From a virus, in the IMG/VR virus record IMGVR_UViG_3300036768_000196, positions 1 through 54,069 of that record: a stretch of DNA of 54,069 nucleotides; one strand, 5' to 3'. Positions within the stretch are counted from its first letter, which is position 1; every line of letters starts with the position of its first letter. Positions 1 through 54,069 of the stretch are shown here, piece by piece. The translations under genes and the position numbers were made by a program. Below the pieces are notes generated by a model that was not told where the DNA came from, searched no databases, and saw nothing but the letters and a program-made list of their open reading frames with translations.

Positions 1-1
1 A

Positions 2-661
2 GGTCTTCGTGAGCTTAATGAGGAAATAGATGTTCATTCGGCGAATCAAAAGGCATTTAATCTACCAACGAGACTTATCTCCAAAAAGTACCTATTTCGT
101 ACTATTTACCGCGGCTCTGGCTGGAGTTTCGCTAATGATCCTGATTTTATGGGCGTTTCTGATGATCCTGACTTTTGGGATGAAATAAACAGGAAGTTCT
201 ATGACAAGTACAAAGGAATTGACAAGTACCATAGAAACCTTGCAGATCTGGTTATAAGAAACAAGCCTATTTGCTCACCACTTGGCCGTGAATGGCTAGT
301 TGGACTAAAAGAGAACGGAATGATTCCGTGGACAGTCTTGACTAATTATCCAGTGCAGGGTACTGGAAATGATCTTCTGGCAATAACAAGAATAAGCCTA
401 AGAAAGAACATGAATGAAAAAAAGATGCGGTCCCTTCTGGTATCTACTGTCCACGATTCGATCGTTGCTGATTGCCCTGAGGAGGAAGCAAAAGATGTAG
501 CCAACCTCATGTACGATGTATTTGACATTTACCTTCCGAAGAATGTGAAGGCTATCTGGAATATAGACTTGCCATGCAAGTTTCCATGCGAGGTTAAAAT
601 TGGTCCTAACCTCAAGGACATGGATAAATACCAAAAACAGGGTATTGACAGGCAGGACTGA
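2..661 (+). CDS. DNA polymerase family A, C-terminal polymerase part (5'-truncated copy)
   Basis: This is the left-hand copy of the gene that is complete at 51445-52173; the first 23 codons lie outside this copy. It keeps motif B (the RTIYRGSG stretch after LISKKYLF) and motif C (VHDS in LVSTVHDSIVAD) of the family A palm and fingers. It catalyses template-directed DNA synthesis together with the N-terminal exonuclease half. The truncation is caused by where the sequence was cut, not by mutation. The -35 box of the ssb promoter lies in its last codons. Confidence 0.9.
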   Translation, partial: GLRELNEEIDVHSANQKAFNLPTRLISKKYLFRTIYRGSGWSFANDPDFMGVSDDPDFWDEINRKFYDKYKGIDKYHRNLADLVIRNKPICSPLGREWLVGLKENGMIPWTVLTNYPVQGTGNDLLAITRISLRKNMNEKKMRSLLVSTVHDSIVADCPEEEAKDVANLMYDVFDIYLPKNVKAIWNIDLPCKFPCEVKIGPNLKDMDKYQKQGIDRQD

Positions 662-673
662 ATTGGATATAAT
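645..673 (+). promoter_or_regulatory. Perfect sigma70 promoter upstream of ssb-like gene
   Basis: TTGACA at 645-650, a 17-bp spacer, and TATAAT at 668-673. It overlaps the end of the polymerase ORF and would start transcription about 10 bp before the ssb-like gene's ribosome-binding site. The second copy is at 52157-52185. All six bases of both boxes match consensus. Confidence 0.85.
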
Positions 674-692
674 ATAGACAAAGAGGATAGAG

Positions 693-1220
693 ATGTTAAT
701 CGAGATCAAACAGGTATCTACGAAGAATGTAGTCAAAGGTAGAAACAAATACACCCAAATGGATGTAAGTTACCACAACCTGGACAAAAACCGGGAAGAG
801 GGTAAAAAATCCTTGATGTCATTTACTACTGAGCAGGCTACATGGAATGCCCTTTCAAATGCAAAACAGGGTGAAGTATACAAGGTAAAAGCACAGAAAA
901 ACGACAAAGGGTTTTGGGACTGGGTAGAAGCAGTCAAGGAGGAAACTAACCAGATGGTTCAAGGAAAGCCTATTCCTGTATCGACACGTCCAAACTATGA
1001 GACGGCTGATGAACGTGCCCGTAGGCAGGTTTATATTATCCGTCAAAGCTCTATTGCATCTGCAATCGAGTATTATAAAGACCAAGGCAAGCGACCTAAA
1101 GTAGAAGAAGTTCTGGCTCTTGCCAAGGTATTCGAGAACTATGTGATGTCGGAAGACGACAATAATGAGGTAACTCCCAAGGATACTTGGGAAGTTGCTG
1201 ATGAAGCGGAGATTAAATAA
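693..1220 (+). CDS. Probable single-stranded DNA-binding protein
   Basis: A 175-aa protein with a beta-rich N-terminus consistent with an OB fold and an acidic C-terminal tail (EDDNNEV...EVADEAEIK), the arrangement used by SSBs to recruit partners. The segment RQVYIIRQSSIASAIEYY followed by VLALAKVFENYVM resembles the C-terminal helical part common in phage ssDNA-binding proteins. It lies directly after DNA polymerase and before the exonuclease, a normal place for a replication SSB. An AGAGGA Shine-Dalgarno precedes the ATG. Assignment rests on context and remembered family similarity. Confidence 0.65.
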   Translation: MLIEIKQVSTKNVVKGRNKYTQMDVSYHNLDKNREEGKKSLMSFTTEQATWNALSNAKQGEVYKVKAQKNDKGFWDWVEAVKEETNQMVQGKPIPVSTRPNYETADERARRQVYIIRQSSIASAIEYYKDQGKRPKVEEVLALAKVFENYVMSEDDNNEVTPKDTWEVADEAEIK

Positions 1221-1244
1221 TAAAGTCATCTTAGGCAAACTCAA

Positions 1245-2036
1245 ATGAAGTGTGAATCCTTCAAGAGAAATGCCAAATCCGTAAAAGAGCTACTTGCCTC
1301 TATCAGGAATGGTAAGTTCACGCTAGATGGAAGAAATCTTATTGTTCGTGGCAACCTTTCACTTAAAAATTTGGGATTAACTTCTCTTCTTGGTTGCCCA
1401 AAATATGTTGGTGGTGAATTTAACTGTTCAGGTAATGAGTTAAAAACATTAGAAGGGTCACCACAAAAAGTTGGTAGTTTTGATTGCAGCTTCAACGACT
1501 TAATTTCTCTTGAAGGCGGACCTCGAAAAGTAGAATACAGGTACGATTGCAGTGACAACAGGCTAAAAACACTTGAAGGTGCGCCACCAAAAGTTGGTAG
1601 TTTTGACTGTTCTCGCAACAACCTTCAAACATTGAAAGGCGGACCACAGGAAGTAGGTACCTACTTTATTTGCGACTACAATAAGCTCGAAACGCTGGAT
1701 GGAGGACCTGTTAAGGTAGGAGCTACTTATAGCTGTAGCAATAATAAGTTAATCTCTCTTAAGGGTGCACCACGGGTAGTTGGCTACAATTTTTATTGTA
1801 GACAAAACAAGCTATCTTCGTTAGAAGGTTGTCCTCGTACCATTGGCGGTAGTTTATACTGTGAAAAAAATAAACTTCTTACTTCACTTGAAGGAGGCCC
1901 ACGTTATATTGTTGAGGATGTTTATTTGTATGGTTGTCCTAACTTAATCTCTATTGAGAATTTTCATCTTTACTTGCCTAAAGTACTCGGCAAATTTTAT
2001 TTCAAAAAAAGGAGGTTTGTATGTACTATAAAGTAG
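1245..2036 (+). CDS. Leucine-rich-repeat-like protein
   Basis: A 263-aa protein built from about nine imperfect repeats of roughly 20-22 residues with the pattern LxSLEGxPxxVGxxxCxxNxL. Each repeat carries a Cys or Tyr before an Asn ladder, as in LRR solenoids. The first ~30 residues are a helical cap. There is no signal peptide or membrane segment, so it is probably cytoplasmic and protein-binding. Such proteins occur in several large phages, but their partner is unknown. It sits between the SSB and exonuclease genes. Its repeats are diverged in DNA, so this is not a recent expansion. Confidence 0.75.
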   Translation: MKCESFKRNAKSVKELLASIRNGKFTLDGRNLIVRGNLSLKNLGLTSLLGCPKYVGGEFNCSGNELKTLEGSPQKVGSFDCSFNDLISLEGGPRKVEYRYDCSDNRLKTLEGAPPKVGSFDCSRNNLQTLKGGPQEVGTYFICDYNKLETLDGGPVKVGATYSCSNNKLISLKGAPRVVGYNFYCRQNKLSSLEGCPRTIGGSLYCEKNKLLTSLEGGPRYIVEDVYLYGCPNLISIENFHLYLPKVLGKFYFKKRRFVCTIK

Positions 2037-2200
2037 TTCGTAATGGAGTAACTGTAGCAAAGGGGTTTTCTAACTACGAGAAGGCACGTCAATTCTTGCG
2101 TAAACTTCTACGTAAGAAAGATCCGATTCGTGTGAACCGTCAGCCAGACCCGCTTTCTGCTTTCCTTTTCGGCTACGAAATCGTTCGAGTTGACAAATAA
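2021..2200 (+). CDS. Small basic hypothetical protein (59 aa)
   Basis: Starts MYYKVVRNGVTVAKGF and ends FGYEIVRVDK. It has a strong Shine-Dalgarno (AAAGGAGG, 2008-2014) six bases upstream and overlaps the last 16 bases of the LRR-like gene in another frame. The sequence suggests a small beta-alpha-beta domain with a basic helix (RQFLRKLLRKKD), possibly nucleic-acid binding. No family recognised. It is followed at once by a rho-independent terminator, so it ends a transcription unit. Confidence 0.75.
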   Translation: MYYKVVRNGVTVAKGFSNYEKARQFLRKLLRKKDPIRVNRQPDPLSAFLFGYEIVRVDK

Positions 2201-2210
2201 TAGATGACAT

Positions 2211-2237
2211 GGCCTCCCCGCAAGGGGAGGCTTTTCC
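2211..2237 (+). terminator. Rho-independent terminator
   Basis: Stem GCCTCCCC / GGGGAGGC with a GCAA tetraloop, followed by TTTT. It lies between the 59-aa ORF and the exonuclease gene, closing the unit that starts at the 645 promoter. The short T-run suggests partial read-through into the exonuclease gene. Confidence 0.8.
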
Positions 2238-2253
2238 TGACAAGGAATTACAG

Positions 2254-3021
2254 ATGTTGTGCCTTATTGATGGCGACATTGTAGCTTACAGATGCGCAGC
2301 TTCCTGCGAACCAACGAAAGAAAAACATGAGCGAGATCCCCTTGACATCGCAATTGCAAGAGCAGATTCCCTCTTATACCGCATCGTTAGTGACACTCAA
2401 TCTACTGAATATCGGCTCTTTATATCAGGCACTGGAAATTTTAGAAAAAAGCTCTATCCGCAGTACAAAGCTAATCGTGAACATTTACCACGACCAGTAT
2501 GGCTTGACGAACTTCGTAAATTTCTGGTTGAAGAATGGAAAAGTGAAGTCACTTCCGGAATTGAGGCTGACGACGGAATTGGAATCGCGGCTAAAGGCGA
2601 TTTTATCATCTGCACCATCGACAAAGATCTTCTACAAATCCCAGGACAACATTACAATTTTATCAAAGGCGAGTTTTTTGAAATGGATGAGCGCGATTCT
2701 GCGCTGGCTTTTTGGTCTTCGATGCTCATTGGGGACTCTGCGGATAACCTGCGAGGAATTCCATCCATCGGACCAGCAAGAGCAAGAAAAGCCCTTAGTG
2801 GCCTTAATCCCAAAGAAATGGAAGCCTTTGTTCGCAGCAGCTATGGAGAAGCCGGGCTCGACTTCTCTTTGTTTTATCGTCTATATCGTGTGATCAGATC
2901 TGAAGAAGAATTAAAAGAGGTATTGGATGAAACCGAAAAGCGCGAAAAACAAAGGGAGGCTGTTGCAGAATCTGATGGTGGAGAGAATACTGGAGGCGTT
3001 CCCGGATCTGACGGAGAATGA
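2254..3021 (+). CDS. 5'-3' exonuclease / flap endonuclease (FEN family)
   Basis: A 255-aa protein. MLCLIDGDIVAYRCA is the N-terminal acidic metal site. IEADDGIGIA is the second acidic cluster. GDSADNLRGIPSIGPARARKAL is the helix-hairpin-helix of T5/T7-type 5' exonucleases. It removes RNA primers and degrades DNA 5' to 3'. I chose ATG 2254 because an AAGGA site lies ten bases upstream; an earlier in-frame ATG at 2209 would put the terminator hairpin inside the coding region. The 3' end overlaps the next gene by 95 bases. Confidence 0.88.
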   Translation: MLCLIDGDIVAYRCAASCEPTKEKHERDPLDIAIARADSLLYRIVSDTQSTEYRLFISGTGNFRKKLYPQYKANREHLPRPVWLDELRKFLVEEWKSEVTSGIEADDGIGIAAKGDFIICTIDKDLLQIPGQHYNFIKGEFFEMDERDSALAFWSSMLIGDSADNLRGIPSIGPARARKALSGLNPKEMEAFVRSSYGEAGLDFSLFYRLYRVIRSEEELKEVLDETEKREKQREAVAESDGGENTGGVPGSDGE

Positions 3022-3274
3022 TGTAAGGAGTACATCATCTGGTACGAGGGGACGGGACATACAGCTATCTCAGAGGGCGCTTGGTTATTTCAACTATGCA
3101 GTGGAGTGCAAGAACAAAGCCAGGATCGCCATCTACAACGATTATAAACAGGCAATCACGCATGTAAAAAATGACGAAACACCTCTGCTTGTCATAAAGC
3201 AGAACAGATCCGAGCCGCTTGTAGTTATGAGCTTGGATCATTTTTTCGAGTTGATAAAAAATAAATGCACATAA
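2927..3274 (+). CDS. Holliday-junction resolvase-like nuclease (PD-(D/E)xK)
   Basis: A 115-aa basic protein with N-terminal KNKGRLLQNLMVERIL, then a catalytic-like stretch GRDIQLS...YAVECKNKARI. The D...ECK spacing fits the PD-(D/E)xK core of Hjc-like and phage resolvases. It would cut branched replication or recombination intermediates before packaging. It overlaps the exonuclease gene by 95 bases, indicating coupled expression. Confidence 0.7.
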   Translation: MKPKSAKNKGRLLQNLMVERILEAFPDLTENDVRSTSSGTRGRDIQLSQRALGYFNYAVECKNKARIAIYNDYKQAITHVKNDETPLLVIKQNRSEPLVVMSLDHFFELIKNKCT

Positions 3275-3459
3275 AAAGACTAATCGAAACTGAGCACGGT
3301 GCTGTTGAATTTTCAGCAGAACTTAGTGGGGAGGAACTGGAAGTAGTCATTACAGTTGGACTAAACACTCTGCTAAGGGCGGGTGCTCTTCCTTTCCTAA
3401 CAGAACAGCGTCACGAAAATAAAGCAGTGATACTTAATTCTCCGGATAAAAAGCAATGA
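3265..3459 (+). CDS. Small hypothetical protein (64 aa)
   Basis: Overlaps the resolvase-like gene by 10 bases and the phosphoesterase gene by four (ATGA), so it is translationally coupled inside the replication operon. The composition is mixed alpha/beta (AVEFSAELSGEELEVVITVGLNTLLRAG). No membrane segment and no recognised family. Confidence 0.65.
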   Translation: MHIKRLIETEHGAVEFSAELSGEELEVVITVGLNTLLRAGALPFLTEQRHENKAVILNSPDKKQ

Positions 3460-4217
3460 AAATAATGGTAATACCTGACGGACAAGTCAAGTCCGGTGTT
3501 CCTATGTCTCACTGGACATGGGCAGGTAAATACGCAGCATTGAAGAGGCCAGACATCATTGTGAATCTTGGTGATTGGGCTGATATGGAATCATTGTCTT
3601 CATACGACAAAGGGAAGAAATCCTTTGAAGGGCGAAGATATAAAAAGGACATTGATTCCATAAAGAAAGCAGTAACGATGTTCGAGAAGCCTATCAATGA
3701 TTTGAATGATGAACTGGCCAAGCAGCACAAAAAAAGATACAATCCACGAAAGATCATCACGCTAGGTAATCATGAAAACCGTATAGTCCGTGCAGTAGAA
3801 AGCAGCCCGGAGTATGAAGGTATCATTGATCTGAGTGATCTTCCTTACAAGGAACATGGATGGGAAGTATATCCATTCCTTCAGGTAGTAATCATCGAAG
3901 GGATTGCATTCAGTCATTACTTTACGACAGGCATTATGGGTAGGCCAGTAACTACCCCCGCTGCTTTGTGTAGAAAGACACACATGTCCTGTGTTATGGG
4001 GCACGTACAGAAAGAGGGCATACATACGGAATATCGGGTTGATGGTAAGAGGATCACAGGTATCTTTGCCGGTGCTTTCTACCTGCACGATGAAGACTAT
4101 CTTGGGCCACAGGGTAACCAGCACTGGAGGGGTATTTGGATGTTGCACAACGTCAAGGATGGGGACTTCGATATCATGCCTGTGAGTATGTCATATCTAG
4201 AAAGGAAATTTGGATGA
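3456..4217 (+). CDS. Calcineurin-like metallophosphoesterase
   Basis: A 253-aa protein with the metallophosphoesterase motifs in order: D8 in VIPDGQ (the usual DxH has Gln in the third place), GDWAD near residue 38, GNHEN near 109, SHY near 155 and GHVQ near 188. The family hydrolyses phosphodiesters or phosphomonoesters with two metal ions. The substrate is unknown; DNA-end or nucleotide processing would fit the neighbours. Start codon and previous stop overlap (ATGA). Confidence 0.82.
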   Translation: MKIMVIPDGQVKSGVPMSHWTWAGKYAALKRPDIIVNLGDWADMESLSSYDKGKKSFEGRRYKKDIDSIKKAVTMFEKPINDLNDELAKQHKKRYNPRKIITLGNHENRIVRAVESSPEYEGIIDLSDLPYKEHGWEVYPFLQVVIIEGIAFSHYFTTGIMGRPVTTPAALCRKTHMSCVMGHVQKEGIHTEYRVDGKRITGIFAGAFYLHDEDYLGPQGNQHWRGIWMLHNVKDGDFDIMPVSMSYLERKFG

Positions 4218-4363
4218 TTGGCAAATCAATGTTCTTCGACAAGAAAGGCGGCTCTGTTAAACTTGAAGAGCCAAAAAAGAAAGACTTTGGTCTTGACGAA
4301 GGATACCCGGAAGATAATAAGGATCCTGAACCTGGTGTTCAACTAAGCATACCATTTGAATAA
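4214..4363 (+). CDS. Small acidic hypothetical protein (49 aa)
   Basis: Begins MIGKSMFFDKKGG with AAAGGA upstream; the ATGA start overlaps the phosphoesterase stop. The C-terminal half is rich in Asp, Glu and Pro and ends PGVQLSIPFE. That ending resembles a short terminal motif, of the sort some replication proteins use to bind a sliding clamp or SSB, but this is speculation. No known family. Confidence 0.6.
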   Translation: MIGKSMFFDKKGGSVKLEEPKKKDFGLDEGYPEDNKDPEPGVQLSIPFE

Positions 4364-4364
4364 A

Positions 4365-4526
4365 ATGGGTAACACACTTTTGTTGACAGTTTCTTCGATC
4401 TATACCTTGGTAGGAATATCCTACATCAGGGAGAGAAACTATCCGTTAGCCTTGGTATTCTTCTGTTACGGACTGTCGAATCTTGGATTTATATGGTTGA
4501 ATTTGCAAACAATAAAAACGGAATGA
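4365..4526 (+). CDS. Small two-helix membrane protein (53 aa)
   Basis: Starts MGNTLLLTVSSIYTLVGISYI, a first hydrophobic helix. A short polar RERNYP turn and a second hydrophobic stretch (LALVFFCYGLSNLGFIWL) follow. It lies one base after the preceding stop and overlaps the HD-hydrolase start. Predicted inner-membrane protein of unknown role; an accessory lysis function is possible because a holin follows 0.6 kb later. Confidence 0.6.
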   Translation: MGNTLLLTVSSIYTLVGISYIRERNYPLALVFFCYGLSNLGFIWLNLQTIKTE

Positions 4527-5056
4527 TGGAACCGTGGATAGAAACGTATACTGGAAATAAATTTAATTTTACTCACTTGCATGATATAAGTAAGATAAGT
4601 ATTGAAGATATTGGGCACTCTCTTGGTAACCTATGTAGGTACACAGGGCATTGCCAACACTTTTATAGTGTTGCTCAACATTCAGTAAATGTTTCTTATC
4701 TTGTTCCAAAAGAAAAAGCTGTATGGGGATTGTTACACGACGCAGCAGAAGCTTACTTAGGAGATATGTCTTCTCCACTTAAACTTCTGATTCCATCATA
4801 CAAGCTTTTTGAGCAAACCACCATGAGTCGAATAGCAAATAGATTTAATTTGCCTATCTTCTTTTGGGAAGACAAGGACGTAAAACTTGCAGATACTTCT
4901 CAATTGAAAATAGAATCATTTTATCTATTGCCTAATAAAGGAAAAGACTGGTATTTTCCAGACAATTGTGTTGATGGAATAAAACCAAAGAGGCTTACTC
5001 CAAAAGAGTCGATTGAACTGTTTATGGAGAGAGCAAAGGAGTTAGGAGTACGTTGA
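4523..5056 (+). CDS. HD-domain hydrolase (YfbR / 5'-nucleotidase-like)
   Basis: The metal-binding pattern is HSVNVS...GLLHDAAEAYLGDM, a classic HD signature, followed by IESFYLLPNKG. YfbR-type enzymes dephosphorylate deoxynucleoside monophosphates; here it could adjust dNTP precursors alongside the ribonucleotide reductase. I chose the ATG pair at 4523/4526, which overlaps the previous stop; an in-frame ATG at 4493 would add ten residues. Confidence 0.75.
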   Translation: MMEPWIETYTGNKFNFTHLHDISKISIEDIGHSLGNLCRYTGHCQHFYSVAQHSVNVSYLVPKEKAVWGLLHDAAEAYLGDMSSPLKLLIPSYKLFEQTTMSRIANRFNLPIFFWEDKDVKLADTSQLKIESFYLLPNKGKDWYFPDNCVDGIKPKRLTPKESIELFMERAKELGVR

Positions 5057-5057
5057 T

Positions 5058-5483
5058 ATGGCACCGATACTTAGTGCATTAATTACTTTATTCGATCCTA
5101 TTTCAAAACTGATAGATAACCTTACCCTTTCTCCAGAGGAAAAGGCGAAGCTACAACAGGAACAATTCAAGCTACAGGCTGGTATTTATCTTCAGGCACT
5201 AGAATACGAGAAAGCTGCGATGGAGGCAAAAGCTAGTATCATTCAAGCAGAAGCAAAGTCGGATTCATGGCTAACCAAAAATTGGAGACCATTGGTAATG
5301 ATTTTCTTTTGTTCCATTGTTGGGATGTACTGGTTCGGCATCATGCCTCCAAATGCCACTCCTGATGTAATCAACAAGTTATTTGAAATCATCGAGCTTG
5401 GTCTTGGTGGGTATGTTATTGGCCGTAGTGTTGAGAAAGTTGTTCCTTCAATTGCTGAAGCGATTAAGAATAAAAAAGAGTGA
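5058..5483 (+). CDS. Holin, 3TM / GTA-holin-like
   Basis: A 141-aa protein with an amphipathic N-terminal helix, a charged coiled region (EEKAKLQQEQFKLQAG) and the family signature SDSWLTKNWRPLVMIFF followed by GLGGYVIGRSVEKV. Two to three membrane helices are expected. Holins of this type form membrane lesions that release the endolysin. It is encoded away from the endolysin (8895-9362, opposite strand), so the lysis genes are split between two operons. Confidence 0.75.
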   Translation: MAPILSALITLFDPISKLIDNLTLSPEEKAKLQQEQFKLQAGIYLQALEYEKAAMEAKASIIQAEAKSDSWLTKNWRPLVMIFFCSIVGMYWFGIMPPNATPDVINKLFEIIELGLGGYVIGRSVEKVVPSIAEAIKNKKE

Positions 5484-5486
5484 TGT

Positions 5487-5684
5487 ATGGCTCTTACAGT
5501 AAATGACCTGGCCGAACGGCTACGGGTAATGGACGAAATTACCGTTATGGAGCTTCTGGATATTTCTTCAGAAGAACTGGTAGATCGCTTCGGTGATTTC
5601 ATCGAAGCTAAGTATGATGTATTGATTGGAATGTTTGACGATGTCGATGAAGAGGAAGACGGAGAAGGATCTCTTGAGTTCTAA
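5487..5684 (+). CDS. Small acidic hypothetical protein (65 aa)
   Basis: Strongly acidic, with the pattern LAERLRVMDEITVMELLDISSEELVDRFGDFIEAKYD and an Asp/Glu-rich tail. Small acidic proteins of this pattern occur in other phages, but I know of no assigned role. It is four bases downstream of the holin gene and overlaps the next ORF by 44 bases, so it is part of the operon leading to the reductase. Confidence 0.7.
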   Translation: MALTVNDLAERLRVMDEITVMELLDISSEELVDRFGDFIEAKYDVLIGMFDDVDEEEDGEGSLEF

Positions 5685-5811
5685 AGACAGGCGTGATCCT
5701 AAGCATGAATTCAAAAAGGGACATCGTACCAAAAAACATTTTCTTAATTCTGTGAGAGATAAGGAGGCAATGGATGAAATCAGAACCGAAGTATTACAAG
5801 ATTCCCGTTGA
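5641..5811 (+). CDS. Small basic hypothetical protein (56 aa)
   Basis: Lys/Arg-rich: KRKTEKDLLSSKDRRDPKHEFKKGH. The ATG at 5641 follows a GGA-containing site; 5647 is an alternative. It overlaps the acidic ORF before it and the small ORF after it, an arrangement typical of compact phage operons. A nucleic-acid-binding role is possible but not shown. Confidence 0.55.
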   Translation: MSMKRKTEKDLLSSKDRRDPKHEFKKGHRTKKHFLNSVRDKEAMDEIRTEVLQDSR

Positions 5812-5944
5812 GACATTACGAGCCATTATCGGATACCTGTTGAATCGACCAATGTCGGAGGTTGAGGCAGGAGTATATGCTCTGCGTAATCTGGAGCCTC
5901 TTGTAGAAGAGGAGAAGAATACAGGAAAGACCAATGACAAATAA
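5774..5944 (+). CDS. Small hypothetical protein (56 aa) upstream of nrdJ
   Basis: Starts MKSEPKYYKIPVETLRAII and continues as a helical acidic protein ending NTGKTNDK. A perfect AAGGAGG Shine-Dalgarno (5761-5767) sits six bases upstream. It overlaps the previous ORF by 38 bases and the reductase start by 11, so it is likely coupled to reductase translation. No family recognised. Confidence 0.7.
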   Translation: MKSEPKYYKIPVETLRAIIGYLLNRPMSEVEAGVYALRNLEPLVEEEKNTGKTNDK

Positions 5945-8495
5945 GAGCAGATTCAAGACGCCTCTAGCTGAGGATGTATTTAGAAGGAAATATGCACAAG
6001 GGCCTAACGACACCTGGGATGCTCTTGCTGAAAGGGTTGTAGAAGATGTCTGTGGGACAAGGTGGGGAACAGAACACAAACTGATGTCGGATTCAGACAG
6101 AGAGGCCCTTGTGCAGGCTATTAAGGAATTCAAATTCATTCCCGGCGGAAGGTATCTTTACTATGCAGGAAGGCCGCTGAAATATTTTAACAACTGCTTT
6201 GGCGCTGAAACCAAAGTCTTAACAGACAGAGGTTGGCGTCGTATCAGTGAATTAGGGGTCGCCAATGTAGTAAGTCCAGTTGATGGGAAACTTTACCCTG
6301 CGGAGTTTAAATCACACGGTAAGCAGCAATTGTATAAAATCACATTTGCTACTGTACGTGGACATCAACGCCATACGTGGACTGTTAGAGCTACAAAAAA
6401 CCATCATTGGGTACTTATTGACGGGACAGATACTTATGACCTTCGTGTCGGTGATGTAGTCCCGGCTAATAAATATGCTGCTCAATTTAGCTCAAAACCA
6501 AATCGTGTTGCTTTTGCTCATGGTTTTGTTTACGGCGATGGTAACTCAAACGGTCAATTACGATTGTGTGCAGATAAAGACAAAAAATATCTTGATGAAT
6601 TGGCACTTGTGGGAACAGTTACCTACCCGCCATCAGCAAATGGAGATCCCGTACTTTATTTTAATCAAGATATTGATTGGAAATCTCTACCAAAAAACAC
6701 AGATGATCCAGAATACATTGCAGCCTTCATTGCTGGTTGGCTAGCAGCAGATGGATCAGAAACAGCCGGAAACAAACTTTGCTCTGTAAATAGAGAAGCA
6801 ATAGAATGGTTCCGAGAGTATGCTGCATTTGCTGGTATTGTTATTACAGGAGAAATTCGTTCACAAATTAGAAACGTTAAAATTAAAGACTATGAGTATA
6901 AAGATCATGAAATTTTTATCCAGAATTATCAATATGGAGATGAGTTTTCTGGATATAAAGTGATTAGTATTGAGCCTGATGCAGTTGAGGAGGTATATTG
7001 TCCATACGAGCCAGTACATAATCGCATTATTATCACACACGGCATTGACACATACCAATGCTATCTACTTCGTGTTGAAGATGACACGAGAGAGGAATGG
7101 AGCAATGTAGTATGGCGGGCAATGTCATGTTTAATGACAGGTGGTGGGATTGGAATTGACTATAGTATCGTCAGGCCATCAGGAAAACCTTTGCAGAGAA
7201 CTGGAGGAATTGCATCTGGTCCTATTCCATTGATGTATTGTATCAATGAGATTGGCAGGAACGTGATGCAAGGAGGTTCAAGAAGGTCAGCTATCTATGC
7301 TTCTCTTAACTGGAAGCATGAAGATATTGATGTATTCCTTGAAGCGAAGAACTGGCACAAACAGGAACTTGGCTTGGTGTATTCAGGAAAAGAGGGCACC
7401 AACAGCTATTACACAGTGGCAGATGCAAAGTTCGCTGATTTCAATTATCCTGCTCCATTGGATATGACCAACATTTCAGTGAACTATGACGATGCTGCTC
7501 TTGTTGGTGGTCTGGAGAACAACAAGGTATTCCTAAAGAATTGCTATCAGGCATTGTCAACAGGGGAGCCAGGATTTAGCTTCAATTTTGGAGACAAGCA
7601 AAAAGAAACCCTTCGGAACGCGTGCGTTGAGGTAACATCAGAAGACGACAGTGATGTCTGTAATCTTGGATCTATCAACATAGGCTCCATAGAAACACTG
7701 GAAGAGTTCAAGGATATCGTTATACTAGCAACCAAGTTCCTTGTCTGCGGAACGCTTCGAGCACACCTTCCTTATGAAAAGGTTTACAAAGTTCGAGAGA
7801 AGAATCGTAGGCTTGGGTTGGGCCTTATGGGCATTCATGAATGGTTACTCAAAAGGAATCAAAGATATGAAGTAACCAATGAACTGCACAAATGGCTTGC
7901 CGTATACCGAGACTATTCCCGTAAGGCAGCAGATGAGCATGCAGATCGCCTATTCGTAAGCAGGCCCGTTGCTTGCAGAGCAATTGCTCCTACAGGGACG
8001 ATTGGCATCCTTGCTTCAACTACCACGGGAATTGAGCCGCTGTATGCAGTAGCCTACAAACGTAGGTATTTGTCTGAAGGTACTCGGTGGAAGTATCAGT
8101 TCGTTGTCGATGCAACTGCCGCTTATTTGATAAAACACTACGGGATTGATCCAGACAAGATAGAAACAGCCTCAGATTTGGCAGAAGATTATGAGCGAAG
8201 AATCAAATTCCAGGCAGACGTTCAAGATTATGTTGACATGTCAATATCCAGCACCATCAACCTTCCTCCTTGGAACACAAGAGAAGGCACCGAAGATTAC
8301 GTCAAAAGATTTGCTGGTACGCTTGCCAAGTATGCTACACGTCTACGAGGGTTTACTTGTTACCCGGATGGAAGTAGAGGAGGTCAACCAATCACCAAAG
8401 TAGAATACAGTGAGGCTATAAAGCATCAAGGAGTTATTTTCGAAGAGAACGATATCTGTGATATAACAGGTAAAGGAGGTGTTTGCGGGGTATAA
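5934..8495 (+). CDS. nrdJ: Ribonucleotide reductase, class II (B12-dependent), with in-frame intein
   Basis: The 853-aa precursor consists of extein residues 1-87 and 376-853 (565 aa after splicing) around a 288-aa intein. Extein motifs: FIPGGRYLYYAGR, GGGIGIDYS, active-site NACVE (Asn-Cys-Glu triad), VCNLGSINI (second redox Cys), APTGTIGILASTTTGIEP, and a C-terminal cysteine pair CDITGKGGVCG. It reduces ribonucleotides to deoxyribonucleotides. No NrdB-like radical subunit is in the window, which supports a cobalamin-dependent class II enzyme. The extein is short for the class, as in other phage forms. A bidirectional terminator follows directly. Confidence 0.88.
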   Translation: MTNKSRFKTPLAEDVFRRKYAQGPNDTWDALAERVVEDVCGTRWGTEHKLMSDSDREALVQAIKEFKFIPGGRYLYYAGRPLKYFNNCFGAETKVLTDRGWRRISELGVANVVSPVDGKLYPAEFKSHGKQQLYKITFATVRGHQRHTWTVRATKNHHWVLIDGTDTYDLRVGDVVPANKYAAQFSSKPNRVAFAHGFVYGDGNSNGQLRLCADKDKKYLDELALVGTVTYPPSANGDPVLYFNQDIDWKSLPKNTDDPEYIAAFIAGWLAADGSETAGNKLCSVNREAIEWFREYAAFAGIVITGEIRSQIRNVKIKDYEYKDHEIFIQNYQYGDEFSGYKVISIEPDAVEEVYCPYEPVHNRIIITHGIDTYQCYLLRVEDDTREEWSNVVWRAMSCLMTGGGIGIDYSIVRPSGKPLQRTGGIASGPIPLMYCINEIGRNVMQGGSRRSAIYASLNWKHEDIDVFLEAKNWHKQELGLVYSGKEGTNSYYTVADAKFADFNYPAPLDMTNISVNYDDAALVGGLENNKVFLKNCYQALSTGEPGFSFNFGDKQKETLRNACVEVTSEDDSDVCNLGSINIGSIETLEEFKDIVILATKFLVCGTLRAHLPYEKVYKVREKNRRLGLGLMGIHEWLLKRNQRYEVTNELHKWLAVYRDYSRKAADEHADRLFVSRPVACRAIAPTGTIGILASTTTGIEPLYAVAYKRRYLSEGTRWKYQFVVDATAAYLIKHYGIDPDKIETASDLAEDYERRIKFQADVQDYVDMSISSTINLPPWNTREGTEDYVKRFAGTLAKYATRLRGFTCYPDGSRGGQPITKVEYSEAIKHQGVIFEENDICDITGKGGVCGV
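6195..7058 (+). mobile_element. LAGLIDADG-endonuclease intein inside nrdJ
   Basis: The intein starts at Cys88 (CFGAETKVLTDRG, block A) and ends ...VHNRIIITHGIDTYQ before a +1 Cys; 288 codons, in frame. Blocks F and G are recognisable, but the last residue is Gln instead of the usual Asn. Two LAGLIDADG-like helices are visible, FAHGFVYGDG and FIAGWLAADG, so it carries a homing endonuclease. It sits immediately before the first redox cysteine, a highly conserved site that is hard to lose. It is more AT-rich than the exteins. Cys1, the block F HN and Cys+1 are retained, so splicing is expected. Confidence 0.9.
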
Positions 8496-8498
8496 AAA

Positions 8499-8526
8499 AA
8501 AGGGGGCTTTCGCCCCCTTTTTTTTT
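8499..8526. terminator. Bidirectional rho-independent terminator
   Basis: GGGGGC / GCCCCC stem with a TTTC loop, flanked by A and T runs so it works on both strands. It separates the end of the rightward reductase operon from the end of the leftward late operon, where the two converge. Confidence 0.9.
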
Positions 8527-8884
8527 ACTGCTCTGTATTACCAGTTAATACGTTTTCCAATGTGTTTACTACTTCATGTTCCTTTTCCATGATTCCCTTT
8601 ACGTCCAATGGCCTTTCTCTGGCATACTCCATGGCATCGTATAAAAGAACATGAAGCATTTCGTGGCAAGCTACTGAATTGAGATTTTTATCAGTAATGG
8701 GAATGGTCCAGTATTGTCCCAAAGACACCATGCAAAGCTTACTAGATCTATCTCTAGGGAATGTACATAAAGCCAAGGCATTTATTTTTTTGTCTGTTTT
8801 TATTATGCTCCAGTCTTTTAGTCCAAATTTTTCCTGCCAATGGTAAACATATTGCATGAATTTGTTTTCATTTTTCTTTGACAT
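8525..8884 (-). CDS. Putative zinc metallopeptidase-like protein (HExxH)
   Basis: Starts MSKKNENKFMQYVYHWQEKFGL. It contains VACHEMLHVLLYDAMEY, an HExxH zinc-binding motif of the minimal (SprT/WLM-like) metallopeptidase kind. It is the last gene of the late operon, 10 bases after the endolysin stop. I chose the start just after that stop; an upstream in-frame ATG (8932) would overlap the endolysin. The role is unknown. Either a virion or lysis protease or an inactive relative is possible. Confidence 0.6.
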   Translation of the reverse strand: MSKKNENKFMQYVYHWQEKFGLKDWSIIKTDKKINALALCTFPRDRSSKLCMVSLGQYWTIPITDKNLNSVACHEMLHVLLYDAMEYARERPLDVKGIMEKEHEVVNTLENVLTGNTEQ

Positions 8885-8894
8885 CTTCCATACT

Positions 8895-9362
8895 TTATGT
8901 TCTTTGTTTTTCAATTTCCATCTCCGAATCAATAAACCTGCGTAGATCAGTTACACGGTTCATCCACCCTTTCAGGAAAACTTTACTGGCAGGACGACGC
9001 TCGACTATGGCATTATAGGCTGCAATCCTAAGTTGTAAATACTTTACATAGTTATTGTCACATTGGTTTAGAAAAGAGTAAGCTCGACTAGTCCCCATAT
9101 TGACTGATGTATCAAACATACAGGCTGCCAAAGGAAATCCAAGCTTTTCCCATTCAGGCTTCCAGTACTTGTCATAGTAAATATTGACTGCCTTGGCTAG
9201 CTTAAGATCTTTTACATCTTCTTTTGGAAGATTGTTTTCCTTATTGTAAGCATCCAGAGTCCTTTGGGTTATACCATAATTGGTAGCACCGCCGGGGTCT
9301 GCGGGATGGTTGACGTAACCTCCCTCATGATCTAGCACAAATTTAAGGATTCTTGCGAACAT
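8895..9362 (-). CDS. Endolysin, GH108 N-acetylmuramidase-like
   Basis: The N-terminus ILKFVLDHEGGYVNHPADPGGATNYGIT is the glycoside hydrolase 108 signature, with E13 as the expected catalytic acid. The C-terminal half (AACMFDTSVNMG...LQLRIAAYNAIVERRP...FLKGWMNRV) matches the peptidoglycan-binding part of this family. It cleaves the glycan backbone of peptidoglycan for lysis. There is no signal peptide, so it needs the holin at 5058-5483. Full length for the family (155 aa). Confidence 0.88.
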   Translation of the reverse strand: MFARILKFVLDHEGGYVNHPADPGGATNYGITQRTLDAYNKENNLPKEDVKDLKLAKAVNIYYDKYWKPEWEKLGFPLAACMFDTSVNMGTSRAYSFLNQCDNNYVKYLQLRIAAYNAIVERRPASKVFLKGWMNRVTDLRRFIDSEMEIEKQRT

Positions 9363-9364
9363 CT

Positions 9365-12300
9365 TTATTTACCTACATAGTCAAGGAATTTACGAACTCC
9401 GATTGGTGTTTTAGCACCCATTTGAAGGCGTTCCAGTTTGGTAGTCATTCGATTAATGGCAGCTTCCCCAATCATCTTTTCAAGTTTTGGGAAATCCCCG
9501 TTAATTTCATAGTATTGTTGAATTAGGTCTGGAAGTTTATCAGCAGAGCCTAGCATGGCAGTGCGCTTGATTTTATCGGAAAGCTCTGCCACTCGCTTGC
9601 TGGTTTCTTTCTCTTGCGCTGAACTGTAATAATCAAGTTCTCTTACAATGCCTTCTGGCAGGCTATAAAGATTGAATTTGCGTAAGAGATTCTCTCCTTC
9701 AGTGCGTGGATATACTCCCACTAAAGGATCTCTTAGTTTGGTGCCCATTGCACCGCCTTCTGGTAATTTTGGAGAGAATACATCAGAGTTTGCTTCGTAT
9801 AGTCCTTGTAATGCTCTTGGTAACATTGCCCGTTTGCCTAGAGCAACGCTGACTGGATCTTCAATATCCGTTACCATTCCTGCAATGTCTTTCGAACGTT
9901 GTATAACGTCTCCCATGAATGGCAATAATCCCTCGAAGGTAGGATCAATAATTGATCCAGTATCAAATCTACCTGATAGGTTAATACCAGTTAATTTGGA
10001 GATAGCACCATGAGTTATCCATGACAAGCCAGGATTTTCAAATGCAAGCTTTGCTAATGAATTCCTGATGGAATAGTCTTTTACCTTTGCCCAAAGATCC
10101 GTTGGTAGCATTCTCTTGATGAATTCCCATGCCGCATCCACGGTGGCAATTCCGTAAGCACCTCTCGCTCCAGCCAAAGTAAGGTTAAGCATTAATGCTG
10201 TTGTTAATGGGAGATAGTCACCGGTCTGTACACCATGCTTTCCGAGGGCATAAAGCTGATTAAAGATATTTACCTTGTATGTTTGCAGCGTAGATAATGC
10301 TGTTCCTAATGCTCCCATTCTGTTGAATAATGGTGCTCGCTCTGTTCTCCTATAGTCAGCCATTGACAACTTGGTAAGTTCTTCCGCTTTCTGGAACATT
10401 TCCATTTCCATGCCTTTGAACTTACCTGATTCATGTAGATGATGCACGAATGACATGAAGGTATATGCACGGGTGATTTGCTCCGCTAATGTCATGTTAA
10501 GTGCTGCCGCTTTTTCAGCCAAAGCAACACCAGCGGGCAGAGAAAGTTCTGCAACATCTGACAATGGAGTGATGTTGATTACTCCATTGTCCACTGCATA
10601 CTTACTTGCAAGGTATCCTATTTCTGATGAGAATGTTCCTCTTTTATGATAGTTATCAAGGAACAGCCCCACAGAATCCATTGTTGATTTGGAGATCGTA
10701 GAAATAGGATTGAAATTATACCCCTCTTTCAATAGTTTTAAGTGCCACGGCATCGTATTGACAGGCTGAGTTAGGGATACAGCAGTGAATCCTGGCTCGA
10801 AAAAGCCAAGGGTAAATAGATAGAAAAGACGTCGTGGAACGTCGATAACCTTTGATAAAGTGGATCTGCTTACACCAAGAGCTTTTGCTACTTCTCCTTC
10901 AATAGCAGAAAAGATTGGCTTTTCTCCAAATCCAAGCCGATTCTTCATGTACTCCTGTGCAATTTTTATTGCATTCTGATGAAGTTTTTGAAGGTTTTCA
11001 TCAGAGAAGACCTGCTTGGCTTTCTGCACAGCCGCCTGATCTTCTGCCCATTTGAACGCATTTTCTATGTAGTTTACTTGTTGCTTAAAGAATTCGATAG
11101 CATCATTCCTGCTCCAAGGACGATCTCCAATGAATCCTCGAATACCGGCTTTATGTTCAAAGTGTTTCGACTGAGCCAATTCATTGAAGCCGGTGGCAGC
11201 AACATAATCCTCGTAAATGGATTTCAGGGTTTCTACACGAGGATCATTTCTGTCCAGTACTTGCAGAAGTTCATAGTAACCTGCTTCTGCTTTGCTTGAG
11301 GTCAGTGGATTCTTTGATCTTGAATAAGTAAGTTTTGACCTTTTGAGATCAATGTCATCGAAGTTTTTCTTTACATATTCGAAAGCCTTCTCTGCTCCCC
11401 ACCGTGTTTGGGCAGCAATCCACCAGACAAGCTTTCCATCGTTTGTGTAAACAGGGATTCTCCAATCACCGTTCCACCGAGAAGCAAAGTATGCTTCGAG
11501 ACGTGTCAATGGCTTTTTTCCCATTGCTATCAGGGCATTGTTTTCTGCTTCGTATGCCCTGTCAAAAGCTTCACGAAGCTTGCTGTAGGCAGCTACTACT
11601 TTTGGATTAGCTCCAGCTTTCTGAAGTGCTTCTGGTCCGTATTGTTTACCTTCTTTGAATTCCTTCAAAAGGATATCAACCAGAAGCCTCAAATCCTTTT
11701 CAGATCTTCCAATTGCTTTGATACTTTCTACAACGGGATCTGCATACTTTGTTATACTATACTGAGCACGTTTCTCAGCATTGTCGGCCCATTGAACTAC
11801 GGCAGAAATGATTGGATTCTTTTTTATTTCTGCCATCATGGCTCCGCCGCCAATCAGAGCAACGTTATCTGAAACTGGATTTGATTTCAGAGCTTCGTTG
11901 ATTACAGTATCAACTGGGACATCTTTTGGAATAAGGGCGTCTTTTACACTGGAATAAGGGAGGATTTTCTTGTATGATTCAAGCTGTGTAATATCCTTTT
12001 GTCCAGTAAAAACAAATAAATCTTTTGTTTTACCAATAAGATCTGAAAGTTTCTTTAATCCTTCTTCGAAAACCTTGGGGTCGATGGCACCCATTTGCTT
12101 TTTGAAAGCAGCAATTTTGTTTGGTTCCCATTTTACTTTGGGGATTTCTGTTTCTGTTGTTGTTGGGTTTATTTCTCCAGATTTTCTGATACCACCCGGA
12201 TATTTAAGAGATGGAATATCTCCTTCATAAACAGAACCATAAAGTCCTTTTAGTTCAGTACCAAACTGATATGGATACATACCATATAGTTTCATGAATT

Positions 12301-13303
12301 CTGCGAATTCATTTTGCAATTTGGCAAGTGCTTCAGTATTTCCTTTTTCTTTATATTGTTCTGCTTTTGCTATAAACTCATTGATTTTTTCAGAAACTTC
12401 TGGAGAATTTAGTACTTCCAACCTTAATGGGAAATCTATAGTTGGAACTTCCGCTGCCATCCCTTGCACAACTTTTCCAGTATCTGGATCTAGGTAACGA
12501 ACACCTCCATCATCAACTGGATATTCCTCTTTATCAAGAAGTGTAAGTAGTGATTCTCTTGGAGTAATCGTTTGTTCTTTCTCTAGATTACGTACACTCC
12601 TGTCATTAATTGGGTATTTGTCTTTATCAAGAAGTTCAAGTTTTAATTTTTCTGGTTCAATTTTATCAAGATTGTCAAGAATCTTGGCATTTTCATCCAG
12701 TTTTACTTTAGGCTCTAGATTCTCTGGTTTTGTTTTAAGTTGTTTTTCTAGTGCTCTTTTACCTGCACCAAGAGGCATGAAATTCAGAAGGGTTTCTGCT
12801 GCAATGCCAGCAGCGAGTTCTCCTTCTGATCCACCGATTGCACTTCCGATTTCTCTTGCTTTTTCAATTGGATACTGGAATACGTCGCTAAGAGCTTGTG
12901 TATATGCAGCACCACGCTCCGTCTTTGGCTCGGCACCAAAGAACTTATTCAAGCTCTCTTGAACGTACTTTTGTTGTTGTGCAGCAGCATCAATGCCCTG
13001 TCCACTCACAGCAGCACCAGCACCAACCAATCCACCAGCAACATAGCCCGGCATCTGTCTCAAAAGAGTGCTACCAGCCTCAAACATTCCCTGCATTTCT
13101 TCGGGCTGCTGATGAAGTTGCTGCTTGAATTGATCCATTGGAGAAAGCTGTGCTTGCTCCGGTTGCTGTTGCTGTTGTGGCGGAGAAGGCTGCTGTTGTT
13201 TCAGTGAATTATGATATTGATTAGCCCATTTCCATGCAGTGATTTCATCTGGGGCATCTACATCATAATCAACACCGTCAACTGTAACTACCCACTGATT
13301 CAT
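9365..13303 (-). CDS. Large internal virion (DNA-ejection) protein
   Basis: A 1312-aa protein and the largest gene here. The N-terminal ~30 residues (WVVTVDGVDYDVDAPDEITAWKWA) form a small domain, followed by a Gln/Pro-rich linker and a glycine-rich hydrophobic segment (YVAGGLVGAGAAVSG). A long, mostly helical body follows, with further hydrophobic helices (RLFYLFTLGFFEPGF; ALMLNLTLAGARGAYG). Position next to two other internal-protein-like genes and before lysis genes matches podovirus inner core proteins that are ejected to carry DNA across the envelope. No lytic transglycosylase motif was identified. Confidence 0.65.
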   Translation of the reverse strand: MNQWVVTVDGVDYDVDAPDEITAWKWANQYHNSLKQQQPSPPQQQQQPEQAQLSPMDQFKQQLHQQPEEMQGMFEAGSTLLRQMPGYVAGGLVGAGAAVSGQGIDAAAQQQKYVQESLNKFFGAEPKTERGAAYTQALSDVFQYPIEKAREIGSAIGGSEGELAAGIAAETLLNFMPLGAGKRALEKQLKTKPENLEPKVKLDENAKILDNLDKIEPEKLKLELLDKDKYPINDRSVRNLEKEQTITPRESLLTLLDKEEYPVDDGGVRYLDPDTGKVVQGMAAEVPTIDFPLRLEVLNSPEVSEKINEFIAKAEQYKEKGNTEALAKLQNEFAEFMKLYGMYPYQFGTELKGLYGSVYEGDIPSLKYPGGIRKSGEINPTTTETEIPKVKWEPNKIAAFKKQMGAIDPKVFEEGLKKLSDLIGKTKDLFVFTGQKDITQLESYKKILPYSSVKDALIPKDVPVDTVINEALKSNPVSDNVALIGGGAMMAEIKKNPIISAVVQWADNAEKRAQYSITKYADPVVESIKAIGRSEKDLRLLVDILLKEFKEGKQYGPEALQKAGANPKVVAAYSKLREAFDRAYEAENNALIAMGKKPLTRLEAYFASRWNGDWRIPVYTNDGKLVWWIAAQTRWGAEKAFEYVKKNFDDIDLKRSKLTYSRSKNPLTSSKAEAGYYELLQVLDRNDPRVETLKSIYEDYVAATGFNELAQSKHFEHKAGIRGFIGDRPWSRNDAIEFFKQQVNYIENAFKWAEDQAAVQKAKQVFSDENLQKLHQNAIKIAQEYMKNRLGFGEKPIFSAIEGEVAKALGVSRSTLSKVIDVPRRLFYLFTLGFFEPGFTAVSLTQPVNTMPWHLKLLKEGYNFNPISTISKSTMDSVGLFLDNYHKRGTFSSEIGYLASKYAVDNGVINITPLSDVAELSLPAGVALAEKAAALNMTLAEQITRAYTFMSFVHHLHESGKFKGMEMEMFQKAEELTKLSMADYRRTERAPLFNRMGALGTALSTLQTYKVNIFNQLYALGKHGVQTGDYLPLTTALMLNLTLAGARGAYGIATVDAAWEFIKRMLPTDLWAKVKDYSIRNSLAKLAFENPGLSWITHGAISKLTGINLSGRFDTGSIIDPTFEGLLPFMGDVIQRSKDIAGMVTDIEDPVSVALGKRAMLPRALQGLYEANSDVFSPKLPEGGAMGTKLRDPLVGVYPRTEGENLLRKFNLYSLPEGIVRELDYYSSAQEKETSKRVAELSDKIKRTAMLGSADKLPDLIQQYYEINGDFPKLEKMIGEAAINRMTTKLERLQMGAKTPIGVRKFLDYVGK

Positions 13304-13306
13304 AAA

Positions 13307-14281
13307 TTATCGACGAGGACGAACAGCGCCAGGAGGAGGAATATCTGGTACAGTAGGTACATTATTGATTTGAGGAATAGGTCCAAGTCCACCTTGACCT
13401 CCATATGGCGTCATCGGAGTTGGTTGCGAATGTGTTGGAATACGGCCACCAGTTGCCGCACCAATATCTGGTTTTCCAGCTTGTTGTTGTTGAGCAGCGG
13501 CTTGTTTCATTTGAATATCAAGCATATAGACGGTGTTGGCACGCTGAGTCAAGTTGTTAATCATTTCAATACGTTTAGCTTCGATCTCAGGATCTCCACT
13601 ATTTGGAGAATTTTTGAGTGCTTCTGCCTGCTCGATTAAACGAATAACTTCTTGCTGGTATGTTTTTGACATCATGCTGGAAACAGAGAGCTTCAATTTT
13701 TGAAGATCCATTGCAGCCTGATTTTTAAGTGTCTGTAGAGCAAGAGCACGTCTTGTCATTTCTTGCTGCTTCAATGCTTCGTCTAAAATTCTTTGTCTAC
13801 CTTGTTCCTTGATTTCCTGAAGTCTGCCTTGAGTTTGAATGTCTCGTTTAACTCGTTCTGGTTCTGCAGCACGCTTAACCCATTCCTTCATTAGCACATC
13901 GCGTTGTTCAGGAGACAATGATATGAATTTCTGTGCAAACTGAGGAGGAACACCAGAATACTCAACTGCACCTTGTGGGTCATTGTACTTAAGCATGTAA
14001 TTAAAGAAGTTGTCAGTAGCTTCCCTTCTACGTCTCTGTTCTGCTTCTTTAATCTCTCCTTCTGTTTTTTTGTTAACAAGCCCTCGAAAAGCAGCCTCTT
14101 GTTTCTTTAGCTCAATGTCAAGAGGTAACATCTGCTCGTTCCTGTACATATCTTGTAACACACGAGCACGATTTACCTCTGCTGTTTGAAGGTCTGATAG
14201 GTTTTTTGCTCGTCCTTCTGCCCGTTCCTGTCCTTTGAAAAAGGCACCTATTCCGGGATCTTCCCAAGTAAAGTCAGCCAT
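13307..14281 (-). CDS. Putative internal virion protein, coiled coil
   Basis: A 324-aa protein, mostly charged helix (EAEQRRRREATDNFF; GRLQEIKEQGRQRILDEALKQQEMTRRALALQ) with heptad-like spacing. A Gln-rich stretch and a Gly/Pro-rich tail follow (GKPDIGAATGG...VRPRR). It sits between two other probable core proteins with three-base gaps, as in podovirus ejection-protein operons. No enzymatic motif. Confidence 0.55.
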   Translation of the reverse strand: MADFTWEDPGIGAFFKGQERAEGRAKNLSDLQTAEVNRARVLQDMYRNEQMLPLDIELKKQEAAFRGLVNKKTEGEIKEAEQRRRREATDNFFNYMLKYNDPQGAVEYSGVPPQFAQKFISLSPEQRDVLMKEWVKRAAEPERVKRDIQTQGRLQEIKEQGRQRILDEALKQQEMTRRALALQTLKNQAAMDLQKLKLSVSSMMSKTYQQEVIRLIEQAEALKNSPNSGDPEIEAKRIEMINNLTQRANTVYMLDIQMKQAAAQQQQAGKPDIGAATGGRIPTHSQPTPMTPYGGQGGLGPIPQINNVPTVPDIPPPGAVRPRR

Positions 14282-14284
14282 AGA

Positions 14285-16039
14285 TTAATCCCACCATCCA
14301 GAAATAACATCCCATATATCTTTTCCAGTGTTTATGACATTCTTGATATCATTCCAAACATTGTCAACAGAACCTCCTGCACCAAAGAATTGAGGAATGC
14401 CCTGCCAAGCATTTGCCTGCCTGCCTGCCGCTTCCCTGAATAATGATGCAACTGCAAGAGGTTGATAAATTCTTTCAATAGATTGCTGTAAACCTCTGCG
14501 ATAATCTGCTAAACGGCTTTGGGCAAGTTGTTGCAGTTTTGCAGTGCGATTGATATCATTTGACAGTCTTCCCTGAGCGGCATCAATTCCTGCCAAGCGA
14601 TTGGCTTCTAGATTCAATATAGACTGCATTTCAGGAGATTGTAGATAGGCATTTGGATTCTCGTAAGATTCACGTAATTTATTAATATACGGACTTGCTT
14701 GCTCCTGCATTTGTCCTGCAATCTGTCTCAGCGTGTCTGCATATTCTTTTGATTGCCTTGCGCCATAAATGGCTGAGAGCAATCCTAGCAGGCCATTAGA
14801 ATTTCCTCCTACATTACCCATTTGATTTCCTCCTCTACCACCACCTCCACCTCCTCCTCCAAATAATCTTCCAGCAATATTACCAATCTGCCCAATTCTA
14901 CGAAGTAGATCTCCTACCCCCGGAGTAGCTGGATTACTTGTAATCGGAGGTTCAAACCCCGGTTCTGTAAACCAAGGATCATCAATTGTAACAATGGGAT
15001 CATCAATCGGGGGAGCAAACCCAGGCTCTGTAAACCAAGGATCTATTGCTCCAGCTGCTGCTCCTGCTCCTCCAGCCCCTATTTCAGTAAGTGGAGGTAG
15101 TTCTGACATTATTGGTGCACTTGGCATAGAAATTGGAAATGACTCAGCAACACCGGTTCCTAGAGCTTCTCCAGCACCAGCAGCAGCTTCTCCACCTCCT
15201 ATTAATCCAGCAGAAGCCAGTCCTCCAAACAGGAAAGGTAATCCAATTATTGAAGCTAATGCCAAGTTACCAAAACTGTCATTTGTATCCCAATATTGTT
15301 TCTGAATTCCTTGTGTTTGTGGAACCCATACATCGCCCTGTCTTACATATGGGATAATTGTACCTTCTTTCTCTCCAGTTTTAATTTTGAATCCCATAAT
15401 ATTGGGATTATTTGGATCAGTGATAATATCCCAATTAGCATGGTGTCCAAACACAGAGGTTCCCCAGACACCATAATCTGACGGATTACCTCTAAATTTT
15501 AATTCTGGTGCTATGTATCTTGTGTATGGCCCATTCCCTGAGTCTCCTCCTTCACCCGGAACAGTTTCTGTTTGTAAGATTGATTCCCAATCATGTGGCC
15601 CACTATAATAATCAGACATTGAATAGTTCTGATAATTTTGCCATGCTCTCATGGCATCAGAAAGATTATTCTCATATGGTCCCCAATTAATATCTGAAAC
15701 ACGAAAATATGGCATGTCCCCAATACCAGGTATATTAAGAAATTTAGGAGACCAAGGCTGTTCATTAGTAGGTCCAGAAGTTTGAACTGGAGAAGCAGTT
15801 ACTTTATTAGTATTAGTGGCATAAGAGTAATCAGAATATTGACCATCCCAAACAAATGGTTTTTTATCAATAATACGTCCTCGAATACCATAAGGATCAG
15901 AGGGATCTATAACATTTTGTGGAGTAGTATAAGTATTACTTGGAGTTCCACTTACACTATTGATCAAATAGGGATTTGATTCATATAAATTTGATCCATC
16001 ATCTATCATCCTGCGATTGAGATAATTACCGATTGCCAT
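14285..16039 (-). CDS. Putative internal virion / ejection protein with Gly-rich linker
   Basis: A 584-aa protein. The N-terminal ~240 residues are Asn/Pro/Tyr-rich. A Gly/Ala segment (LALASIIGLPFLFGGLASAGLIGGGEAAAG) is followed by a duplicated IDDPWFTEPGF motif and a (G)8 run. The C-terminal third is helical (ARQSKEYADTLRQIAGQMQEQ...AQGRLSNDINRTAKLQQLAQSR) and resembles small podovirus ejection proteins. Homopolymeric Gly and repeats suggest an extended flexible linker between two domains. Confidence 0.55.
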   Translation of the reverse strand: MAIGNYLNRRMIDDGSNLYESNPYLINSVSGTPSNTYTTPQNVIDPSDPYGIRGRIIDKKPFVWDGQYSDYSYATNTNKVTASPVQTSGPTNEQPWSPKFLNIPGIGDMPYFRVSDINWGPYENNLSDAMRAWQNYQNYSMSDYYSGPHDWESILQTETVPGEGGDSGNGPYTRYIAPELKFRGNPSDYGVWGTSVFGHHANWDIITDPNNPNIMGFKIKTGEKEGTIIPYVRQGDVWVPQTQGIQKQYWDTNDSFGNLALASIIGLPFLFGGLASAGLIGGGEAAAGAGEALGTGVAESFPISMPSAPIMSELPPLTEIGAGGAGAAAGAIDPWFTEPGFAPPIDDPIVTIDDPWFTEPGFEPPITSNPATPGVGDLLRRIGQIGNIAGRLFGGGGGGGGRGGNQMGNVGGNSNGLLGLLSAIYGARQSKEYADTLRQIAGQMQEQASPYINKLRESYENPNAYLQSPEMQSILNLEANRLAGIDAAQGRLSNDINRTAKLQQLAQSRLADYRRGLQQSIERIYQPLAVASLFREAAGRQANAWQGIPQFFGAGGSVDNVWNDIKNVINTGKDIWDVISGWWD

Positions 16040-16040
16040 A

Positions 16041-16520
16041 TCAAACCTTTGTTATGTAAAAACCTTCAATAAGGAATGTAGAATCTGTTGCTGCTATATT
16101 ATGTGAGATCAATATTTCTGGATCTCCAGTCGTATTATTGGTTCTAACTTTAATGTTGGTATATTTAGTTCCATCTGACAATTTTGTCATAGTCAATGAA
16201 TTTTGACCTAGCCAATCACCAGCAGCATATGTTTTAGGAGCAATACAAGGAAATGGAGCCGTCAATACGTCACCAGAGTTGAATGATACTGTAGCTCCGC
16301 CGCCAAGCGGATTATTGATATCAGGGCAAATTTCTATGTGTACGAACACGACACCATTCAGTCTCTGATAGTATCCACGTTGGTCTGATACAGATGCATT
16401 ACTGAATCTTACTGCAAGATGATTAGGATCAAATGTTCCTGACTTAAAAGAAGTCATTATCGAGTTGAAATTTGCAGCATTAACGGGGTCATCCCCTTTC
16501 CACAATACAAGCTTTCTCAT
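16041..16520 (-). CDS. Virion protein, probable tail accessory
   Basis: A 159-aa beta-rich protein without cysteine-rich or catalytic motifs, starting MRKLVLWKGDDPVNAANFNSIM. It overlaps the gp10-like gene by four bases (ATGA). Segments such as YYQRLNGVVFVHIEI and STFLIEGFYITKV suggest a jelly-roll or fibre-tip-like fold. Its place between the tail hub and ejection proteins supports a structural role. Confidence 0.5.
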   Translation of the reverse strand: MRKLVLWKGDDPVNAANFNSIMTSFKSGTFDPNHLAVRFSNASVSDQRGYYQRLNGVVFVHIEICPDINNPLGGGATVSFNSGDVLTAPFPCIAPKTYAAGDWLGQNSLTMTKLSDGTKYTNIKVRTNNTTGDPEILISHNIAATDSTFLIEGFYITKV

Positions 16521-18151
16521 CTCGTTCCTAAATTATAAGCTACTTCGACTTTATCAAGCATGATATTGGAAGTGCCCATGAATTTAAGCCTTACTGCCAG
16601 ATAGCGATATCTACCTATGTTATGCCAACGAAGTGCCTGATGCTTCAGTGACTGAGGTTGGGTTTTTGAATAATACACTGTCCATCCAGAATAATCTGTT
16701 TTTCCTGTCCAAGCCAGATTAACAGTATTGTTTCCAAAATCGCCATATACATCTATATATTTTATGTGCTTTTGCCAACCAACTCCAAAATCAGCGATAT
16801 CAAATACAATTTCGGCAGTAGTGTTTGCACTTCCACTATAGAACTTGTCTATGTAGTAAAAATTGACAGTACCATTACTCAAGTAGGATGACACAAAATA
16901 GGTTTTCCATTGTGCGTTATCAGCAGTTGGGGCCAGTTGAATAAACCCAGGTGGTTTTACTTCGATTCCCCACAAGTAACCAGATGAGTCTGATGGAACA
17001 AAATCAAACCATTGGTTTTGCTTTGTGCTGTAGCTTATGTAAGGAAATCCCTTTACTGTCTGAGTTTCTCCAACATAACCTGATTGTACGTATCCTTGGT
17101 CAACGTATAAGGCAGCGCCGAATCCACAGTTAAATAATAGAACAGGATCGCCATGGAAATCTGCCATGTACAGCGTTGTGTTGAATGGTTGAGCACCTGT
17201 AACACTTTCGTTATTGAGCAGAGAATCTACATAAAAATTCGAAATTCGTTTTACGACAAAGTTATCTATCTTATAGATACCATATCCAAATCTATCTTCA
17301 TAAGATAGGAAATAAATGTTATCACCAGACTGTGTGATATTATTCGCTATTTTTACGCCATAGAGTTGTTGATACGCTTCCTGTCGAACAAGAGGAGAAC
17401 CAAGCTCAATAGCACCATCCTGAAAGAATTCTATACTTTGTGTAGAGAAAGCAACAAGATAGTTTTTATAAAGCAAAATAGCGATAAGATCATCTCCTCT
17501 TGCTTCTGGGACAATATAGTCAGTGCTATTCCAGGTAGTATACTGCCCAGGAGGAGTATTATAGATCCTTAAGTCTTTTCCTATTAAAAATAACCTTCCA
17601 TTGTAAAATACTGATTGATGTGGAGCATTGGTAGAAGTATTTCCAAACGAAAGAGAACTGGAAACTGTAATTGTTTTTGCAGTAGCATTATATTGATAAG
17701 AATGCAGTGTATTCGTCGTATTGTTTTTCAGGATTCCTGCATACAGCCGATCAGTTCCAGACGGGTTTGTAACCTGGAACATTGATTTGAAAGTATAGTT
17801 ATCTGCTCCAGTAAAATCTAGAACAGGAACTTCATCATTAAGGTAAATCCTTCTGCCTTTACAGATATACTGTCCATCAGAAGAAACAGCAGTAATTTCA
17901 TCAGAGCCAGATGACGGAAATGACTTGGATTGTGGGATAATTGCAGGACACTTGGTTAATACCCATTTATCATCTGTATTTTGCAATACGATTCTTTTAG
18001 GATAGCAGTTGATAAACCGTTGTCCTTGATAAACAGGAGTGTATGTTTCTGCTGTTCCTGGTCCAACATCTCCAGCAATAGTTTGCCCGCCAATGATTGG
18101 CAGAGCTTTGACATGGTGTGTGGAAGATTCTGGAGTATCAGTAAAAGCCAT
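16517..18151 (-). CDS. Tail hub / packaged-DNA stabilisation protein, P22 gp10-like
   Basis: A 544-aa protein. GQRFINCYPKRIVLQ at the start and LIAILLYKNYLVAFSTQSIEFF with LYGVKIANNITQSGDNIYFLS in the middle match the beta-propeller-like layout of P22 gp10: an 'xxFSxxSIEFF' strand, then an 'instrument-reading' section on sample identity. The C-terminus has the carbohydrate-binding-like strand LAVRLKFMGTSNIMLDKVEVAY. In P22 the protein plugs the portal and holds DNA in the head. Directly downstream of the gp4-like adaptor, as in P22. Confidence 0.7.
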   Translation of the reverse strand: MAFTDTPESSTHHVKALPIIGGQTIAGDVGPGTAETYTPVYQGQRFINCYPKRIVLQNTDDKWVLTKCPAIIPQSKSFPSSGSDEITAVSSDGQYICKGRRIYLNDEVPVLDFTGADNYTFKSMFQVTNPSGTDRLYAGILKNNTTNTLHSYQYNATAKTITVSSSLSFGNTSTNAPHQSVFYNGRLFLIGKDLRIYNTPPGQYTTWNSTDYIVPEARGDDLIAILLYKNYLVAFSTQSIEFFQDGAIELGSPLVRQEAYQQLYGVKIANNITQSGDNIYFLSYEDRFGYGIYKIDNFVVKRISNFYVDSLLNNESVTGAQPFNTTLYMADFHGDPVLLFNCGFGAALYVDQGYVQSGYVGETQTVKGFPYISYSTKQNQWFDFVPSDSSGYLWGIEVKPPGFIQLAPTADNAQWKTYFVSSYLSNGTVNFYYIDKFYSGSANTTAEIVFDIADFGVGWQKHIKYIDVYGDFGNNTVNLAWTGKTDYSGWTVYYSKTQPQSLKHQALRWHNIGRYRYLAVRLKFMGTSNIMLDKVEVAYNLGTR

Positions 18152-18153
18152 GC

Positions 18154-18885
18154 TTACCTACGTCGTGCAGGAGTAATGAAAAATGATCCCTCTTCCGTTC
18201 CAAAAGATAATGCAGCCTCTAGAATAGAATCTGCTTCTTTTTTCAGAACAATTCGTTCATTCAATGACAATCCATATTCTGGAGCAAGCCTCGATGCAAG
18301 TTGATAAATAAGTGCTTCGTGCCATTCAACAGGAAAGTCTGGCTCATCGCTGCTGGAATCGAAGTCCTGAAATTGACGATGATACCTGATATATAATTGC
18401 CCGTTCGTTTGCCAGAAATAGTCTGGCATCGGCCATAGAGAAATTGTCCCACTATATGCACCAGGAAGATAGAATAGTTTTATCGGTGCCCCAGACGCTC
18501 TCTTTGATGACAGTGCCTGATAATCCTCATAAGTAGTGATCTCAAGAGGAACATCCAATGGTTGACTAGTGACAGAGTTATCCCTACGAACTGCCTGTAG
18601 AATTTTTAGAGGTTTATCTACCTGATTTATCGTGGCTCCGGGACCAATGGTTACTGATGGATTTGAAGCCCAGTTAGACATTGCAATGTATTTTTCAGAA
18701 ATTGCCCAAAGAGGCATTCCTTGTGCTGCTAATGCCTTTATCATGGGATTCAGTGCGGCAATACCTATATTCAATCTGGTACTATCAATTGTTTCATAAT
18801 CTCCTAATGCCCCTATTTTTCTAAAGGCAGCAGAGATTATTGAATCTCTTGATGACGTCCAGTCATAAGAATTGGAAGTAGGCAT
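18154..18885 (-). CDS. Head-to-tail adaptor, P22 gp4-like tail accessory factor
   Basis: A 243-aa protein with the family outline: N-terminal SIISAAFRKIGALG and LNPMIKALAAQGMPLW, then a beta part (LFYLPGAYSGTISLWPMPD) and a helical C-terminus (WHEALIYQLASRLAPEYGLSLNERIVLKKEADSILEAAL). It bolts onto the portal ring and seals the head. The next gene in transcription order is the gp10-like hub. Confidence 0.78.
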   Translation of the reverse strand: MPTSNSYDWTSSRDSIISAAFRKIGALGDYETIDSTRLNIGIAALNPMIKALAAQGMPLWAISEKYIAMSNWASNPSVTIGPGATINQVDKPLKILQAVRRDNSVTSQPLDVPLEITTYEDYQALSSKRASGAPIKLFYLPGAYSGTISLWPMPDYFWQTNGQLYIRYHRQFQDFDSSSDEPDFPVEWHEALIYQLASRLAPEYGLSLNERIVLKKEADSILEAALSFGTEEGSFFITPARRR

Positions 18886-19292
18886 TATGGTACCTCAGCC
18901 GAAACAGTGTAGTTTGGTGAACTTGTCGAGATGATATTAGTTCCTCCCGAATCCGTAGCTATTTCTACTTTAATGACACCACTTGCAATTCCGGTAGATG
19001 AGACCGAATATCCAATATCTCGGTCTGCATTTAGTTGTTGCCACGTATTCAGGGTTCCGACGTTTGGAGTATCTCCACTAATGAGAGTGAAGCGGACAAA
19101 AAGAGACGTGTCTCCACCGCCAGTATGCCACTGATGTACCTGAGTAGTGCCTGTAGTGGTGGCGTGCCGGACCCATCCGTCAGTGCTGATCCGAAGTCTT
19201 GACGAGGCCGTCGGACTGTGAATATAACTTAAAGTCACTCCTGGAAGTGGATTCACGATTCCTCCACTCATGAACATCGGCCTACTAAACAT
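18885..19292 (-). CDS. Virion-associated beta protein (135 aa)
   Basis: A Thr/Ser/Gly-rich beta protein (RISTDGWVRHATTTGTTQVHQW; FTLISGDTPNVGTLNTWQQL; GVIKVEIATDSGG). The pattern resembles Ig-like structural proteins seen in many phage late operons. It shares a one-base overlap with the adaptor gene. It is more GC-rich than the adaptor, suggesting mosaic exchange. Exact location in the virion is unknown. Confidence 0.55.
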   Translation of the reverse strand: MFSRPMFMSGGIVNPLPGVTLSYIHSPTASSRLRISTDGWVRHATTTGTTQVHQWHTGGGDTSLFVRFTLISGDTPNVGTLNTWQQLNADRDIGYSVSSTGIASGVIKVEIATDSGGTNIISTSSPNYTVSAEVP

Positions 19293-19293
19293 C

Positions 19294-20403
19294 TTAGCTC
19301 ACCCGAGTCCAAGTGCCTTCCCAACGCGATGCGGAAGACACATAAGTCAACACAAGCCACGTTACTGCATTTGCAGCGGTGTTGAGAGAGCCACTGACCT
19401 GTACGTTGCTTGGCAGTGTCACAGTACGCCCACCGGTAGCATCCTGCACAAACCGGATCTGCAACTGGGCACCATCCACAGCGTTCGTGATCGTCATCGA
19501 AGTGACATTGGCAGTCATCGTACCGAAGTAGATCGTGTTCGACTGGCTGCTATCAAATGTCGGTGTAGCACTAAATGCAACGTTTACTGGAGTAGTGAGA
19601 GCCCGTCCATTAGCTGCTAGTGCTGTGCCTGATACTGGCGCAGCAATCGTGACGTTACCGTTCTGTGAAACCGCAACACGTGGCGTGTTGTTTGTCCAGA
19701 TTTCAGTCGGGGTATTCGTGTTTGACCCGAAGACGGCCTTTGTTGGGTGGGCCGCAACGAATGCACTTGAGGCCCCATTCGCCCCATGTACTTCAATAGC
19801 AGTGAATCCGCTCGCGTGCGTATTTCTGAACGAGCTAACTATGTATCCATTTGTTGAACCGTATACATCTATGCCACTAAGATTACCAGAGCCAGCAGTT
19901 CCACCGTTAAACGATGCTGCGTATTGTGTGGCTACTCCGCTGACTGTAAGCGCAATTCCGCTGCTTCCGGTGATAGACTGGCTTGCAGTGAACGTGTTTG
20001 CAGCGTTTTTTAGAGGTACATTGCTGCTTAGGCGAGCATCTGATAGCGTTCCAGATGAAATGTTGCTAGCATTAAGATTAGTTATTGCAGATCCATCTCC
20101 AGAAAGAGTTCCAGAGATAGTACCCGTTACTGTTAGACCTGAAGAGGAGAAAAGACCTCTTTGTGTGCCGCCACAAGTAATTGCAAGCTGATCTGCTGCT
20201 GGAGAATAGACACCAGTATTGGTATCACCAACTATTGTAATTCCAGGTGCAGAAACAGTACCTGCAACAAAAGGTTGTGCTCCAGTAAAGGGAATGGAGC
20301 CGTCCCTTTCTATTTTTTCATTGTTCAAAGCAGTGAAGTTATTGTCAGTTTCACTGAAGGTTAGTGTACTTCCTTTTATAAGCCTAAGAGTTAGTGTTGC
20401 CAT
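19294..20403 (-). CDS. Putative tail fibre protein
   Basis: A 369-aa protein. The first ~40 residues (TLRLIKGSTLTFSETDNNFTALN) are a common fibre N-terminal anchor. The middle has repetitive Gly/Ser/Thr strands (GTISGTLSGDGSAITNLNASNISSGTLSDARL) typical of trimeric beta-helix fibres, and the C-terminus is a beta domain ending RWEGTWTRVS. Expected at the tail, contacting the host surface. GC rises toward its 3' end. Confidence 0.7.
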   Translation of the reverse strand: MATLTLRLIKGSTLTFSETDNNFTALNNEKIERDGSIPFTGAQPFVAGTVSAPGITIVGDTNTGVYSPAADQLAITCGGTQRGLFSSSGLTVTGTISGTLSGDGSAITNLNASNISSGTLSDARLSSNVPLKNAANTFTASQSITGSSGIALTVSGVATQYAASFNGGTAGSGNLSGIDVYGSTNGYIVSSFRNTHASGFTAIEVHGANGASSAFVAAHPTKAVFGSNTNTPTEIWTNNTPRVAVSQNGNVTIAAPVSGTALAANGRALTTPVNVAFSATPTFDSSQSNTIYFGTMTANVTSMTITNAVDGAQLQIRFVQDATGGRTVTLPSNVQVSGSLNTAANAVTWLVLTYVSSASRWEGTWTRVS

Positions 20404-20406
20404 ATT

Positions 20407-20679
20407 TTACAATCCGTTGTCAAATGTACCAGGTGGAACTGATTCAAATGGAATAGACCATGATGGAGAAACATCTGCTTCAGTTTCATGATAAGAAAAC
20501 GCAACTTTGTTCGTTTCTTCTGCTTTGATTTTTATCAAATCCTGCGGATGACGTGGTTCCCAGTCGTAGCGGCATACCCATAAACCATCCCATCTTTTCT
20601 TCATTTCATCAGATTTGAATCTCTGCCCACAGACTGGACAAACTACATTCCATGTACCAGGTTTATAGTAATCTTTCAT
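20407..20679 (-). CDS. Small Cys-containing phage protein (90 aa)
   Basis: Contains VVCPVCGQRFKSDEMKKRWDGLWVCRYDWEPRHPQDL, a CxxC knuckle plus a third cysteine and His residues that could bind zinc. Proteins with this pattern are common in phage tail regions, but their function is unassigned. Start overlaps the previous gene's stop by four bases. Confidence 0.65.
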   Translation of the reverse strand: MKDYYKPGTWNVVCPVCGQRFKSDEMKKRWDGLWVCRYDWEPRHPQDLIKIKAEETNKVAFSYHETEADVSPSWSIPFESVPPGTFDNGL

Positions 20680-20927
20680 TTTCTTAAGGCTTCAAGTCTA
20701 TCCTCAAATTTATCGAATCTTGCCATAATTTCATTTTTTATAGCAATTAAATCAGATTTATGAACATAATCTACTTTTACTTGTTGAAGTTCATTCTCAA
20801 TTTTTTTAAGTTCATTTCGTTGTTCTACCATATTTTCTCTCATATTGTAATAAAGAGATTTGACCAGAAACCCAAGAACACCAAGTCCTGTAGTTAGTCC
20901 CAAGATTATTATATTTGTAAAGTCCAT
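20676..20927 (-). CDS. Small membrane protein with coiled coil (83 aa)
   Basis: One N-terminal membrane helix (NIIILGLTTGLGVLGFLVKSLYY) followed by a charged coiled coil (ENMVEQRNELKKIENELQQVKVDYVHKSDL). The topology resembles small phage lysis- or tail-region proteins sometimes called holin-like or spanin-like. No lipobox is visible, so a spanin assignment is not supported. Confidence 0.6.
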   Translation of the reverse strand: MDFTNIIILGLTTGLGVLGFLVKSLYYNMRENMVEQRNELKKIENELQQVKVDYVHKSDLIAIKNEIMARFDKFEDRLEALRK

Positions 20928-21935
20928 TTAATCATCCAAACTGACATGTTTTCCTTGTGTTACCCCATCTGGTAGTGACACACCGTCAATAAATTTTACA
21001 GAAACCCCACTTTTACTTTCTATTAATCCTGTAGAAATAGGATTAGCTGTATCAATTTCTGTTACAGACAATACCAATCTTTTCTTTGGATTCCAATTGA
21101 TTGGATTTGCTGTATCTACTTCTGTAATCTGTGTTAGTACTTTTAACTTTAATTTGAATACTGAATTTGCAGTATCCGTTTCAGTAACTTGGTTTACTAT
21201 TCTGATTTTTACACTATGAACTGTAATTGCATTTGCAGTATCAGTCTCATTAGTTTGAGAAATGGATTTTAACTTTATCTTTGATACAGCAAATGCAGTA
21301 TCAGTTTCTGTTACTTGATTTACTGTTATTATCTTTGCTCCACCAAAAGAAATTGGTTGGGCAAGATCTGCTTCTGAAGTTTGTCCTACAAGTTTTGTCT
21401 TGATTTTGGATACAGCAAATGCTGCATCCGTTTCTGAAACTTGACCTACTACTCTTGTTTTTAATCTTGTTATTGACTGAGCAGTATCTGTCTCTGAAGC
21501 CTGATTTACTGCTTTTGTCTTTATTTTCGATATGGCAAAAACAGAATCTGTTTCTGTTACTTGCCCTACCGATACTATATGACCTCCACCTGTATTAACT
21601 GTAACGTTAGGTGTAACAGTATAGGTATCTAGTGGCGTCCCATTGTCCGTAATGCGGAACTTAAACTGGGTGCCATTGGCTACCGAGGTTGAGATTTTGA
21701 CACAGAACTCGACCTCGGTGTTGCCGTTGTTGCCGATGTCGATGCTTGGTAGCGGATTCGTGTCGTCACTGATCCGGCCAGCGGTGAAGGTGCCGGTGAG
21801 CCCCGTCAGCCGCTGCGTCGTGCTCGTCGAAGCACCAGCAGCGATGAACGTCGAATCGACGAGGTGAACCTCCGCCTCTAATGGAGGTTTCAGGCCGGGC
21901 GCATACGGAAGCCGCCCGTATACGCGCCACTGCAT
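20928..21935 (-). CDS. Repeat-containing tail protein (QxxETDTA repeats)
   Basis: A 335-aa protein. Residues ~1-125 are a beta domain encoded by GC-rich DNA (VDSTFIAAGASTSTTQRLTGL). Residues ~130-320 are about nine repeats of 20-21 residues with core QVTETDTAxxIxKxK, encoded by AT-rich DNA. The protein is therefore a recombination chimera at about base 21600. Repeats probably form a beta solenoid or stalk. It is among tail fibre genes, so host contact is likely. Confidence 0.65.
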   Translation of the reverse strand: MQWRVYGRLPYAPGLKPPLEAEVHLVDSTFIAAGASTSTTQRLTGLTGTFTAGRISDDTNPLPSIDIGNNGNTEVEFCVKISTSVANGTQFKFRITDNGTPLDTYTVTPNVTVNTGGGHIVSVGQVTETDSVFAISKIKTKAVNQASETDTAQSITRLKTRVVGQVSETDAAFAVSKIKTKLVGQTSEADLAQPISFGGAKIITVNQVTETDTAFAVSKIKLKSISQTNETDTANAITVHSVKIRIVNQVTETDTANSVFKLKLKVLTQITEVDTANPINWNPKKRLVLSVTEIDTANPISTGLIESKSGVSVKFIDGVSLPDGVTQGKHVSLDD

Positions 21936-21939
21936 TCTA

Positions 21940-22923
21940 TTACCTCGTCAGGCGACGGAGAGACGCGAGGGACATATAGTCCACGATCACGAGCGCAACG
22001 GCGGTCGTGCCGCTGTTAGTGGCGATCAACCCATGACCCATTGTGTTGGCAGCCGTAGGTATGTTCGTCGTCACGGTGCCGGAGCCGAGCAGCGTTCCAG
22101 ACTCACTGAAGACTTGGAACAGAGCTTCTGTCTTGGCAAGGTTGACGCGGTATCTCAGCCTGTACCACGTCGCAGTCGATAGCGTTGCGAGCGTCGCTGT
22201 CGCTGTCTGAGTGCCAGCATTGCGGCAGATTCCTGTAACCGCTCCAGCAACGATCTCGAAGAACACGCCGTTGGTCGGCGCGGTCGCGGTTGTCGCGTTG
22301 TGGTGCCCCGCACGGATCGTGGTATTTGTGTTCGTTTGCGGGTTGATGATGAATTCGCTGACCTCTCCACCCTCGATGGAGAAAGCGGTCGTATCAGTAA
22401 GCACGTATGCGCCGCTGTTCGCAGTCGTGGAAGATGAAGGTCTCCACTGTCCGGGGTGCCCTGCGGTGCCAGCGACCTTGACCTGAGTGCCAGCGCCGAT
22501 GAGTGCCACGTCCCAGATCATCGACGCCGCTTCTAGCGTAGCCGCGCCTGCCGGACCGAGGAAATCCGTCTCGTAAAACGCCCACCTGCTACGGTTTAGG
22601 CCGAACCGCAGAGCGATGGGGCTCAGGTAAACGTACTTCGTGCCCGCGCCGAAGTTGACAAGCGATCCGCTGTTGCTCGACTCGGTGACAATGGTGCGAG
22701 AGAGTGTGTTCGCTGCGCTATAGGTGCCGATACCAACTTCCCAAGCACCGTTCGGAACACCGTTTGCATCGACTGACTCGATCAGGTAGTCGAAGAAGTC
22801 GTTGACCGTGATATTCGGAATCTGGTTCGCGCGGATGTGCCCAGCCAGCGCTCCAGCGAGCGTGAAGTCGCCGGTGCCTGTACTAGTCGAGCTTTCTGCT
22901 ACCCGTGAAACTGTATGAAACAT
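21940..22923 (-). CDS. Putative receptor-binding / tail fibre protein (lectin-like)
   Basis: A 327-aa protein. N-terminal MFHTVSRVAESSTSTGTGDFTLAGAL is a fibre attachment motif widely used in phage virion proteins. The C-terminal ~190 residues (MIWDVALIGAGTQVKVAG...WYRLRYRVNLAKTEALFQVFSESG) look like a concanavalin/laminin-G beta-sandwich. GC is markedly higher than in the capsid genes, suggesting recent transfer. Confidence 0.65.
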   Translation of the reverse strand: MFHTVSRVAESSTSTGTGDFTLAGALAGHIRANQIPNITVNDFFDYLIESVDANGVPNGAWEVGIGTYSAANTLSRTIVTESSNSGSLVNFGAGTKYVYLSPIALRFGLNRSRWAFYETDFLGPAGAATLEAASMIWDVALIGAGTQVKVAGTAGHPGQWRPSSSTTANSGAYVLTDTTAFSIEGGEVSEFIINPQTNTNTTIRAGHHNATTATAPTNGVFFEIVAGAVTGICRNAGTQTATATLATLSTATWYRLRYRVNLAKTEALFQVFSESGTLLGSGTVTTNIPTAANTMGHGLIATNSGTTAVALVIVDYMSLASLRRLTR

Positions 22924-23690
22924 TAGGGTACCTGTCTCCAGTTCGATCCGCCCACGTTGTCGTATTCGAGGCGGAATTGTTTTCCAGTTGGGTCACCAGT
23001 TGCCTGAATTCCAAAACGGATTCGGAAGACGCCTCCTGGAGACACGGTTACATCTGTATTCTGTGAGGCCATCGCCGTGCTCCCGCTCTCGCTGCCGTCG
23101 TCATTGAAGTAGCGGTAGACCTTCTGGTCGAGTGTCGTGGAGGCCGCGCCATCCGTGCCGGTCCAGTCGTCCACCGTGGCGAGTCCGTAAGCGCCGACGC
23201 CGGGCGCTCCGCTGTTTGGCCCAGTCTGGCCTGTGATCTGGCCGACCTGCACCCACCCGCTGCCTGAGTCCTTATATGCGGTCAGCGTGATCGAGCCAGA
23301 CGACCCGCTGACAGTGAGGCGCATCTTGTCGCCGTTTGCGAAGGTCGTTGCTACTCCACCAAGGGATGTGTAAGTCCCTGCATTCCACCGGGCGAATTCT
23401 GTGTGTCCCGCCCCGGACTGTCCGTCAGTGGTCAGCGCGAATGCGTTCCCGCTTCCGTCGGCGCGGACAAGAAGTTCCGCATAGTTGGTGTTAGGCGACA
23501 GGTTGCCGACGGTAGCCATCGACTCCTGATCTGCGCCCCACGTGTCGGAGTAGTAGCTTCCAGATTCAGTATTAGCTACATTGGTGACGGCGTTTGACAC
23601 CAGACGCACACCACCCCCGAAGCAAGTGCTCCACGGAGAAGCCAGTGGTGTTTCGTTCGCACGATTAAAATTGTCAGTTCGTGTTGTCAT
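22923..23690 (-). CDS. Putative tail protein with lectin-like beta-sandwich
   Basis: A 255-aa protein beginning TDNFNRANETPLASPWST, the start of a family of LamG-like domains. YAELLVRADGSGNAFAL and KMRLTVSGSSGSITLTAYKDSGSGWVQVGQ continue the sandwich. The C-terminal ~70 residues form a second beta domain. GC-rich. Start codon overlaps the stop of a 31-aa ORF (ATGA), so the two are coupled. Confidence 0.65.
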   Translation of the reverse strand: MTTRTDNFNRANETPLASPWSTCFGGGVRLVSNAVTNVANTESGSYYSDTWGADQESMATVGNLSPNTNYAELLVRADGSGNAFALTTDGQSGAGHTEFARWNAGTYTSLGGVATTFANGDKMRLTVSGSSGSITLTAYKDSGSGWVQVGQITGQTGPNSGAPGVGAYGLATVDDWTGTDGAASTTLDQKVYRYFNDDGSESGSTAMASQNTDVTVSPGGVFRIRFGIQATGDPTGKQFRLEYDNVGGSNWRQVP

Positions 23691-23782
23691 ACGATATTAT
23701 CAAGATACTTGTCATCAATGATTTGCAGATCATAAGTTCCAGTGTGGCGGGTGGCGAACGGTATGTCTACGTTGAGAGCCAT
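23687..23782 (-). CDS. Micro-ORF upstream of lectin-like tail gene (31 aa)
   Basis: Sequence begins MALNVDIPFATRHTGTYDLQ and ends YLDNIV. It fills the gap between two genes, ends in an ATGA overlap with the next start, and has AGGAAGG upstream. It may be a short virion peptide, or a leader used for translational coupling. Confidence 0.5.
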   Translation of the reverse strand: MALNVDIPFATRHTGTYDLQIIDDKYLDNIV

Positions 23783-23785
23783 TAT

Positions 23786-24355
23786 TTACTTTGCCTTCCT
23801 TACCGATACGTACCTGATCACCACGAACGGGCCATATTGCGTGTGCGCCTTCTCGTCTGCCCTATGTGGCTTCCACCCAGCCTGAAGTTCAACAGGACCG
23901 AACCTGTTCCACCACCGCCAGATGCCTTCGCTCTCGCGCCACACAAGCCCGGGCGTCTGCGGCTTGTCAAACTCTCCGTCGCTCGGTCGTGCGCTGGTGA
24001 CCCACGAGAGGCCATACATGCGGTTGCGCCAAAGCCACCAGACGCTCGTCAGGTAGCGGCCAACCTTGTCTCCGAACTTGTTGGTTGCCCATTCGAGCAC
24101 TTCGCGCGTCTGCGGCATACGAACGTCACCTGGCAGCCGCTCGTCAGGAGTCCCCCAGATGTATGCCCACCGAGGCAGGTCGCCACGGATAGCAGGGTGT
24201 TCGTAGTCGTCCGCACCTCCGGTCCAAGTCGTCGGCTTGTCGTCCCACTTGGCAAAGAGTGCCACGATTGGAACCAAGAGCGCCAGAGGCCACGAGATAA
24301 TCTCGACTACGATTGCGATCACCAAGTCATTCAGAATCAGGAGAGACTTCTTCAT
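23786..24355 (-). CDS. Hypothetical phage membrane-anchored protein (189 aa)
   Basis: An N-terminal hydrophobic segment (LVIAIVVEIISWPLALLVPIVALFA) is followed by a soluble part rich in Trp, Pro and Arg (LPRWAYIWGTPDERLPGDV; GRYLTSVWWLWRNRMYGLSW). The WGTPDERLPGD-like motif occurs in a family of phage proteins with no known function. GC-rich and inside the transferred tail cluster. Confidence 0.6.
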   Translation of the reverse strand: MKKSLLILNDLVIAIVVEIISWPLALLVPIVALFAKWDDKPTTWTGGADDYEHPAIRGDLPRWAYIWGTPDERLPGDVRMPQTREVLEWATNKFGDKVGRYLTSVWWLWRNRMYGLSWVTSARPSDGEFDKPQTPGLVWRESEGIWRWWNRFGPVELQAGWKPHRADEKAHTQYGPFVVIRYVSVRKAK

Positions 24356-24358
24356 GGT

Positions 24359-24724
24359 TCATAACCCTCCACAGTAGACTTTGCGTTCCCACTTGCTCTT
24401 GTCCTTCCACATGGCCTCAGGGAGCCACTGCATGTTGACAGTGTCGTCACACCCGCCGCAAGCCAGAGGGATGACGTGGTCAATATACCACCCTGTACAC
24501 GAGCCAGTAGTAAGGCCAGTAGATGGACATGGGTGCTCCTTCATGAACTTGTGCTTTGCTGTTTGACTCCTTTTGATAGTTCCATCAGCGTTCCTCATAA
24601 TGTCATCAGGATTTACATGACATGCTCGTACATCTCCAGCAAACGCAACTGAGAACGATGTTAATAAAATTACAAATATAGATAACGAAACTAAATTATG
24701 GATTACCAAAATGGTTTTTTTCAT
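24359..24724 (-). CDS. HNH nuclease with signal peptide
   Basis: The first ~29 residues (MKKTILVIHNL...VFVILLTSFSVAFA|GD) look like a Sec signal peptide. The mature part has GSCTGWYIDHVIPLACGGCDDTVNMQWLP, an HNH (beta-beta-alpha-metal) motif with D-H and N residues and extra cysteines for a structural zinc or disulfides. It would cut DNA outside the cytoplasm, for example to clear DNA or exclude competing phages; that is inference. Signal-bearing HNH genes occur in other phages. Confidence 0.75.
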   Translation of the reverse strand: MKKTILVIHNLVSLSIFVILLTSFSVAFAGDVRACHVNPDDIMRNADGTIKRSQTAKHKFMKEHPCPSTGLTTGSCTGWYIDHVIPLACGGCDDTVNMQWLPEAMWKDKSKWERKVYCGGL

Positions 24725-25194
24725 TATTGTGCCCTGTAGAAACCGGCAGCGGCAATTTGTGCTGTAATATCCGATCCGTCAGGTGTGACTACGAAATCAT
24801 GCCAGGTCAGAGGAATGATGTTGGCATCTGTTCCAGAAGTAGAATCATTATCGTAACAAATTGCAAGATCTGTCCAGTTTGTTCCTGCTGCTACTCCTGT
24901 CCAAGTCTGATCTGGAATATCAAGATCGACACGATCATTAACATCATCTGGAGCAAATGCAACAAGATCTGCATCAGATAAGATTTTGCGCGCATAACCG
25001 GTATTAGTAACTTCATCCACTCCTGATGTTGCTTCCAACGCAGCTACAGTATCCACGTCTTTAATAGTAGCATCAGATGCAGATGCGTTCCATGCAATAA
25101 CTACTAATACTGAGTTTGCAGGATCATTTGTATCCACACGATTATACAGTTCCGCTACACGCCCAAGGGCAATATTCATGACCATGTTAGCCAT
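24724..25194 (-). CDS. Virion structural protein (156 aa)
   Basis: A compact alpha/beta protein (IALGRVAELYNRVDTNDPANSVLVVIAWNAS; DVNDRVDLDIPDQTWTG) whose pattern is frequent in phage late operons as a structural protein. Shares one base with the HNH gene and overlaps its other neighbour. No enzymatic motif. Confidence 0.6.
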   Translation of the reverse strand: MANMVMNIALGRVAELYNRVDTNDPANSVLVVIAWNASASDATIKDVDTVAALEATSGVDEVTNTGYARKILSDADLVAFAPDDVNDRVDLDIPDQTWTGVAAGTNWTDLAICYDNDSTSGTDANIIPLTWHDFVVTPDGSDITAQIAAAGFYRAQ

Positions 25195-25621
25195 AAATCA
25201 TTTCCTTCAGTTTTTTCATAAATCCGGGAGAATTGTCCTTTTTGTTTGCTTTATATTTTTCATGCTGGTGCGCTTCAAGAACACACTCATAATGATTTAG
25301 TTTCTTATACCCAAGCGGGTTCTGTGGATCTGGAGATTCTTTACCTTTATAATTAGATTCAACCCATGCTTTGACCATATCTACAGATTCAAAATATTTA
25401 TCATCAAAGCAACAATAGTAGCCAGGACGCTTGTTTATTTTGTAAACAAGTTCCTCTTCCGTAGTTTTTATATAAATGTGCTTATCATCCATTCGCATCC
25501 AGCCTTCGGCCATTGCACCAGAAACAAGTCTGGTAGAGAAATTCTGTTCTCTATCGAAACCAGTATGTTTAATCTCTACTTTGGTGCAACGGCCGTCTTC
25601 ATAGACTCGTTTCAATAGCAT
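25187..25621 (-). CDS. Conserved-type hypothetical protein (144 aa)
   Basis: A basic, Tyr/Lys-rich protein (YKINKRPGYYCCFDDKYFESV; LGYKKLNHYECVLEAHQHEKY). Overlaps the next gene by eight bases. It has a double Cys but no clear metal site. Located among virion genes; may be a scaffold or assembly accessory. Not recognised. Confidence 0.5.
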   Translation of the reverse strand: MLLKRVYEDGRCTKVEIKHTGFDREQNFSTRLVSGAMAEGWMRMDDKHIYIKTTEEELVYKINKRPGYYCCFDDKYFESVDMVKAWVESNYKGKESPDPQNPLGYKKLNHYECVLEAHQHEKYKANKKDNSPGFMKKLKEMIYG

Positions 25622-25622
25622 A

Positions 25623-26156
25623 TTAAGCTCCGCTTTGAATTACAGTTAGTGTGGCTGCGCCAGCAGTTAATGCTGAAACAGACAGTCTAACCGCAGTAAT
25701 AGGAAAAGCATAGTTACCGTCATCTGTTACTGTTTTATTTGTGAGAAATTCATGTGGGAATACACGAAGTAAAGTTACTCGTGTGTCTGTATTGCCAGTA
25801 GCAGTTCCTGAAGTTGACGTAGTATAAGTAAGAGTGGTGCTGTTTACAACAGAAGCAACAGGAAATACTCCATCTGCTCCACTAATTCCTGATCCCTCTA
25901 CTACAATGGAATCATTTGCATTTACAAGATGGTCACTGGCAAAAACGACAGTAACAGTATTTCCAGATCTTGAAATACTTGTAATTGGGGTCTTTTTTCC
26001 AAGATCATCGAATGTATGCTGTACTTCGTAAGTAATTCCAGATGCACCGGAACTGAAATCAACAGCTACACCAATATTCACTGGTCGCTGTTTCCAATTG
26101 ACTGGAATCCAGTTGGAAACACCAACAGCAGATAATGTGACTGATTTAGAACGCAT
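25623..26156 (-). CDS. Virion structural beta protein (177 aa)
   Basis: Starts MRSKSVTLSAVGVSNWIPVNW. It has a typical beta-sandwich insertion (GNTVTVVFASDHLVNANDSIVVEG) and a C-terminal ITAVRLSVSALTAGAATLTVIQSG strand pair. The pattern fits head or tail decoration proteins. The gene is preceded by a G/C-rich hairpin that may separate it from the capsid cluster. Confidence 0.6.
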   Translation of the reverse strand: MRSKSVTLSAVGVSNWIPVNWKQRPVNIGVAVDFSSGASGITYEVQHTFDDLGKKTPITSISRSGNTVTVVFASDHLVNANDSIVVEGSGISGADGVFPVASVVNSTTLTYTTSTSGTATGNTDTRVTLLRVFPHEFLTNKTVTDDGNYAFPITAVRLSVSALTAGAATLTVIQSGA

Positions 26157-26176
26157 TTATCTTCCTTTGGAAGAGA

Positions 26177-26194
26177 GGGGGGAATAATCCCCCC
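26177..26194 (-). terminator. Intra-operon GC hairpin
   Basis: GGGGGG and CCCCCC arms with a six-base loop (AATAAT), located in the gap between two virion genes. Read leftward it lacks a clean T-run, so it may be an mRNA-processing or 3'-end-stabilising hairpin, or a weak terminator. Confidence 0.5.
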
Positions 26195-26202
26195 ATCCCT
26201 AA

Positions 26203-26610
26203 TTAGTCATACATACCTTCGCCAGAGCCTGGGACGAAGTACTCGATGAGTACATAGCCCTCGCCGCCAGCGGTGGATGTTCCAACCGTATAGGTTGAAA
26301 TGATCTGTTTATCTTCGGTAAGTTGGGTACCAACAGACGCACCAACCGCAGTTCCCGGAGCAACCAAACCAACTTTGGTAGTTGCCATAGAAAATGCATT
26401 AATCAGTGCATTTGCACTACCACTCCATCCTAGACTGAATGAGCCCGCTCCAGTAACTGCGTTTGATGTCTGGTTTACCATTACTTGAGTAATAACCGCA
26501 TTTTTTGGCAATACGCATTTTACTGTCGCGTTATCAGTACGTAGGATTGGTATTACCTTGGTATAAACATCTCTAACTTTTGGATATGAGATATTAACTG
26601 TGAGTGGCAT
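26203..26610 (-). CDS. Virion protein, probable head fibre / decoration (135 aa)
   Basis: A beta-rich protein with Val/Thr/Gly strands (RTDNATVKCVLPKNAVITQVMVNQ; IISTYTVGTSTAGGEGYVLIEYFV). It lies just downstream of the major capsid gene and between two hairpins, so its dosage could be set by partial termination. A decoration or fibre role is inferred from position. Confidence 0.55.
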   Translation of the reverse strand: MPLTVNISYPKVRDVYTKVIPILRTDNATVKCVLPKNAVITQVMVNQTSNAVTGAGSFSLGWSGSANALINAFSMATTKVGLVAPGTAVGASVGTQLTEDKQIISTYTVGTSTAGGEGYVLIEYFVPGSGEGMYD

Positions 26611-26621
26611 ATCGACTCCTC

Positions 26622-26650
26622 AAAACAGGGGGAAGTTATCCCCCTGTTTT
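26622..26650 (-). terminator. Rho-independent (probably leaky) terminator after capsid gene
   Basis: An 11-bp stem AAAACAGGGGG / CCCCCTGTTTT with a seven-base loop, lying right after the capsid stop when read leftward. The arm ends in TTTT and is followed at once by the GAGGAG ribosome-binding site of the next gene. Likely reduces downstream transcription so that capsid protein is made in excess. Confidence 0.75.
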
Positions 26651-26651
26651 A

Positions 26652-27560
26652 TTACGCACCTGGTGAGCCGTATAGACCGCGCCAGTCTGACCAGCCGAAT
26701 GAATAACGAGCCGTGGCTTTGAACTTGGCATTCTCAGTATCAAAGTCATTGTCGGTAGTAAATTCATCGGCACGACGCTCGAAGTACTTCATACCATGCG
26801 GGGCATTGGTACGAAGGAACCAGGCGTCCGTGTCAGTCAGGAAGTGGCTTACCACGATATTCTTGATCATCCCCATCTCTTTCAGAGCATTGGGATCGTT
26901 CAGATCAGTACCAGTACGGCCAACTGATTTTAGAATACGATGAGCCTCGAACTCTAGGGTATAGGGAATGATAAGTGACGTCGGGCGAAGAGCGATCAGT
27001 AGACCACGGTCATTACGGAATCCCTGAATATCAATGCAAGCTTGCTCAAGAGCTGCCTCGGAAAGATCCGAGTCAACTGAGAGACGGTTTGATTGAGTGC
27101 CGCCCGCCACATTTGGATGTGCGGTGTTGATCAGAGAAACGCCATCGCCGCCAGGATAAGATGGATTGAATGCACGGTTATAGACATTTGCACCAACAAC
27201 TTCCTTGGTCTGGCGCATTGAGAATGCAAGACCTTGAGCACGCCGCTGTGCAATGATGTCATACATGTCATCTTCCATAGCCTCACGAGAAACCGAGAAG
27301 CCAAGGGCATACACGACATGCGTATACCGAGTAATGAATCCCTGACGCTCTGAGTCATATGATACTGGTGCACCTTCGGCTTTCTGGATAGCCAGACCAA
27401 ATGACGATACACCAACATCTTCTTCAAAATTACGCCGAGACGTAAATTTATCGAAGAGTTTATCATACTCGACAGGGTATTCATTATACGCTTTTCCGTA
27501 CCAGGCATTTACACCAGGCCATAGCGCTTTTGCAAAATTGCCAGTAGTAATTAGAGCCAT
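26652..27560 (-). CDS. Major capsid protein
   Basis: A 302-aa protein beginning MALITTGNFAKALWPGVNAWYGKAY. FGLAIQKAEGAPVSYDSERQGF, HVVYALGFSVSREAMEDDMY and LRPTSLIIPYTLEFEAHRIL follow the E-loop, A- and P-domain order of HK97-fold capsid proteins of the Mu gpT-like kind. It is preceded by scaffold and decoration genes and followed by a strong hairpin, as expected for the most abundant virion protein. Confidence 0.85.
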   Translation of the reverse strand: MALITTGNFAKALWPGVNAWYGKAYNEYPVEYDKLFDKFTSRRNFEEDVGVSSFGLAIQKAEGAPVSYDSERQGFITRYTHVVYALGFSVSREAMEDDMYDIIAQRRAQGLAFSMRQTKEVVGANVYNRAFNPSYPGGDGVSLINTAHPNVAGGTQSNRLSVDSDLSEAALEQACIDIQGFRNDRGLLIALRPTSLIIPYTLEFEAHRILKSVGRTGTDLNDPNALKEMGMIKNIVVSHFLTDTDAWFLRTNAPHGMKYFERRADEFTTDNDFDTENAKFKATARYSFGWSDWRGLYGSPGA

Positions 27561-27573
27561 AGGTTATCCTCCA

Positions 27574-28191
27574 TTATACACCGGCAACACCCTTGCCTAG
27601 ACGATGCTGATTGATCATGACTTCAAGTTTTAGGTTTGAAGTGTCATTCAGATCGTTTTCGACACTACGAACTGCACCAAGAATATGCAGACCAAGTGTG
27701 GCAGTTGTTGCTTTCGTTGACATATCTACTTGCATGTTAGACATGCCAGCGCCGCCATTTGAAGCAGCAGTGCCAAGTGAAACACTGGCATTTAGACCGG
27801 TATCTGCTACAGCGAAGGCACCACTTGCCTGAGCCACAAAGATAAGATCTGGATCATCGGCAACAAGTGCATAACGAGCAGTAGAAGCTTGACGGAAACC
27901 GGACAGAGAAAGATCTGCCGTTCCTGTACCAAGAACACCGTCTACAGGGTTAGTGCCTGAAGGAAGAAAACCTACAATAGCACCAAGGAATGGGCCATTG
28001 ACCGCTGTTGCGCGTGCAATGGTTGGAACGCCGTTAGAATCTGCACTTCCTGCCAGATCAACAAGATCACCAACTGCCATAGCAGTTGAATCTGATGCTG
28101 GAATGAAGTATAGATTTACTTTACCATTATAAGGCGCACCAGAAAGGAATCGAACTGGGCGAAACCCAGTTGGACGACTTACGTTTGCCAT
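27574..28191 (-). CDS. Capsid decoration / head structural protein
   Basis: A 205-aa protein starting MANVSRPTGFRPVRFLSGAPYNG, a beginning seen in many phage head proteins encoded next to the capsid gene. Small residues dominate, and strands such as DLVDLAGSADSNGVPTIARA suggest a beta-tulip or jelly-roll trimer. Likely binds the capsid surface as cement. Confidence 0.65.
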   Translation of the reverse strand: MANVSRPTGFRPVRFLSGAPYNGKVNLYFIPASDSTAMAVGDLVDLAGSADSNGVPTIARATAVNGPFLGAIVGFLPSGTNPVDGVLGTGTADLSLSGFRQASTARYALVADDPDLIFVAQASGAFAVADTGLNASVSLGTAASNGGAGMSNMQVDMSTKATTATLGLHILGAVRSVENDLNDTSNLKLEVMINQHRLGKGVAGV

Positions 28192-28231
28192 TAAAACCTC
28201 CTAAAATCATGGAAGCTTCTCGGCCAATAGC

Positions 28232-28633
28232 TCATCCCTTGTTTTCAATTTTAATGGAACCATATTGGCCTTCTGAAGCTTTTGGCTTAAGTCCGGCCTC
28301 AATTTCCTTAACTGTCTGTTCCTTTTCCTGCTGGCCCTCTTCATATAGCTCTTTTGGTGTGCTCATGAGGACTTGGGTCTGCCCCCCACCAACAGGAATA
28401 GAATTATCAGTAGTCGTAGAAAGTGAAGCACGTAATCCTTGAGGTACATGGTTTGCGATCTGCTCGATTTCATAACCAAGCTGTTGCATTTGATAAATGC
28501 GAGCAGGATCTGCATTTACTAACCGATATACCTTACTAGGATCTTTATTAATAATCATGAGTCGATCTTTGACTCCAACTCGTTGACGAACTTTTCGGCC
28601 TCTTGGCTCTTTGGGCGCAATATCTTTTTCCAT
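28232..28633 (-). CDS. Hypothetical head-assembly protein (133 aa)
   Basis: Basic at the N-terminus (KEPRGRKVRQRVGVKDRLMI), then a helical and Gly/Gln-rich part (SIPVGGGQTQVLMSTPKELYEEGQQEKEQ). Located between scaffold and decoration genes, which suggests an assembly or scaffold-associated role. About 40 bases with no gene lie downstream (28192-28231). Confidence 0.5.
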   Translation of the reverse strand: MEKDIAPKEPRGRKVRQRVGVKDRLMIINKDPSKVYRLVNADPARIYQMQQLGYEIEQIANHVPQGLRASLSTTTDNSIPVGGGQTQVLMSTPKELYEEGQQEKEQTVKEIEAGLKPKASEGQYGSIKIENKG

Positions 28634-28634
28634 A

Positions 28635-29492
28635 TTATCCCCTATATGTTTTTAACTGCTTGATATACTCTTCCCGAGTAATTGGGGCTCCTGCTCGGAG
28701 CATTGTATTGAGGATCTTTTCCTCTTCTTCTGTTAAGGTAAAGTTATCTGATTTCTTTACATCTTTTCTGGAACCGCCCTCGATAGTAGGAGCACGATCT
28801 TTGTTTGGATTCCTGAATTTGTTAGGAAACATTTCTTTGACCTTTTTCTCTACCATTGGCAGTGCTTCCTCTGGATCACGGATACCAGAATTCCAAAGGT
28901 GCATTGCATAACCATCGGCAAACACTCTCATGTCATTGTCCTGGGTATACCATTTATTCTGCTCTACCCATTTGGCAAATTGTTCATTTGGCTCTTGTTT
29001 TGTTTGTTGTTCTTTAAGAGCCTCCAACTCGATTCGCCGCTGATTCTCTTTCAGGTTCTCCATCTTGTCTCGGATTTCCTCGACTTTCTTGAGATCCTGT
29101 TCCTCAATGGCGCGATCTCGTTCTTCTTTTAGTTCACGCAAAGCCTTTTCATAAGCCAGTTGACCAATGCGGCGGTTATGCTCCGCCATTGCCTGCATTC
29201 CCTTTTTGAGTTCACGAATTTCTCTTGCCTGGCTGTCAATTTTATGAGCTTGACTTTCGATTTTGTCAAAGAAAGATTTCCTATCAAGAAAATCCTCTGC
29301 CGTTCGCCAAGGTTTATTTTTATTCTTCGGATCGGCATAGAATTCTTCTTTAGGTTTCCATCCAAGCTCTCGTGCCTGAGACTCAACATCAGGAATGTCA
29401 GATTCTGATTGTTGAGTTTGTTCTGCTTCAGGTTCCTGCTTTACTTCTTCTTTTACTTCTGGTTGTACTTCAACTTTTAGTTCTTCACTCAT
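28635..29492 (-). CDS. Scaffolding protein
   Basis: A 285-aa acidic, almost entirely helical protein. The N-terminus is disordered and Glu-rich (VEVQPEVKEEVKQEPEAEQTQQ), followed by long coiled coils (KIESQAHKIDSQAREIRELKK; LKEERDRAIEEQDLKKVEEIRDKME). A C-terminal charged helix is typical for capsid binding. Placement between portal and capsid genes is the standard one for a procapsid scaffold. Confidence 0.8.
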   Translation of the reverse strand: MSEELKVEVQPEVKEEVKQEPEAEQTQQSESDIPDVESQARELGWKPKEEFYADPKNKNKPWRTAEDFLDRKSFFDKIESQAHKIDSQAREIRELKKGMQAMAEHNRRIGQLAYEKALRELKEERDRAIEEQDLKKVEEIRDKMENLKENQRRIELEALKEQQTKQEPNEQFAKWVEQNKWYTQDNDMRVFADGYAMHLWNSGIRDPEEALPMVEKKVKEMFPNKFRNPNKDRAPTIEGGSRKDVKKSDNFTLTEEEEKILNTMLRAGAPITREEYIKQLKTYRG

Positions 29493-29827
29493 TGTTGCTC
29501 TCCATTGATTACTGCCACAACGTCTTCGTCATTTAGTAACACATAACGTTGGCCATTATGTTCTACAACTTTTCCTGCATACTTTGCAAAAATTACTGTA
29601 GATCCAACTTTGACTTTATTCGCTTCTGCACCGCCAAGATCATGGAAAGCATAAGGTCCAATTGCCAGAACTTCTCCACGATCAATTGCAAGCTGCTGTT
29701 TCATGATATCTCCATGCTCTTCCGGAATTACGATACCTGATTTTTTTGCTTTACTGAAGACTGGATCTACTTCTGTAATACTCTTGGTTTTTACAAGGAT
29801 TCTATATCCACAAGGTTCTAGCATCAT
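29489..29827 (-). CDS. GroES-like cochaperonin
   Basis: A 112-aa protein matching GroES along its whole length: GYRILVK (first strand), SGIVIPEE (start of the mobile loop region), GEVLAIGP, VKVGSTVIFAKYAGKVV and LLNDEDVVAVI. Phage cochaperonins such as T4 gp31 replace host GroES to fold large capsid proteins inside GroEL. Encoded between portal and scaffold/capsid genes, which fits that job. The start overlaps the preceding small gene (ATGATG). Confidence 0.88.
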   Translation of the reverse strand: MMLEPCGYRILVKTKSITEVDPVFSKAKKSGIVIPEEHGDIMKQQLAIDRGEVLAIGPYAFHDLGGAEANKVKVGSTVIFAKYAGKVVEHNGQRYVLLNDEDVVAVINGEQQ

Positions 29828-30039
29828 ACCTCCGTTTCTATATCTTCCAACTGAGCATAAACAAAGTCTTTATATCCTTGAATAAGCCCAGCTATTCTTG
29901 CATCAGTTGCAGGATCTTTTCCTGCCTCTTCTATCAATCGTTGAGTAAATAACTCAATTCTTGATAGGAATTCTTTTTTTATTGCTGCTGTTATTGGGTG
30001 CCTTTCCCATTCGAGCCACTCGGTTTTTTCGGTGCTAAT
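29824..30039 (-). CDS. Small helical protein with probable ATT start codon (71 aa)
   Basis: Reads (M)STEKTEWLEWERHPITAA and continues as an amphipathic helix pair (EFLSRIELFTQRLIEEAG; DARIAGLIQGYKDFVYAQLED). No ATG, GTG or TTG lies near the 5' end, but AAGGAG (30048-30053) is followed by an eight-base spacer and ATT. It overlaps the portal gene by 49 bases and ends in an ATGA overlap with the GroES-like gene. Small helical proteins with the EWL..HP pattern accompany portal genes in other podophages. Function unknown. Confidence 0.65.
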   Translation of the reverse strand: MSTEKTEWLEWERHPITAAIKKEFLSRIELFTQRLIEEAGKDPATDARIAGLIQGYKDFVYAQLEDIETEV

Positions 30040-32054
30040 GTTGATTTCTCCTTAAGTTGTTGCAGTTGCTGTTGATGCTGTGCATCTTTTAGAGCCATCT
30101 TGTTTTGGGCATCTCTCATGAATATTAACTGTTTATGTCTTGCAGCCTCTGCCTGAAGTCTTGCATCCATGATCTTCTTCTGTAGATCGATGGCATGTTC
30201 TTGTCGCTTCATTGCCAATTCGGCTTCTTTACTTCTTTGATCGAGTTCCGCCTGCTTCTGTTTTGCAGCGATATCCATCTGGCTCTTGGCCTGTTCTGCC
30301 TGCATCTTCATCTGCATCTCAAGCATCTTTGGATCAGGTTTTTGCTGAATTTGTGGAGAGCCAGTCTCTGCCAGACCAGGGATAAGTTTTTCCCAATTTG
30401 GCTGCTCCTGAGCCTGCAAGATCCTTTTAGTTACCTCAACAGGATCAATGGTACCAATTGGCAGCAGATCGAGTAGAGCAACTGCTTTCTGTAGTTTCTC
30501 CTGTTGTGAAGAAGCATTTGGATCTGCCGCAGGACAGATATCATACAGATCCTTGTTGAAATCGTCTGGATTTACTGGATCATCCAGAACGGCAATATAT
30601 GTTTTCTCGTCCAGATACTCGCTATTCAGGTAGAAAATCTTCTTGAATTCCTTGTCAAGAGCCCGATAAATCCTCTTGTAGATGGCAGTAAATACCTTCA
30701 TACCCTGCTCGATAGATGCCATCGTAGTGGTTGCAGGAGTATTCTGCCCTGGCATCTTGCCTACGAAGATTTCTGCCACGGATGCCAGTTCCTTCCCACT
30801 AGTTATAAGCATACCAAGAAGTTGGTATAGCACACTTGAAGGCTCTTTTGATGGAATTGGGACCATCTGCTTACGAAGGTCATCGGCAGCAGCATTTACT
30901 GCCCGCCATTCCCCCGGCTGCAAAGGAGAAGACCCCATTTTGAGCCTTAGTCCCTTGCCAACGAAACCAGCTTGCAGGTTTGCCAGTGTACCAGAGTCTA
31001 CAAGCTGGTTGATTAGGGTATTTACTGACTCATTCAGTGGACCAAGAAGGTGTCCAAATCCAAGATCATAGAAACTTCCATCTGGATTCGGGATAAAGGG
31101 GAATTTTATGTAATTGCACATGGCATTAATGCGTACAATTTCCCCTTTATCATTAGTAACGATATCCTTTGGAAGGAATCGAGGAACTATTCGCAGAACT
31201 TTGCTGGATTCATAGTGGAAAGTTACTGTATAAGGCTCCTTAATTCCATCATCATCAAGATCAAGCCAAGTTCCCTGCTGAATGATCTTGTAAGGAACCA
31301 GAGATTCTGGCATAACACCATCTGGTTTGTTCAGAGGTTTCTCTGTGACTGGTGGAGATCCAAGATCAATGTCCAGATATTCGCCAGATTTCTGTTTTTC
31401 CTTGAGAACTCGTTCATGAATGTATAGGATTTCGGAGAACCGTTCAGCAGTTTCCAGATCCTGTGCCCAGTAATCTACCACAAAGTTCTCTGGATACACG
31501 AGTTCAGAGACAATTTTGTCTTTTTCCTTGCTATAGTAGATCTTTTTGAATACAACACCAGTGATGGCAAGCATCATGAGAAGCCGGTCCATGTCTTCTT
31601 CCCACCTTGGCATATCATACATCAACTGCCAAGACATGTATTTGGAGACACGGTCTGCTTTTGCTGCTTTTTGTCCATCAGGATCTTTACCGATGATTTT
31701 GACTTTGACAATGTTACCGTCGCTGGGCACCAAGGATGGATAAGCCCTGGCAGAAAACTGCATTGAAGCAGTGGAAATCAAGGGATATTTGACGTTAGAG
31801 GCACCAACCCAAGGCCATGTTTTCTCTTCCCGAGTCTGTTTTGCCAGTGTCATCCATTCCTGTGTCTCATCCAGCCACAGTTTACGTGAGGTTTCATCAG
31901 CATCAAAGCCCAATTTGGCATCCATGCCAATCTTTCTTAGCTTATCCTCGTCAATTTTTTCTGCGAGGTTGTCTTCCTCGATAAGAGAAAGAAGCTTAAT
32001 ATCCTGTGATTGCTGACCTTCCTGATATGGTGAGACCTGATCGCTGTAGTTCAT
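29991..32054 (-). CDS. Portal protein
   Basis: A 687-aa protein. WPWVGASNVKYPLISTASMQFSARAYPSLVPSDG is a conserved portal clip/wing region, MYDMPRWEEDMDRLLMMLAITGVVFKK follows, and the C-terminus is a long Gln/Lys-rich helical barrel (MLEMQMKMQAEQAKSQMDIAAKQKQ). It forms the dodecameric DNA entry ring. Its start overlaps the terminase end by 59 bases. Confidence 0.88.
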   Translation of the reverse strand: MNYSDQVSPYQEGQQSQDIKLLSLIEEDNLAEKIDEDKLRKIGMDAKLGFDADETSRKLWLDETQEWMTLAKQTREEKTWPWVGASNVKYPLISTASMQFSARAYPSLVPSDGNIVKVKIIGKDPDGQKAAKADRVSKYMSWQLMYDMPRWEEDMDRLLMMLAITGVVFKKIYYSKEKDKIVSELVYPENFVVDYWAQDLETAERFSEILYIHERVLKEKQKSGEYLDIDLGSPPVTEKPLNKPDGVMPESLVPYKIIQQGTWLDLDDDGIKEPYTVTFHYESSKVLRIVPRFLPKDIVTNDKGEIVRINAMCNYIKFPFIPNPDGSFYDLGFGHLLGPLNESVNTLINQLVDSGTLANLQAGFVGKGLRLKMGSSPLQPGEWRAVNAAADDLRKQMVPIPSKEPSSVLYQLLGMLITSGKELASVAEIFVGKMPGQNTPATTTMASIEQGMKVFTAIYKRIYRALDKEFKKIFYLNSEYLDEKTYIAVLDDPVNPDDFNKDLYDICPAADPNASSQQEKLQKAVALLDLLPIGTIDPVEVTKRILQAQEQPNWEKLIPGLAETGSPQIQQKPDPKMLEMQMKMQAEQAKSQMDIAAKQKQAELDQRSKEAELAMKRQEHAIDLQKKIMDARLQAEAARHKQLIFMRDAQNKMALKDAQHQQQLQQLKEKSTLAPKKPSGSNGKGTQ

Positions 32055-33525
32055 CGTTATATTCTTCTTCCTCTATTTCTTCCTGTGTCGGTGCTTCAGT
32101 AATGTAGTCAAGAAGCATGCCAAGCCACGCCAATGCGTCCACCTGGTCATCATGTCTTCCCCTTGGAAAAATGACAAGTTCTTCTTCCAATAAGTTATAC
32201 CAGTCAGATTTCTTGTCGAATTTGACTGTCTTGGCTCGCATCCGTGCCTGAATCACACGAGCACGCTGAACTTTGTCTTTCCCTTTGTGTTTAAGCTGGA
32301 CTATTGGTGGATAGATGCCTTGACGCTGCATCTCTTCACGAAGAAATGGACCAATTGCCTTGGAGATCATCATTTCTTCTATGCCAACTGCCGCAAAATC
32401 GTAGATTTTATGCAGATTAAGCAGCGTATCTACGATCTCTCTGCCATCCATCCGCTCGCGTATGATGTTTTTGATGTGCAGAATTTTGTTTTCATCAACG
32501 CCAGCAATACAAAATACGGTCCAGTCAGCTCTTGTTTCAGTAGAAATTGCCAAGTCCACCGTGCAATAATAGACTACCGGCTTCTTGTAATCCTCTTCCG
32601 TCATCGGAAGAAGGTCTCCACGCTTGAAATATGCAACAGATTCATCAATTGGATTGTTCAGATACTCCTGAGAATACAGATCAAGAGCACCATCACTGGC
32701 ATATTTCTCTTTCTCTGCTACCCAGTATTCCTTTGGAAAACGCTCCTCCCAAAGGAAATGCTTCATTTCTTCATCATGGGCACGGTATTTCACCGAATAC
32801 CAGCCTCTCACGCGCTTATCTGGCCACTCTATCCAGGTCTTTAGTGGAGAATGTTTGACGAATTTATCACTGTCACGTGGCAATAGGCGGTTCAATTGGC
32901 TATCATGATGAAGAACCGTTCCCCACATTCTAAGTTTCCCTGTTGGAGAGCGGCAGGGCATCAGAGCACCCATGAACCATCTACGGAGTTTTTCACGGCG
33001 ATCCTGGTTCATTACCAGTTCGTCGTTCTCAAGATCGTCCACAATTATCAAATCAGGGCGGGTGCCGTTCCAGTTCAGACCACGGAGTTTCTGTTCAGCA
33101 CCCTTTGCAATGACACGGAACATGTATCCATCGCTCATTTCCACGATCATGTCTGTTTCCGTGTCTTTTACTAGTTTTACTTCTCCTTTCTCGTTCTTCT
33201 TGATTCCGAACAACTCGATCAGATCTTCGTTTTCGGTTATCTCTGCCTTCATAGCACCGAGGAACATCGCTGCCTGTGCCTCAGTGTCGGAAACGATTAG
33301 ACAAAATTTGGAAGACCTGAAAAGGAGTTCAGCAAGGCCATACGACAAAGTTCCAGCAGTACTTTTTGCATGGCCTCGTGGAGCACCAATAGCTACGTTC
33401 TTGTGCTCCGAGCAAGCCATTTCCCAGATTTCACGATGAAATTCAGGGATTGCGGTTGCATTATCGAATCGTTTTGATAGTACAGAGCCTACGAAACCTG
33501 CGACTATGTCAGCAGTAAGTTTCAC
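31996..33525 (-). CDS. terL: Terminase large subunit
   Basis: A 509-aa protein. Walker A is GAPRGHAKST (residues 47-56) and Walker B is LIIVDDLEND. The C-terminal nuclease starts at CTVDLAISTETRADWTVFCI and contains further acidic residues in VGIEEMM and DDQVDALAWL. It powers DNA packaging and cuts concatemers. The start codon is GTG, overlapping the stop of a 45-aa ORF (GTGA). Confidence 0.92.
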   Translation of the reverse strand: MKLTADIVAGFVGSVLSKRFDNATAIPEFHREIWEMACSEHKNVAIGAPRGHAKSTAGTLSYGLAELLFRSSKFCLIVSDTEAQAAMFLGAMKAEITENEDLIELFGIKKNEKGEVKLVKDTETDMIVEMSDGYMFRVIAKGAEQKLRGLNWNGTRPDLIIVDDLENDELVMNQDRREKLRRWFMGALMPCRSPTGKLRMWGTVLHHDSQLNRLLPRDSDKFVKHSPLKTWIEWPDKRVRGWYSVKYRAHDEEMKHFLWEERFPKEYWVAEKEKYASDGALDLYSQEYLNNPIDESVAYFKRGDLLPMTEEDYKKPVVYYCTVDLAISTETRADWTVFCIAGVDENKILHIKNIIRERMDGREIVDTLLNLHKIYDFAAVGIEEMMISKAIGPFLREEMQRQGIYPPIVQLKHKGKDKVQRARVIQARMRAKTVKFDKKSDWYNLLEEELVIFPRGRHDDQVDALAWLGMLLDYITEAPTQEEIEEEEYNDELQRSGLTISGRSAITGY

Positions 33526-33659
33526 CGGGACTTACGCTCTCTTTGTGGCTTCCAACCAGTTTTACGCAAAGTGCCATACACGTATGCGTCGGCTCTTTCT
33601 CCTTTGAGTCCCTTTTTCTTTGCTTCTTTCTTGAGTTTTTCTTCCATTGCTTTTGGCAT
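33522..33659 (-). CDS. Small basic protein upstream of terL (45 aa)
   Basis: MPKAMEEKLKKEAKKKGLKGE followed by RADAYVYGTLRKTGWKPQ. The 'KGLKG-R-DAYVYGTLRKTGW' pattern is a small protein I recognise as frequent in phage packaging regions, with no assigned function. It is coupled to terL by a GTGA overlap. It may act in packaging, but direct evidence is lacking. Confidence 0.75.
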   Translation of the reverse strand: MPKAMEEKLKKEAKKKGLKGERADAYVYGTLRKTGWKPQRERKSR

Positions 33660-33660
33660 A

Positions 33661-34452
33661 TTATTTCACCAAACTTTTGTAAATATCGGAAACCAATTCA
33701 GGTCTCCATTTCATAGGTTCAGGATCTCTTGCATCCCATCTGGTTGATCTCCAACCTGTGAGTGATTTGTATGCTTCTGCTGTACGAGGATTGAACAATG
33801 TTTCCTGTAAAACAGGATCTTTCGTAAGATCAACCCCATTTTTCATTTCCAGTCCTACAAGGGTAGCCATGATTTCATTGAATTGCGTATATGGATCGTT
33901 TTCCAGTTCCTTGCTTTTTATCGTATTCTCATGTCCATATCCAATAGTATTCAGTTCAGGGTATTTCTGCCTTAGATATGGGAGTACCTTAAGATACCTG
34001 GCTACGAATTCTCCAGTAGGAATTCCAGCACGCTTGGCAAATTCCCGGTCTCTCTGTACACCAGCGCGCTGCCCACGAACGTTCCAAAGGTGATCAGCTT
34101 CATGCAGATCCCTCAATCCCGGATCCATTGAATCATCTCCAAGATTGATGAACATGGTTTCTGCACCCTTTTCCAGTGGATTTACGAAGGCAGCAGCCCT
34201 ATCCTCATATGGATTACCAGTGGGTGGCTTGTAGTAATAGGTTTTGGTAAATCCCTGCACGAAAGGATTCCCGGTTGCAGGAACTGAACCATACATCGGA
34301 ATACGGCCAGCAGGATCTACAAACTCCCTGGCATAGACGTTGTAGATTTTCTGTGCCTTATATTTGGGATCGTTGAGGAAACGTAATTCTTCCTCACGGG
34401 GCATTGCCATTTGGGCATCATAACGCCTTGCCAGTATTTCAAGGGGGCTCAT
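33661..34452 (-). CDS. Hypothetical protein with HEADH motif (263 aa)
   Basis: Rich in Arg, Tyr and Pro. Contains LRDLHEADHLWNVRGQRAG, where HEADH fits the HExxH zinc-peptidase motif, and a Tyr-rich repeat-like section (TKTYYYKPPTGNPYEDRAAAF). A capsid-maturation or ejection-related protease is possible but unproven; the motif is short and may be chance. Between HNH and terL genes. Confidence 0.5.
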   Translation of the reverse strand: MSPLEILARRYDAQMAMPREEELRFLNDPKYKAQKIYNVYAREFVDPAGRIPMYGSVPATGNPFVQGFTKTYYYKPPTGNPYEDRAAAFVNPLEKGAETMFINLGDDSMDPGLRDLHEADHLWNVRGQRAGVQRDREFAKRAGIPTGEFVARYLKVLPYLRQKYPELNTIGYGHENTIKSKELENDPYTQFNEIMATLVGLEMKNGVDLTKDPVLQETLFNPRTAEAYKSLTGWRSTRWDARDPEPMKWRPELVSDIYKSLVK

Positions 34453-34724
34453 CGGCTAGCTCTCTGTTTCCTTAATGCTTCTTTACGAAGGTTTGTTTTA
34501 TCAGACACTGCCCGTAGATTGGACATAGAATTACCGCCACCATAGATGATAGGCAGGATATGATCAACCTGTTTGTTGTCTCCTTTGCGTACTTTCCCGG
34601 CTTTTTCCATTTCCCTGCGAGCAAGGACACGCTGCACCCGGTCCTTGAGCCGGTGTTTGGCTTTCTTCAATTCCCATTCATGTTCACGCTTATAATCACG
34701 CTTACCGTTTTTCTGGAATGGCAT
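34449..34724 (-). CDS. HNH endonuclease (packaging-associated)
   Basis: A 91-aa basic protein. The C-terminal NKQVDHILPIIYGGGNSMSNLRAVSDKTNLRK is an HNH motif (D-H, N, N). Small HNH proteins next to terminase genes assist cos or concatemer cleavage in several phages. The long Lys/Arg-rich N-terminus suggests DNA binding. It shares a four-base overlap with the next gene. Confidence 0.8.
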   Translation of the reverse strand: MPFQKNGKRDYKREHEWELKKAKHRLKDRVQRVLARREMEKAGKVRKGDNKQVDHILPIIYGGGNSMSNLRAVSDKTNLRKEALRKQRASR

Positions 34725-34733
34725 TTTTAAGAA

Positions 34734-35309
34734 TTACTCCTGTTTAGTATGTTCTAACATCTTTGGGGTTACGTCAGTTACTTCTAACACCCTGGTCTTG
34801 TTAGCCATTTTGGCGAAGGCATCAGCAAGAGCAGTCAAGCGGTCCTGAATCTGCTGCTTTGCAGCTTCGTCTTGTGGTTTGTCATCAAGCTTGGCTTGCC
34901 TATCTAGTAATCCAGCAGCAACGTTCATGGCGTCTCTCATGACTACTGGTTTACGTTTCATTTCCCCTGTTTTCTGGTCATAGATCCAGTCACCATTCTC
35001 CAGCCTGTCCATGGTGACGTCCAGTGCCTTCTCGGCAATCTTCTTAAGCCTGTTGGACAGCTTGATAGTGTTTTCGGTACGGAGTTCGATTACAAGATCG
35101 TTCCACCACTTGGAGTATCTCCATGTCTTGACGGTATCGAATGGGATACCAAGGGAAGCAGCTACGGTAGGAAGGTTACCTACTACCATCCAGAGCTTCA
35201 CAGCTTCGAGCTTCTCTGCATCGGAGTACCAGTGTTTGACACCTTTTTCTGCCTTCCTTTTCTTTTTTGGACTAGGAAGTTTTTTAAGATTTTCTGAATC
35301 ACTTAACAT
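34734..35309 (-). CDS. Terminase small subunit-like protein
   Basis: The N-terminal basic stretch (LPSPKKKRKAEKG) precedes a helix-turn-helix (LEAVKLWMVVGNLPTVAASLGIPFDTVKTWRYSKWW). A helical oligomerisation part follows (SNRLKKIAEKALDVTMDRLENGDW...RDAMNVAAGLLDRQAKL). This matches phage small terminases that select DNA for packaging. I chose the ATG at 35309; an upstream in-frame ATG (35384) would translate into the leader hairpins. First gene of the late operon. Confidence 0.78.
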   Translation of the reverse strand: MLSDSENLKKLPSPKKKRKAEKGVKHWYSDAEKLEAVKLWMVVGNLPTVAASLGIPFDTVKTWRYSKWWNDLVIELRTENTIKLSNRLKKIAEKALDVTMDRLENGDWIYDQKTGEMKRKPVVMRDAMNVAAGLLDRQAKLDDKPQDEAAKQQIQDRLTALADAFAKMANKTRVLEVTDVTPKMLEHTKQE

Positions 35310-35334
35310 TTTTTTTCTAAAAATCCTCTTATCA

Positions 35335-35553
35335 AGCCAAAGAAGTTGCGGAGGATTACAGCAACTTCTTTGGCTCTTTACCAAGTCATCAGGAAGGTAC
35401 TGAAGTACCTTCCTAATGACTTGTATTGCGAAGCCTGCTCCCGAAAGGTCCCAAAAACCTTTCGGGGTAAGCAGGCTTCGCTCAATGCGAAGCCAATGGA
35501 CTTAATAGTTATTAAGTCCTTTGGCTTCGCTATAAGGCGAAGCCTTATTTTTT
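35335..35553 (-). promoter_or_regulatory. Five-hairpin late-operon leader array (left arm)
   Basis: Five consecutive inverted repeats: H1 35335-35349/35361-35375 (15 bp perfect, 11-base loop); H2 35383-35401/35404-35422 (one mismatch); H3 35428-35481 (12+9 bp with a bulge); H4 35487-35530 (20 of 21 positions paired); H5 35532-35538/35542-35548 (ATAAGGC-GAA-GCCTTAT). H3, H4 and H5 share the core GCGAAGCC. The array lies between the perfect leftward promoter and terS, so it would be the 5' leader of the 27-kb late mRNA. Read rightward, H5 followed by T7 would be a terminator. Confidence 0.85.
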
Positions 35554-35564
35554 TATAAAACGTT

Positions 35565-35593
35565 ATTATAGCATATTTTTCGAATTTTGTCAA
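35565..35593 (-). promoter_or_regulatory. Perfect sigma70 promoter for the late operon
   Basis: On the minus strand: TTGACA (35593-35588), 17-bp spacer, TATAAT (35570-35565). Initiation is expected near 35557, just before hairpin H5. It overlaps a 14-bp inverted repeat (35576-35589/35596-35609, TTTTTCGAATTTTG), which could be an operator. It is the only strong leftward promoter I found ahead of terS. Confidence 0.85.
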
Positions 35594-35700
35594 GTCAAAA
35601 TTCGAAAAAGGTATCCCATAAATATGGTATAATACCATATTTATGGTATAATATATCTTTTTTTATAGTTATACTATACCATTTTTATGGTATACATGCT
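35576..35700. promoter_or_regulatory. AT-rich palindrome cluster with extended -10 elements
   Basis: Contains the 14-bp inverted repeat at 35576-35609, a 29-bp near-perfect palindrome at 35618-35646 (arms CATAAATATGGTAT) and another at about 35673-35692 (TATACCAT/ATGGTATA). TGGTATAAT, an extended -10 box, occurs twice rightward (35625-35633, 35644-35652). It lies in the middle of the two hairpin arms. Candidate divergent promoter-operator and/or replication origin. Confidence 0.65.
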
Positions 35701-35714
35701 TTTTTTGAAAATAT

Positions 35715-35967
35715 GCGGCAGCGTGAAATGATGCCTTACGCTCCACTCATAGCTGCCGCTTTTCCCCCCACCGGGGGGTCTAATCATCGCTGCCGCATTG
35801 ATCGTGCCCGCTCTCGGCGTTGCCGATTGCATCGCGGGCACTACTGAAAGCATGCGAGCAGTGCTCGCGTAGATGCATGCGCTTGATCATATAAAAGCGC
35901 ATGCTTGATACATCTTTACTGTGTAAAGATGTATTCTGCATCCATCTTTTAGGTTAAAGATGGATGC
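35715..35967 (+). ncRNA. Seven-hairpin array (right arm), noncoding
   Basis: Stems: 35715-35722/35752-35759 (GCGGCAGC); 35764-35769/35773-35778 (C6/G6); 35804-35811/35834-35841 (GTGCCCGC) with an inner TCGGC/GCCGA; 35854-35859/35863-35868 (GCGAGC); 35875-35884/35895-35904 (GCATGCGCTT); 35908-35919/35923-35934 (ATACATCTTTAC, 12 bp); 35938-35949/35956-35967 (GCATCCATCTTT, 12 bp). No ORF is credible here. If read from the extended -10 elements at 35625-35652 it would form a noncoding RNA or untranslated leader. Confidence 0.75.
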
Positions 35968-36075
35968 TTGATCTATCTTATTGATTTAAAAGGGATTTCT
36001 AGTACATCTTTTCCATACATAGACTTAGCAGCGCCGACACCGTGCGATATCGGCAAACTTTTCACCTTGTGAAAT

Positions 36076-36092
36076 TTCTAAAACTTTTAGAA
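36076..36092. promoter_or_regulatory. 17-bp palindrome, candidate operator (site 1)
   Basis: TTCTAAAACTTTTAGAA, a near-perfect dyad that differs by only the central base from the one at 37330-37346. It lies about 40 bp upstream of the -35 box of the promoter at 36133. A half-site (CTTTTAGAA) also occurs at 37351-37359 and 47512-47520. Confidence 0.5.
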
Positions 36093-36132
36093 CGTGCTGC
36101 GCGCAGTACCTTAAACGCGGTATAGCGCGAGC

Positions 36133-36161
36133 TTGCGTTATTGCCTAAGCCGTGCTACAAT
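36133..36161 (+). promoter_or_regulatory. Sigma70-like promoter upstream of the 36.2-kb genes
   Basis: TTGCGT (36133-36138), 17-bp spacer, TACAAT (36156-36161). Two mismatches in the -35 box and one in the -10. It is followed by a perfect 8-bp dyad and then the first gene of the 36.2-37.1 kb unit. Confidence 0.65.
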
Positions 36162-36170
36162 GCTTCTTAG

Positions 36171-36191
36171 ATTGTGAGGTTGGCTCACAAT
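36171..36191 (+). promoter_or_regulatory. Dyad ATTGTGAG-N5-CTCACAAT between promoter and gene
   Basis: A perfect 8-bp inverted repeat with a five-base centre (GTTGG), starting about ten bases after the -10 box. In DNA it could be an operator covering the transcription start; in RNA it would be a 5'-terminal stabilising hairpin. The half-sites look like lac operator halves, but the spacing is wrong for LacI. Confidence 0.6.
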
Positions 36192-36211
36192 CATCACTTG
36201 GGAGATTGACT

Positions 36212-36406
36212 ATGAAGTCTGGACGTGAGGAAATCATCCGCATTCTTATGAAACGCGACAAGCTTTCATATATGGAAGCTTTCGCGCAGTACAACGAAGG
36301 AATGAAGGCAGTGCATCGGGCATTGCTCGATGGTGATGACGTCGAAGCGGTTTTCTGCGAGGAATTCGGTCTGGAACCGGATTACCTTTTCGACGTTCTG
36401 GCATAA
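36212..36406 (+). CDS. Small acidic protein (64 aa)
   Basis: MKSGREEIIRILMKRDKLSYMEAFAQYNEGM then an acidic C-terminus (DGDDVEAVFCEEFGLEPDYLFDVLA). A TTGGGAGA ribosome-binding site precedes it; the next gene has nearly the same leader (ACTTGGGAGA), suggesting a shared expression design. Higher GC than flanking late genes. No family recognised. Confidence 0.65.
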   Translation: MKSGREEIIRILMKRDKLSYMEAFAQYNEGMKAVHRALLDGDDVEAVFCEEFGLEPDYLFDVLA

Positions 36407-36426
36407 CTTACTTGGGAGAATGCACC

Positions 36427-37068
36427 ATGCAAGTCGAAATCGAAGGCAAAGGCGCGGTGAACGTTCCTGACAAGCTGGCCGCCGAAGTGCAATCGGCGGT
36501 TAAGACTACCGAAGGATCTACCGCCAAATGGCGGGATTTGTGGCCGAAGGTTGAAGACACCTTTGGCGATAACGCTTTCACGCGCGGCACGCCTGAATAT
36601 AAGGCAGTGCACCGCTTCGTGGCATCCATGCATCCCGCTTGGCGGGAAGCTCCCGAAAGGGGGGATAACTCGGATGCTGCTAACTCGGCGCGTGCGGGAC
36701 GCGCACAAGCCCTGACCGTGGCATCCGTGGCCATGTCGCTTATGGCCAAGTATCGTGCCCAACATTATAATGAGGGCGCTGAACGTGGCCCCCGGCGCAA
36801 GATTGCTTACGCTGAAAAGCGTACCCTGATCATCAAGACTATCGCCCGCTTCGCAGAAAAGGGCGATGCCCAAGCTACCGCCGACTTGGCCGCATTGCGG
36901 GCTGCTAAGGCCGACAAGCAAGCCGAAAGGATCGATGTAGCACTCGCGCAGCCCCGCACGATCGGCGCAGAGTCGCGGCAGCCGGGTCCCGTCACGGTCA
37001 CCAAGCCCGCACCCGCCAAAGCCAAGGTTCGCAAGGCCAAGGCCGAAGCCCAAACCGCCACGGCATAA
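36427..37068 (+). CDS. Hypothetical protein with histone-like basic C-terminus (213 aa)
   Basis: The N-terminal ~150 residues include FTRGTPEYKAVHRFVASMHPAW and a helical region; the last ~30 are Lys/Ala/Pro-rich (KPAPAKAKVRKAKAEAQTAT), like H1- or HU-type DNA-binding tails. GC and codon use are clearly higher than in the neighbouring genes, suggesting acquisition from a GC-rich source. Two tandem terminators follow. It may coat or remodel DNA, but this is inferred from the tail only. Confidence 0.6.
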   Translation: MQVEIEGKGAVNVPDKLAAEVQSAVKTTEGSTAKWRDLWPKVEDTFGDNAFTRGTPEYKAVHRFVASMHPAWREAPERGDNSDAANSARAGRAQALTVASVAMSLMAKYRAQHYNEGAERGPRRKIAYAEKRTLIIKTIARFAEKGDAQATADLAALRAAKADKQAERIDVALAQPRTIGAESRQPGPVTVTKPAPAKAKVRKAKAEAQTATA

Positions 37069-37080
37069 CGTGGAACTCAG

Positions 37081-37110
37081 AAAGCCCGCTTAACCGCGGG
37101 CTTTTTTTTT
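37081..37110 (+). terminator. Rho-independent terminator
   Basis: AAAGCCCGC and GCGGGCTTT arms around a short loop, followed by a long T-run. It ends the 36.2-37.1 kb transcription unit. Confidence 0.92.
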
Positions 37111-37127
37111 GTCCTTTGATCCTACAG

Positions 37128-37156
37128 CCGCGCCAGCATAGGTGCGGTTTTTTTTT
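37128..37156 (+). terminator. Second tandem terminator
   Basis: CCGCGCC / GGTGCGG (one G-T pair), loop AGCATA, followed by nine T. It backs up the previous terminator and insulates the next promoter. Confidence 0.8.
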
Positions 37157-37252
37157 ATGCCCAGTTCCTCGCACTGTGACTGCGCCGAAAAAGGTCGGTC
37201 AACAAAAAGCGGCGACAAGCCCAAAGCTGCAAAACCGCTGCGGCGCGTCAAT

Positions 37253-37281
37253 TTGACATAGCCTTGGAAGTGTTGTATAAT
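37253..37281 (+). promoter_or_regulatory. Perfect sigma70 promoter of the ncRNA/AcrIII-1-like unit
   Basis: TTGACA (37253-37258), 17-bp spacer, TATAAT (37276-37281). The transcript would begin near 37288, right at a small 5' hairpin (GACTG/CAGTC). Insulated upstream by two terminators and downstream by another, so it forms a self-contained unit. Confidence 0.88.
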
Positions 37282-37287
37282 AACAAC

Positions 37288-37935
37288 ATAGACTGAGAAA
37301 ACAGTCATCGTTCTTTCACAATGCAAAAATTCTAAAAGTTTTAGAAAAAGCTTTTAGAAAAAAACTAGAAGGCAAGGCGCGCATGATCCTGCCCATATGG
37401 GTGCGGGAAAAGGCAAAAGCAGTTGCGCTGTATAAAAATTATTTTTAGTGCAATTGGACTGGAACGGCGTAAGGTAGGGTGCAGTTAATAAAAGCAATGC
37501 CCCACAGACAAACCGAGATTCAGTGCCGAACGACATAGACGCGACTATGGAAAGCTGGTCGGAGAGCCAGCGATGTAGTGCGAAACCTGCCTTCGAGTCA
37601 GCAGTGCTGCGGGTTGGCATCCGTGGCACTGTTGGCGAAGCGACTAGCATAAAGTCCCCAAAAGGGATGGTCCGTGCGCGGTAGGACAATCTGGTAGTGC
37701 GGAATCGGGAAATCCGATAGAGGGTCACCGCACGGTTGGCCAGAATCGCTATAGAAAATGAACCCCTCGACTCTATTCCCGGTGCTTGACCCAAACAGGC
37801 CGGAGAATCCTGCACGCAGCCTGAATAGGATTTCACTCGAATCCTCGGCGTGCCCTTCGATTCCCTGTACGGCGAAAGCACTGAAAGGAATTGAGAGCAA
37901 GGCTATCGAAGAGGTAGCCTTGTCATCAGTCCCTT
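37288..37935 (+). ncRNA. Candidate large structured noncoding RNA / leader (~650 nt)
   Basis: No rightward ORF of note lies here, and the sequence is rich in hairpins: 5' GACTG/CAGTC; CATAG/CTATG near 37540; GCTGG/CCAGC near 37560; AACCTGC/GCGGGTT (37585-37615); GTGCGG/CCGCAC (37697-37702/37728-37733) enclosing ATCGG/CCGAT; GGATT/AATCC (37828-37844); CAAGGCTA/TAGCCTTG (37898-37922). It starts at a perfect promoter and ends at the ribosome-binding site of the ring-nuclease gene. Its size and density of stems recall large phage RNAs such as GOLLD or ROOL, but I cannot assign it to either. It may be a free RNA, a long 5' UTR or both. Confidence 0.65.
37330..37346. promoter_or_regulatory. 17-bp palindrome, candidate operator (site 2)
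   Basis: TTCTAAAAGTTTTAGAA, about 50 bases downstream of the -10 box at 37276; matches site 1 (36076-36092) except for the central base. A half-site repeats at 37351-37359. Placement beyond the start site suggests repression or an RNA element. Confidence 0.5.
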
Positions 37936-37948
37936 GAAAGGAGCCAAA

Positions 37949-38293
37949 ATGGCTATCTATATTTGTAACGAATTCTCTCTGTCTATGTTGGACAGAGAAA
38001 CCCAGCTTGAGGAAACACGAGAAGGGTGCGGGCGTGCTCCCATACCTATCAGCGCAGACACGGTGCGCCTAATGTTGAATACTGTGTGGACGCCGATTAT
38101 ATCGGCGGTAAGGCACGCCGACACTGCCAGAATCTTCTCTGTCATCCTAGGTTACCAAATCGAGGCAAACCGGGTGAGTGTTAAGCTCTACCGTGACGAT
38201 AAAGCTATCGTAGGCCTGTATGTAGGACCAAAGATTCCCAAAGGTGCTACTGCCCTCCCAGAGGGGGCAACCATCGAGTGGTGGCTAATATAA
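37949..38293 (+). CDS. DUF1874 / AcrIII-1-like viral ring nuclease (anti-CRISPR)
   Basis: A 114-aa protein. IYICNEFSLSML (3-14), ISAVRHADTARIFSVILGY (51-69), ANRVSVKL (73-80) and the end ATIEWWLI follow the STIV orfB116/DUF1874 family along its whole length. Known members (AcrIII-1, Crn2) are homodimers that cleave cyclic tetra-adenylate (cA4), the alarm signal of type III CRISPR. The family's catalytic His corresponds to H56 here and the conserved C-terminal Glu to E110; both are present. An AAAGGAG site lies six bases before the ATG. Sole protein gene of a unit with its own perfect promoter and terminator. Confidence 0.8.
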   Translation: MAIYICNEFSLSMLDRETQLEETREGCGRAPIPISADTVRLMLNTVWTPIISAVRHADTARIFSVILGYQIEANRVSVKLYRDDKAIVGLYVGPKIPKGATALPEGATIEWWLI

Positions 38294-38311
38294 TTAACCT
38301 CTCTTTTCTGT

Positions 38312-38340
38312 AGTCCACCAATCGGTGGACTTTTTTTTTC
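38312..38340 (+). terminator. Rho-independent terminator after ring-nuclease gene
   Basis: AGTCCACC and GGTGGACT arms with an AATC loop followed by nine T. It closes the ncRNA/AcrIII-1-like unit. Confidence 0.93.
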
Positions 38341-38361
38341 TCCAAAGAAAGGAGATTTCCA

Positions 38362-38781
38362 ATGGAAAAGAAATACGTGCTCACTGACGAAACACGGATT
38401 GTCGAAGGAAAAACCTTGTACCGCATTAAAGCGTTGCGTGATTTCGGTAACGTCAAGGCAGGGCAATTAGGTGGATGGGTTGAGAATGAATTGAACCTAT
38501 CACAACTAGGAAACTGCTGGATCGCTGATGATGCATGTGTATATGATAGAGCAACCGTATCAGACGATGCTCAGGTTAGTGATAAAGCGAACATCAAGGA
38601 ATTTGCTCACGTTTTTGAAAACGCAAAAATTTTTGGAAATGTGTATTTGAAAAATAATGTAAGGGTATTCGGAAACGCAAAAATATCTGGAAAATGTTTT
38701 TTACTTGATGAGGTACAAGTATCCGGTGATGCACATATCACCGGAAAAACATTCATCATGGGACGTGCTCTTATTTCGTAA
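38362..38781 (+). CDS. Hexapeptide-repeat (left-handed beta-helix) protein
   Basis: The N-terminal MEKKYVLTDETRIVEGKTLYRIKALRDFGNVKAGQLGGWVE is the phage-type cap. It is followed by repeats of [V/I]xDxAxV/GNAxV/SGxAxI (VSDDAQVSDKANIKEFAHV; VFGNAKISGK). The fold is a left-handed beta-helix as in transferase hexapeptide proteins, but there is no acyltransferase active site. Common in phages with unknown function. AAAGGAGA precedes the ATG. Confidence 0.75.
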   Translation: MEKKYVLTDETRIVEGKTLYRIKALRDFGNVKAGQLGGWVENELNLSQLGNCWIADDACVYDRATVSDDAQVSDKANIKEFAHVFENAKIFGNVYLKNNVRVFGNAKISGKCFLLDEVQVSGDAHITGKTFIMGRALIS

Positions 38782-38786
38782 TCCAA

Positions 38787-39005
38787 ATGATCAAAGCGAT
38801 TCGTGAACAACGTGACGTAGCAGCACAGGCCCTTAATAAGCTCCGACAATTAGCATCCTCGATGGCGAAGTCTAGTTCGGACCCTCACCATAGAGCAGTA
38901 GCTAGGGCCTATGCCAGTGCGTCTCTGGCAGCTTTAGGAGAAATTTCGAGCGACGCAATTCTCGAAATACTCCAAACGTCTGACGAAGACGAATTTGATT
39001 CCTAA
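38787..39005 (+). CDS. Small helical protein (72 aa)
   Basis: MIKAIREQRDVAAQALNKLRQLASSMAKSSS then an Ala-rich helix (AVARAYASASLAALGEI) and an acidic end (TSDEDEFDS). Five bases after the preceding gene. The helix-rich, mildly basic-to-acidic pattern gives no function. Confidence 0.6.
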   Translation: MIKAIREQRDVAAQALNKLRQLASSMAKSSSDPHHRAVARAYASASLAALGEISSDAILEILQTSDEDEFDS

Positions 39006-39026
39006 AACCAGAAAGGAAAAAGCAAA

Positions 39027-39227
39027 ATGAGATACTTCCCAATCGAAATGATCCAGAACGGCAATAAGTTCCTAGAAAGGAACTTATTTCTCGGAGGCAC
39101 TCCCCACCTGAAACGGGCAGAATCTGTACTGAAAAAGAAAACAGTAAATGGATACATCACAGATGAGAATAGAAAAATAGTTCTCGTACTTTCAGGAGGC
39201 ACTGTGATTTTCAAAAAAGAAATTTGA
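39027..39227 (+). CDS. Small basic protein (66 aa)
   Basis: MRYFPIEMIQNGNKFLERNLFLGG followed by LKRAESVLKKKTVNGYITDENRKIVLVLSGGTVIFKKE. An AGAAAGGA site lies upstream. A beta-rich basic protein; no known family. Confidence 0.6.
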   Translation: MRYFPIEMIQNGNKFLERNLFLGGTPHLKRAESVLKKKTVNGYITDENRKIVLVLSGGTVIFKKEI

Positions 39228-39245
39228 AGAAGGGAGTAGCAAAAA

Positions 39246-39536
39246 ATGAGTGTTACAAAATACTTCAGAGAATTTCTCTGGCTCGTTTGTCAACAAGGAT
39301 TACAGGATCTCCCTGAATTCATGGAATCTATCAGGGTAGCTGAAGCAATAGGTAGAGGAATAGATAACTCAGCGAGAAGGCTGGAATTCTTTTCACATGC
39401 CACAAAAGATTTGATGGAAGGTAGAAAAATAGAATACCTTCCTGATGACCTACTCTGGATATTACATCGTCTCCCTATTACTACTTACGGAGGGGAAAGT
39501 ACAGTTTTGTGGGATGTTCTGGTAGGACGCATTTAG
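39246..39536 (+). CDS. Hypothetical protein (96 aa)
   Basis: A helical protein (TKYFREFLWLVCQQGLQDLPEF; IGRGIDNSARRLEFFSHATKDLM) with AAGGGAG upstream. Immediately precedes the tRNA gene. Not recognised. Confidence 0.6.
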   Translation: MSVTKYFREFLWLVCQQGLQDLPEFMESIRVAEAIGRGIDNSARRLEFFSHATKDLMEGRKIEYLPDDLLWILHRLPITTYGGESTVLWDVLVGRI

Positions 39537-39544
39537 GAACAAGA

Positions 39545-39621
39545 GGGCCGTTAGCTTAATCGGTTAGAGCAGCCGACTCATAATCGGCGGGTTACAGGTT
39601 CGAATCCTGTACGGCCCACCA
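39545..39621 (+). tRNA. tRNA-Ile2 (anticodon CAU, decodes AUA after lysidine modification)
   Basis: A 77-nt cloverleaf: acceptor GGGCCGT/ACGGCCC, D-arm with TTAGCTTAATCGGTTAGAGC, anticodon stem CCGA/TCGG with loop CTCATAA, T-arm ACAGG-TTCGAAT-CCTGT, and an encoded CCA. The D-loop and anticodon arm closely match bacterial tRNA-Ile2, not initiator or elongator Met. It would help translate AUA codons, which are frequent in this AT-rich genome and rare in many hosts. It needs host TilS. Confidence 0.9.
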
Positions 39622-39639
39622 TTCACCAAGGAGACAATC

Positions 39640-39711
39640 ATGAAAACGGGGCTTGTACTGTTGCTAACTTTAGCCGTTTGGTTTGTAATTTTGTTCTTAA
39701 TGACTTTTTAG
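39640..39711 (+). CDS. Micro membrane protein A (23 aa)
   Basis: MKTGLVLLLTLAVWFVILFL followed by MTF, a single hydrophobic helix, with AAGGAG seven bases upstream, just after the tRNA. A related peptide is encoded at 40318-40401 (15 of 22 aligned residues identical, with many synonymous differences), which argues that it is really translated. Likely a small membrane regulator or toxin-like peptide. Confidence 0.6.
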   Translation: MKTGLVLLLTLAVWFVILFLMTF

Positions 39712-39724
39712 AAAGGAGTAAATC

Positions 39725-40027
39725 ATGACTCAGGAAAACAAAATCACAATCAATGGTGTTGAATATGTGCGTGCTGATTCAAAGCCATCCGGCAACCGTG
39801 CTGTTGTGGTTGTAGACCGTGGTTGGATTTTTGCAGGGGATGTAACACGAAAGGATGGACGTATCTACTTGTCAAACGCTGTGTGGGTGTTCCGTTGGTC
39901 TTCTGTAGGGTTCGACGGAGTGATTCGAAATCCAAAAGACGCAGAAATTCGAAAAATAGATGATGTAGACATTCCCGCTCACAGCGAAGTGTTTTCCGTT
40001 CCAGTTCACGACAAATGGGGGCTTTAA
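39725..40027 (+). CDS. Phage hypothetical protein (100 aa), 'RGWIFAGDV' type
   Basis: KITINGVEYVRADSKPSGNRAVVVVDRGWIFAGDVT with SNAVWVFRWSSVGFDGVI is a pattern I recognise from other phages, where it often precedes a Gly/Tyr/Asp-rich protein as it does here. Beta-rich. Function unknown. AAAGGAG upstream. The stop overlaps the next start (TAATG). Confidence 0.7.
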   Translation: MTQENKITINGVEYVRADSKPSGNRAVVVVDRGWIFAGDVTRKDGRIYLSNAVWVFRWSSVGFDGVIRNPKDAEIRKIDDVDIPAHSEVFSVPVHDKWGL

Positions 40028-40314
40028 TGCTACCAGTTGGTGATAATGATGAAGATGTTGGAGGCCGTGGTGACGGGTACGGCTATGGCTACTACGACGG
40101 CATGGGTTTTGGATGTGGTTACAGTTGCGGGGACGGCTACGGCTATGGCTATGGTGTCAGAAATGGCAGCGGATACGGAGATGGTGATGGATACGGAAAC
40201 GGACACGGCGATGGTACTGGCTTCGCCAACTGTCATGGTGGATGCTACTACGATGGCTCAGGTAGAGGCTTCGGTAATGCAGGACGAGTTAAAGGATTAG
40301 TTGGTGTAAAATAA
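40027..40314 (+). CDS. Gly/Tyr/Asp-rich low-complexity protein (95 aa)
   Basis: About 80 of 95 residues form a run of short repeats such as GDGYGYG and GxGYGDGDG, with two CHGG/CGYSCG patches. Probably disordered or a glycine-loop fibre, possibly metal-binding or phase-separating. It is translationally coupled to the 'RGWIFAGDV' protein (TAATG) and the pair recurs in other phages. The N-terminal MLPVGDNDEDVGG is acidic. Confidence 0.7.
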   Translation: MLPVGDNDEDVGGRGDGYGYGYYDGMGFGCGYSCGDGYGYGYGVRNGSGYGDGDGYGNGHGDGTGFANCHGGCYYDGSGRGFGNAGRVKGLVGVK

Positions 40315-40317
40315 AAA

Positions 40318-40401
40318 GTGGGATTAGCGCTATGGCTAACTTTAGCCTTTTGGTTGATCGTGATATTTTTGATGACATTCTTAGGATGGGCAGGAAAATA
40401 A
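40318..40401 (+). CDS. Micro membrane protein B (27 aa), GTG start, paralogue of 39640
   Basis: Reads (M)GLALWLTLAFWLIVIFLMT then FLGWAGK. Codon-by-codon alignment with the 39640 peptide gives 15 of 22 identical residues and several synonymous changes (GGG/GGA, ACT/ACA, TTT/TTC), so selection has acted on this reading frame. The ribosome-binding site is weak. It overlaps the next gene's possible 5' end in a different frame. Confidence 0.45.
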   Translation: MGLALWLTLAFWLIVIFLMTFLGWAGK

Positions 40402-40706
40402 CGCAAAAAATGGTCGGTCAACAAAGGCACGTGGCCATCGCGTTAAAAAAGAACAAGATAATCTCGGTTGGGATGAACTCGTATGTAAAAACGCATCCCA
40501 AGCAAGCTTATTTTGCAAAGTTAGCAGGCCAAGACAAAAGGCAATTTCTCCATGCAGAAGTGGACGCATTGATTCGCGGAGCAGATGCGGACACTCTTAT
40601 CGTGCTCCGGTTTTCCAAGAAAGGAGAATTACGCAACGCGAAACCCTGTCCTGTTTGCATGGAAGCTATTAAGGCTTCCAAAGTTAAGTGTGTCATCCAT
40701 TCATAG
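40332..40706 (+). CDS. Cytidine/deoxycytidylate deaminase-like protein
   Basis: FLHAEVDALI supplies the first zinc ligand and general base, and PCPVCMEAIKASKVKCVI supplies the two cysteine ligands, as in the CDA fold. HVAIALKKNKIISVGMNSYV is the first strand pair. Such enzymes deaminate dC-containing nucleotides or RNA. The start is uncertain: 40332 has a GGGA site, but the first 18 codons overlap micro-ORF B. ATGs at 40386 or 40410 would remove the overlap. Confidence 0.75.
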   Translation: MANFSLLVDRDIFDDILRMGRKITQKMVGQQRHVAIALKKNKIISVGMNSYVKTHPKQAYFAKLAGQDKRQFLHAEVDALIRGADADTLIVLRFSKKGELRNAKPCPVCMEAIKASKVKCVIHS

Positions 40707-40715
40707 GAGCAAAAA

Positions 40716-40907
40716 ATGCCAGGAATCAATGTGGAAGGAGTTGAGTTTTTTGTTGTCAGCAGGGGAATCGTGGATGTATTCACGAAAACCGGATGGGATC
40801 ATTGGTCACGTTTCAAATGGACCAAGGAAGGTCCAAAACTTATTGGTGGCCTTCCCGTGACCAAAAATGAGTACCATGTCGTGAAAAACTTCATGAAGAA
40901 TATGTAA
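40716..40907 (+). CDS. Small hypothetical protein (63 aa)
   Basis: MPGINVEGVEFFVVSRGIVDVFTKTGWDHWSRFKW; beta-rich with many aromatics and a basic C-terminus. TAGGAGC precedes the ATG. Not recognised. Confidence 0.6.
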   Translation: MPGINVEGVEFFVVSRGIVDVFTKTGWDHWSRFKWTKEGPKLIGGLPVTKNEYHVVKNFMKNM

Positions 40908-40908
40908 T

Positions 40909-41559
40909 ATGTGCTACCTGTATACATCCACAAAAGATAAACCTATGCACTTCGTTGAGCGTATCTGTGCTGGAGGTGTCTTTGGGAATTTGGTGAAAGA
41001 AAAGAAATTAAAGTATGTAGGTTTCAAGAACAAATTTATCTCGGAAAGGCATAATGTCATTGTCGATTGGCTCGAAACAATAGAAAAAGCATTTGAAATA
41101 AAAGTTATAAAAATAGAACAAGCCGACGAAGAACCTGAATTTGAAGACGTGAAAAAGAAAAAATTCAATGGTTATGTATGGGAATTTCCTGAACATAACT
41201 ACAAATGGAACATTATGCACTTGGCTGTGCTGTTAGCCAGACAGCCAGTGGAAAATGAATCCAGTGTAGGAATAAAAAACGAAAATAATGTCAAAAATCC
41301 ACTGAGACTTACAGGAGAAAAACCTAAAGATCCTTTAGGTAAATTTCTTGTCCTGACAAACGAAGAATTGTTTGATCGTGCTGCTGTACACGGATTATCA
41401 CTCTTTAACTTCGCAAGAAGTGCAAAAGGATACAGTTTACACTCATTCAAGCTTGATAAAGCGATCGAAGATCTTAGGAATAAAACGGATATGCTTATAA
41501 ATGATGCAGCAAATTTGGGTGTAATTTTTGCCGGTTATTCTCCAAGAAAAGGACAATAA
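40909..41559 (+). CDS. Hypothetical protein (216 aa)
   Basis: A Lys/Glu/Asn-rich protein with a helical C-terminal part (LSLFNFARSAKGYSLHSFKLDKAIEDLRNKTDMLI). It lies one base after the previous gene and just before the amidoligase cassette, so it could belong to it. No motif identified. Confidence 0.6.
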   Translation: MCYLYTSTKDKPMHFVERICAGGVFGNLVKEKKLKYVGFKNKFISERHNVIVDWLETIEKAFEIKVIKIEQADEEPEFEDVKKKKFNGYVWEFPEHNYKWNIMHLAVLLARQPVENESSVGIKNENNVKNPLRLTGEKPKDPLGKFLVLTNEELFDRAAVHGLSLFNFARSAKGYSLHSFKLDKAIEDLRNKTDMLINDAANLGVIFAGYSPRKGQ

Positions 41560-41560
41560 A

Positions 41561-42124
41561 ATGTCTGCACTGTTTTTATGGGGAGGTGAAGACATTTCCC
41601 CATCCCTATACGGACAAAAACCTGTGCATACCAATGCACCGGCTAAACCTTCTCAACGTGACTTAAAAGAGATCAAGCTAATCAATGAAGCTGTAAAAAG
41701 TCAACGTCCTATTATCGGCATCTGTCGTGGCGCTCAACTTCTTTGTGTAATTCACGGCGGAAAACTTTGGCAGCATGTAGAAAAGCATGCCGGCACTGTT
41801 CCGCATGAACTAGAATTAAAGCTAAAAGATGGAGTAGAAAAAGTTTATTCTAACTCCACACATCATCAGATGATGATCCCTGACGAGGATGCAGAAATCA
41901 TCGCTACTACTACAGAACCTTTGTATCCTTACCGATGGAGTGAAGACAAAAATCCTGTAAAGGTAGTGGATAAAGATGTCGAAATTCTGTATCTACCTAG
42001 ACTAAACGCGCTTGCAATTCAGGCACATCCAGAATGGATGCCAAAGAATTGCAAATTCAACCAAATGCTTCGTCAACTTGTAGAGGAGAAATTCAATGGT
42101 GAAGTATCCCTCCCTTGGCTGTGA
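41561..42124 (+). CDS. Class I glutamine amidotransferase-like hydrolase (amidoligase cassette)
   Basis: FLWGGEDISPSLYG at the start, GICRGAQLL with the nucleophile Cys, and QAHPEW with the catalytic His are class I GATase features, closest to gamma-glutamyl-GABA hydrolase (PuuD)-type enzymes. Family members hydrolyse gamma-glutamyl bonds. In amidoligase clusters described for phages such as phiEco32 a peptidase of this type accompanies the ligases. ATG 41561 has AAAGGA upstream. It overlaps the next gene by 29 bases. Confidence 0.8.
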   Translation: MSALFLWGGEDISPSLYGQKPVHTNAPAKPSQRDLKEIKLINEAVKSQRPIIGICRGAQLLCVIHGGKLWQHVEKHAGTVPHELELKLKDGVEKVYSNSTHHQMMIPDEDAEIIATTTEPLYPYRWSEDKNPVKVVDKDVEILYLPRLNALAIQAHPEWMPKNCKFNQMLRQLVEEKFNGEVSLPWL

Positions 42125-42884
42125 TCCGGAATGGTTCCTTCAAACCGAAGATGGAAAAGTAGTCTCAGCAATTGGAAAGATCGGAGGCACCAAGCAAGAA
42201 CCTCGTGTTTTGTTTACTGAGAAAATCCGAGGAAAAGAATTCCCTTTTTGCGTTCAGGAAGACAACGTCCTGCTTGAATACAACATCCCACCAGCTACAT
42301 GCAAAAGTGAGTGGCTCGATTTCAATCTGCTAATCCAAAGCAAGATTAAAGAGGAACTTCAAAAACAGGGGCTTAAGCCACTCATCGTTCCTTCTTATAT
42401 CATGCCAAAAGAGGAGATGAATAATCCGTTCGCTTGGGTATTTGGGTGCGATCCTGATTACAACGCATGGACACGTAAACCAAATCCTAATCCAGCATCA
42501 CAAAACAAGTTCCTTAGGTCTGCTGGAGGACATATCCACATTGGATTCAAGGGAAACAAAGAGGACAAGATACGGTTCGTGAAACTACTGGACCTTTTCC
42601 TAGATGCACCTTTGATGCTAATGGATAAGGATCGGCGCAGGCAGGAGCTTTACGGTAGACCGGGTGCGTTCCGATTCAAGCCGTATGGTCTAGAATACAG
42701 GACGCCAAGTAATTTCTGGACGCAGAGTTTGCAGACAATGGAGATGGTATACAACTGCGTCATGACGGCTTGGGAAAACTTCTACAAGTTAGAAGTTCCT
42801 GATGAAGTTCAGCAGATTCTCCTGCGAGGAAATGACGAAGAAATCTCTGAGATGGTAAATAAATATGTATACTCATCCCTATAA
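42096..42884 (+). CDS. COOH-NH2 ligase, phiEco32 type (amidoligase)
   Basis: A 262-aa protein: LGCDPEWFLQ near the N-terminus, EDNVLLEYNIPPA, and SAGGHIHIGF with two His are hallmark motifs of the phage COOH-NH2 ligase type 2 family (glutamine-synthetase-like fold). GLEYRTPSNFW follows. It should couple a carboxyl and an amine using ATP. The substrate is unknown, possibly a peptide or a cell-surface compound. First ligase of the cassette. Confidence 0.82.
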   Translation: MVKYPSLGCDPEWFLQTEDGKVVSAIGKIGGTKQEPRVLFTEKIRGKEFPFCVQEDNVLLEYNIPPATCKSEWLDFNLLIQSKIKEELQKQGLKPLIVPSYIMPKEEMNNPFAWVFGCDPDYNAWTRKPNPNPASQNKFLRSAGGHIHIGFKGNKEDKIRFVKLLDLFLDAPLMLMDKDRRRQELYGRPGAFRFKPYGLEYRTPSNFWTQSLQTMEMVYNCVMTAWENFYKLEVPDEVQQILLRGNDEEISEMVNKYVYSSL

Positions 42885-43416
42885 ACCTCAGTTTAATCTC
42901 CCAGTGAATGGAGATTCAATTAATGATCTCGTAAGAAAATGGGGAGACTCTTTTTCTTGTGTTTATACCGATAAAGAATTTCTATTCGGATTCATCTCAT
43001 CTTTAGATGATTTAATAGTAAATTTGTGGAAAAAGGATGGCGGAAAGTTTTTATCAACAAAGGCAAAACCAACTTATTTCTATTTTCCATCGTGTTTATT
43101 TCCACACAGTAACTACATATATTTCCTACAAAGGAAAAACGAAAATGTATTCAAAGTAGGAATCAGTTCATTAAACTATAATCTCTTTTATTACGATAAA
43201 AGAGAAAAGAAATTTCTATATGATTCGGTAGAAGGTAATCCCGCATTATTCAGTTATGCTTCATTCATCACTAGCGGAATGGAGCATGAAAACATATGTG
43301 GTAATTTCTGTTATATTGACGGAAAACTTTTCTATAAAAATGATGAAGTTTCCCCTAGACTATTTCATTTAGTTCCTAAATTCATTCTCAACAAGTGGGG
43401 ACTAAAATGCCCATAG
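42865..43416 (+). CDS. Hypothetical protein inside amidoligase cassette (183 aa)
   Basis: A Tyr/Phe/Lys-rich beta protein (YIYFLQRKNENVFKVGISSLN; NLFYYDKREKKFLYDSV). Overlaps the ligase genes on both sides, so it is co-translated with them. It could be the substrate, a carrier or an accessory of the cassette. No family recognised. Confidence 0.6.
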   Translation: MYTHPYKPQFNLPVNGDSINDLVRKWGDSFSCVYTDKEFLFGFISSLDDLIVNLWKKDGGKFLSTKAKPTYFYFPSCLFPHSNYIYFLQRKNENVFKVGISSLNYNLFYYDKREKKFLYDSVEGNPALFSYASFITSGMEHENICGNFCYIDGKLFYKNDEVSPRLFHLVPKFILNKWGLKCP

Positions 43417-44219
43417 TTTATGAAATTTATAGCCACGCTGAGGATGTAGAAACAAAATTGTATCCTCAGATCGAATATGGAAGGAAAAAATTTCCCGGAT
43501 TGAAAACCTATATGGGGTGGGTGTCTAACCCAATAGGTATTGAAATTGAAATAGAGGGATACAAATTCATTGACCCAATGCTGAAAAATGAACCACTCTT
43601 CTACTGGAAGACGATAAAGGATGGTTCTTTAAGGGATGGAATAGAGTTCTGCTCGATTCCCCTTGTCAGCAGCGGAATTGATTATGCATTGGCAGAAATC
43701 GAGCCATTCCTTGCCCAATGCAGAGTTTCTCACAGAACCGGGATTCACGTTCACAATAATGTTTCAAGGCTAACAAAAGAAAAACTTTATCTTCTGTTTG
43801 CATATTATATTCTTTTTGAAGAAGAATTCTTTGGATTCGTAGATCCTTTAAGAAAAGCAAATCCTTATTGTGTTCCTGTAATTGGACTTGATGTAGGAAT
43901 CTCCCCGAAGAAATACTTTGCTTTTGACATGATGGAATCACTAAATAACTACAGGACAGTAGAATTCCGTCATTTGGAAACAACCCATGATGTAAGGAAA
44001 ATACGGAGGTTTTTACAACTTGTAACAAAGCTGCATAGGTTCATTCATATCAATGAAGTTAAAAAGCTTATAAACATTTTGAACTCGATTGAAGATCAAT
44101 CAGAATATGAAAAGCTTTTAGACAAAGTCTTCGGTAAAACAGCCAGCTTCTTGAAAAAAACTCTCTGCCCAGACAATCTGTTTTATGCTAGGTTCATAGC
44201 ATATAAACTCTCCCGCTGA
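43407..44219 (+). CDS. Second amidoligase-like protein
   Basis: GIEIEIEGYKF near residue 50, KDGSLRDGIEFCSIPLVSSG, TGIHVHNNVSRL and YRTVEFRHLETTHD follow the amidoligase (COOH-NH2 ligase) motif order: Glu pair, DGSL...E, HVHxN and R..E.R. The start is ATG 43407 (GGGGACTAAA upstream). It probably adds an amide bond in sequence with the ligase at 42096. The two ligases are clearly different proteins, not a duplication. Confidence 0.72.
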   Translation: MPIVYEIYSHAEDVETKLYPQIEYGRKKFPGLKTYMGWVSNPIGIEIEIEGYKFIDPMLKNEPLFYWKTIKDGSLRDGIEFCSIPLVSSGIDYALAEIEPFLAQCRVSHRTGIHVHNNVSRLTKEKLYLLFAYYILFEEEFFGFVDPLRKANPYCVPVIGLDVGISPKKYFAFDMMESLNNYRTVEFRHLETTHDVRKIRRFLQLVTKLHRFIHINEVKKLINILNSIEDQSEYEKLLDKVFGKTASFLKKTLCPDNLFYARFIAYKLSR

Positions 44220-44226
44220 GACAAAA

Positions 44227-45456
44227 ATGTGCGGAATTTACGGAATCATTTCAAAGAACGGAACGGAGATCAACAAAGATGCCCTATATCAAATGGGGCT
44301 TCTTTCTGCATTACGGGGCACTGACAGCACCGGGCTATGCCTAATCAAAAAGAATGGTGATGCTCGAATCATCAAAACTATTGGCCCTGTAATGAACCTG
44401 TATTATGAAAAGGGCTGGAAAAAATTCGAAGAAGAATTTAAAGATGCAGTAGCAGTGTTTGGTCACTGCCGTTATGCCACCGTCGGAGATGTAGATAAAA
44501 AGAATGCACAGCCTCTTGTAAATGGCAACCTGATTCTATTGCATAACGGAACACTTACAGCAGTCAAAACAGAAAAAGGAGAATCAGACTCTACTGTTTT
44601 CTGTAAGAAAATAAAGGAAATGGGAGTGAAGGATGCCGTAAAATCTACCGCAGGTTCTATGGCAATCGTTACGTATGACTTGAATGACAAGAAAGTTACT
44701 TTCTACAGGAATTATCAAAGGCCATTATCGTATGCAAACACACAAAACTTTATTTATGTAATGTCAGAAAGGTCTGCTTTAGAGTATCTGTTTACCAGAA
44801 ATAATATCAGATTCGATGATAAATCTGACTTCGATGGTTATACTTTATATCATTTGGATATTAATAATCCTGCTGCTGGAATAGAAAAAGGTGATGATCT
44901 TTATGTCTCTGTAACAAGAAGGGAAAGCCATACAAATTTTTTTCCAGTTTTTGGAAAAGGTTTTTGGAATGACCTTTCCCCTCATTACAAGGAAGGTGGA
45001 GAAATAAACTTCATCGTTGAAAGCTTGTTTGAAAGTTCACAGAAAGGACAATATGTCTATATGTGCAGCGATGAAGATAACAGGCGTATTTTCTTTAAGA
45101 CAGACAAGAAGATTGATTCATTACTAGGTAAGATTGGAACAGGAGAATGTTGCAGCGTAGTAAAACATAACAACAGCTTCATGTATCAAGTAAAATACCG
45201 GACCATCAAATGGGATGATGAAAAACCAGACGACGATGAAGATGAAGTAGTCACTCTGGATGAATTAATTCCAAGAAAACAGTGGCTTGAGCTAGTCAAG
45301 AAAGAAGAATGCTCTGGCTGCAATAGGTCAATTCTCCTTGATGAGCATTACAACACGATGGTTTGGGAAGATGTAAAAGGGAAATGGCATCTCCTTTGCG
45401 GAGATTGTTATAATCGTAGCACTCCAGTTGCAAGTAACGAAAGGGTATTCACATGA
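44227..45456 (+). CDS. Class II glutamine amidotransferase (N-terminal nucleophile)
   Basis: MCGIYGIISKNG starts with the Cys2 nucleophile of Ntn-type GATases. RGTDSTGL and HNGTL (residues ~105) bind glutamine. A C-terminal extension includes CSGCNRSILLDEHYN and CGDCYNRS, a possible zinc ribbon. It would supply ammonia from glutamine to a ligase or a synthetase. Located between the second amidoligase and ATP-grasp genes; four-base overlap with the latter. Confidence 0.82.
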   Translation: MCGIYGIISKNGTEINKDALYQMGLLSALRGTDSTGLCLIKKNGDARIIKTIGPVMNLYYEKGWKKFEEEFKDAVAVFGHCRYATVGDVDKKNAQPLVNGNLILLHNGTLTAVKTEKGESDSTVFCKKIKEMGVKDAVKSTAGSMAIVTYDLNDKKVTFYRNYQRPLSYANTQNFIYVMSERSALEYLFTRNNIRFDDKSDFDGYTLYHLDINNPAAGIEKGDDLYVSVTRRESHTNFFPVFGKGFWNDLSPHYKEGGEINFIVESLFESSQKGQYVYMCSDEDNRRIFFKTDKKIDSLLGKIGTGECCSVVKHNNSFMYQVKYRTIKWDDEKPDDDEDEVVTLDELIPRKQWLELVKKEECSGCNRSILLDEHYNTMVWEDVKGKWHLLCGDCYNRSTPVASNERVFT

Positions 45457-46184
45457 TTATCGTACCATATAGTTGGCATTCCAAGTCTGTATGGAAACTG
45501 GCAGAAGAGCTGAATTTCTGGCTAGTATCCAGAAAAGAAATGGTTACCGAAAAAGGAATCAATTGGGGATGTAGCAAATTATGGATTGAAAACCCAGGTC
45601 TGGTGCTAAATAAGGATTATGCAGTTGAACGCGCAGTGTTTAAGAAAAAGTTATATTCCATTCTAGAACAGAATGGTATTCCTGCCGTAGAAAGCACAGA
45701 CGACAAAGAAGTAGCAAAAAGATGGCTTGACGAAGACAACATCGTATTTGCAAGAAAAGACGGATTGTCAAAAGGCAAAGGAATCAAAATCTTACATCAA
45801 GGAGATGAAGTACCCGAAGCAGACTTCTATACAAAATATATCCAAAAGAGAAAAGAGTTTAGGATCCATTGCACTAAATTCGACGTGTTCGATATAACCC
45901 AGAAGAAGCGAAAGCGGGATGAAAAACAAAATGAATTCATTAGAAACAGAAAGAATGGATGGATCTTTGCCAGACAAGATCTAAAGATCCCTAACAATAT
46001 TGAGGATCTGGCACTTAAAACAATTAAAGCACTAGAGCTTGATTTTGGTGCAGTAGATATAATCTATGATCTGGATGCAAAAAAGTTAAAGGTGCTGGAA
46101 GTAAATACTGCGCCGGGTCTGGAAGGGACTACCCTTCTTAAATATGTAGAAATGTTCAAAAACCATCCTCACTTTGCGGAGTAA
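45453..46184 (+). CDS. ATP-grasp ligase
   Basis: A 243-aa protein with the ATP-grasp core: FARKDGLSKGKGIKIL (glycine-rich loop region), KYIQKRKEFRIHC, then LEVNTAPGLEGTT with the metal-binding Glu-Asn and Asn of the RimK/D-Ala-D-Ala ligase type. It joins a carboxylate to an amine with ATP. The N-terminal NxxK-like pre-grasp domain is short. Final enzyme of the cassette. Confidence 0.82.
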   Translation: MIIVPYSWHSKSVWKLAEELNFWLVSRKEMVTEKGINWGCSKLWIENPGLVLNKDYAVERAVFKKKLYSILEQNGIPAVESTDDKEVAKRWLDEDNIVFARKDGLSKGKGIKILHQGDEVPEADFYTKYIQKRKEFRIHCTKFDVFDITQKKRKRDEKQNEFIRNRKNGWIFARQDLKIPNNIEDLALKTIKALELDFGAVDIIYDLDAKKLKVLEVNTAPGLEGTTLLKYVEMFKNHPHFAE

Positions 46185-46187
46185 GCT

Positions 46188-46457
46188 ATGCAACCAAGAA
46201 TGGTATACATCAGCGAAAAACATTATCAACATCTCCAGAAAATTAAAGAACAGAAGGAAAATACAAAAGGAGTGAATTTAAACGAAGTTCTTATGCTGCT
46301 GAATAAGGCAGCAACTGCAATGGGAGTAGATACGTCATATATTCCCAAGAGAATAATCAAACGTAAAAAATCAGAAAAAGCGGCTGAACTACTGAACGTG
46401 TTCTGTTCAGTGATCCTTTCCGCCAAAGCAAACGTCGATCCTGTAGAAGAAGATTAA
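46188..46457 (+). CDS. Small hypothetical protein (89 aa)
   Basis: QPRMVYISEKHYQHLQKIKEQKENTKGVN then LLNKAATAMGVDTSYIPKRIIKRKKSEKAAELLN. Basic and helical, and its stop overlaps the primase start. Could be nucleic-acid binding. No family known. Confidence 0.6.
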   Translation: MQPRMVYISEKHYQHLQKIKEQKENTKGVNLNEVLMLLNKAATAMGVDTSYIPKRIIKRKKSEKAAELLNVFCSVILSAKANVDPVEED

Positions 46458-47176
46458 TGGCCCATTTTGTAAGACATGAAAGATGCGAACGGTGCGCCGA
46501 AATCGGAAATGACCGATCAGGAGACAACAAAGCCGTCTACTCAGACGGAAGCTCCTACTGTTTTGCTTGTGGCAAATACCAGCCTCCCGATAGCTGGTTT
46601 CATATTAGTGAAAGAACCGAACGGAGAAATTACGACATTGGTCCTACAAAGGCCCTCCCTAGTGATTACATGAACTACTACTTAGGGTTTCTACCTAGGG
46701 ACATTATCGTACGTAATTTTACGTATAGCCCCAAGCTCAATAGATCGGTATTTACCTACACCGATCCAGAAACCCAAGAAACGTTCGTAGAGGCACGATC
46801 TCTGTCGGATAAGCCCAAGGTATTATCCCTTGGAAAAAAACCGCTCCTAGTGGCTAAAAATGGCGTTTGCGGGCATTTTAACGAATGGGATGAATTGGTA
46901 CTTGTCGAAGACCTTGTTTCCGCCTTGAAGGTAAGTATTATTACGTATGCCATGCCCTTGTTCGGTTCCGTGATCCCCCAACGGAACTTTAACTGGATTT
47001 TTCAGTCTAAGGGCAAGTCGGTCCTTGTTTGGCTTGATCCAGACAAGCTAACCGAAGCGGTGCGTATGGTCTTTAGACTGTCGAACATAGGGAAAAGTTC
47101 CCGAGTCATACCCTCGGAAAGGGATCCCAAATGCTACGACATCTTTACCATCAAAAAGATCCTATACCAAAAATAA
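46457..47176 (+). CDS. DNA primase (zinc ribbon plus TOPRIM)
   Basis: A 239-aa protein. C10/C13/C35/C38 (CERC...CFACGKY) form the zinc finger used for template reading. DELVLVEDLVSALKVS and KSVLVWLDPDK are TOPRIM motifs with the acidic residues for RNA primer synthesis. It is shorter than T7-type primase-helicase; the helicase is encoded separately at 47700-48932. Translated from an overlapping start after the small gene. Confidence 0.85.
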   Translation: MAHFVRHERCERCAEIGNDRSGDNKAVYSDGSSYCFACGKYQPPDSWFHISERTERRNYDIGPTKALPSDYMNYYLGFLPRDIIVRNFTYSPKLNRSVFTYTDPETQETFVEARSLSDKPKVLSLGKKPLLVAKNGVCGHFNEWDELVLVEDLVSALKVSIITYAMPLFGSVIPQRNFNWIFQSKGKSVLVWLDPDKLTEAVRMVFRLSNIGKSSRVIPSERDPKCYDIFTIKKILYQK

Positions 47177-47180
47177 GGTA

Positions 47181-47209
47181 TTGACAAAATTCCCGTTTTG
47201 TGGTATAAT
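47181..47209 (+). promoter_or_regulatory. Perfect extended sigma70 promoter of second ncRNA
   Basis: TTGACA (47181-47186), 17-bp spacer and TATAAT (47204-47209); the spacer ends TGTGG so a TGG-extended -10 is present. It starts four bases after the primase stop. Transcription is expected near 47216. Confidence 0.88.
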
Positions 47210-47215
47210 ACGCAC

Positions 47216-47463
47216 TTCAAAACTGGAAAAAGTTTTGCGTCAGGGCGCGTTAGCTAATACCCGGACCGCGGGGGTACCCAGGACAGCGGTAGACGGACAC
47301 TAGCCGAAAGGCACCGGTGCAACTCCGCATGGTGAGCCGTCCGACTGGTTGAATCGGCAAGTCGGGGGACTAGGGAGTGCCATGCCCTAGCATGCCGATC
47401 CCGTTAACTCGGGGCAGGAACCTACCTCTCCTTATACCCTGTCGTGGGGTAGGGGGAGGTTTT
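47216..47463 (+). ncRNA. Candidate structured small RNA (~250 nt)
   Basis: A GC-rich region between primase and helicase genes, with no credible ORF and its own perfect promoter. A multi-branched fold can be drawn: closing stem GACGG/CCGTC (47292-47296/47337-47341) around hairpins GCC-GAAA-GGC (47303-47312) and CACC...GGTG (47312-47334); then CTAGGG/CCCTAG (47370-47375/47385-47390). An 11-bp GC-rich stem (47424-47434/47450-47460) followed by TTT looks like a terminator. The GAAA loop and nested stems suggest selected structure. No known RNA family recognised. Confidence 0.65.
47424..47463 (+). terminator. Terminator-like hairpin at the ncRNA 3' end
   Basis: ACCTCTCCTTA pairs with TAGGGGGAGGT (11 bp with G-T pairs) and is followed by a four-T run. 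The short run may give partial termination, allowing some read-through into the 47552 gene and helicase. Confidence 0.6.
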
Positions 47464-47551
47464 GGCAGGAACTTTATGAATTCTTATGTCATAAGTCAAG
47501 AAAAAATTGAACTTTTAGAAAAATCTCTTGTCTAATGGAGATATAACCAAA

Positions 47552-47743
47552 ATGAAACTACCATACGGATTCCACGAAGTTATTATCGACGAATATGATC
47601 CACGAGTGAGATATCCTCGCCGCCGTGCCAAGGCGTGGCGTGATGCGATGAAACCCGGCAAATGCCGGTCTCTCACCAAAGAAGAGATAAAAGAACTATA
47701 TGGTGCAGAGTTCCTTGCTGAAAGCACTCCTAAAGAAGGATAA
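47552..47743 (+). CDS. Small basic protein (63 aa) before helicase
   Basis: MKLPYGFHEVIIDEYDPRVRYPRRRAKAW, then KPGKCRSLTKEEIKELYGAEF. GGAGAT eight bases before the ATG; an in-frame ATG at 47528 lacks a site. It overlaps the helicase gene by 44 bases. The basic middle may bind nucleic acid. No family known. Confidence 0.6.
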   Translation: MKLPYGFHEVIIDEYDPRVRYPRRRAKAWRDAMKPGKCRSLTKEEIKELYGAEFLAESTPKEG

Positions 47744-48932
47744 CTATAACAAGTACAGGAGCTTTCTTTCCTTCGAAGAGTTCCCAAAGGAAGCACACCC
47801 TGTTCTACACGCAATAGACGAATTACACAAACAAAAAGAAGGAGACCTGCACCTCGAAGACGTAGCGAACACTGCCCTTGCCAAGCAGTTTCCTAAACGA
47901 AATGAGCCACTAATCAAGGCTATCCTTGACCAAATGGTGTCAGATTCAGGACAGGAAACTGTCCAGTCCCTGCTGGAGAAGCATAAACGTCTTGCTACAA
48001 GCAGAAGGCTGGCAGTGCTGGCAGCAAACTACTCCGAAGGGCAGGGGGATCTGAACAAGATAGTAGAACTAGCTGAAGAGCTAAAAGTTCCCCCAACGGT
48101 GTTCGACGACTTCGTGACTGACGATATCACGGAGATAATCAAGCACGATGTACTGCAACCAGGTCTACGGTGGAGATTAGACTGCCTTAACAAATCCATC
48201 GGTAGTCTGCGAAAGGGAAATTTTCTTTTCCTGTTCGCTAGACCAGAAACGGGAAAGACGACCTTCCTTGCGTCAGAGGTAGGTCACATGGTCGGTCAAC
48301 TTGGGGAAGAGCAGGGGCCGGTCCTGTGGTTCAACAATGAGGAGCATGGGCACAACGTAAAGCTAAGGCAATATCAGGCGGTACTTGGTGCGAGGATCGA
48401 CCAGCTAAAAAAGTACCCTGAAAGGGCCAAGGCTGCTTTCATGGAGAAAACTAAAGGTAAGCTGAAACTTATCGATGAGGCTATCCTCACCAAGCAGAAA
48501 GTGGAAAGTATTGCCGAGCAGCAGAGACCAAGCTTGATAGTCATAGACCAGCTTGACAAAGTGGAGGGATTCTCCGCAGACCGTAAGGATCTGGAGCTTG
48601 GTGATATCTACCGTTGGGCAAGGGAACTTGCAAAAAAGCACTGTCCAGTCATTGGTGTATGTCAGGCTGATGGAACGGCAGAGGGTGTGCGATACTTGAC
48701 GATGGCCCATGTAGCCAACTCCAAGACATCCAAGGCAGCGGAGGCAGATTTCATCATAGGAATCGGTAAAGACAATCAACCCGGATGGGATTATATCCGT
48801 TTCATTTCAGTACTTAAAAATAAAGGATTCGGTGATGGTGACAGTGATCCTACACTGAGGCACGGAACTTTTCAGGTAAGAATAGTACCAGAGATAGCAA
48901 GGTACGAAGATATAAATCAACAAGAGGAATGA
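47700..48932 (+). CDS. Replicative DNA helicase (DnaB/gp4-like)
   Basis: A 410-aa protein. The RecA-like core has Walker A FARPETGKTTF (~185) and Walker B SLIVIDQLDKV, then VIGVCQADGTAEG (motif III/IV region) and HVANSKTSKAAEADFIIGIGK (arginine-finger region). The N-terminal ~130 helical residues resemble the DnaB N-domain. It unwinds DNA 5' to 3' at the fork. The start overlaps the preceding ORF. Confidence 0.88.
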   Translation: MVQSSLLKALLKKDNYNKYRSFLSFEEFPKEAHPVLHAIDELHKQKEGDLHLEDVANTALAKQFPKRNEPLIKAILDQMVSDSGQETVQSLLEKHKRLATSRRLAVLAANYSEGQGDLNKIVELAEELKVPPTVFDDFVTDDITEIIKHDVLQPGLRWRLDCLNKSIGSLRKGNFLFLFARPETGKTTFLASEVGHMVGQLGEEQGPVLWFNNEEHGHNVKLRQYQAVLGARIDQLKKYPERAKAAFMEKTKGKLKLIDEAILTKQKVESIAEQQRPSLIVIDQLDKVEGFSADRKDLELGDIYRWARELAKKHCPVIGVCQADGTAEGVRYLTMAHVANSKTSKAAEADFIIGIGKDNQPGWDYIRFISVLKNKGFGDGDSDPTLRHGTFQVRIVPEIARYEDINQQEE

Positions 48933-48933
48933 T

Positions 48934-49122
48934 ATGAATCAAGCAGAGTTACTTGAAAAGCTTGAATCAGTTCCAAAGGACGCTGCATTTGCCTATAGGA
49001 CTGGACGATGGTCAATTCTAGAGATTAGGACAGGTGCAGGAAAACTATGCGAAGAGGCCGCTGCGGAGATACGTTATCTTCAGGATGAAGTGAAGGCATT
49101 GAGGAAAGCTGAAAAAAAATGA
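48934..49122 (+). CDS. Small hypothetical protein (62 aa)
   Basis: MNQAELLEKLESVPKDAAFAYRTGRWSILE; helical and amphipathic with a coiled-coil end (EIRYLQDEVKALRKAEKK). One base after the helicase stop and overlapping the next ORF by four bases. Confidence 0.6.
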   Translation: MNQAELLEKLESVPKDAAFAYRTGRWSILEIRTGAGKLCEEAAAEIRYLQDEVKALRKAEKK

Positions 49123-49472
49123 AACGCTACGAAATCCGTGATGGCTCACAGTCAAAGAACTGCTGCTTTGAGGCAACGGTTGTTGACACGATGAGATTAA
49201 TTACTGTGTTAAACGGACTGCCCATTTACGAAGCTATGTGTGAGTGCTCCAGCAGAACGGTTGCTGAGAGGGTGTGCGACGCACTGAATGCAAACGAGGA
49301 ATATAAGGAAGAAATCAGTCGCCTGAAGGCTGAATTAAAGCGTTGGAAGGATGCGCGTGATGAATCGTTGGCTTGCGAAAAGCTCACTTTGGATGAATTG
49401 GATGAGCTTAGGAAAGAACTCAGGATCGCGCACGACGAGATCGAGCGACTCCGAGCCAAGATGGACTTATAG
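49119..49472 (+). CDS. Coiled-coil hypothetical protein (117 aa)
   Basis: Starts MKRYEIRDGSQSKNCCFEATVV. The second half is a strong coiled coil (EEYKEEISRLKAELKRWKDAR; LRKELRIAHDEIERLRAKM). It probably oligomerises or binds another coiled coil; there is no enzymatic motif. Confidence 0.6.
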   Translation: MKRYEIRDGSQSKNCCFEATVVDTMRLITVLNGLPIYEAMCECSSRTVAERVCDALNANEEYKEEISRLKAELKRWKDARDESLACEKLTLDELDELRKELRIAHDEIERLRAKMDL

Positions 49473-49495
49473 AAAGGAACACACAGGAGGTACTG

Positions 49496-49969
49496 ATGGA
49501 CTTTAGGAAAGAGGTCAACCGTCTTGCTGACGCTCTGGAAAGTGGCGATACGTACGACTACGGGAGCACGTCGGTCATCTACGGCTGGAATGCTAGCTGC
49601 GATGACCCGACTTCGCCCGCTGCTGGACTGCTAAGGGCGATGGCAGATGAAATAGAGCGTCTCCGCGCAGAGGTTAGCACGCTGAATAAGGACGCACAAC
49701 GGTGGCGCTATCTAGAGCGTAACGCCAGCATTGGCTTTACCGGTCCTCCGTCTTGTAACGCCATAGTAAGACTGAAAGTATTAAACTCATTGGACAATAC
49801 CCTCTCTAAGATAGTTGACAGAGCCATTGCTGAGAGTAAGATGACGAATGAGTCATCTGAAATAGGGGATACTTCGTATCCTGTAATGTATACAGCCTCA
49901 CACGTCAGAAGCAGCAGTCCTACTAGCGGAGGCGGATTTATTGGGAAAAAGATATATGTAGGCAAATAA
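49496..49969 (+). CDS. Hypothetical protein (157 aa)
   Basis: MDFRKEVNRLADALESGDTYDYG, then AAGLLRAMADEIERLRAEVSTLNKDAQRWRYLERN, a pattern seen in phage small proteins whose C-terminal part often varies. Helical, with a glycine-rich end. AGGAGG sits near the start. Function unknown. Confidence 0.6.
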   Translation: MDFRKEVNRLADALESGDTYDYGSTSVIYGWNASCDDPTSPAAGLLRAMADEIERLRAEVSTLNKDAQRWRYLERNASIGFTGPPSCNAIVRLKVLNSLDNTLSKIVDRAIAESKMTNESSEIGDTSYPVMYTASHVRSSSPTSGGGFIGKKIYVGK

Positions 49970-49979
49970 AAAATAACTA

Positions 49980-50147
49980 ATGAATCATTATACAAATGCA
50001 GTCCATAACTTCGAGAAACTTGTAGATAAACTTGAACCACAATTGAGAAAAGACCAGTTGGAGATATTGAGATACAACATATTTATACTTAAGATTCAAC
50101 CTCAGTATCAGAGACCTAAGCCGGAACTTGAGACTGTAGATGACTAA
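49980..50147 (+). CDS. Small hypothetical protein upstream of polymerase (55 aa)
   Basis: MNHYTNAVHNFEKLVDKLEPQ, then LRKDQLEILRYNIFILKIQPQ. A helical protein that overlaps the polymerase start (ATGACTAA) and so is translationally coupled to it. No family known. Confidence 0.6.
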   Translation: MNHYTNAVHNFEKLVDKLEPQLRKDQLEILRYNIFILKIQPQYQRPKPELETVDD

Positions 50148-51261
50148 GAAAATTCTTACAATAGATACTGAAAACACCATCTACAACAAAGGGAATCCAT
50201 TCGATACCAGAAACATCAATGTATGTGTTGCATATAAATTCGATGATGATGAGGGTGTATTGTTTCATGACAAGAAGTCATTGGAAGAAAAAATAAACAA
50301 GGCAGATCTTCTTGTATTTTTTAACGCAAAGTACGATCTTCATTGGCTTAGGAAACTGGATATAGACATCAAGAACAAACCCATCTGGTGCTGTCAACTG
50401 TTCGAGTTTATCCACAATAGGATGCAGAACCCATATCCGTCACTAGATGGTGTGTGCGAAAAGTATGGACTTGGCTCAAAGATCGATGTCATCGAAAAAG
50501 AGTATTGGAACAATGGGATAAATACTGACAAGATTCCCAAGGAAGTTCTGGCAGAGTATGCTTTACATGATGTGAGACTTACTTATGAGCTTTACAAGAA
50601 ACAAATGAGTGTAATGCGACCACATCAGGCAAAGCTGATGATGATCTCAATGGCAGATCTGAAAGTACTTGCTGAAATGGAATGGAATGGAATTCACTTT
50701 GACATAGAAAAAGCAAAAGAAAAAGAAAAAGAAGTTGATGACAAGATTAAGGAGATACAGGACAAGCTTTCTATTCATCACAACATTCCCAACTTCAATT
50801 GGAATTCTAACGAGCACCTTTCTGCTTTACTTTATGGTGGCGATCTTACTTTCACCGTTAAAGTTCCTGATGGGGTGTATAAGTCAGGACAGAAAAAAGG
50901 ACAACTTAAGCTTAGGAATGAGGAAGTAACTTATACACTTCCAAGGAAATTCACTCCAGTCAAAGGATCAGAACTCAAAAAGCCAGGTTTCTGGTCAGTA
51001 GATGAAACTTATCTTTTGAAACTCAAAGGAGGGGATCGAGAACTCATTGACAGTATCCTTAAGATAAAGGAATTGACCAAGCTAAAGACAACCTACTATG
51101 AGGGATTTCGAAAGCTGTATGAGGAAATGAACTGGAAAGATAACCTTTTGCATACGACTTTTACTCAGGTAGTGGCAAGGACAGGTAGGCTTTCAAGCAA
51201 ATCCCCGAACATACAAAATCTTTCAGATGAAGCACAACAGCTTATTACGACAAGATGGTAA
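50140..51261 (+). CDS. DNA polymerase family A, N-terminal part (3'-5' exonuclease and thumb)
   Basis: A 373-aa protein. Exo I LTIDTENT, Exo II FFNAKYDLHWL and Exo III YALHDVRLTYELY make the proofreading domain. Thumb and the TGRLSSKSPNIQNL motif follow, then the ORF stops at QQLITTRW. In intact polymerases the next element would be motif A, which instead opens the ORF at 51445. The ATGG of the inserted ORF overlaps the stop (ATGGTAA). The two halves presumably assemble into one enzyme. Confidence 0.85.
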   Translation: MTKKILTIDTENTIYNKGNPFDTRNINVCVAYKFDDDEGVLFHDKKSLEEKINKADLLVFFNAKYDLHWLRKLDIDIKNKPIWCCQLFEFIHNRMQNPYPSLDGVCEKYGLGSKIDVIEKEYWNNGINTDKIPKEVLAEYALHDVRLTYELYKKQMSVMRPHQAKLMMISMADLKVLAEMEWNGIHFDIEKAKEKEKEVDDKIKEIQDKLSIHHNIPNFNWNSNEHLSALLYGGDLTFTVKVPDGVYKSGQKKGQLKLRNEEVTYTLPRKFTPVKGSELKKPGFWSVDETYLLKLKGGDRELIDSILKIKELTKLKTTYYEGFRKLYEEMNWKDNLLHTTFTQVVARTGRLSSKSPNIQNLSDEAQQLITTRW

Positions 51262-51443
51262 AACAAACCGATTCGATATACTACACCATTCTGAGACTGA
51301 AAGATCACATGGATAACGATGAGCTTTCTCATCTTATCTCGGAGATGGAATCAGTTTATCCTGATCTATTCGAGGAGCTAAGAAAGAAGATTACGTTCAA
51401 GCAGATGTCAAGACAGATCCCTGCTCTTTTGAAAAAGCAATAA
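51255..51443 (+). CDS. 62-aa ORF inserted between the two polymerase halves
   Basis: MVKQTDSIYYTILRLKDHMDNDELSHLISEMESVY, then FEELRKKITFKQMSRQIPALLKKQ. Helical and charged. It starts inside the upstream stop (ATGGTAA) and ends one base before the next ATG (TAAGATG). The 186-nt segment from the stop of the first half to the ATG of the second is an exact multiple of three, so its removal would join the polymerase in frame. No homology recognised; it could tether the two halves. Confidence 0.65.
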   Translation: MVKQTDSIYYTILRLKDHMDNDELSHLISEMESVYPDLFEELRKKITFKQMSRQIPALLKKQ

Positions 51444-51444
51444 G

Positions 51445-52173
51445 ATGTATGTGCAATGTGATGCATCTCAATTGGAATGGCGAGTTCTTAACTGGCTGGC
51501 TAATGATCCAGTAGGTCTTCGTGAGCTTAATGAGGAAATAGATGTTCATTCGGCGAATCAAAAGGCATTTAATCTACCAACGAGACTTATCTCCAAAAAG
51601 TACCTATTTCGTACTATTTACCGCGGCTCTGGCTGGAGTTTCGCTAATGATCCTGATTTTATGGGCGTTTCTGATGATCCTGACTTTTGGGATGAAATAA
51701 ACAGGAAGTTCTATGACAAGTACAAAGGAATTGACAAGTACCATAGAAACCTTGCAGATCTGGTTATAAGAAACAAGCCTATTTGCTCACCACTTGGCCG
51801 TGAATGGCTAGTTGGACTAAAAGAGAACGGAATGATTCCGTGGACAGTCTTGACTAATTATCCAGTGCAGGGTACTGGAAATGATCTTCTGGCAATAACA
51901 AGAATAAGCCTAAGAAAGAACATGAATGAAAAAAAGATGCGGTCCCTTCTGGTATCTACTGTCCACGATTCGATCGTTGCTGATTGCCCTGAGGAGGAAG
52001 CAAAAGATGTAGCCAACCTCATGTACGATGTATTTGACATTTACCTTCCGAAGAATGTGAAGGCTATCTGGAATATAGACTTGCCATGCAAGTTTCCATG
52101 CGAGGTTAAAATTGGTCCTAACCTCAAGGACATGGATAAATACCAAAAACAGGGTATTGACAGGCAGGACTGA
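51445..52173 (+). CDS. DNA polymerase family A, C-terminal polymerase part
   Basis: A 242-aa protein. YVQCDASQLEWRVLNWLANDP is motif A, ISKKYLFRTIYRGSGWSF is motif B (with RGSG where YGxG is usual), and LVSTVHDSIVAD is motif C. Together with the exonuclease part it makes the phage replicative polymerase. Its 3' end holds the -35 box of the next promoter. A 5'-truncated identical copy opens the window. Confidence 0.88.
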   Translation: MYVQCDASQLEWRVLNWLANDPVGLRELNEEIDVHSANQKAFNLPTRLISKKYLFRTIYRGSGWSFANDPDFMGVSDDPDFWDEINRKFYDKYKGIDKYHRNLADLVIRNKPICSPLGREWLVGLKENGMIPWTVLTNYPVQGTGNDLLAITRISLRKNMNEKKMRSLLVSTVHDSIVADCPEEEAKDVANLMYDVFDIYLPKNVKAIWNIDLPCKFPCEVKIGPNLKDMDKYQKQGIDRQD

Positions 52174-52185
52174 ATTGGATATAAT
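52157..52185 (+). promoter_or_regulatory. Perfect sigma70 promoter upstream of ssb-like gene (right copy)
   Basis: TTGACA and TATAAT with a 17-bp spacer, identical to the promoter at 645-673. Confidence 0.85.
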
Positions 52186-52204
52186 ATAGACAAAGAGGAT
52201 AGAG

Positions 52205-52732
52205 ATGTTAATCGAGATCAAACAGGTATCTACGAAGAATGTAGTCAAAGGTAGAAACAAATACACCCAAATGGATGTAAGTTACCACAACCTGGACAAA
52301 AACCGGGAAGAGGGTAAAAAATCCTTGATGTCATTTACTACTGAGCAGGCTACATGGAATGCCCTTTCAAATGCAAAACAGGGTGAAGTATACAAGGTAA
52401 AAGCACAGAAAAACGACAAAGGGTTTTGGGACTGGGTAGAAGCAGTCAAGGAGGAAACTAACCAGATGGTTCAAGGAAAGCCTATTCCTGTATCGACACG
52501 TCCAAACTATGAGACGGCTGATGAACGTGCCCGTAGGCAGGTTTATATTATCCGTCAAAGCTCTATTGCATCTGCAATCGAGTATTATAAAGACCAAGGC
52601 AAGCGACCTAAAGTAGAAGAAGTTCTGGCTCTTGCCAAGGTATTCGAGAACTATGTGATGTCGGAAGACGACAATAATGAGGTAACTCCCAAGGATACTT
52701 GGGAAGTTGCTGATGAAGCGGAGATTAAATAA
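52205..52732 (+). CDS. Probable ssDNA-binding protein (right copy)
   Basis: Identical to the 175-aa protein at 693-1220; see that entry for the OB-fold-like N-terminus, helical section and acidic tail. The duplicate exists because the repeat is carried at both ends. Confidence 0.65.
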   Translation: MLIEIKQVSTKNVVKGRNKYTQMDVSYHNLDKNREEGKKSLMSFTTEQATWNALSNAKQGEVYKVKAQKNDKGFWDWVEAVKEETNQMVQGKPIPVSTRPNYETADERARRQVYIIRQSSIASAIEYYKDQGKRPKVEEVLALAKVFENYVMSEDDNNEVTPKDTWEVADEAEIK

Positions 52733-52756
52733 TAAAGTCATCTTAGGCAAACTCAA

Positions 52757-53548
52757 ATGAAGTGTGAATCCTTCAAGAGAAATGCCAAATCCGTAAAAGA
52801 GCTACTTGCCTCTATCAGGAATGGTAAGTTCACGCTAGATGGAAGAAATCTTATTGTTCGTGGCAACCTTTCACTTAAAAATTTGGGATTAACTTCTCTT
52901 CTTGGTTGCCCAAAATATGTTGGTGGTGAATTTAACTGTTCAGGTAATGAGTTAAAAACATTAGAAGGGTCACCACAAAAAGTTGGTAGTTTTGATTGCA
53001 GCTTCAACGACTTAATTTCTCTTGAAGGCGGACCTCGAAAAGTAGAATACAGGTACGATTGCAGTGACAACAGGCTAAAAACACTTGAAGGTGCGCCACC
53101 AAAAGTTGGTAGTTTTGACTGTTCTCGCAACAACCTTCAAACATTGAAAGGCGGACCACAGGAAGTAGGTACCTACTTTATTTGCGACTACAATAAGCTC
53201 GAAACGCTGGATGGAGGACCTGTTAAGGTAGGAGCTACTTATAGCTGTAGCAATAATAAGTTAATCTCTCTTAAGGGTGCACCACGGGTAGTTGGCTACA
53301 ATTTTTATTGTAGACAAAACAAGCTATCTTCGTTAGAAGGTTGTCCTCGTACCATTGGCGGTAGTTTATACTGTGAAAAAAATAAACTTCTTACTTCACT
53401 TGAAGGAGGCCCACGTTATATTGTTGAGGATGTTTATTTGTATGGTTGTCCTAACTTAATCTCTATTGAGAATTTTCATCTTTACTTGCCTAAAGTACTC
53501 GGCAAATTTTATTTCAAAAAAAGGAGGTTTGTATGTACTATAAAGTAG
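52757..53548 (+). CDS. Leucine-rich-repeat-like protein (right copy)
   Basis: Identical to the 263-aa protein at 1245-2036, with the same ~20-residue SLEGxPxxVG repeats. Confidence 0.75.
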   Translation: MKCESFKRNAKSVKELLASIRNGKFTLDGRNLIVRGNLSLKNLGLTSLLGCPKYVGGEFNCSGNELKTLEGSPQKVGSFDCSFNDLISLEGGPRKVEYRYDCSDNRLKTLEGAPPKVGSFDCSRNNLQTLKGGPQEVGTYFICDYNKLETLDGGPVKVGATYSCSNNKLISLKGAPRVVGYNFYCRQNKLSSLEGCPRTIGGSLYCEKNKLLTSLEGGPRYIVEDVYLYGCPNLISIENFHLYLPKVLGKFYFKKRRFVCTIK

Positions 53549-53712
53549 TTCGTAATGGAGTAACTGTAGCAAAGGGGTTTTCTAACTACGAGAAGGCACG
53601 TCAATTCTTGCGTAAACTTCTACGTAAGAAAGATCCGATTCGTGTGAACCGTCAGCCAGACCCGCTTTCTGCTTTCCTTTTCGGCTACGAAATCGTTCGA
53701 GTTGACAAATAA
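53533..53712 (+). CDS. Small basic hypothetical protein (right copy)
   Basis: Identical to the 59-aa ORF at 2021-2200, with the same AAAGGAGG ribosome-binding site and overlap of the LRR-like gene. Confidence 0.75.
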   Translation: MYYKVVRNGVTVAKGFSNYEKARQFLRKLLRKKDPIRVNRQPDPLSAFLFGYEIVRVDK

Positions 53713-53722
53713 TAGATGACAT

Positions 53723-53749
53723 GGCCTCCCCGCAAGGGGAGGCTTTTCC
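53723..53749 (+). terminator. Rho-independent terminator (right copy)
   Basis: Same GCCTCCCC-GCAA-GGGGAGGC hairpin and TTTT as at 2211-2237. Confidence 0.8.
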
Positions 53750-53765
53750 TGACAAGGAATTACAG

Positions 53766-54069
53766 ATGTTGTGCCTTATTGATGGCGACATTGTAGCTTA
53801 CAGATGCGCAGCTTCCTGCGAACCAACGAAAGAAAAACATGAGCGAGATCCCCTTGACATCGCAATTGCAAGAGCAGATTCCCTCTTATACCGCATCGTT
53901 AGTGACACTCAATCTACTGAATATCGGCTCTTTATATCAGGCACTGGAAATTTTAGAAAAAAGCTCTATCCGCAGTACAAAGCTAATCGTGAACATTTAC
54001 CACGACCAGTATGGCTTGACGAACTTCGTAAATTTCTGGTTGAAGAATGGAAAAGTGAAGTCACTTCCG
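53766..54069 (+). CDS. 5'-3' exonuclease, 3'-truncated right copy
   Basis: The first ~101 codons of the exonuclease that is complete at 2254-3021, cut by the end of the window after WKSEVTS. It contains the DGDIVAY metal site but not the later acidic cluster or the helix-hairpin-helix. Confidence 0.88.
   Translation, partial: MLCLIDGDIVAYRCAASCEPTKEKHERDPLDIAIARADSLLYRIVSDTQSTEYRLFISGTGNFRKKLYPQYKANREHLPRPVWLDELRKFLVEEWKSEVTS

Follow-up and report, generated by a model that had tools for sequence, protein, structure and literature searches.

The sequence analysed here, referred to below as the window, is the whole of the virus record IMGVR_UViG_3300036768_000196 in IMG/VR, with 54,069 bases in total and 51,512 unique bases; positions 1-2557 are identical to positions 51513-54069, so that its ends either carry a direct terminal repeat or overlap through assembly. 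Its genes form a late block on the minus strand, running from 35.3 kb down to 8.5 kb (terminase, portal, head and endolysin), and a plus-strand block with replication and other genes, running from 36.2 kb round to 8.5 kb. The gene that we call terS received no PHROGs name, and Pfam gave only a sub-threshold helix-turn-helix match. The proteins scanned include a primase-like protein, a DnaB-like helicase and parts of an A-family polymerase, and no replication initiator was recognised among them. Two strong hairpins with T-runs on both strands lie elsewhere in the genome. The first, at 26622-26650, is within the late operon and follows the gene for the major head protein, and the second, at 8494-8525, marks the meeting point of the two gene blocks. 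A GC-rich (~60%) cassette at 36100-37150 looks like a moron, carrying two small genes with no Pfam or PHROGs family match at E 0.001, a weak promoter candidate at 36133 with a hairpin behind it, and a pair of terminators within 37079-37149. A further cluster, at 42096-46184, consists of amidoligase-like, glutamine-amidotransferase and RimK-like genes.

At the point where the late and replication blocks diverge sit two arrays of hairpins, a left arm on the terS side and a right arm on the side away from it (Table 1). The promoters and palindromes that the original prediction had placed between them are real, with a 12/12 promoter match on the minus strand and extended -10 boxes only on the plus strand (TGnTATAAT, ending at 35633 and 35652, without a -35 box, read by eye). 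Scans covering the whole genome between them gave no second 12/12 match for the minus strand besides the one at 35593; the next best are two 11/12 matches at 9039 and 3168. Between the arms there is also an AT-rich stretch (20% GC over 100 nt from 35615), with the composition of the AT-rich unwinding region of a DnaA-type origin.

Table 1. Features at the divergence point of the late and replication gene blocks
Feature	Position	Strand	Basis
Putative small terminase gene, terS	34734-35309	-	named by position and synteny
Predicted late-operon leader, five back-to-back hairpins, no U-runs on the minus strand	35310-35558	-	z -17.6
Left hairpin 5, 15 bp	35335-35375	-	
Left hairpin 4, 20-nt arms, 19/20 paired plus one G-U	35382-35423	-	
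Left hairpin 3, 12-bp outer and 10-bp inner stem	35428-35481	-	
Left hairpin 2, 21-nt arms, 20/21 complementary	35487-35530	-	
Left hairpin 1, 7 bp	35532-35548	-	
Late promoter, TTGACA-17-TATAAT, TG before -10, 12/12 match	35565-35593	-	promoter scan
14-bp palindrome around the late -35, operator-like	35576-35609		
Operator-like palindromes, ATACCAT..ATGGTAT, with two plus-strand extended -10 boxes	35612-35694		
Family-conserved element ending in TTTTCCCCCCACC, putative origin core	35700-35772	+	profile E 4.7e-7
Right hairpin 1, GCGGCAGC/GCTGCCGC, formed inside the conserved element	35715-35759	+	
Right hairpin 2, CCCCCC/GGGGGG	35764-35778	+	
Right hairpin 3, GTGCCCGC/GCGGGCAC	35804-35841	+	
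Right hairpin 4, GCGAGC/GCTCGC	35854-35868	+	
Right hairpin 5, 10 bp	35875-35904	+	
Right hairpin 6, 12 bp	35908-35934	+	
Right hairpin 7, 12 bp	35938-35967	+	

The five strong inverted repeats predicted on the terS side were borne out: read on the minus strand, the leader (254 nt) folds at -141 kcal/mol (z = -17.6), and none of 200 shuffles folded equally well. The claim that the left arms share a core holds for hairpins 1-3, which have GCGAAGCC/GGCTTCGC in common, and fails for hairpins 4 and 5, from which it is missing. In the terminator scan, none of the left hairpins was called terminator-like on the minus strand; read on the plus strand, hairpins 1 and 2 have T-runs behind them and are terminator-like. 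The first local stem begins ~10 nt from the predicted late transcript start, and the proposal that this arm is the leader of the late operon fits the position of the 12/12 promoter directly upstream of it. In the one partial divergent copy available, L002, 2 of 118 leader sites differ from the window, against 56 of 560 in terS (P = 0.0017); one of the two leader changes keeps a pair and the other breaks a pair.

On the side away from terS, the seven hairpins that had been predicted are likewise present on the plus strand, between 35715 and 35967, with arms of ~6-12 bp and a fold that stands out both as RNA (z = -8.0) and as DNA (z = -9.8). None of them was called terminator-like on the plus strand in the terminator scan, and neither arm combines stems with U-runs on the transcribed strand in the manner of an intrinsic terminator array.

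For their base composition, no other part of the 51.5-kb genome is as structured as the two arms. When 200-nt segments were ranked by structure with correction for GC content (1027 scanned), the top ten on the plus strand and the top eleven on the minus strand all fell within 35251-36100. Under a strict definition of a hairpin (net score of at least 12, loop of 3-12), the unique bases of the genome contain nine, and seven of these lie in the two-arm region. We compared this with 84 loci of relatives obtained from terS and portal searches, some of them from one contig (the portal scan matched 230 relatives, of which 80 were fetched). A named phage related to this family is vB_Af_QDWS535 of Alcaligenes faecalis. 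At least three strict hairpins within 500 nt were found only in a near-identical contig (L001/L014); L002/L013, which is 91% identical, has both hairpins that fall within its coverage, L071 has two short hairpins, and the remaining loci have at most one. A looser scan upstream of terS, with 45 sequences scored by z from 20 simple shuffles each, gave L074 a best 200-nt segment of z = -7.8, with some eleven further relatives at about -5 to -6, the excess folding there consisting mostly of AT-rich palindromes and single hairpins. Because the array clusters are restricted to a near-identical relative, the dense arrays belong to the lineage of the window. The search for the array in related genomes, which had been proposed as a check, succeeded for the near-identical phage, whereas relatives that keep the gene order have no array.

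Other explanations for the arms were considered and set aside. Three ORFs of at least 60 aa lie mostly within them, one of these, on the minus strand, beginning upstream of the late promoter; none has a Pfam or PHROGs match to E 0.1. As to a recent insertion from elsewhere, DNA searches of phages (with 33500-37100) and plasmids (with 35300-36200) gave no match, and Rfam 15 gave, at gathering score, nothing but tRNA in the window and in 15 relative loci.

Relatives do share, on the side of the locus away from terS, a gapless element of ~75 bp that ends in TTTTCCCCCCACC(CCC). On the strand that leads away from terS, it runs from an A run through a TTAC block to a C-tract, TTTTCCCCCCACCCCC or near it. 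The C-tract is found at the expected place in 31 of 44 sequences upstream of terS, the window included; six of the 13 sequences without it have at most 500 nt upstream of terS, and the contig of L056 is closed at its own tract. The exact TTAC block is present in 33 of 41 distinct aligned copies, being absent from L003, L020, L057, L068, L084, L089, L093 and L094. A profile built from 26 relatives, with the window excluded, has the element in Table 1 as its sole significant match in the window. As an exact DNA pattern, the element can be written TTAC-N21-TTTTCCCCCCACCC, and this was found in 17 contigs of IMG/VR (some already known), all 17 times upstream of a family terS and on the opposite strand. 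Among 84,980 prokaryotic genomes the pattern occurs in three contigs, one of which is a phage of the same family, and the other two do not match the full element.

The promoter arrangement recurs as well: a late-direction promoter-like match of at least 10/12 lies upstream of terS in 38 of 47 entries, and promoter-like matches on both strands within 900 nt occur in 27 of 47, counts in which a few entries repeat a contig and which were made without a chance control. Judged by sequence comparison, what is conserved across the family is the setting, that is, the opposed promoter-like matches, the AT-rich stretch and the ~75-bp element, and the eye-catching array is a lineage-specific addition around this conserved site. 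The folding of the sequence after the tract gives a similar picture, with 28 relatives reaching no lower than -3.5 and the arm in the window falling beyond them at z = -7.4; the relatives average -1.4, near the mean of a distant control stretch (-1.2). A C-tract followed by a G run, capable of forming a hairpin, occurs in L003, L068 and L069, as it does at 35764-35778 of the window.

In relatives, the element is accompanied by further signals. A hairpin whose internal loop is a tandem GA/GA precedes it on the same strand in 29 of 39 (of these, L067, L108 and L109 are doubtful places and were excluded from the alignment of 26) and on the other strand in none of 39, against a background of 0.3% of random segments and 0.1% of shuffles. 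The stems of this hairpin vary across relatives yet stay complementary, with compensating changes read by eye. Between hairpin and element lie A/T motifs of the form YWNAA with a phase of ~10.5 bp; spacings of 10-11 and 20-21 nt account for 47, 43, 24 and 31 pairs versus about 2 in shuffles, and 12 of 26 relatives have runs of at least three motifs at a strict 10-11 nt, versus 7 of 688 control segments. After the tract, there are 16 strict DnaA boxes in 13,427 nt (in 8 of the 27 loci with at least 400 nt of sequence) compared with 7 in 522,475 nt elsewhere, and 12 copies on both strands of the palindrome AATGA(G/T)AATCATT or its complement (AATGATTCTCATT/AATGAGAATCATT) compared with 0 elsewhere, all of these counts, like that of the tandem-GA hairpin, being made on the loci where the motifs were first noticed. 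The palindrome, which resembles a Fur box, occurs 23-180 nt after the C-tract in L033, L037, L061, L065, L074 and L086 and is absent from the other 522 kb of these loci.

In the window itself, the 2.5 kb around the tract are free of DnaA boxes, the tandem-GA hairpin was not found in it, and no run of at least three phased motifs lies in 34.5-38 kb, with 10 such runs genome-wide on both strands. Its cumulative GC skew has a minimum at 35,815 and a maximum at 8,506; the minimum is suggestive of a replication start, and since these extremes are also the joints of gene direction, the skew is not independent evidence for an origin. From the family comparison, we think that the conserved element, together with its AT-rich neighbour, is probably a replication origin. 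The original suggestion of an origin is strengthened for the conserved element inside the right arm, and not for the hairpins as such. The full reading, in which the divergent control region contains this origin and the hairpins of both arms have the roles proposed here, we hold more tentatively, at a little below an even chance. The right hairpins occupy the place held in some relatives by DnaA boxes and palindromes, and it is conceivable, though rather doubtful, that they substitute for them.

The position of the element would also suit a cos or pac site, since it adjoins terS and since ten relatives have contigs whose ends fall 34-128 nt past the point where the tract begins. The distance from the homopolymer to each of these ends, however, is no more than about one k-mer of 127 nt, and the contig of L056, a circle closed by an overlap of 127 nt, is broken at its own 12-C tract (k being known for that kind of assembly only), so the contig ends look like assembly breaks. 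The apparent DNA terminus is thus probably an artefact of assembly, and we do not pursue it as a physical end. A packaging site would not be expected to carry DnaA boxes or phased motifs, and, with adjacency to terS as its remaining support, this part of the original prediction appears very unlikely. Assemblies of this family tend to break at the C-tract, and some of the genomes may look linear or incomplete.

For the left arm, the reading we prefer is that the consensus minus-strand promoter would open the late operon and that the first ~250 nt of its RNA would form five stable hairpins, which would protect this long mRNA against decay that begins at the 5' end. In E. coli, RppH and RNase E are impeded by secondary structure at the 5' end of an RNA (PMC3997798). 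Many relatives, and other promoters in this genome, have a single 5' hairpin, which the array could have enlarged in this lineage: a hairpin lies 2-3 nt behind each of the 12/12 promoters at 37253 and 47181 and behind the weak candidate at 36133 (8/12, own count), and none lies at the 5' end of the transcript from the 12/12 promoter at 52157. In the late leaders of relatives, a hairpin starts within 14 nt in 14 of 29, where shuffled sequences give 5.8 and none of 200 shuffles more than 13, and the first 45 nt have a mean z of -1.30 versus -0.50 for the next 45; leader hairpins are also found at 45-90 nt (10 of 29) and 90-135 nt (11 of 29), nearly as often, so that the excess at the 5' end is modest. 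Five hairpins exceed what protection of a 5' end needs, and one of the two changes in L002 breaks a pair; we rate this shielding of the mRNA as an appreciable possibility, only a little below even. A leader processed by RNase III, to which the stems of ~20 bp would lend themselves, seems to us very improbable. A better, if still low, probability goes to both arms being put-like RNAs, whose hairpins would attach to RNA polymerase as they emerge and enable it to pass the terminators of long operons. This would agree with arms directly below a promoter, with hairpins lacking U-runs, with the T-run hairpin at 26622-26650 inside the late operon, and with the lack of a second 12/12 promoter on the minus strand. 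The put RNAs of HK022, however, measure ~70 nt and form two stem-loops each, with putL similar to putR (PMC9378689), whereas the arms here have five and seven hairpins and are unalike, a self-search with 34734-36400 returning only the sequence itself and six self-matching palindromes. Rfam gives only tRNA in the window, and relatives with the same gene order have no array.

We give the same low probability to palindromes that grew neutrally by template switching beside an origin and have no function. The stems are near-perfect and unrelated, are found in one lineage only and flank an AT-rich stretch, and one of them formed inside the conserved element, all of which would fit such growth; against it, the leader diverges less than terS in the one available comparison. 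Long palindromes tend toward instability in bacteria, and the retention of twelve of them despite this suggests a use. If the left arm does protect or antiterminate the 27-kb late transcript, it would be a compact natural leader that can be tested with a reporter. The 39-base pattern, for its part, gives a large environmental phage group a testable candidate for an origin and control element. It is possible, though we consider it doubtful, that the family represents an undescribed class of phage origin, in which divergent promoters and an AT-rich stretch are combined with a tandem-GA hairpin, YWNAA motifs in helical phase and, at fixed spacing, a two-run C-tract as a possible switch from transcription to replication; the lineage of the window would here have replaced DnaA boxes and phased motifs with hairpin arrays on both sides, acting as initiator or single-strand sites.

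In the open-licence literature (most subscription journals fall outside this scope), we found no description of this phage, of tandem hairpin leaders of late operons or of an origin of this kind. The original statement that no bidirectional layout of this sort has been described was nevertheless too strong, because HK022 carries putL and putR below its two early promoters (PMC9378689). Its put RNAs bring about terminator read-through without protein factors, via the beta' zinc-binding domain. The window resembles HK022 in having hairpin RNAs, predicted here, below the promoters of two phage operons, and differs in hairpin number, in the unlikeness of its arms and in the pair of operons concerned. 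With DnaA-type and iteron origins the family shares the AT-rich stretch and, in part of its members, helically phased short motifs and DnaA boxes; unlike them, it has a C-tract at fixed spacing and a tandem-GA hairpin, and the window is without DnaA boxes or phased motifs. The C-tract also resembles the G-tract of mitochondrial CSB II, in which two C/G runs are split by one base beside a T/A run; the likeness lies in the split runs and the neighbouring T/A run and need not mean descent or a G-quadruplex, and a divergent transcript would carry the C-rich strand. Stem-loops at the 5' terminus of the ompA type are stabilisers of mRNA, and the left arm would be similar to them in placing stable hairpins near the predicted 5' end of a putatively strong transcript, but with five tandem hairpins over ~250 nt, at the head of a phage late operon.
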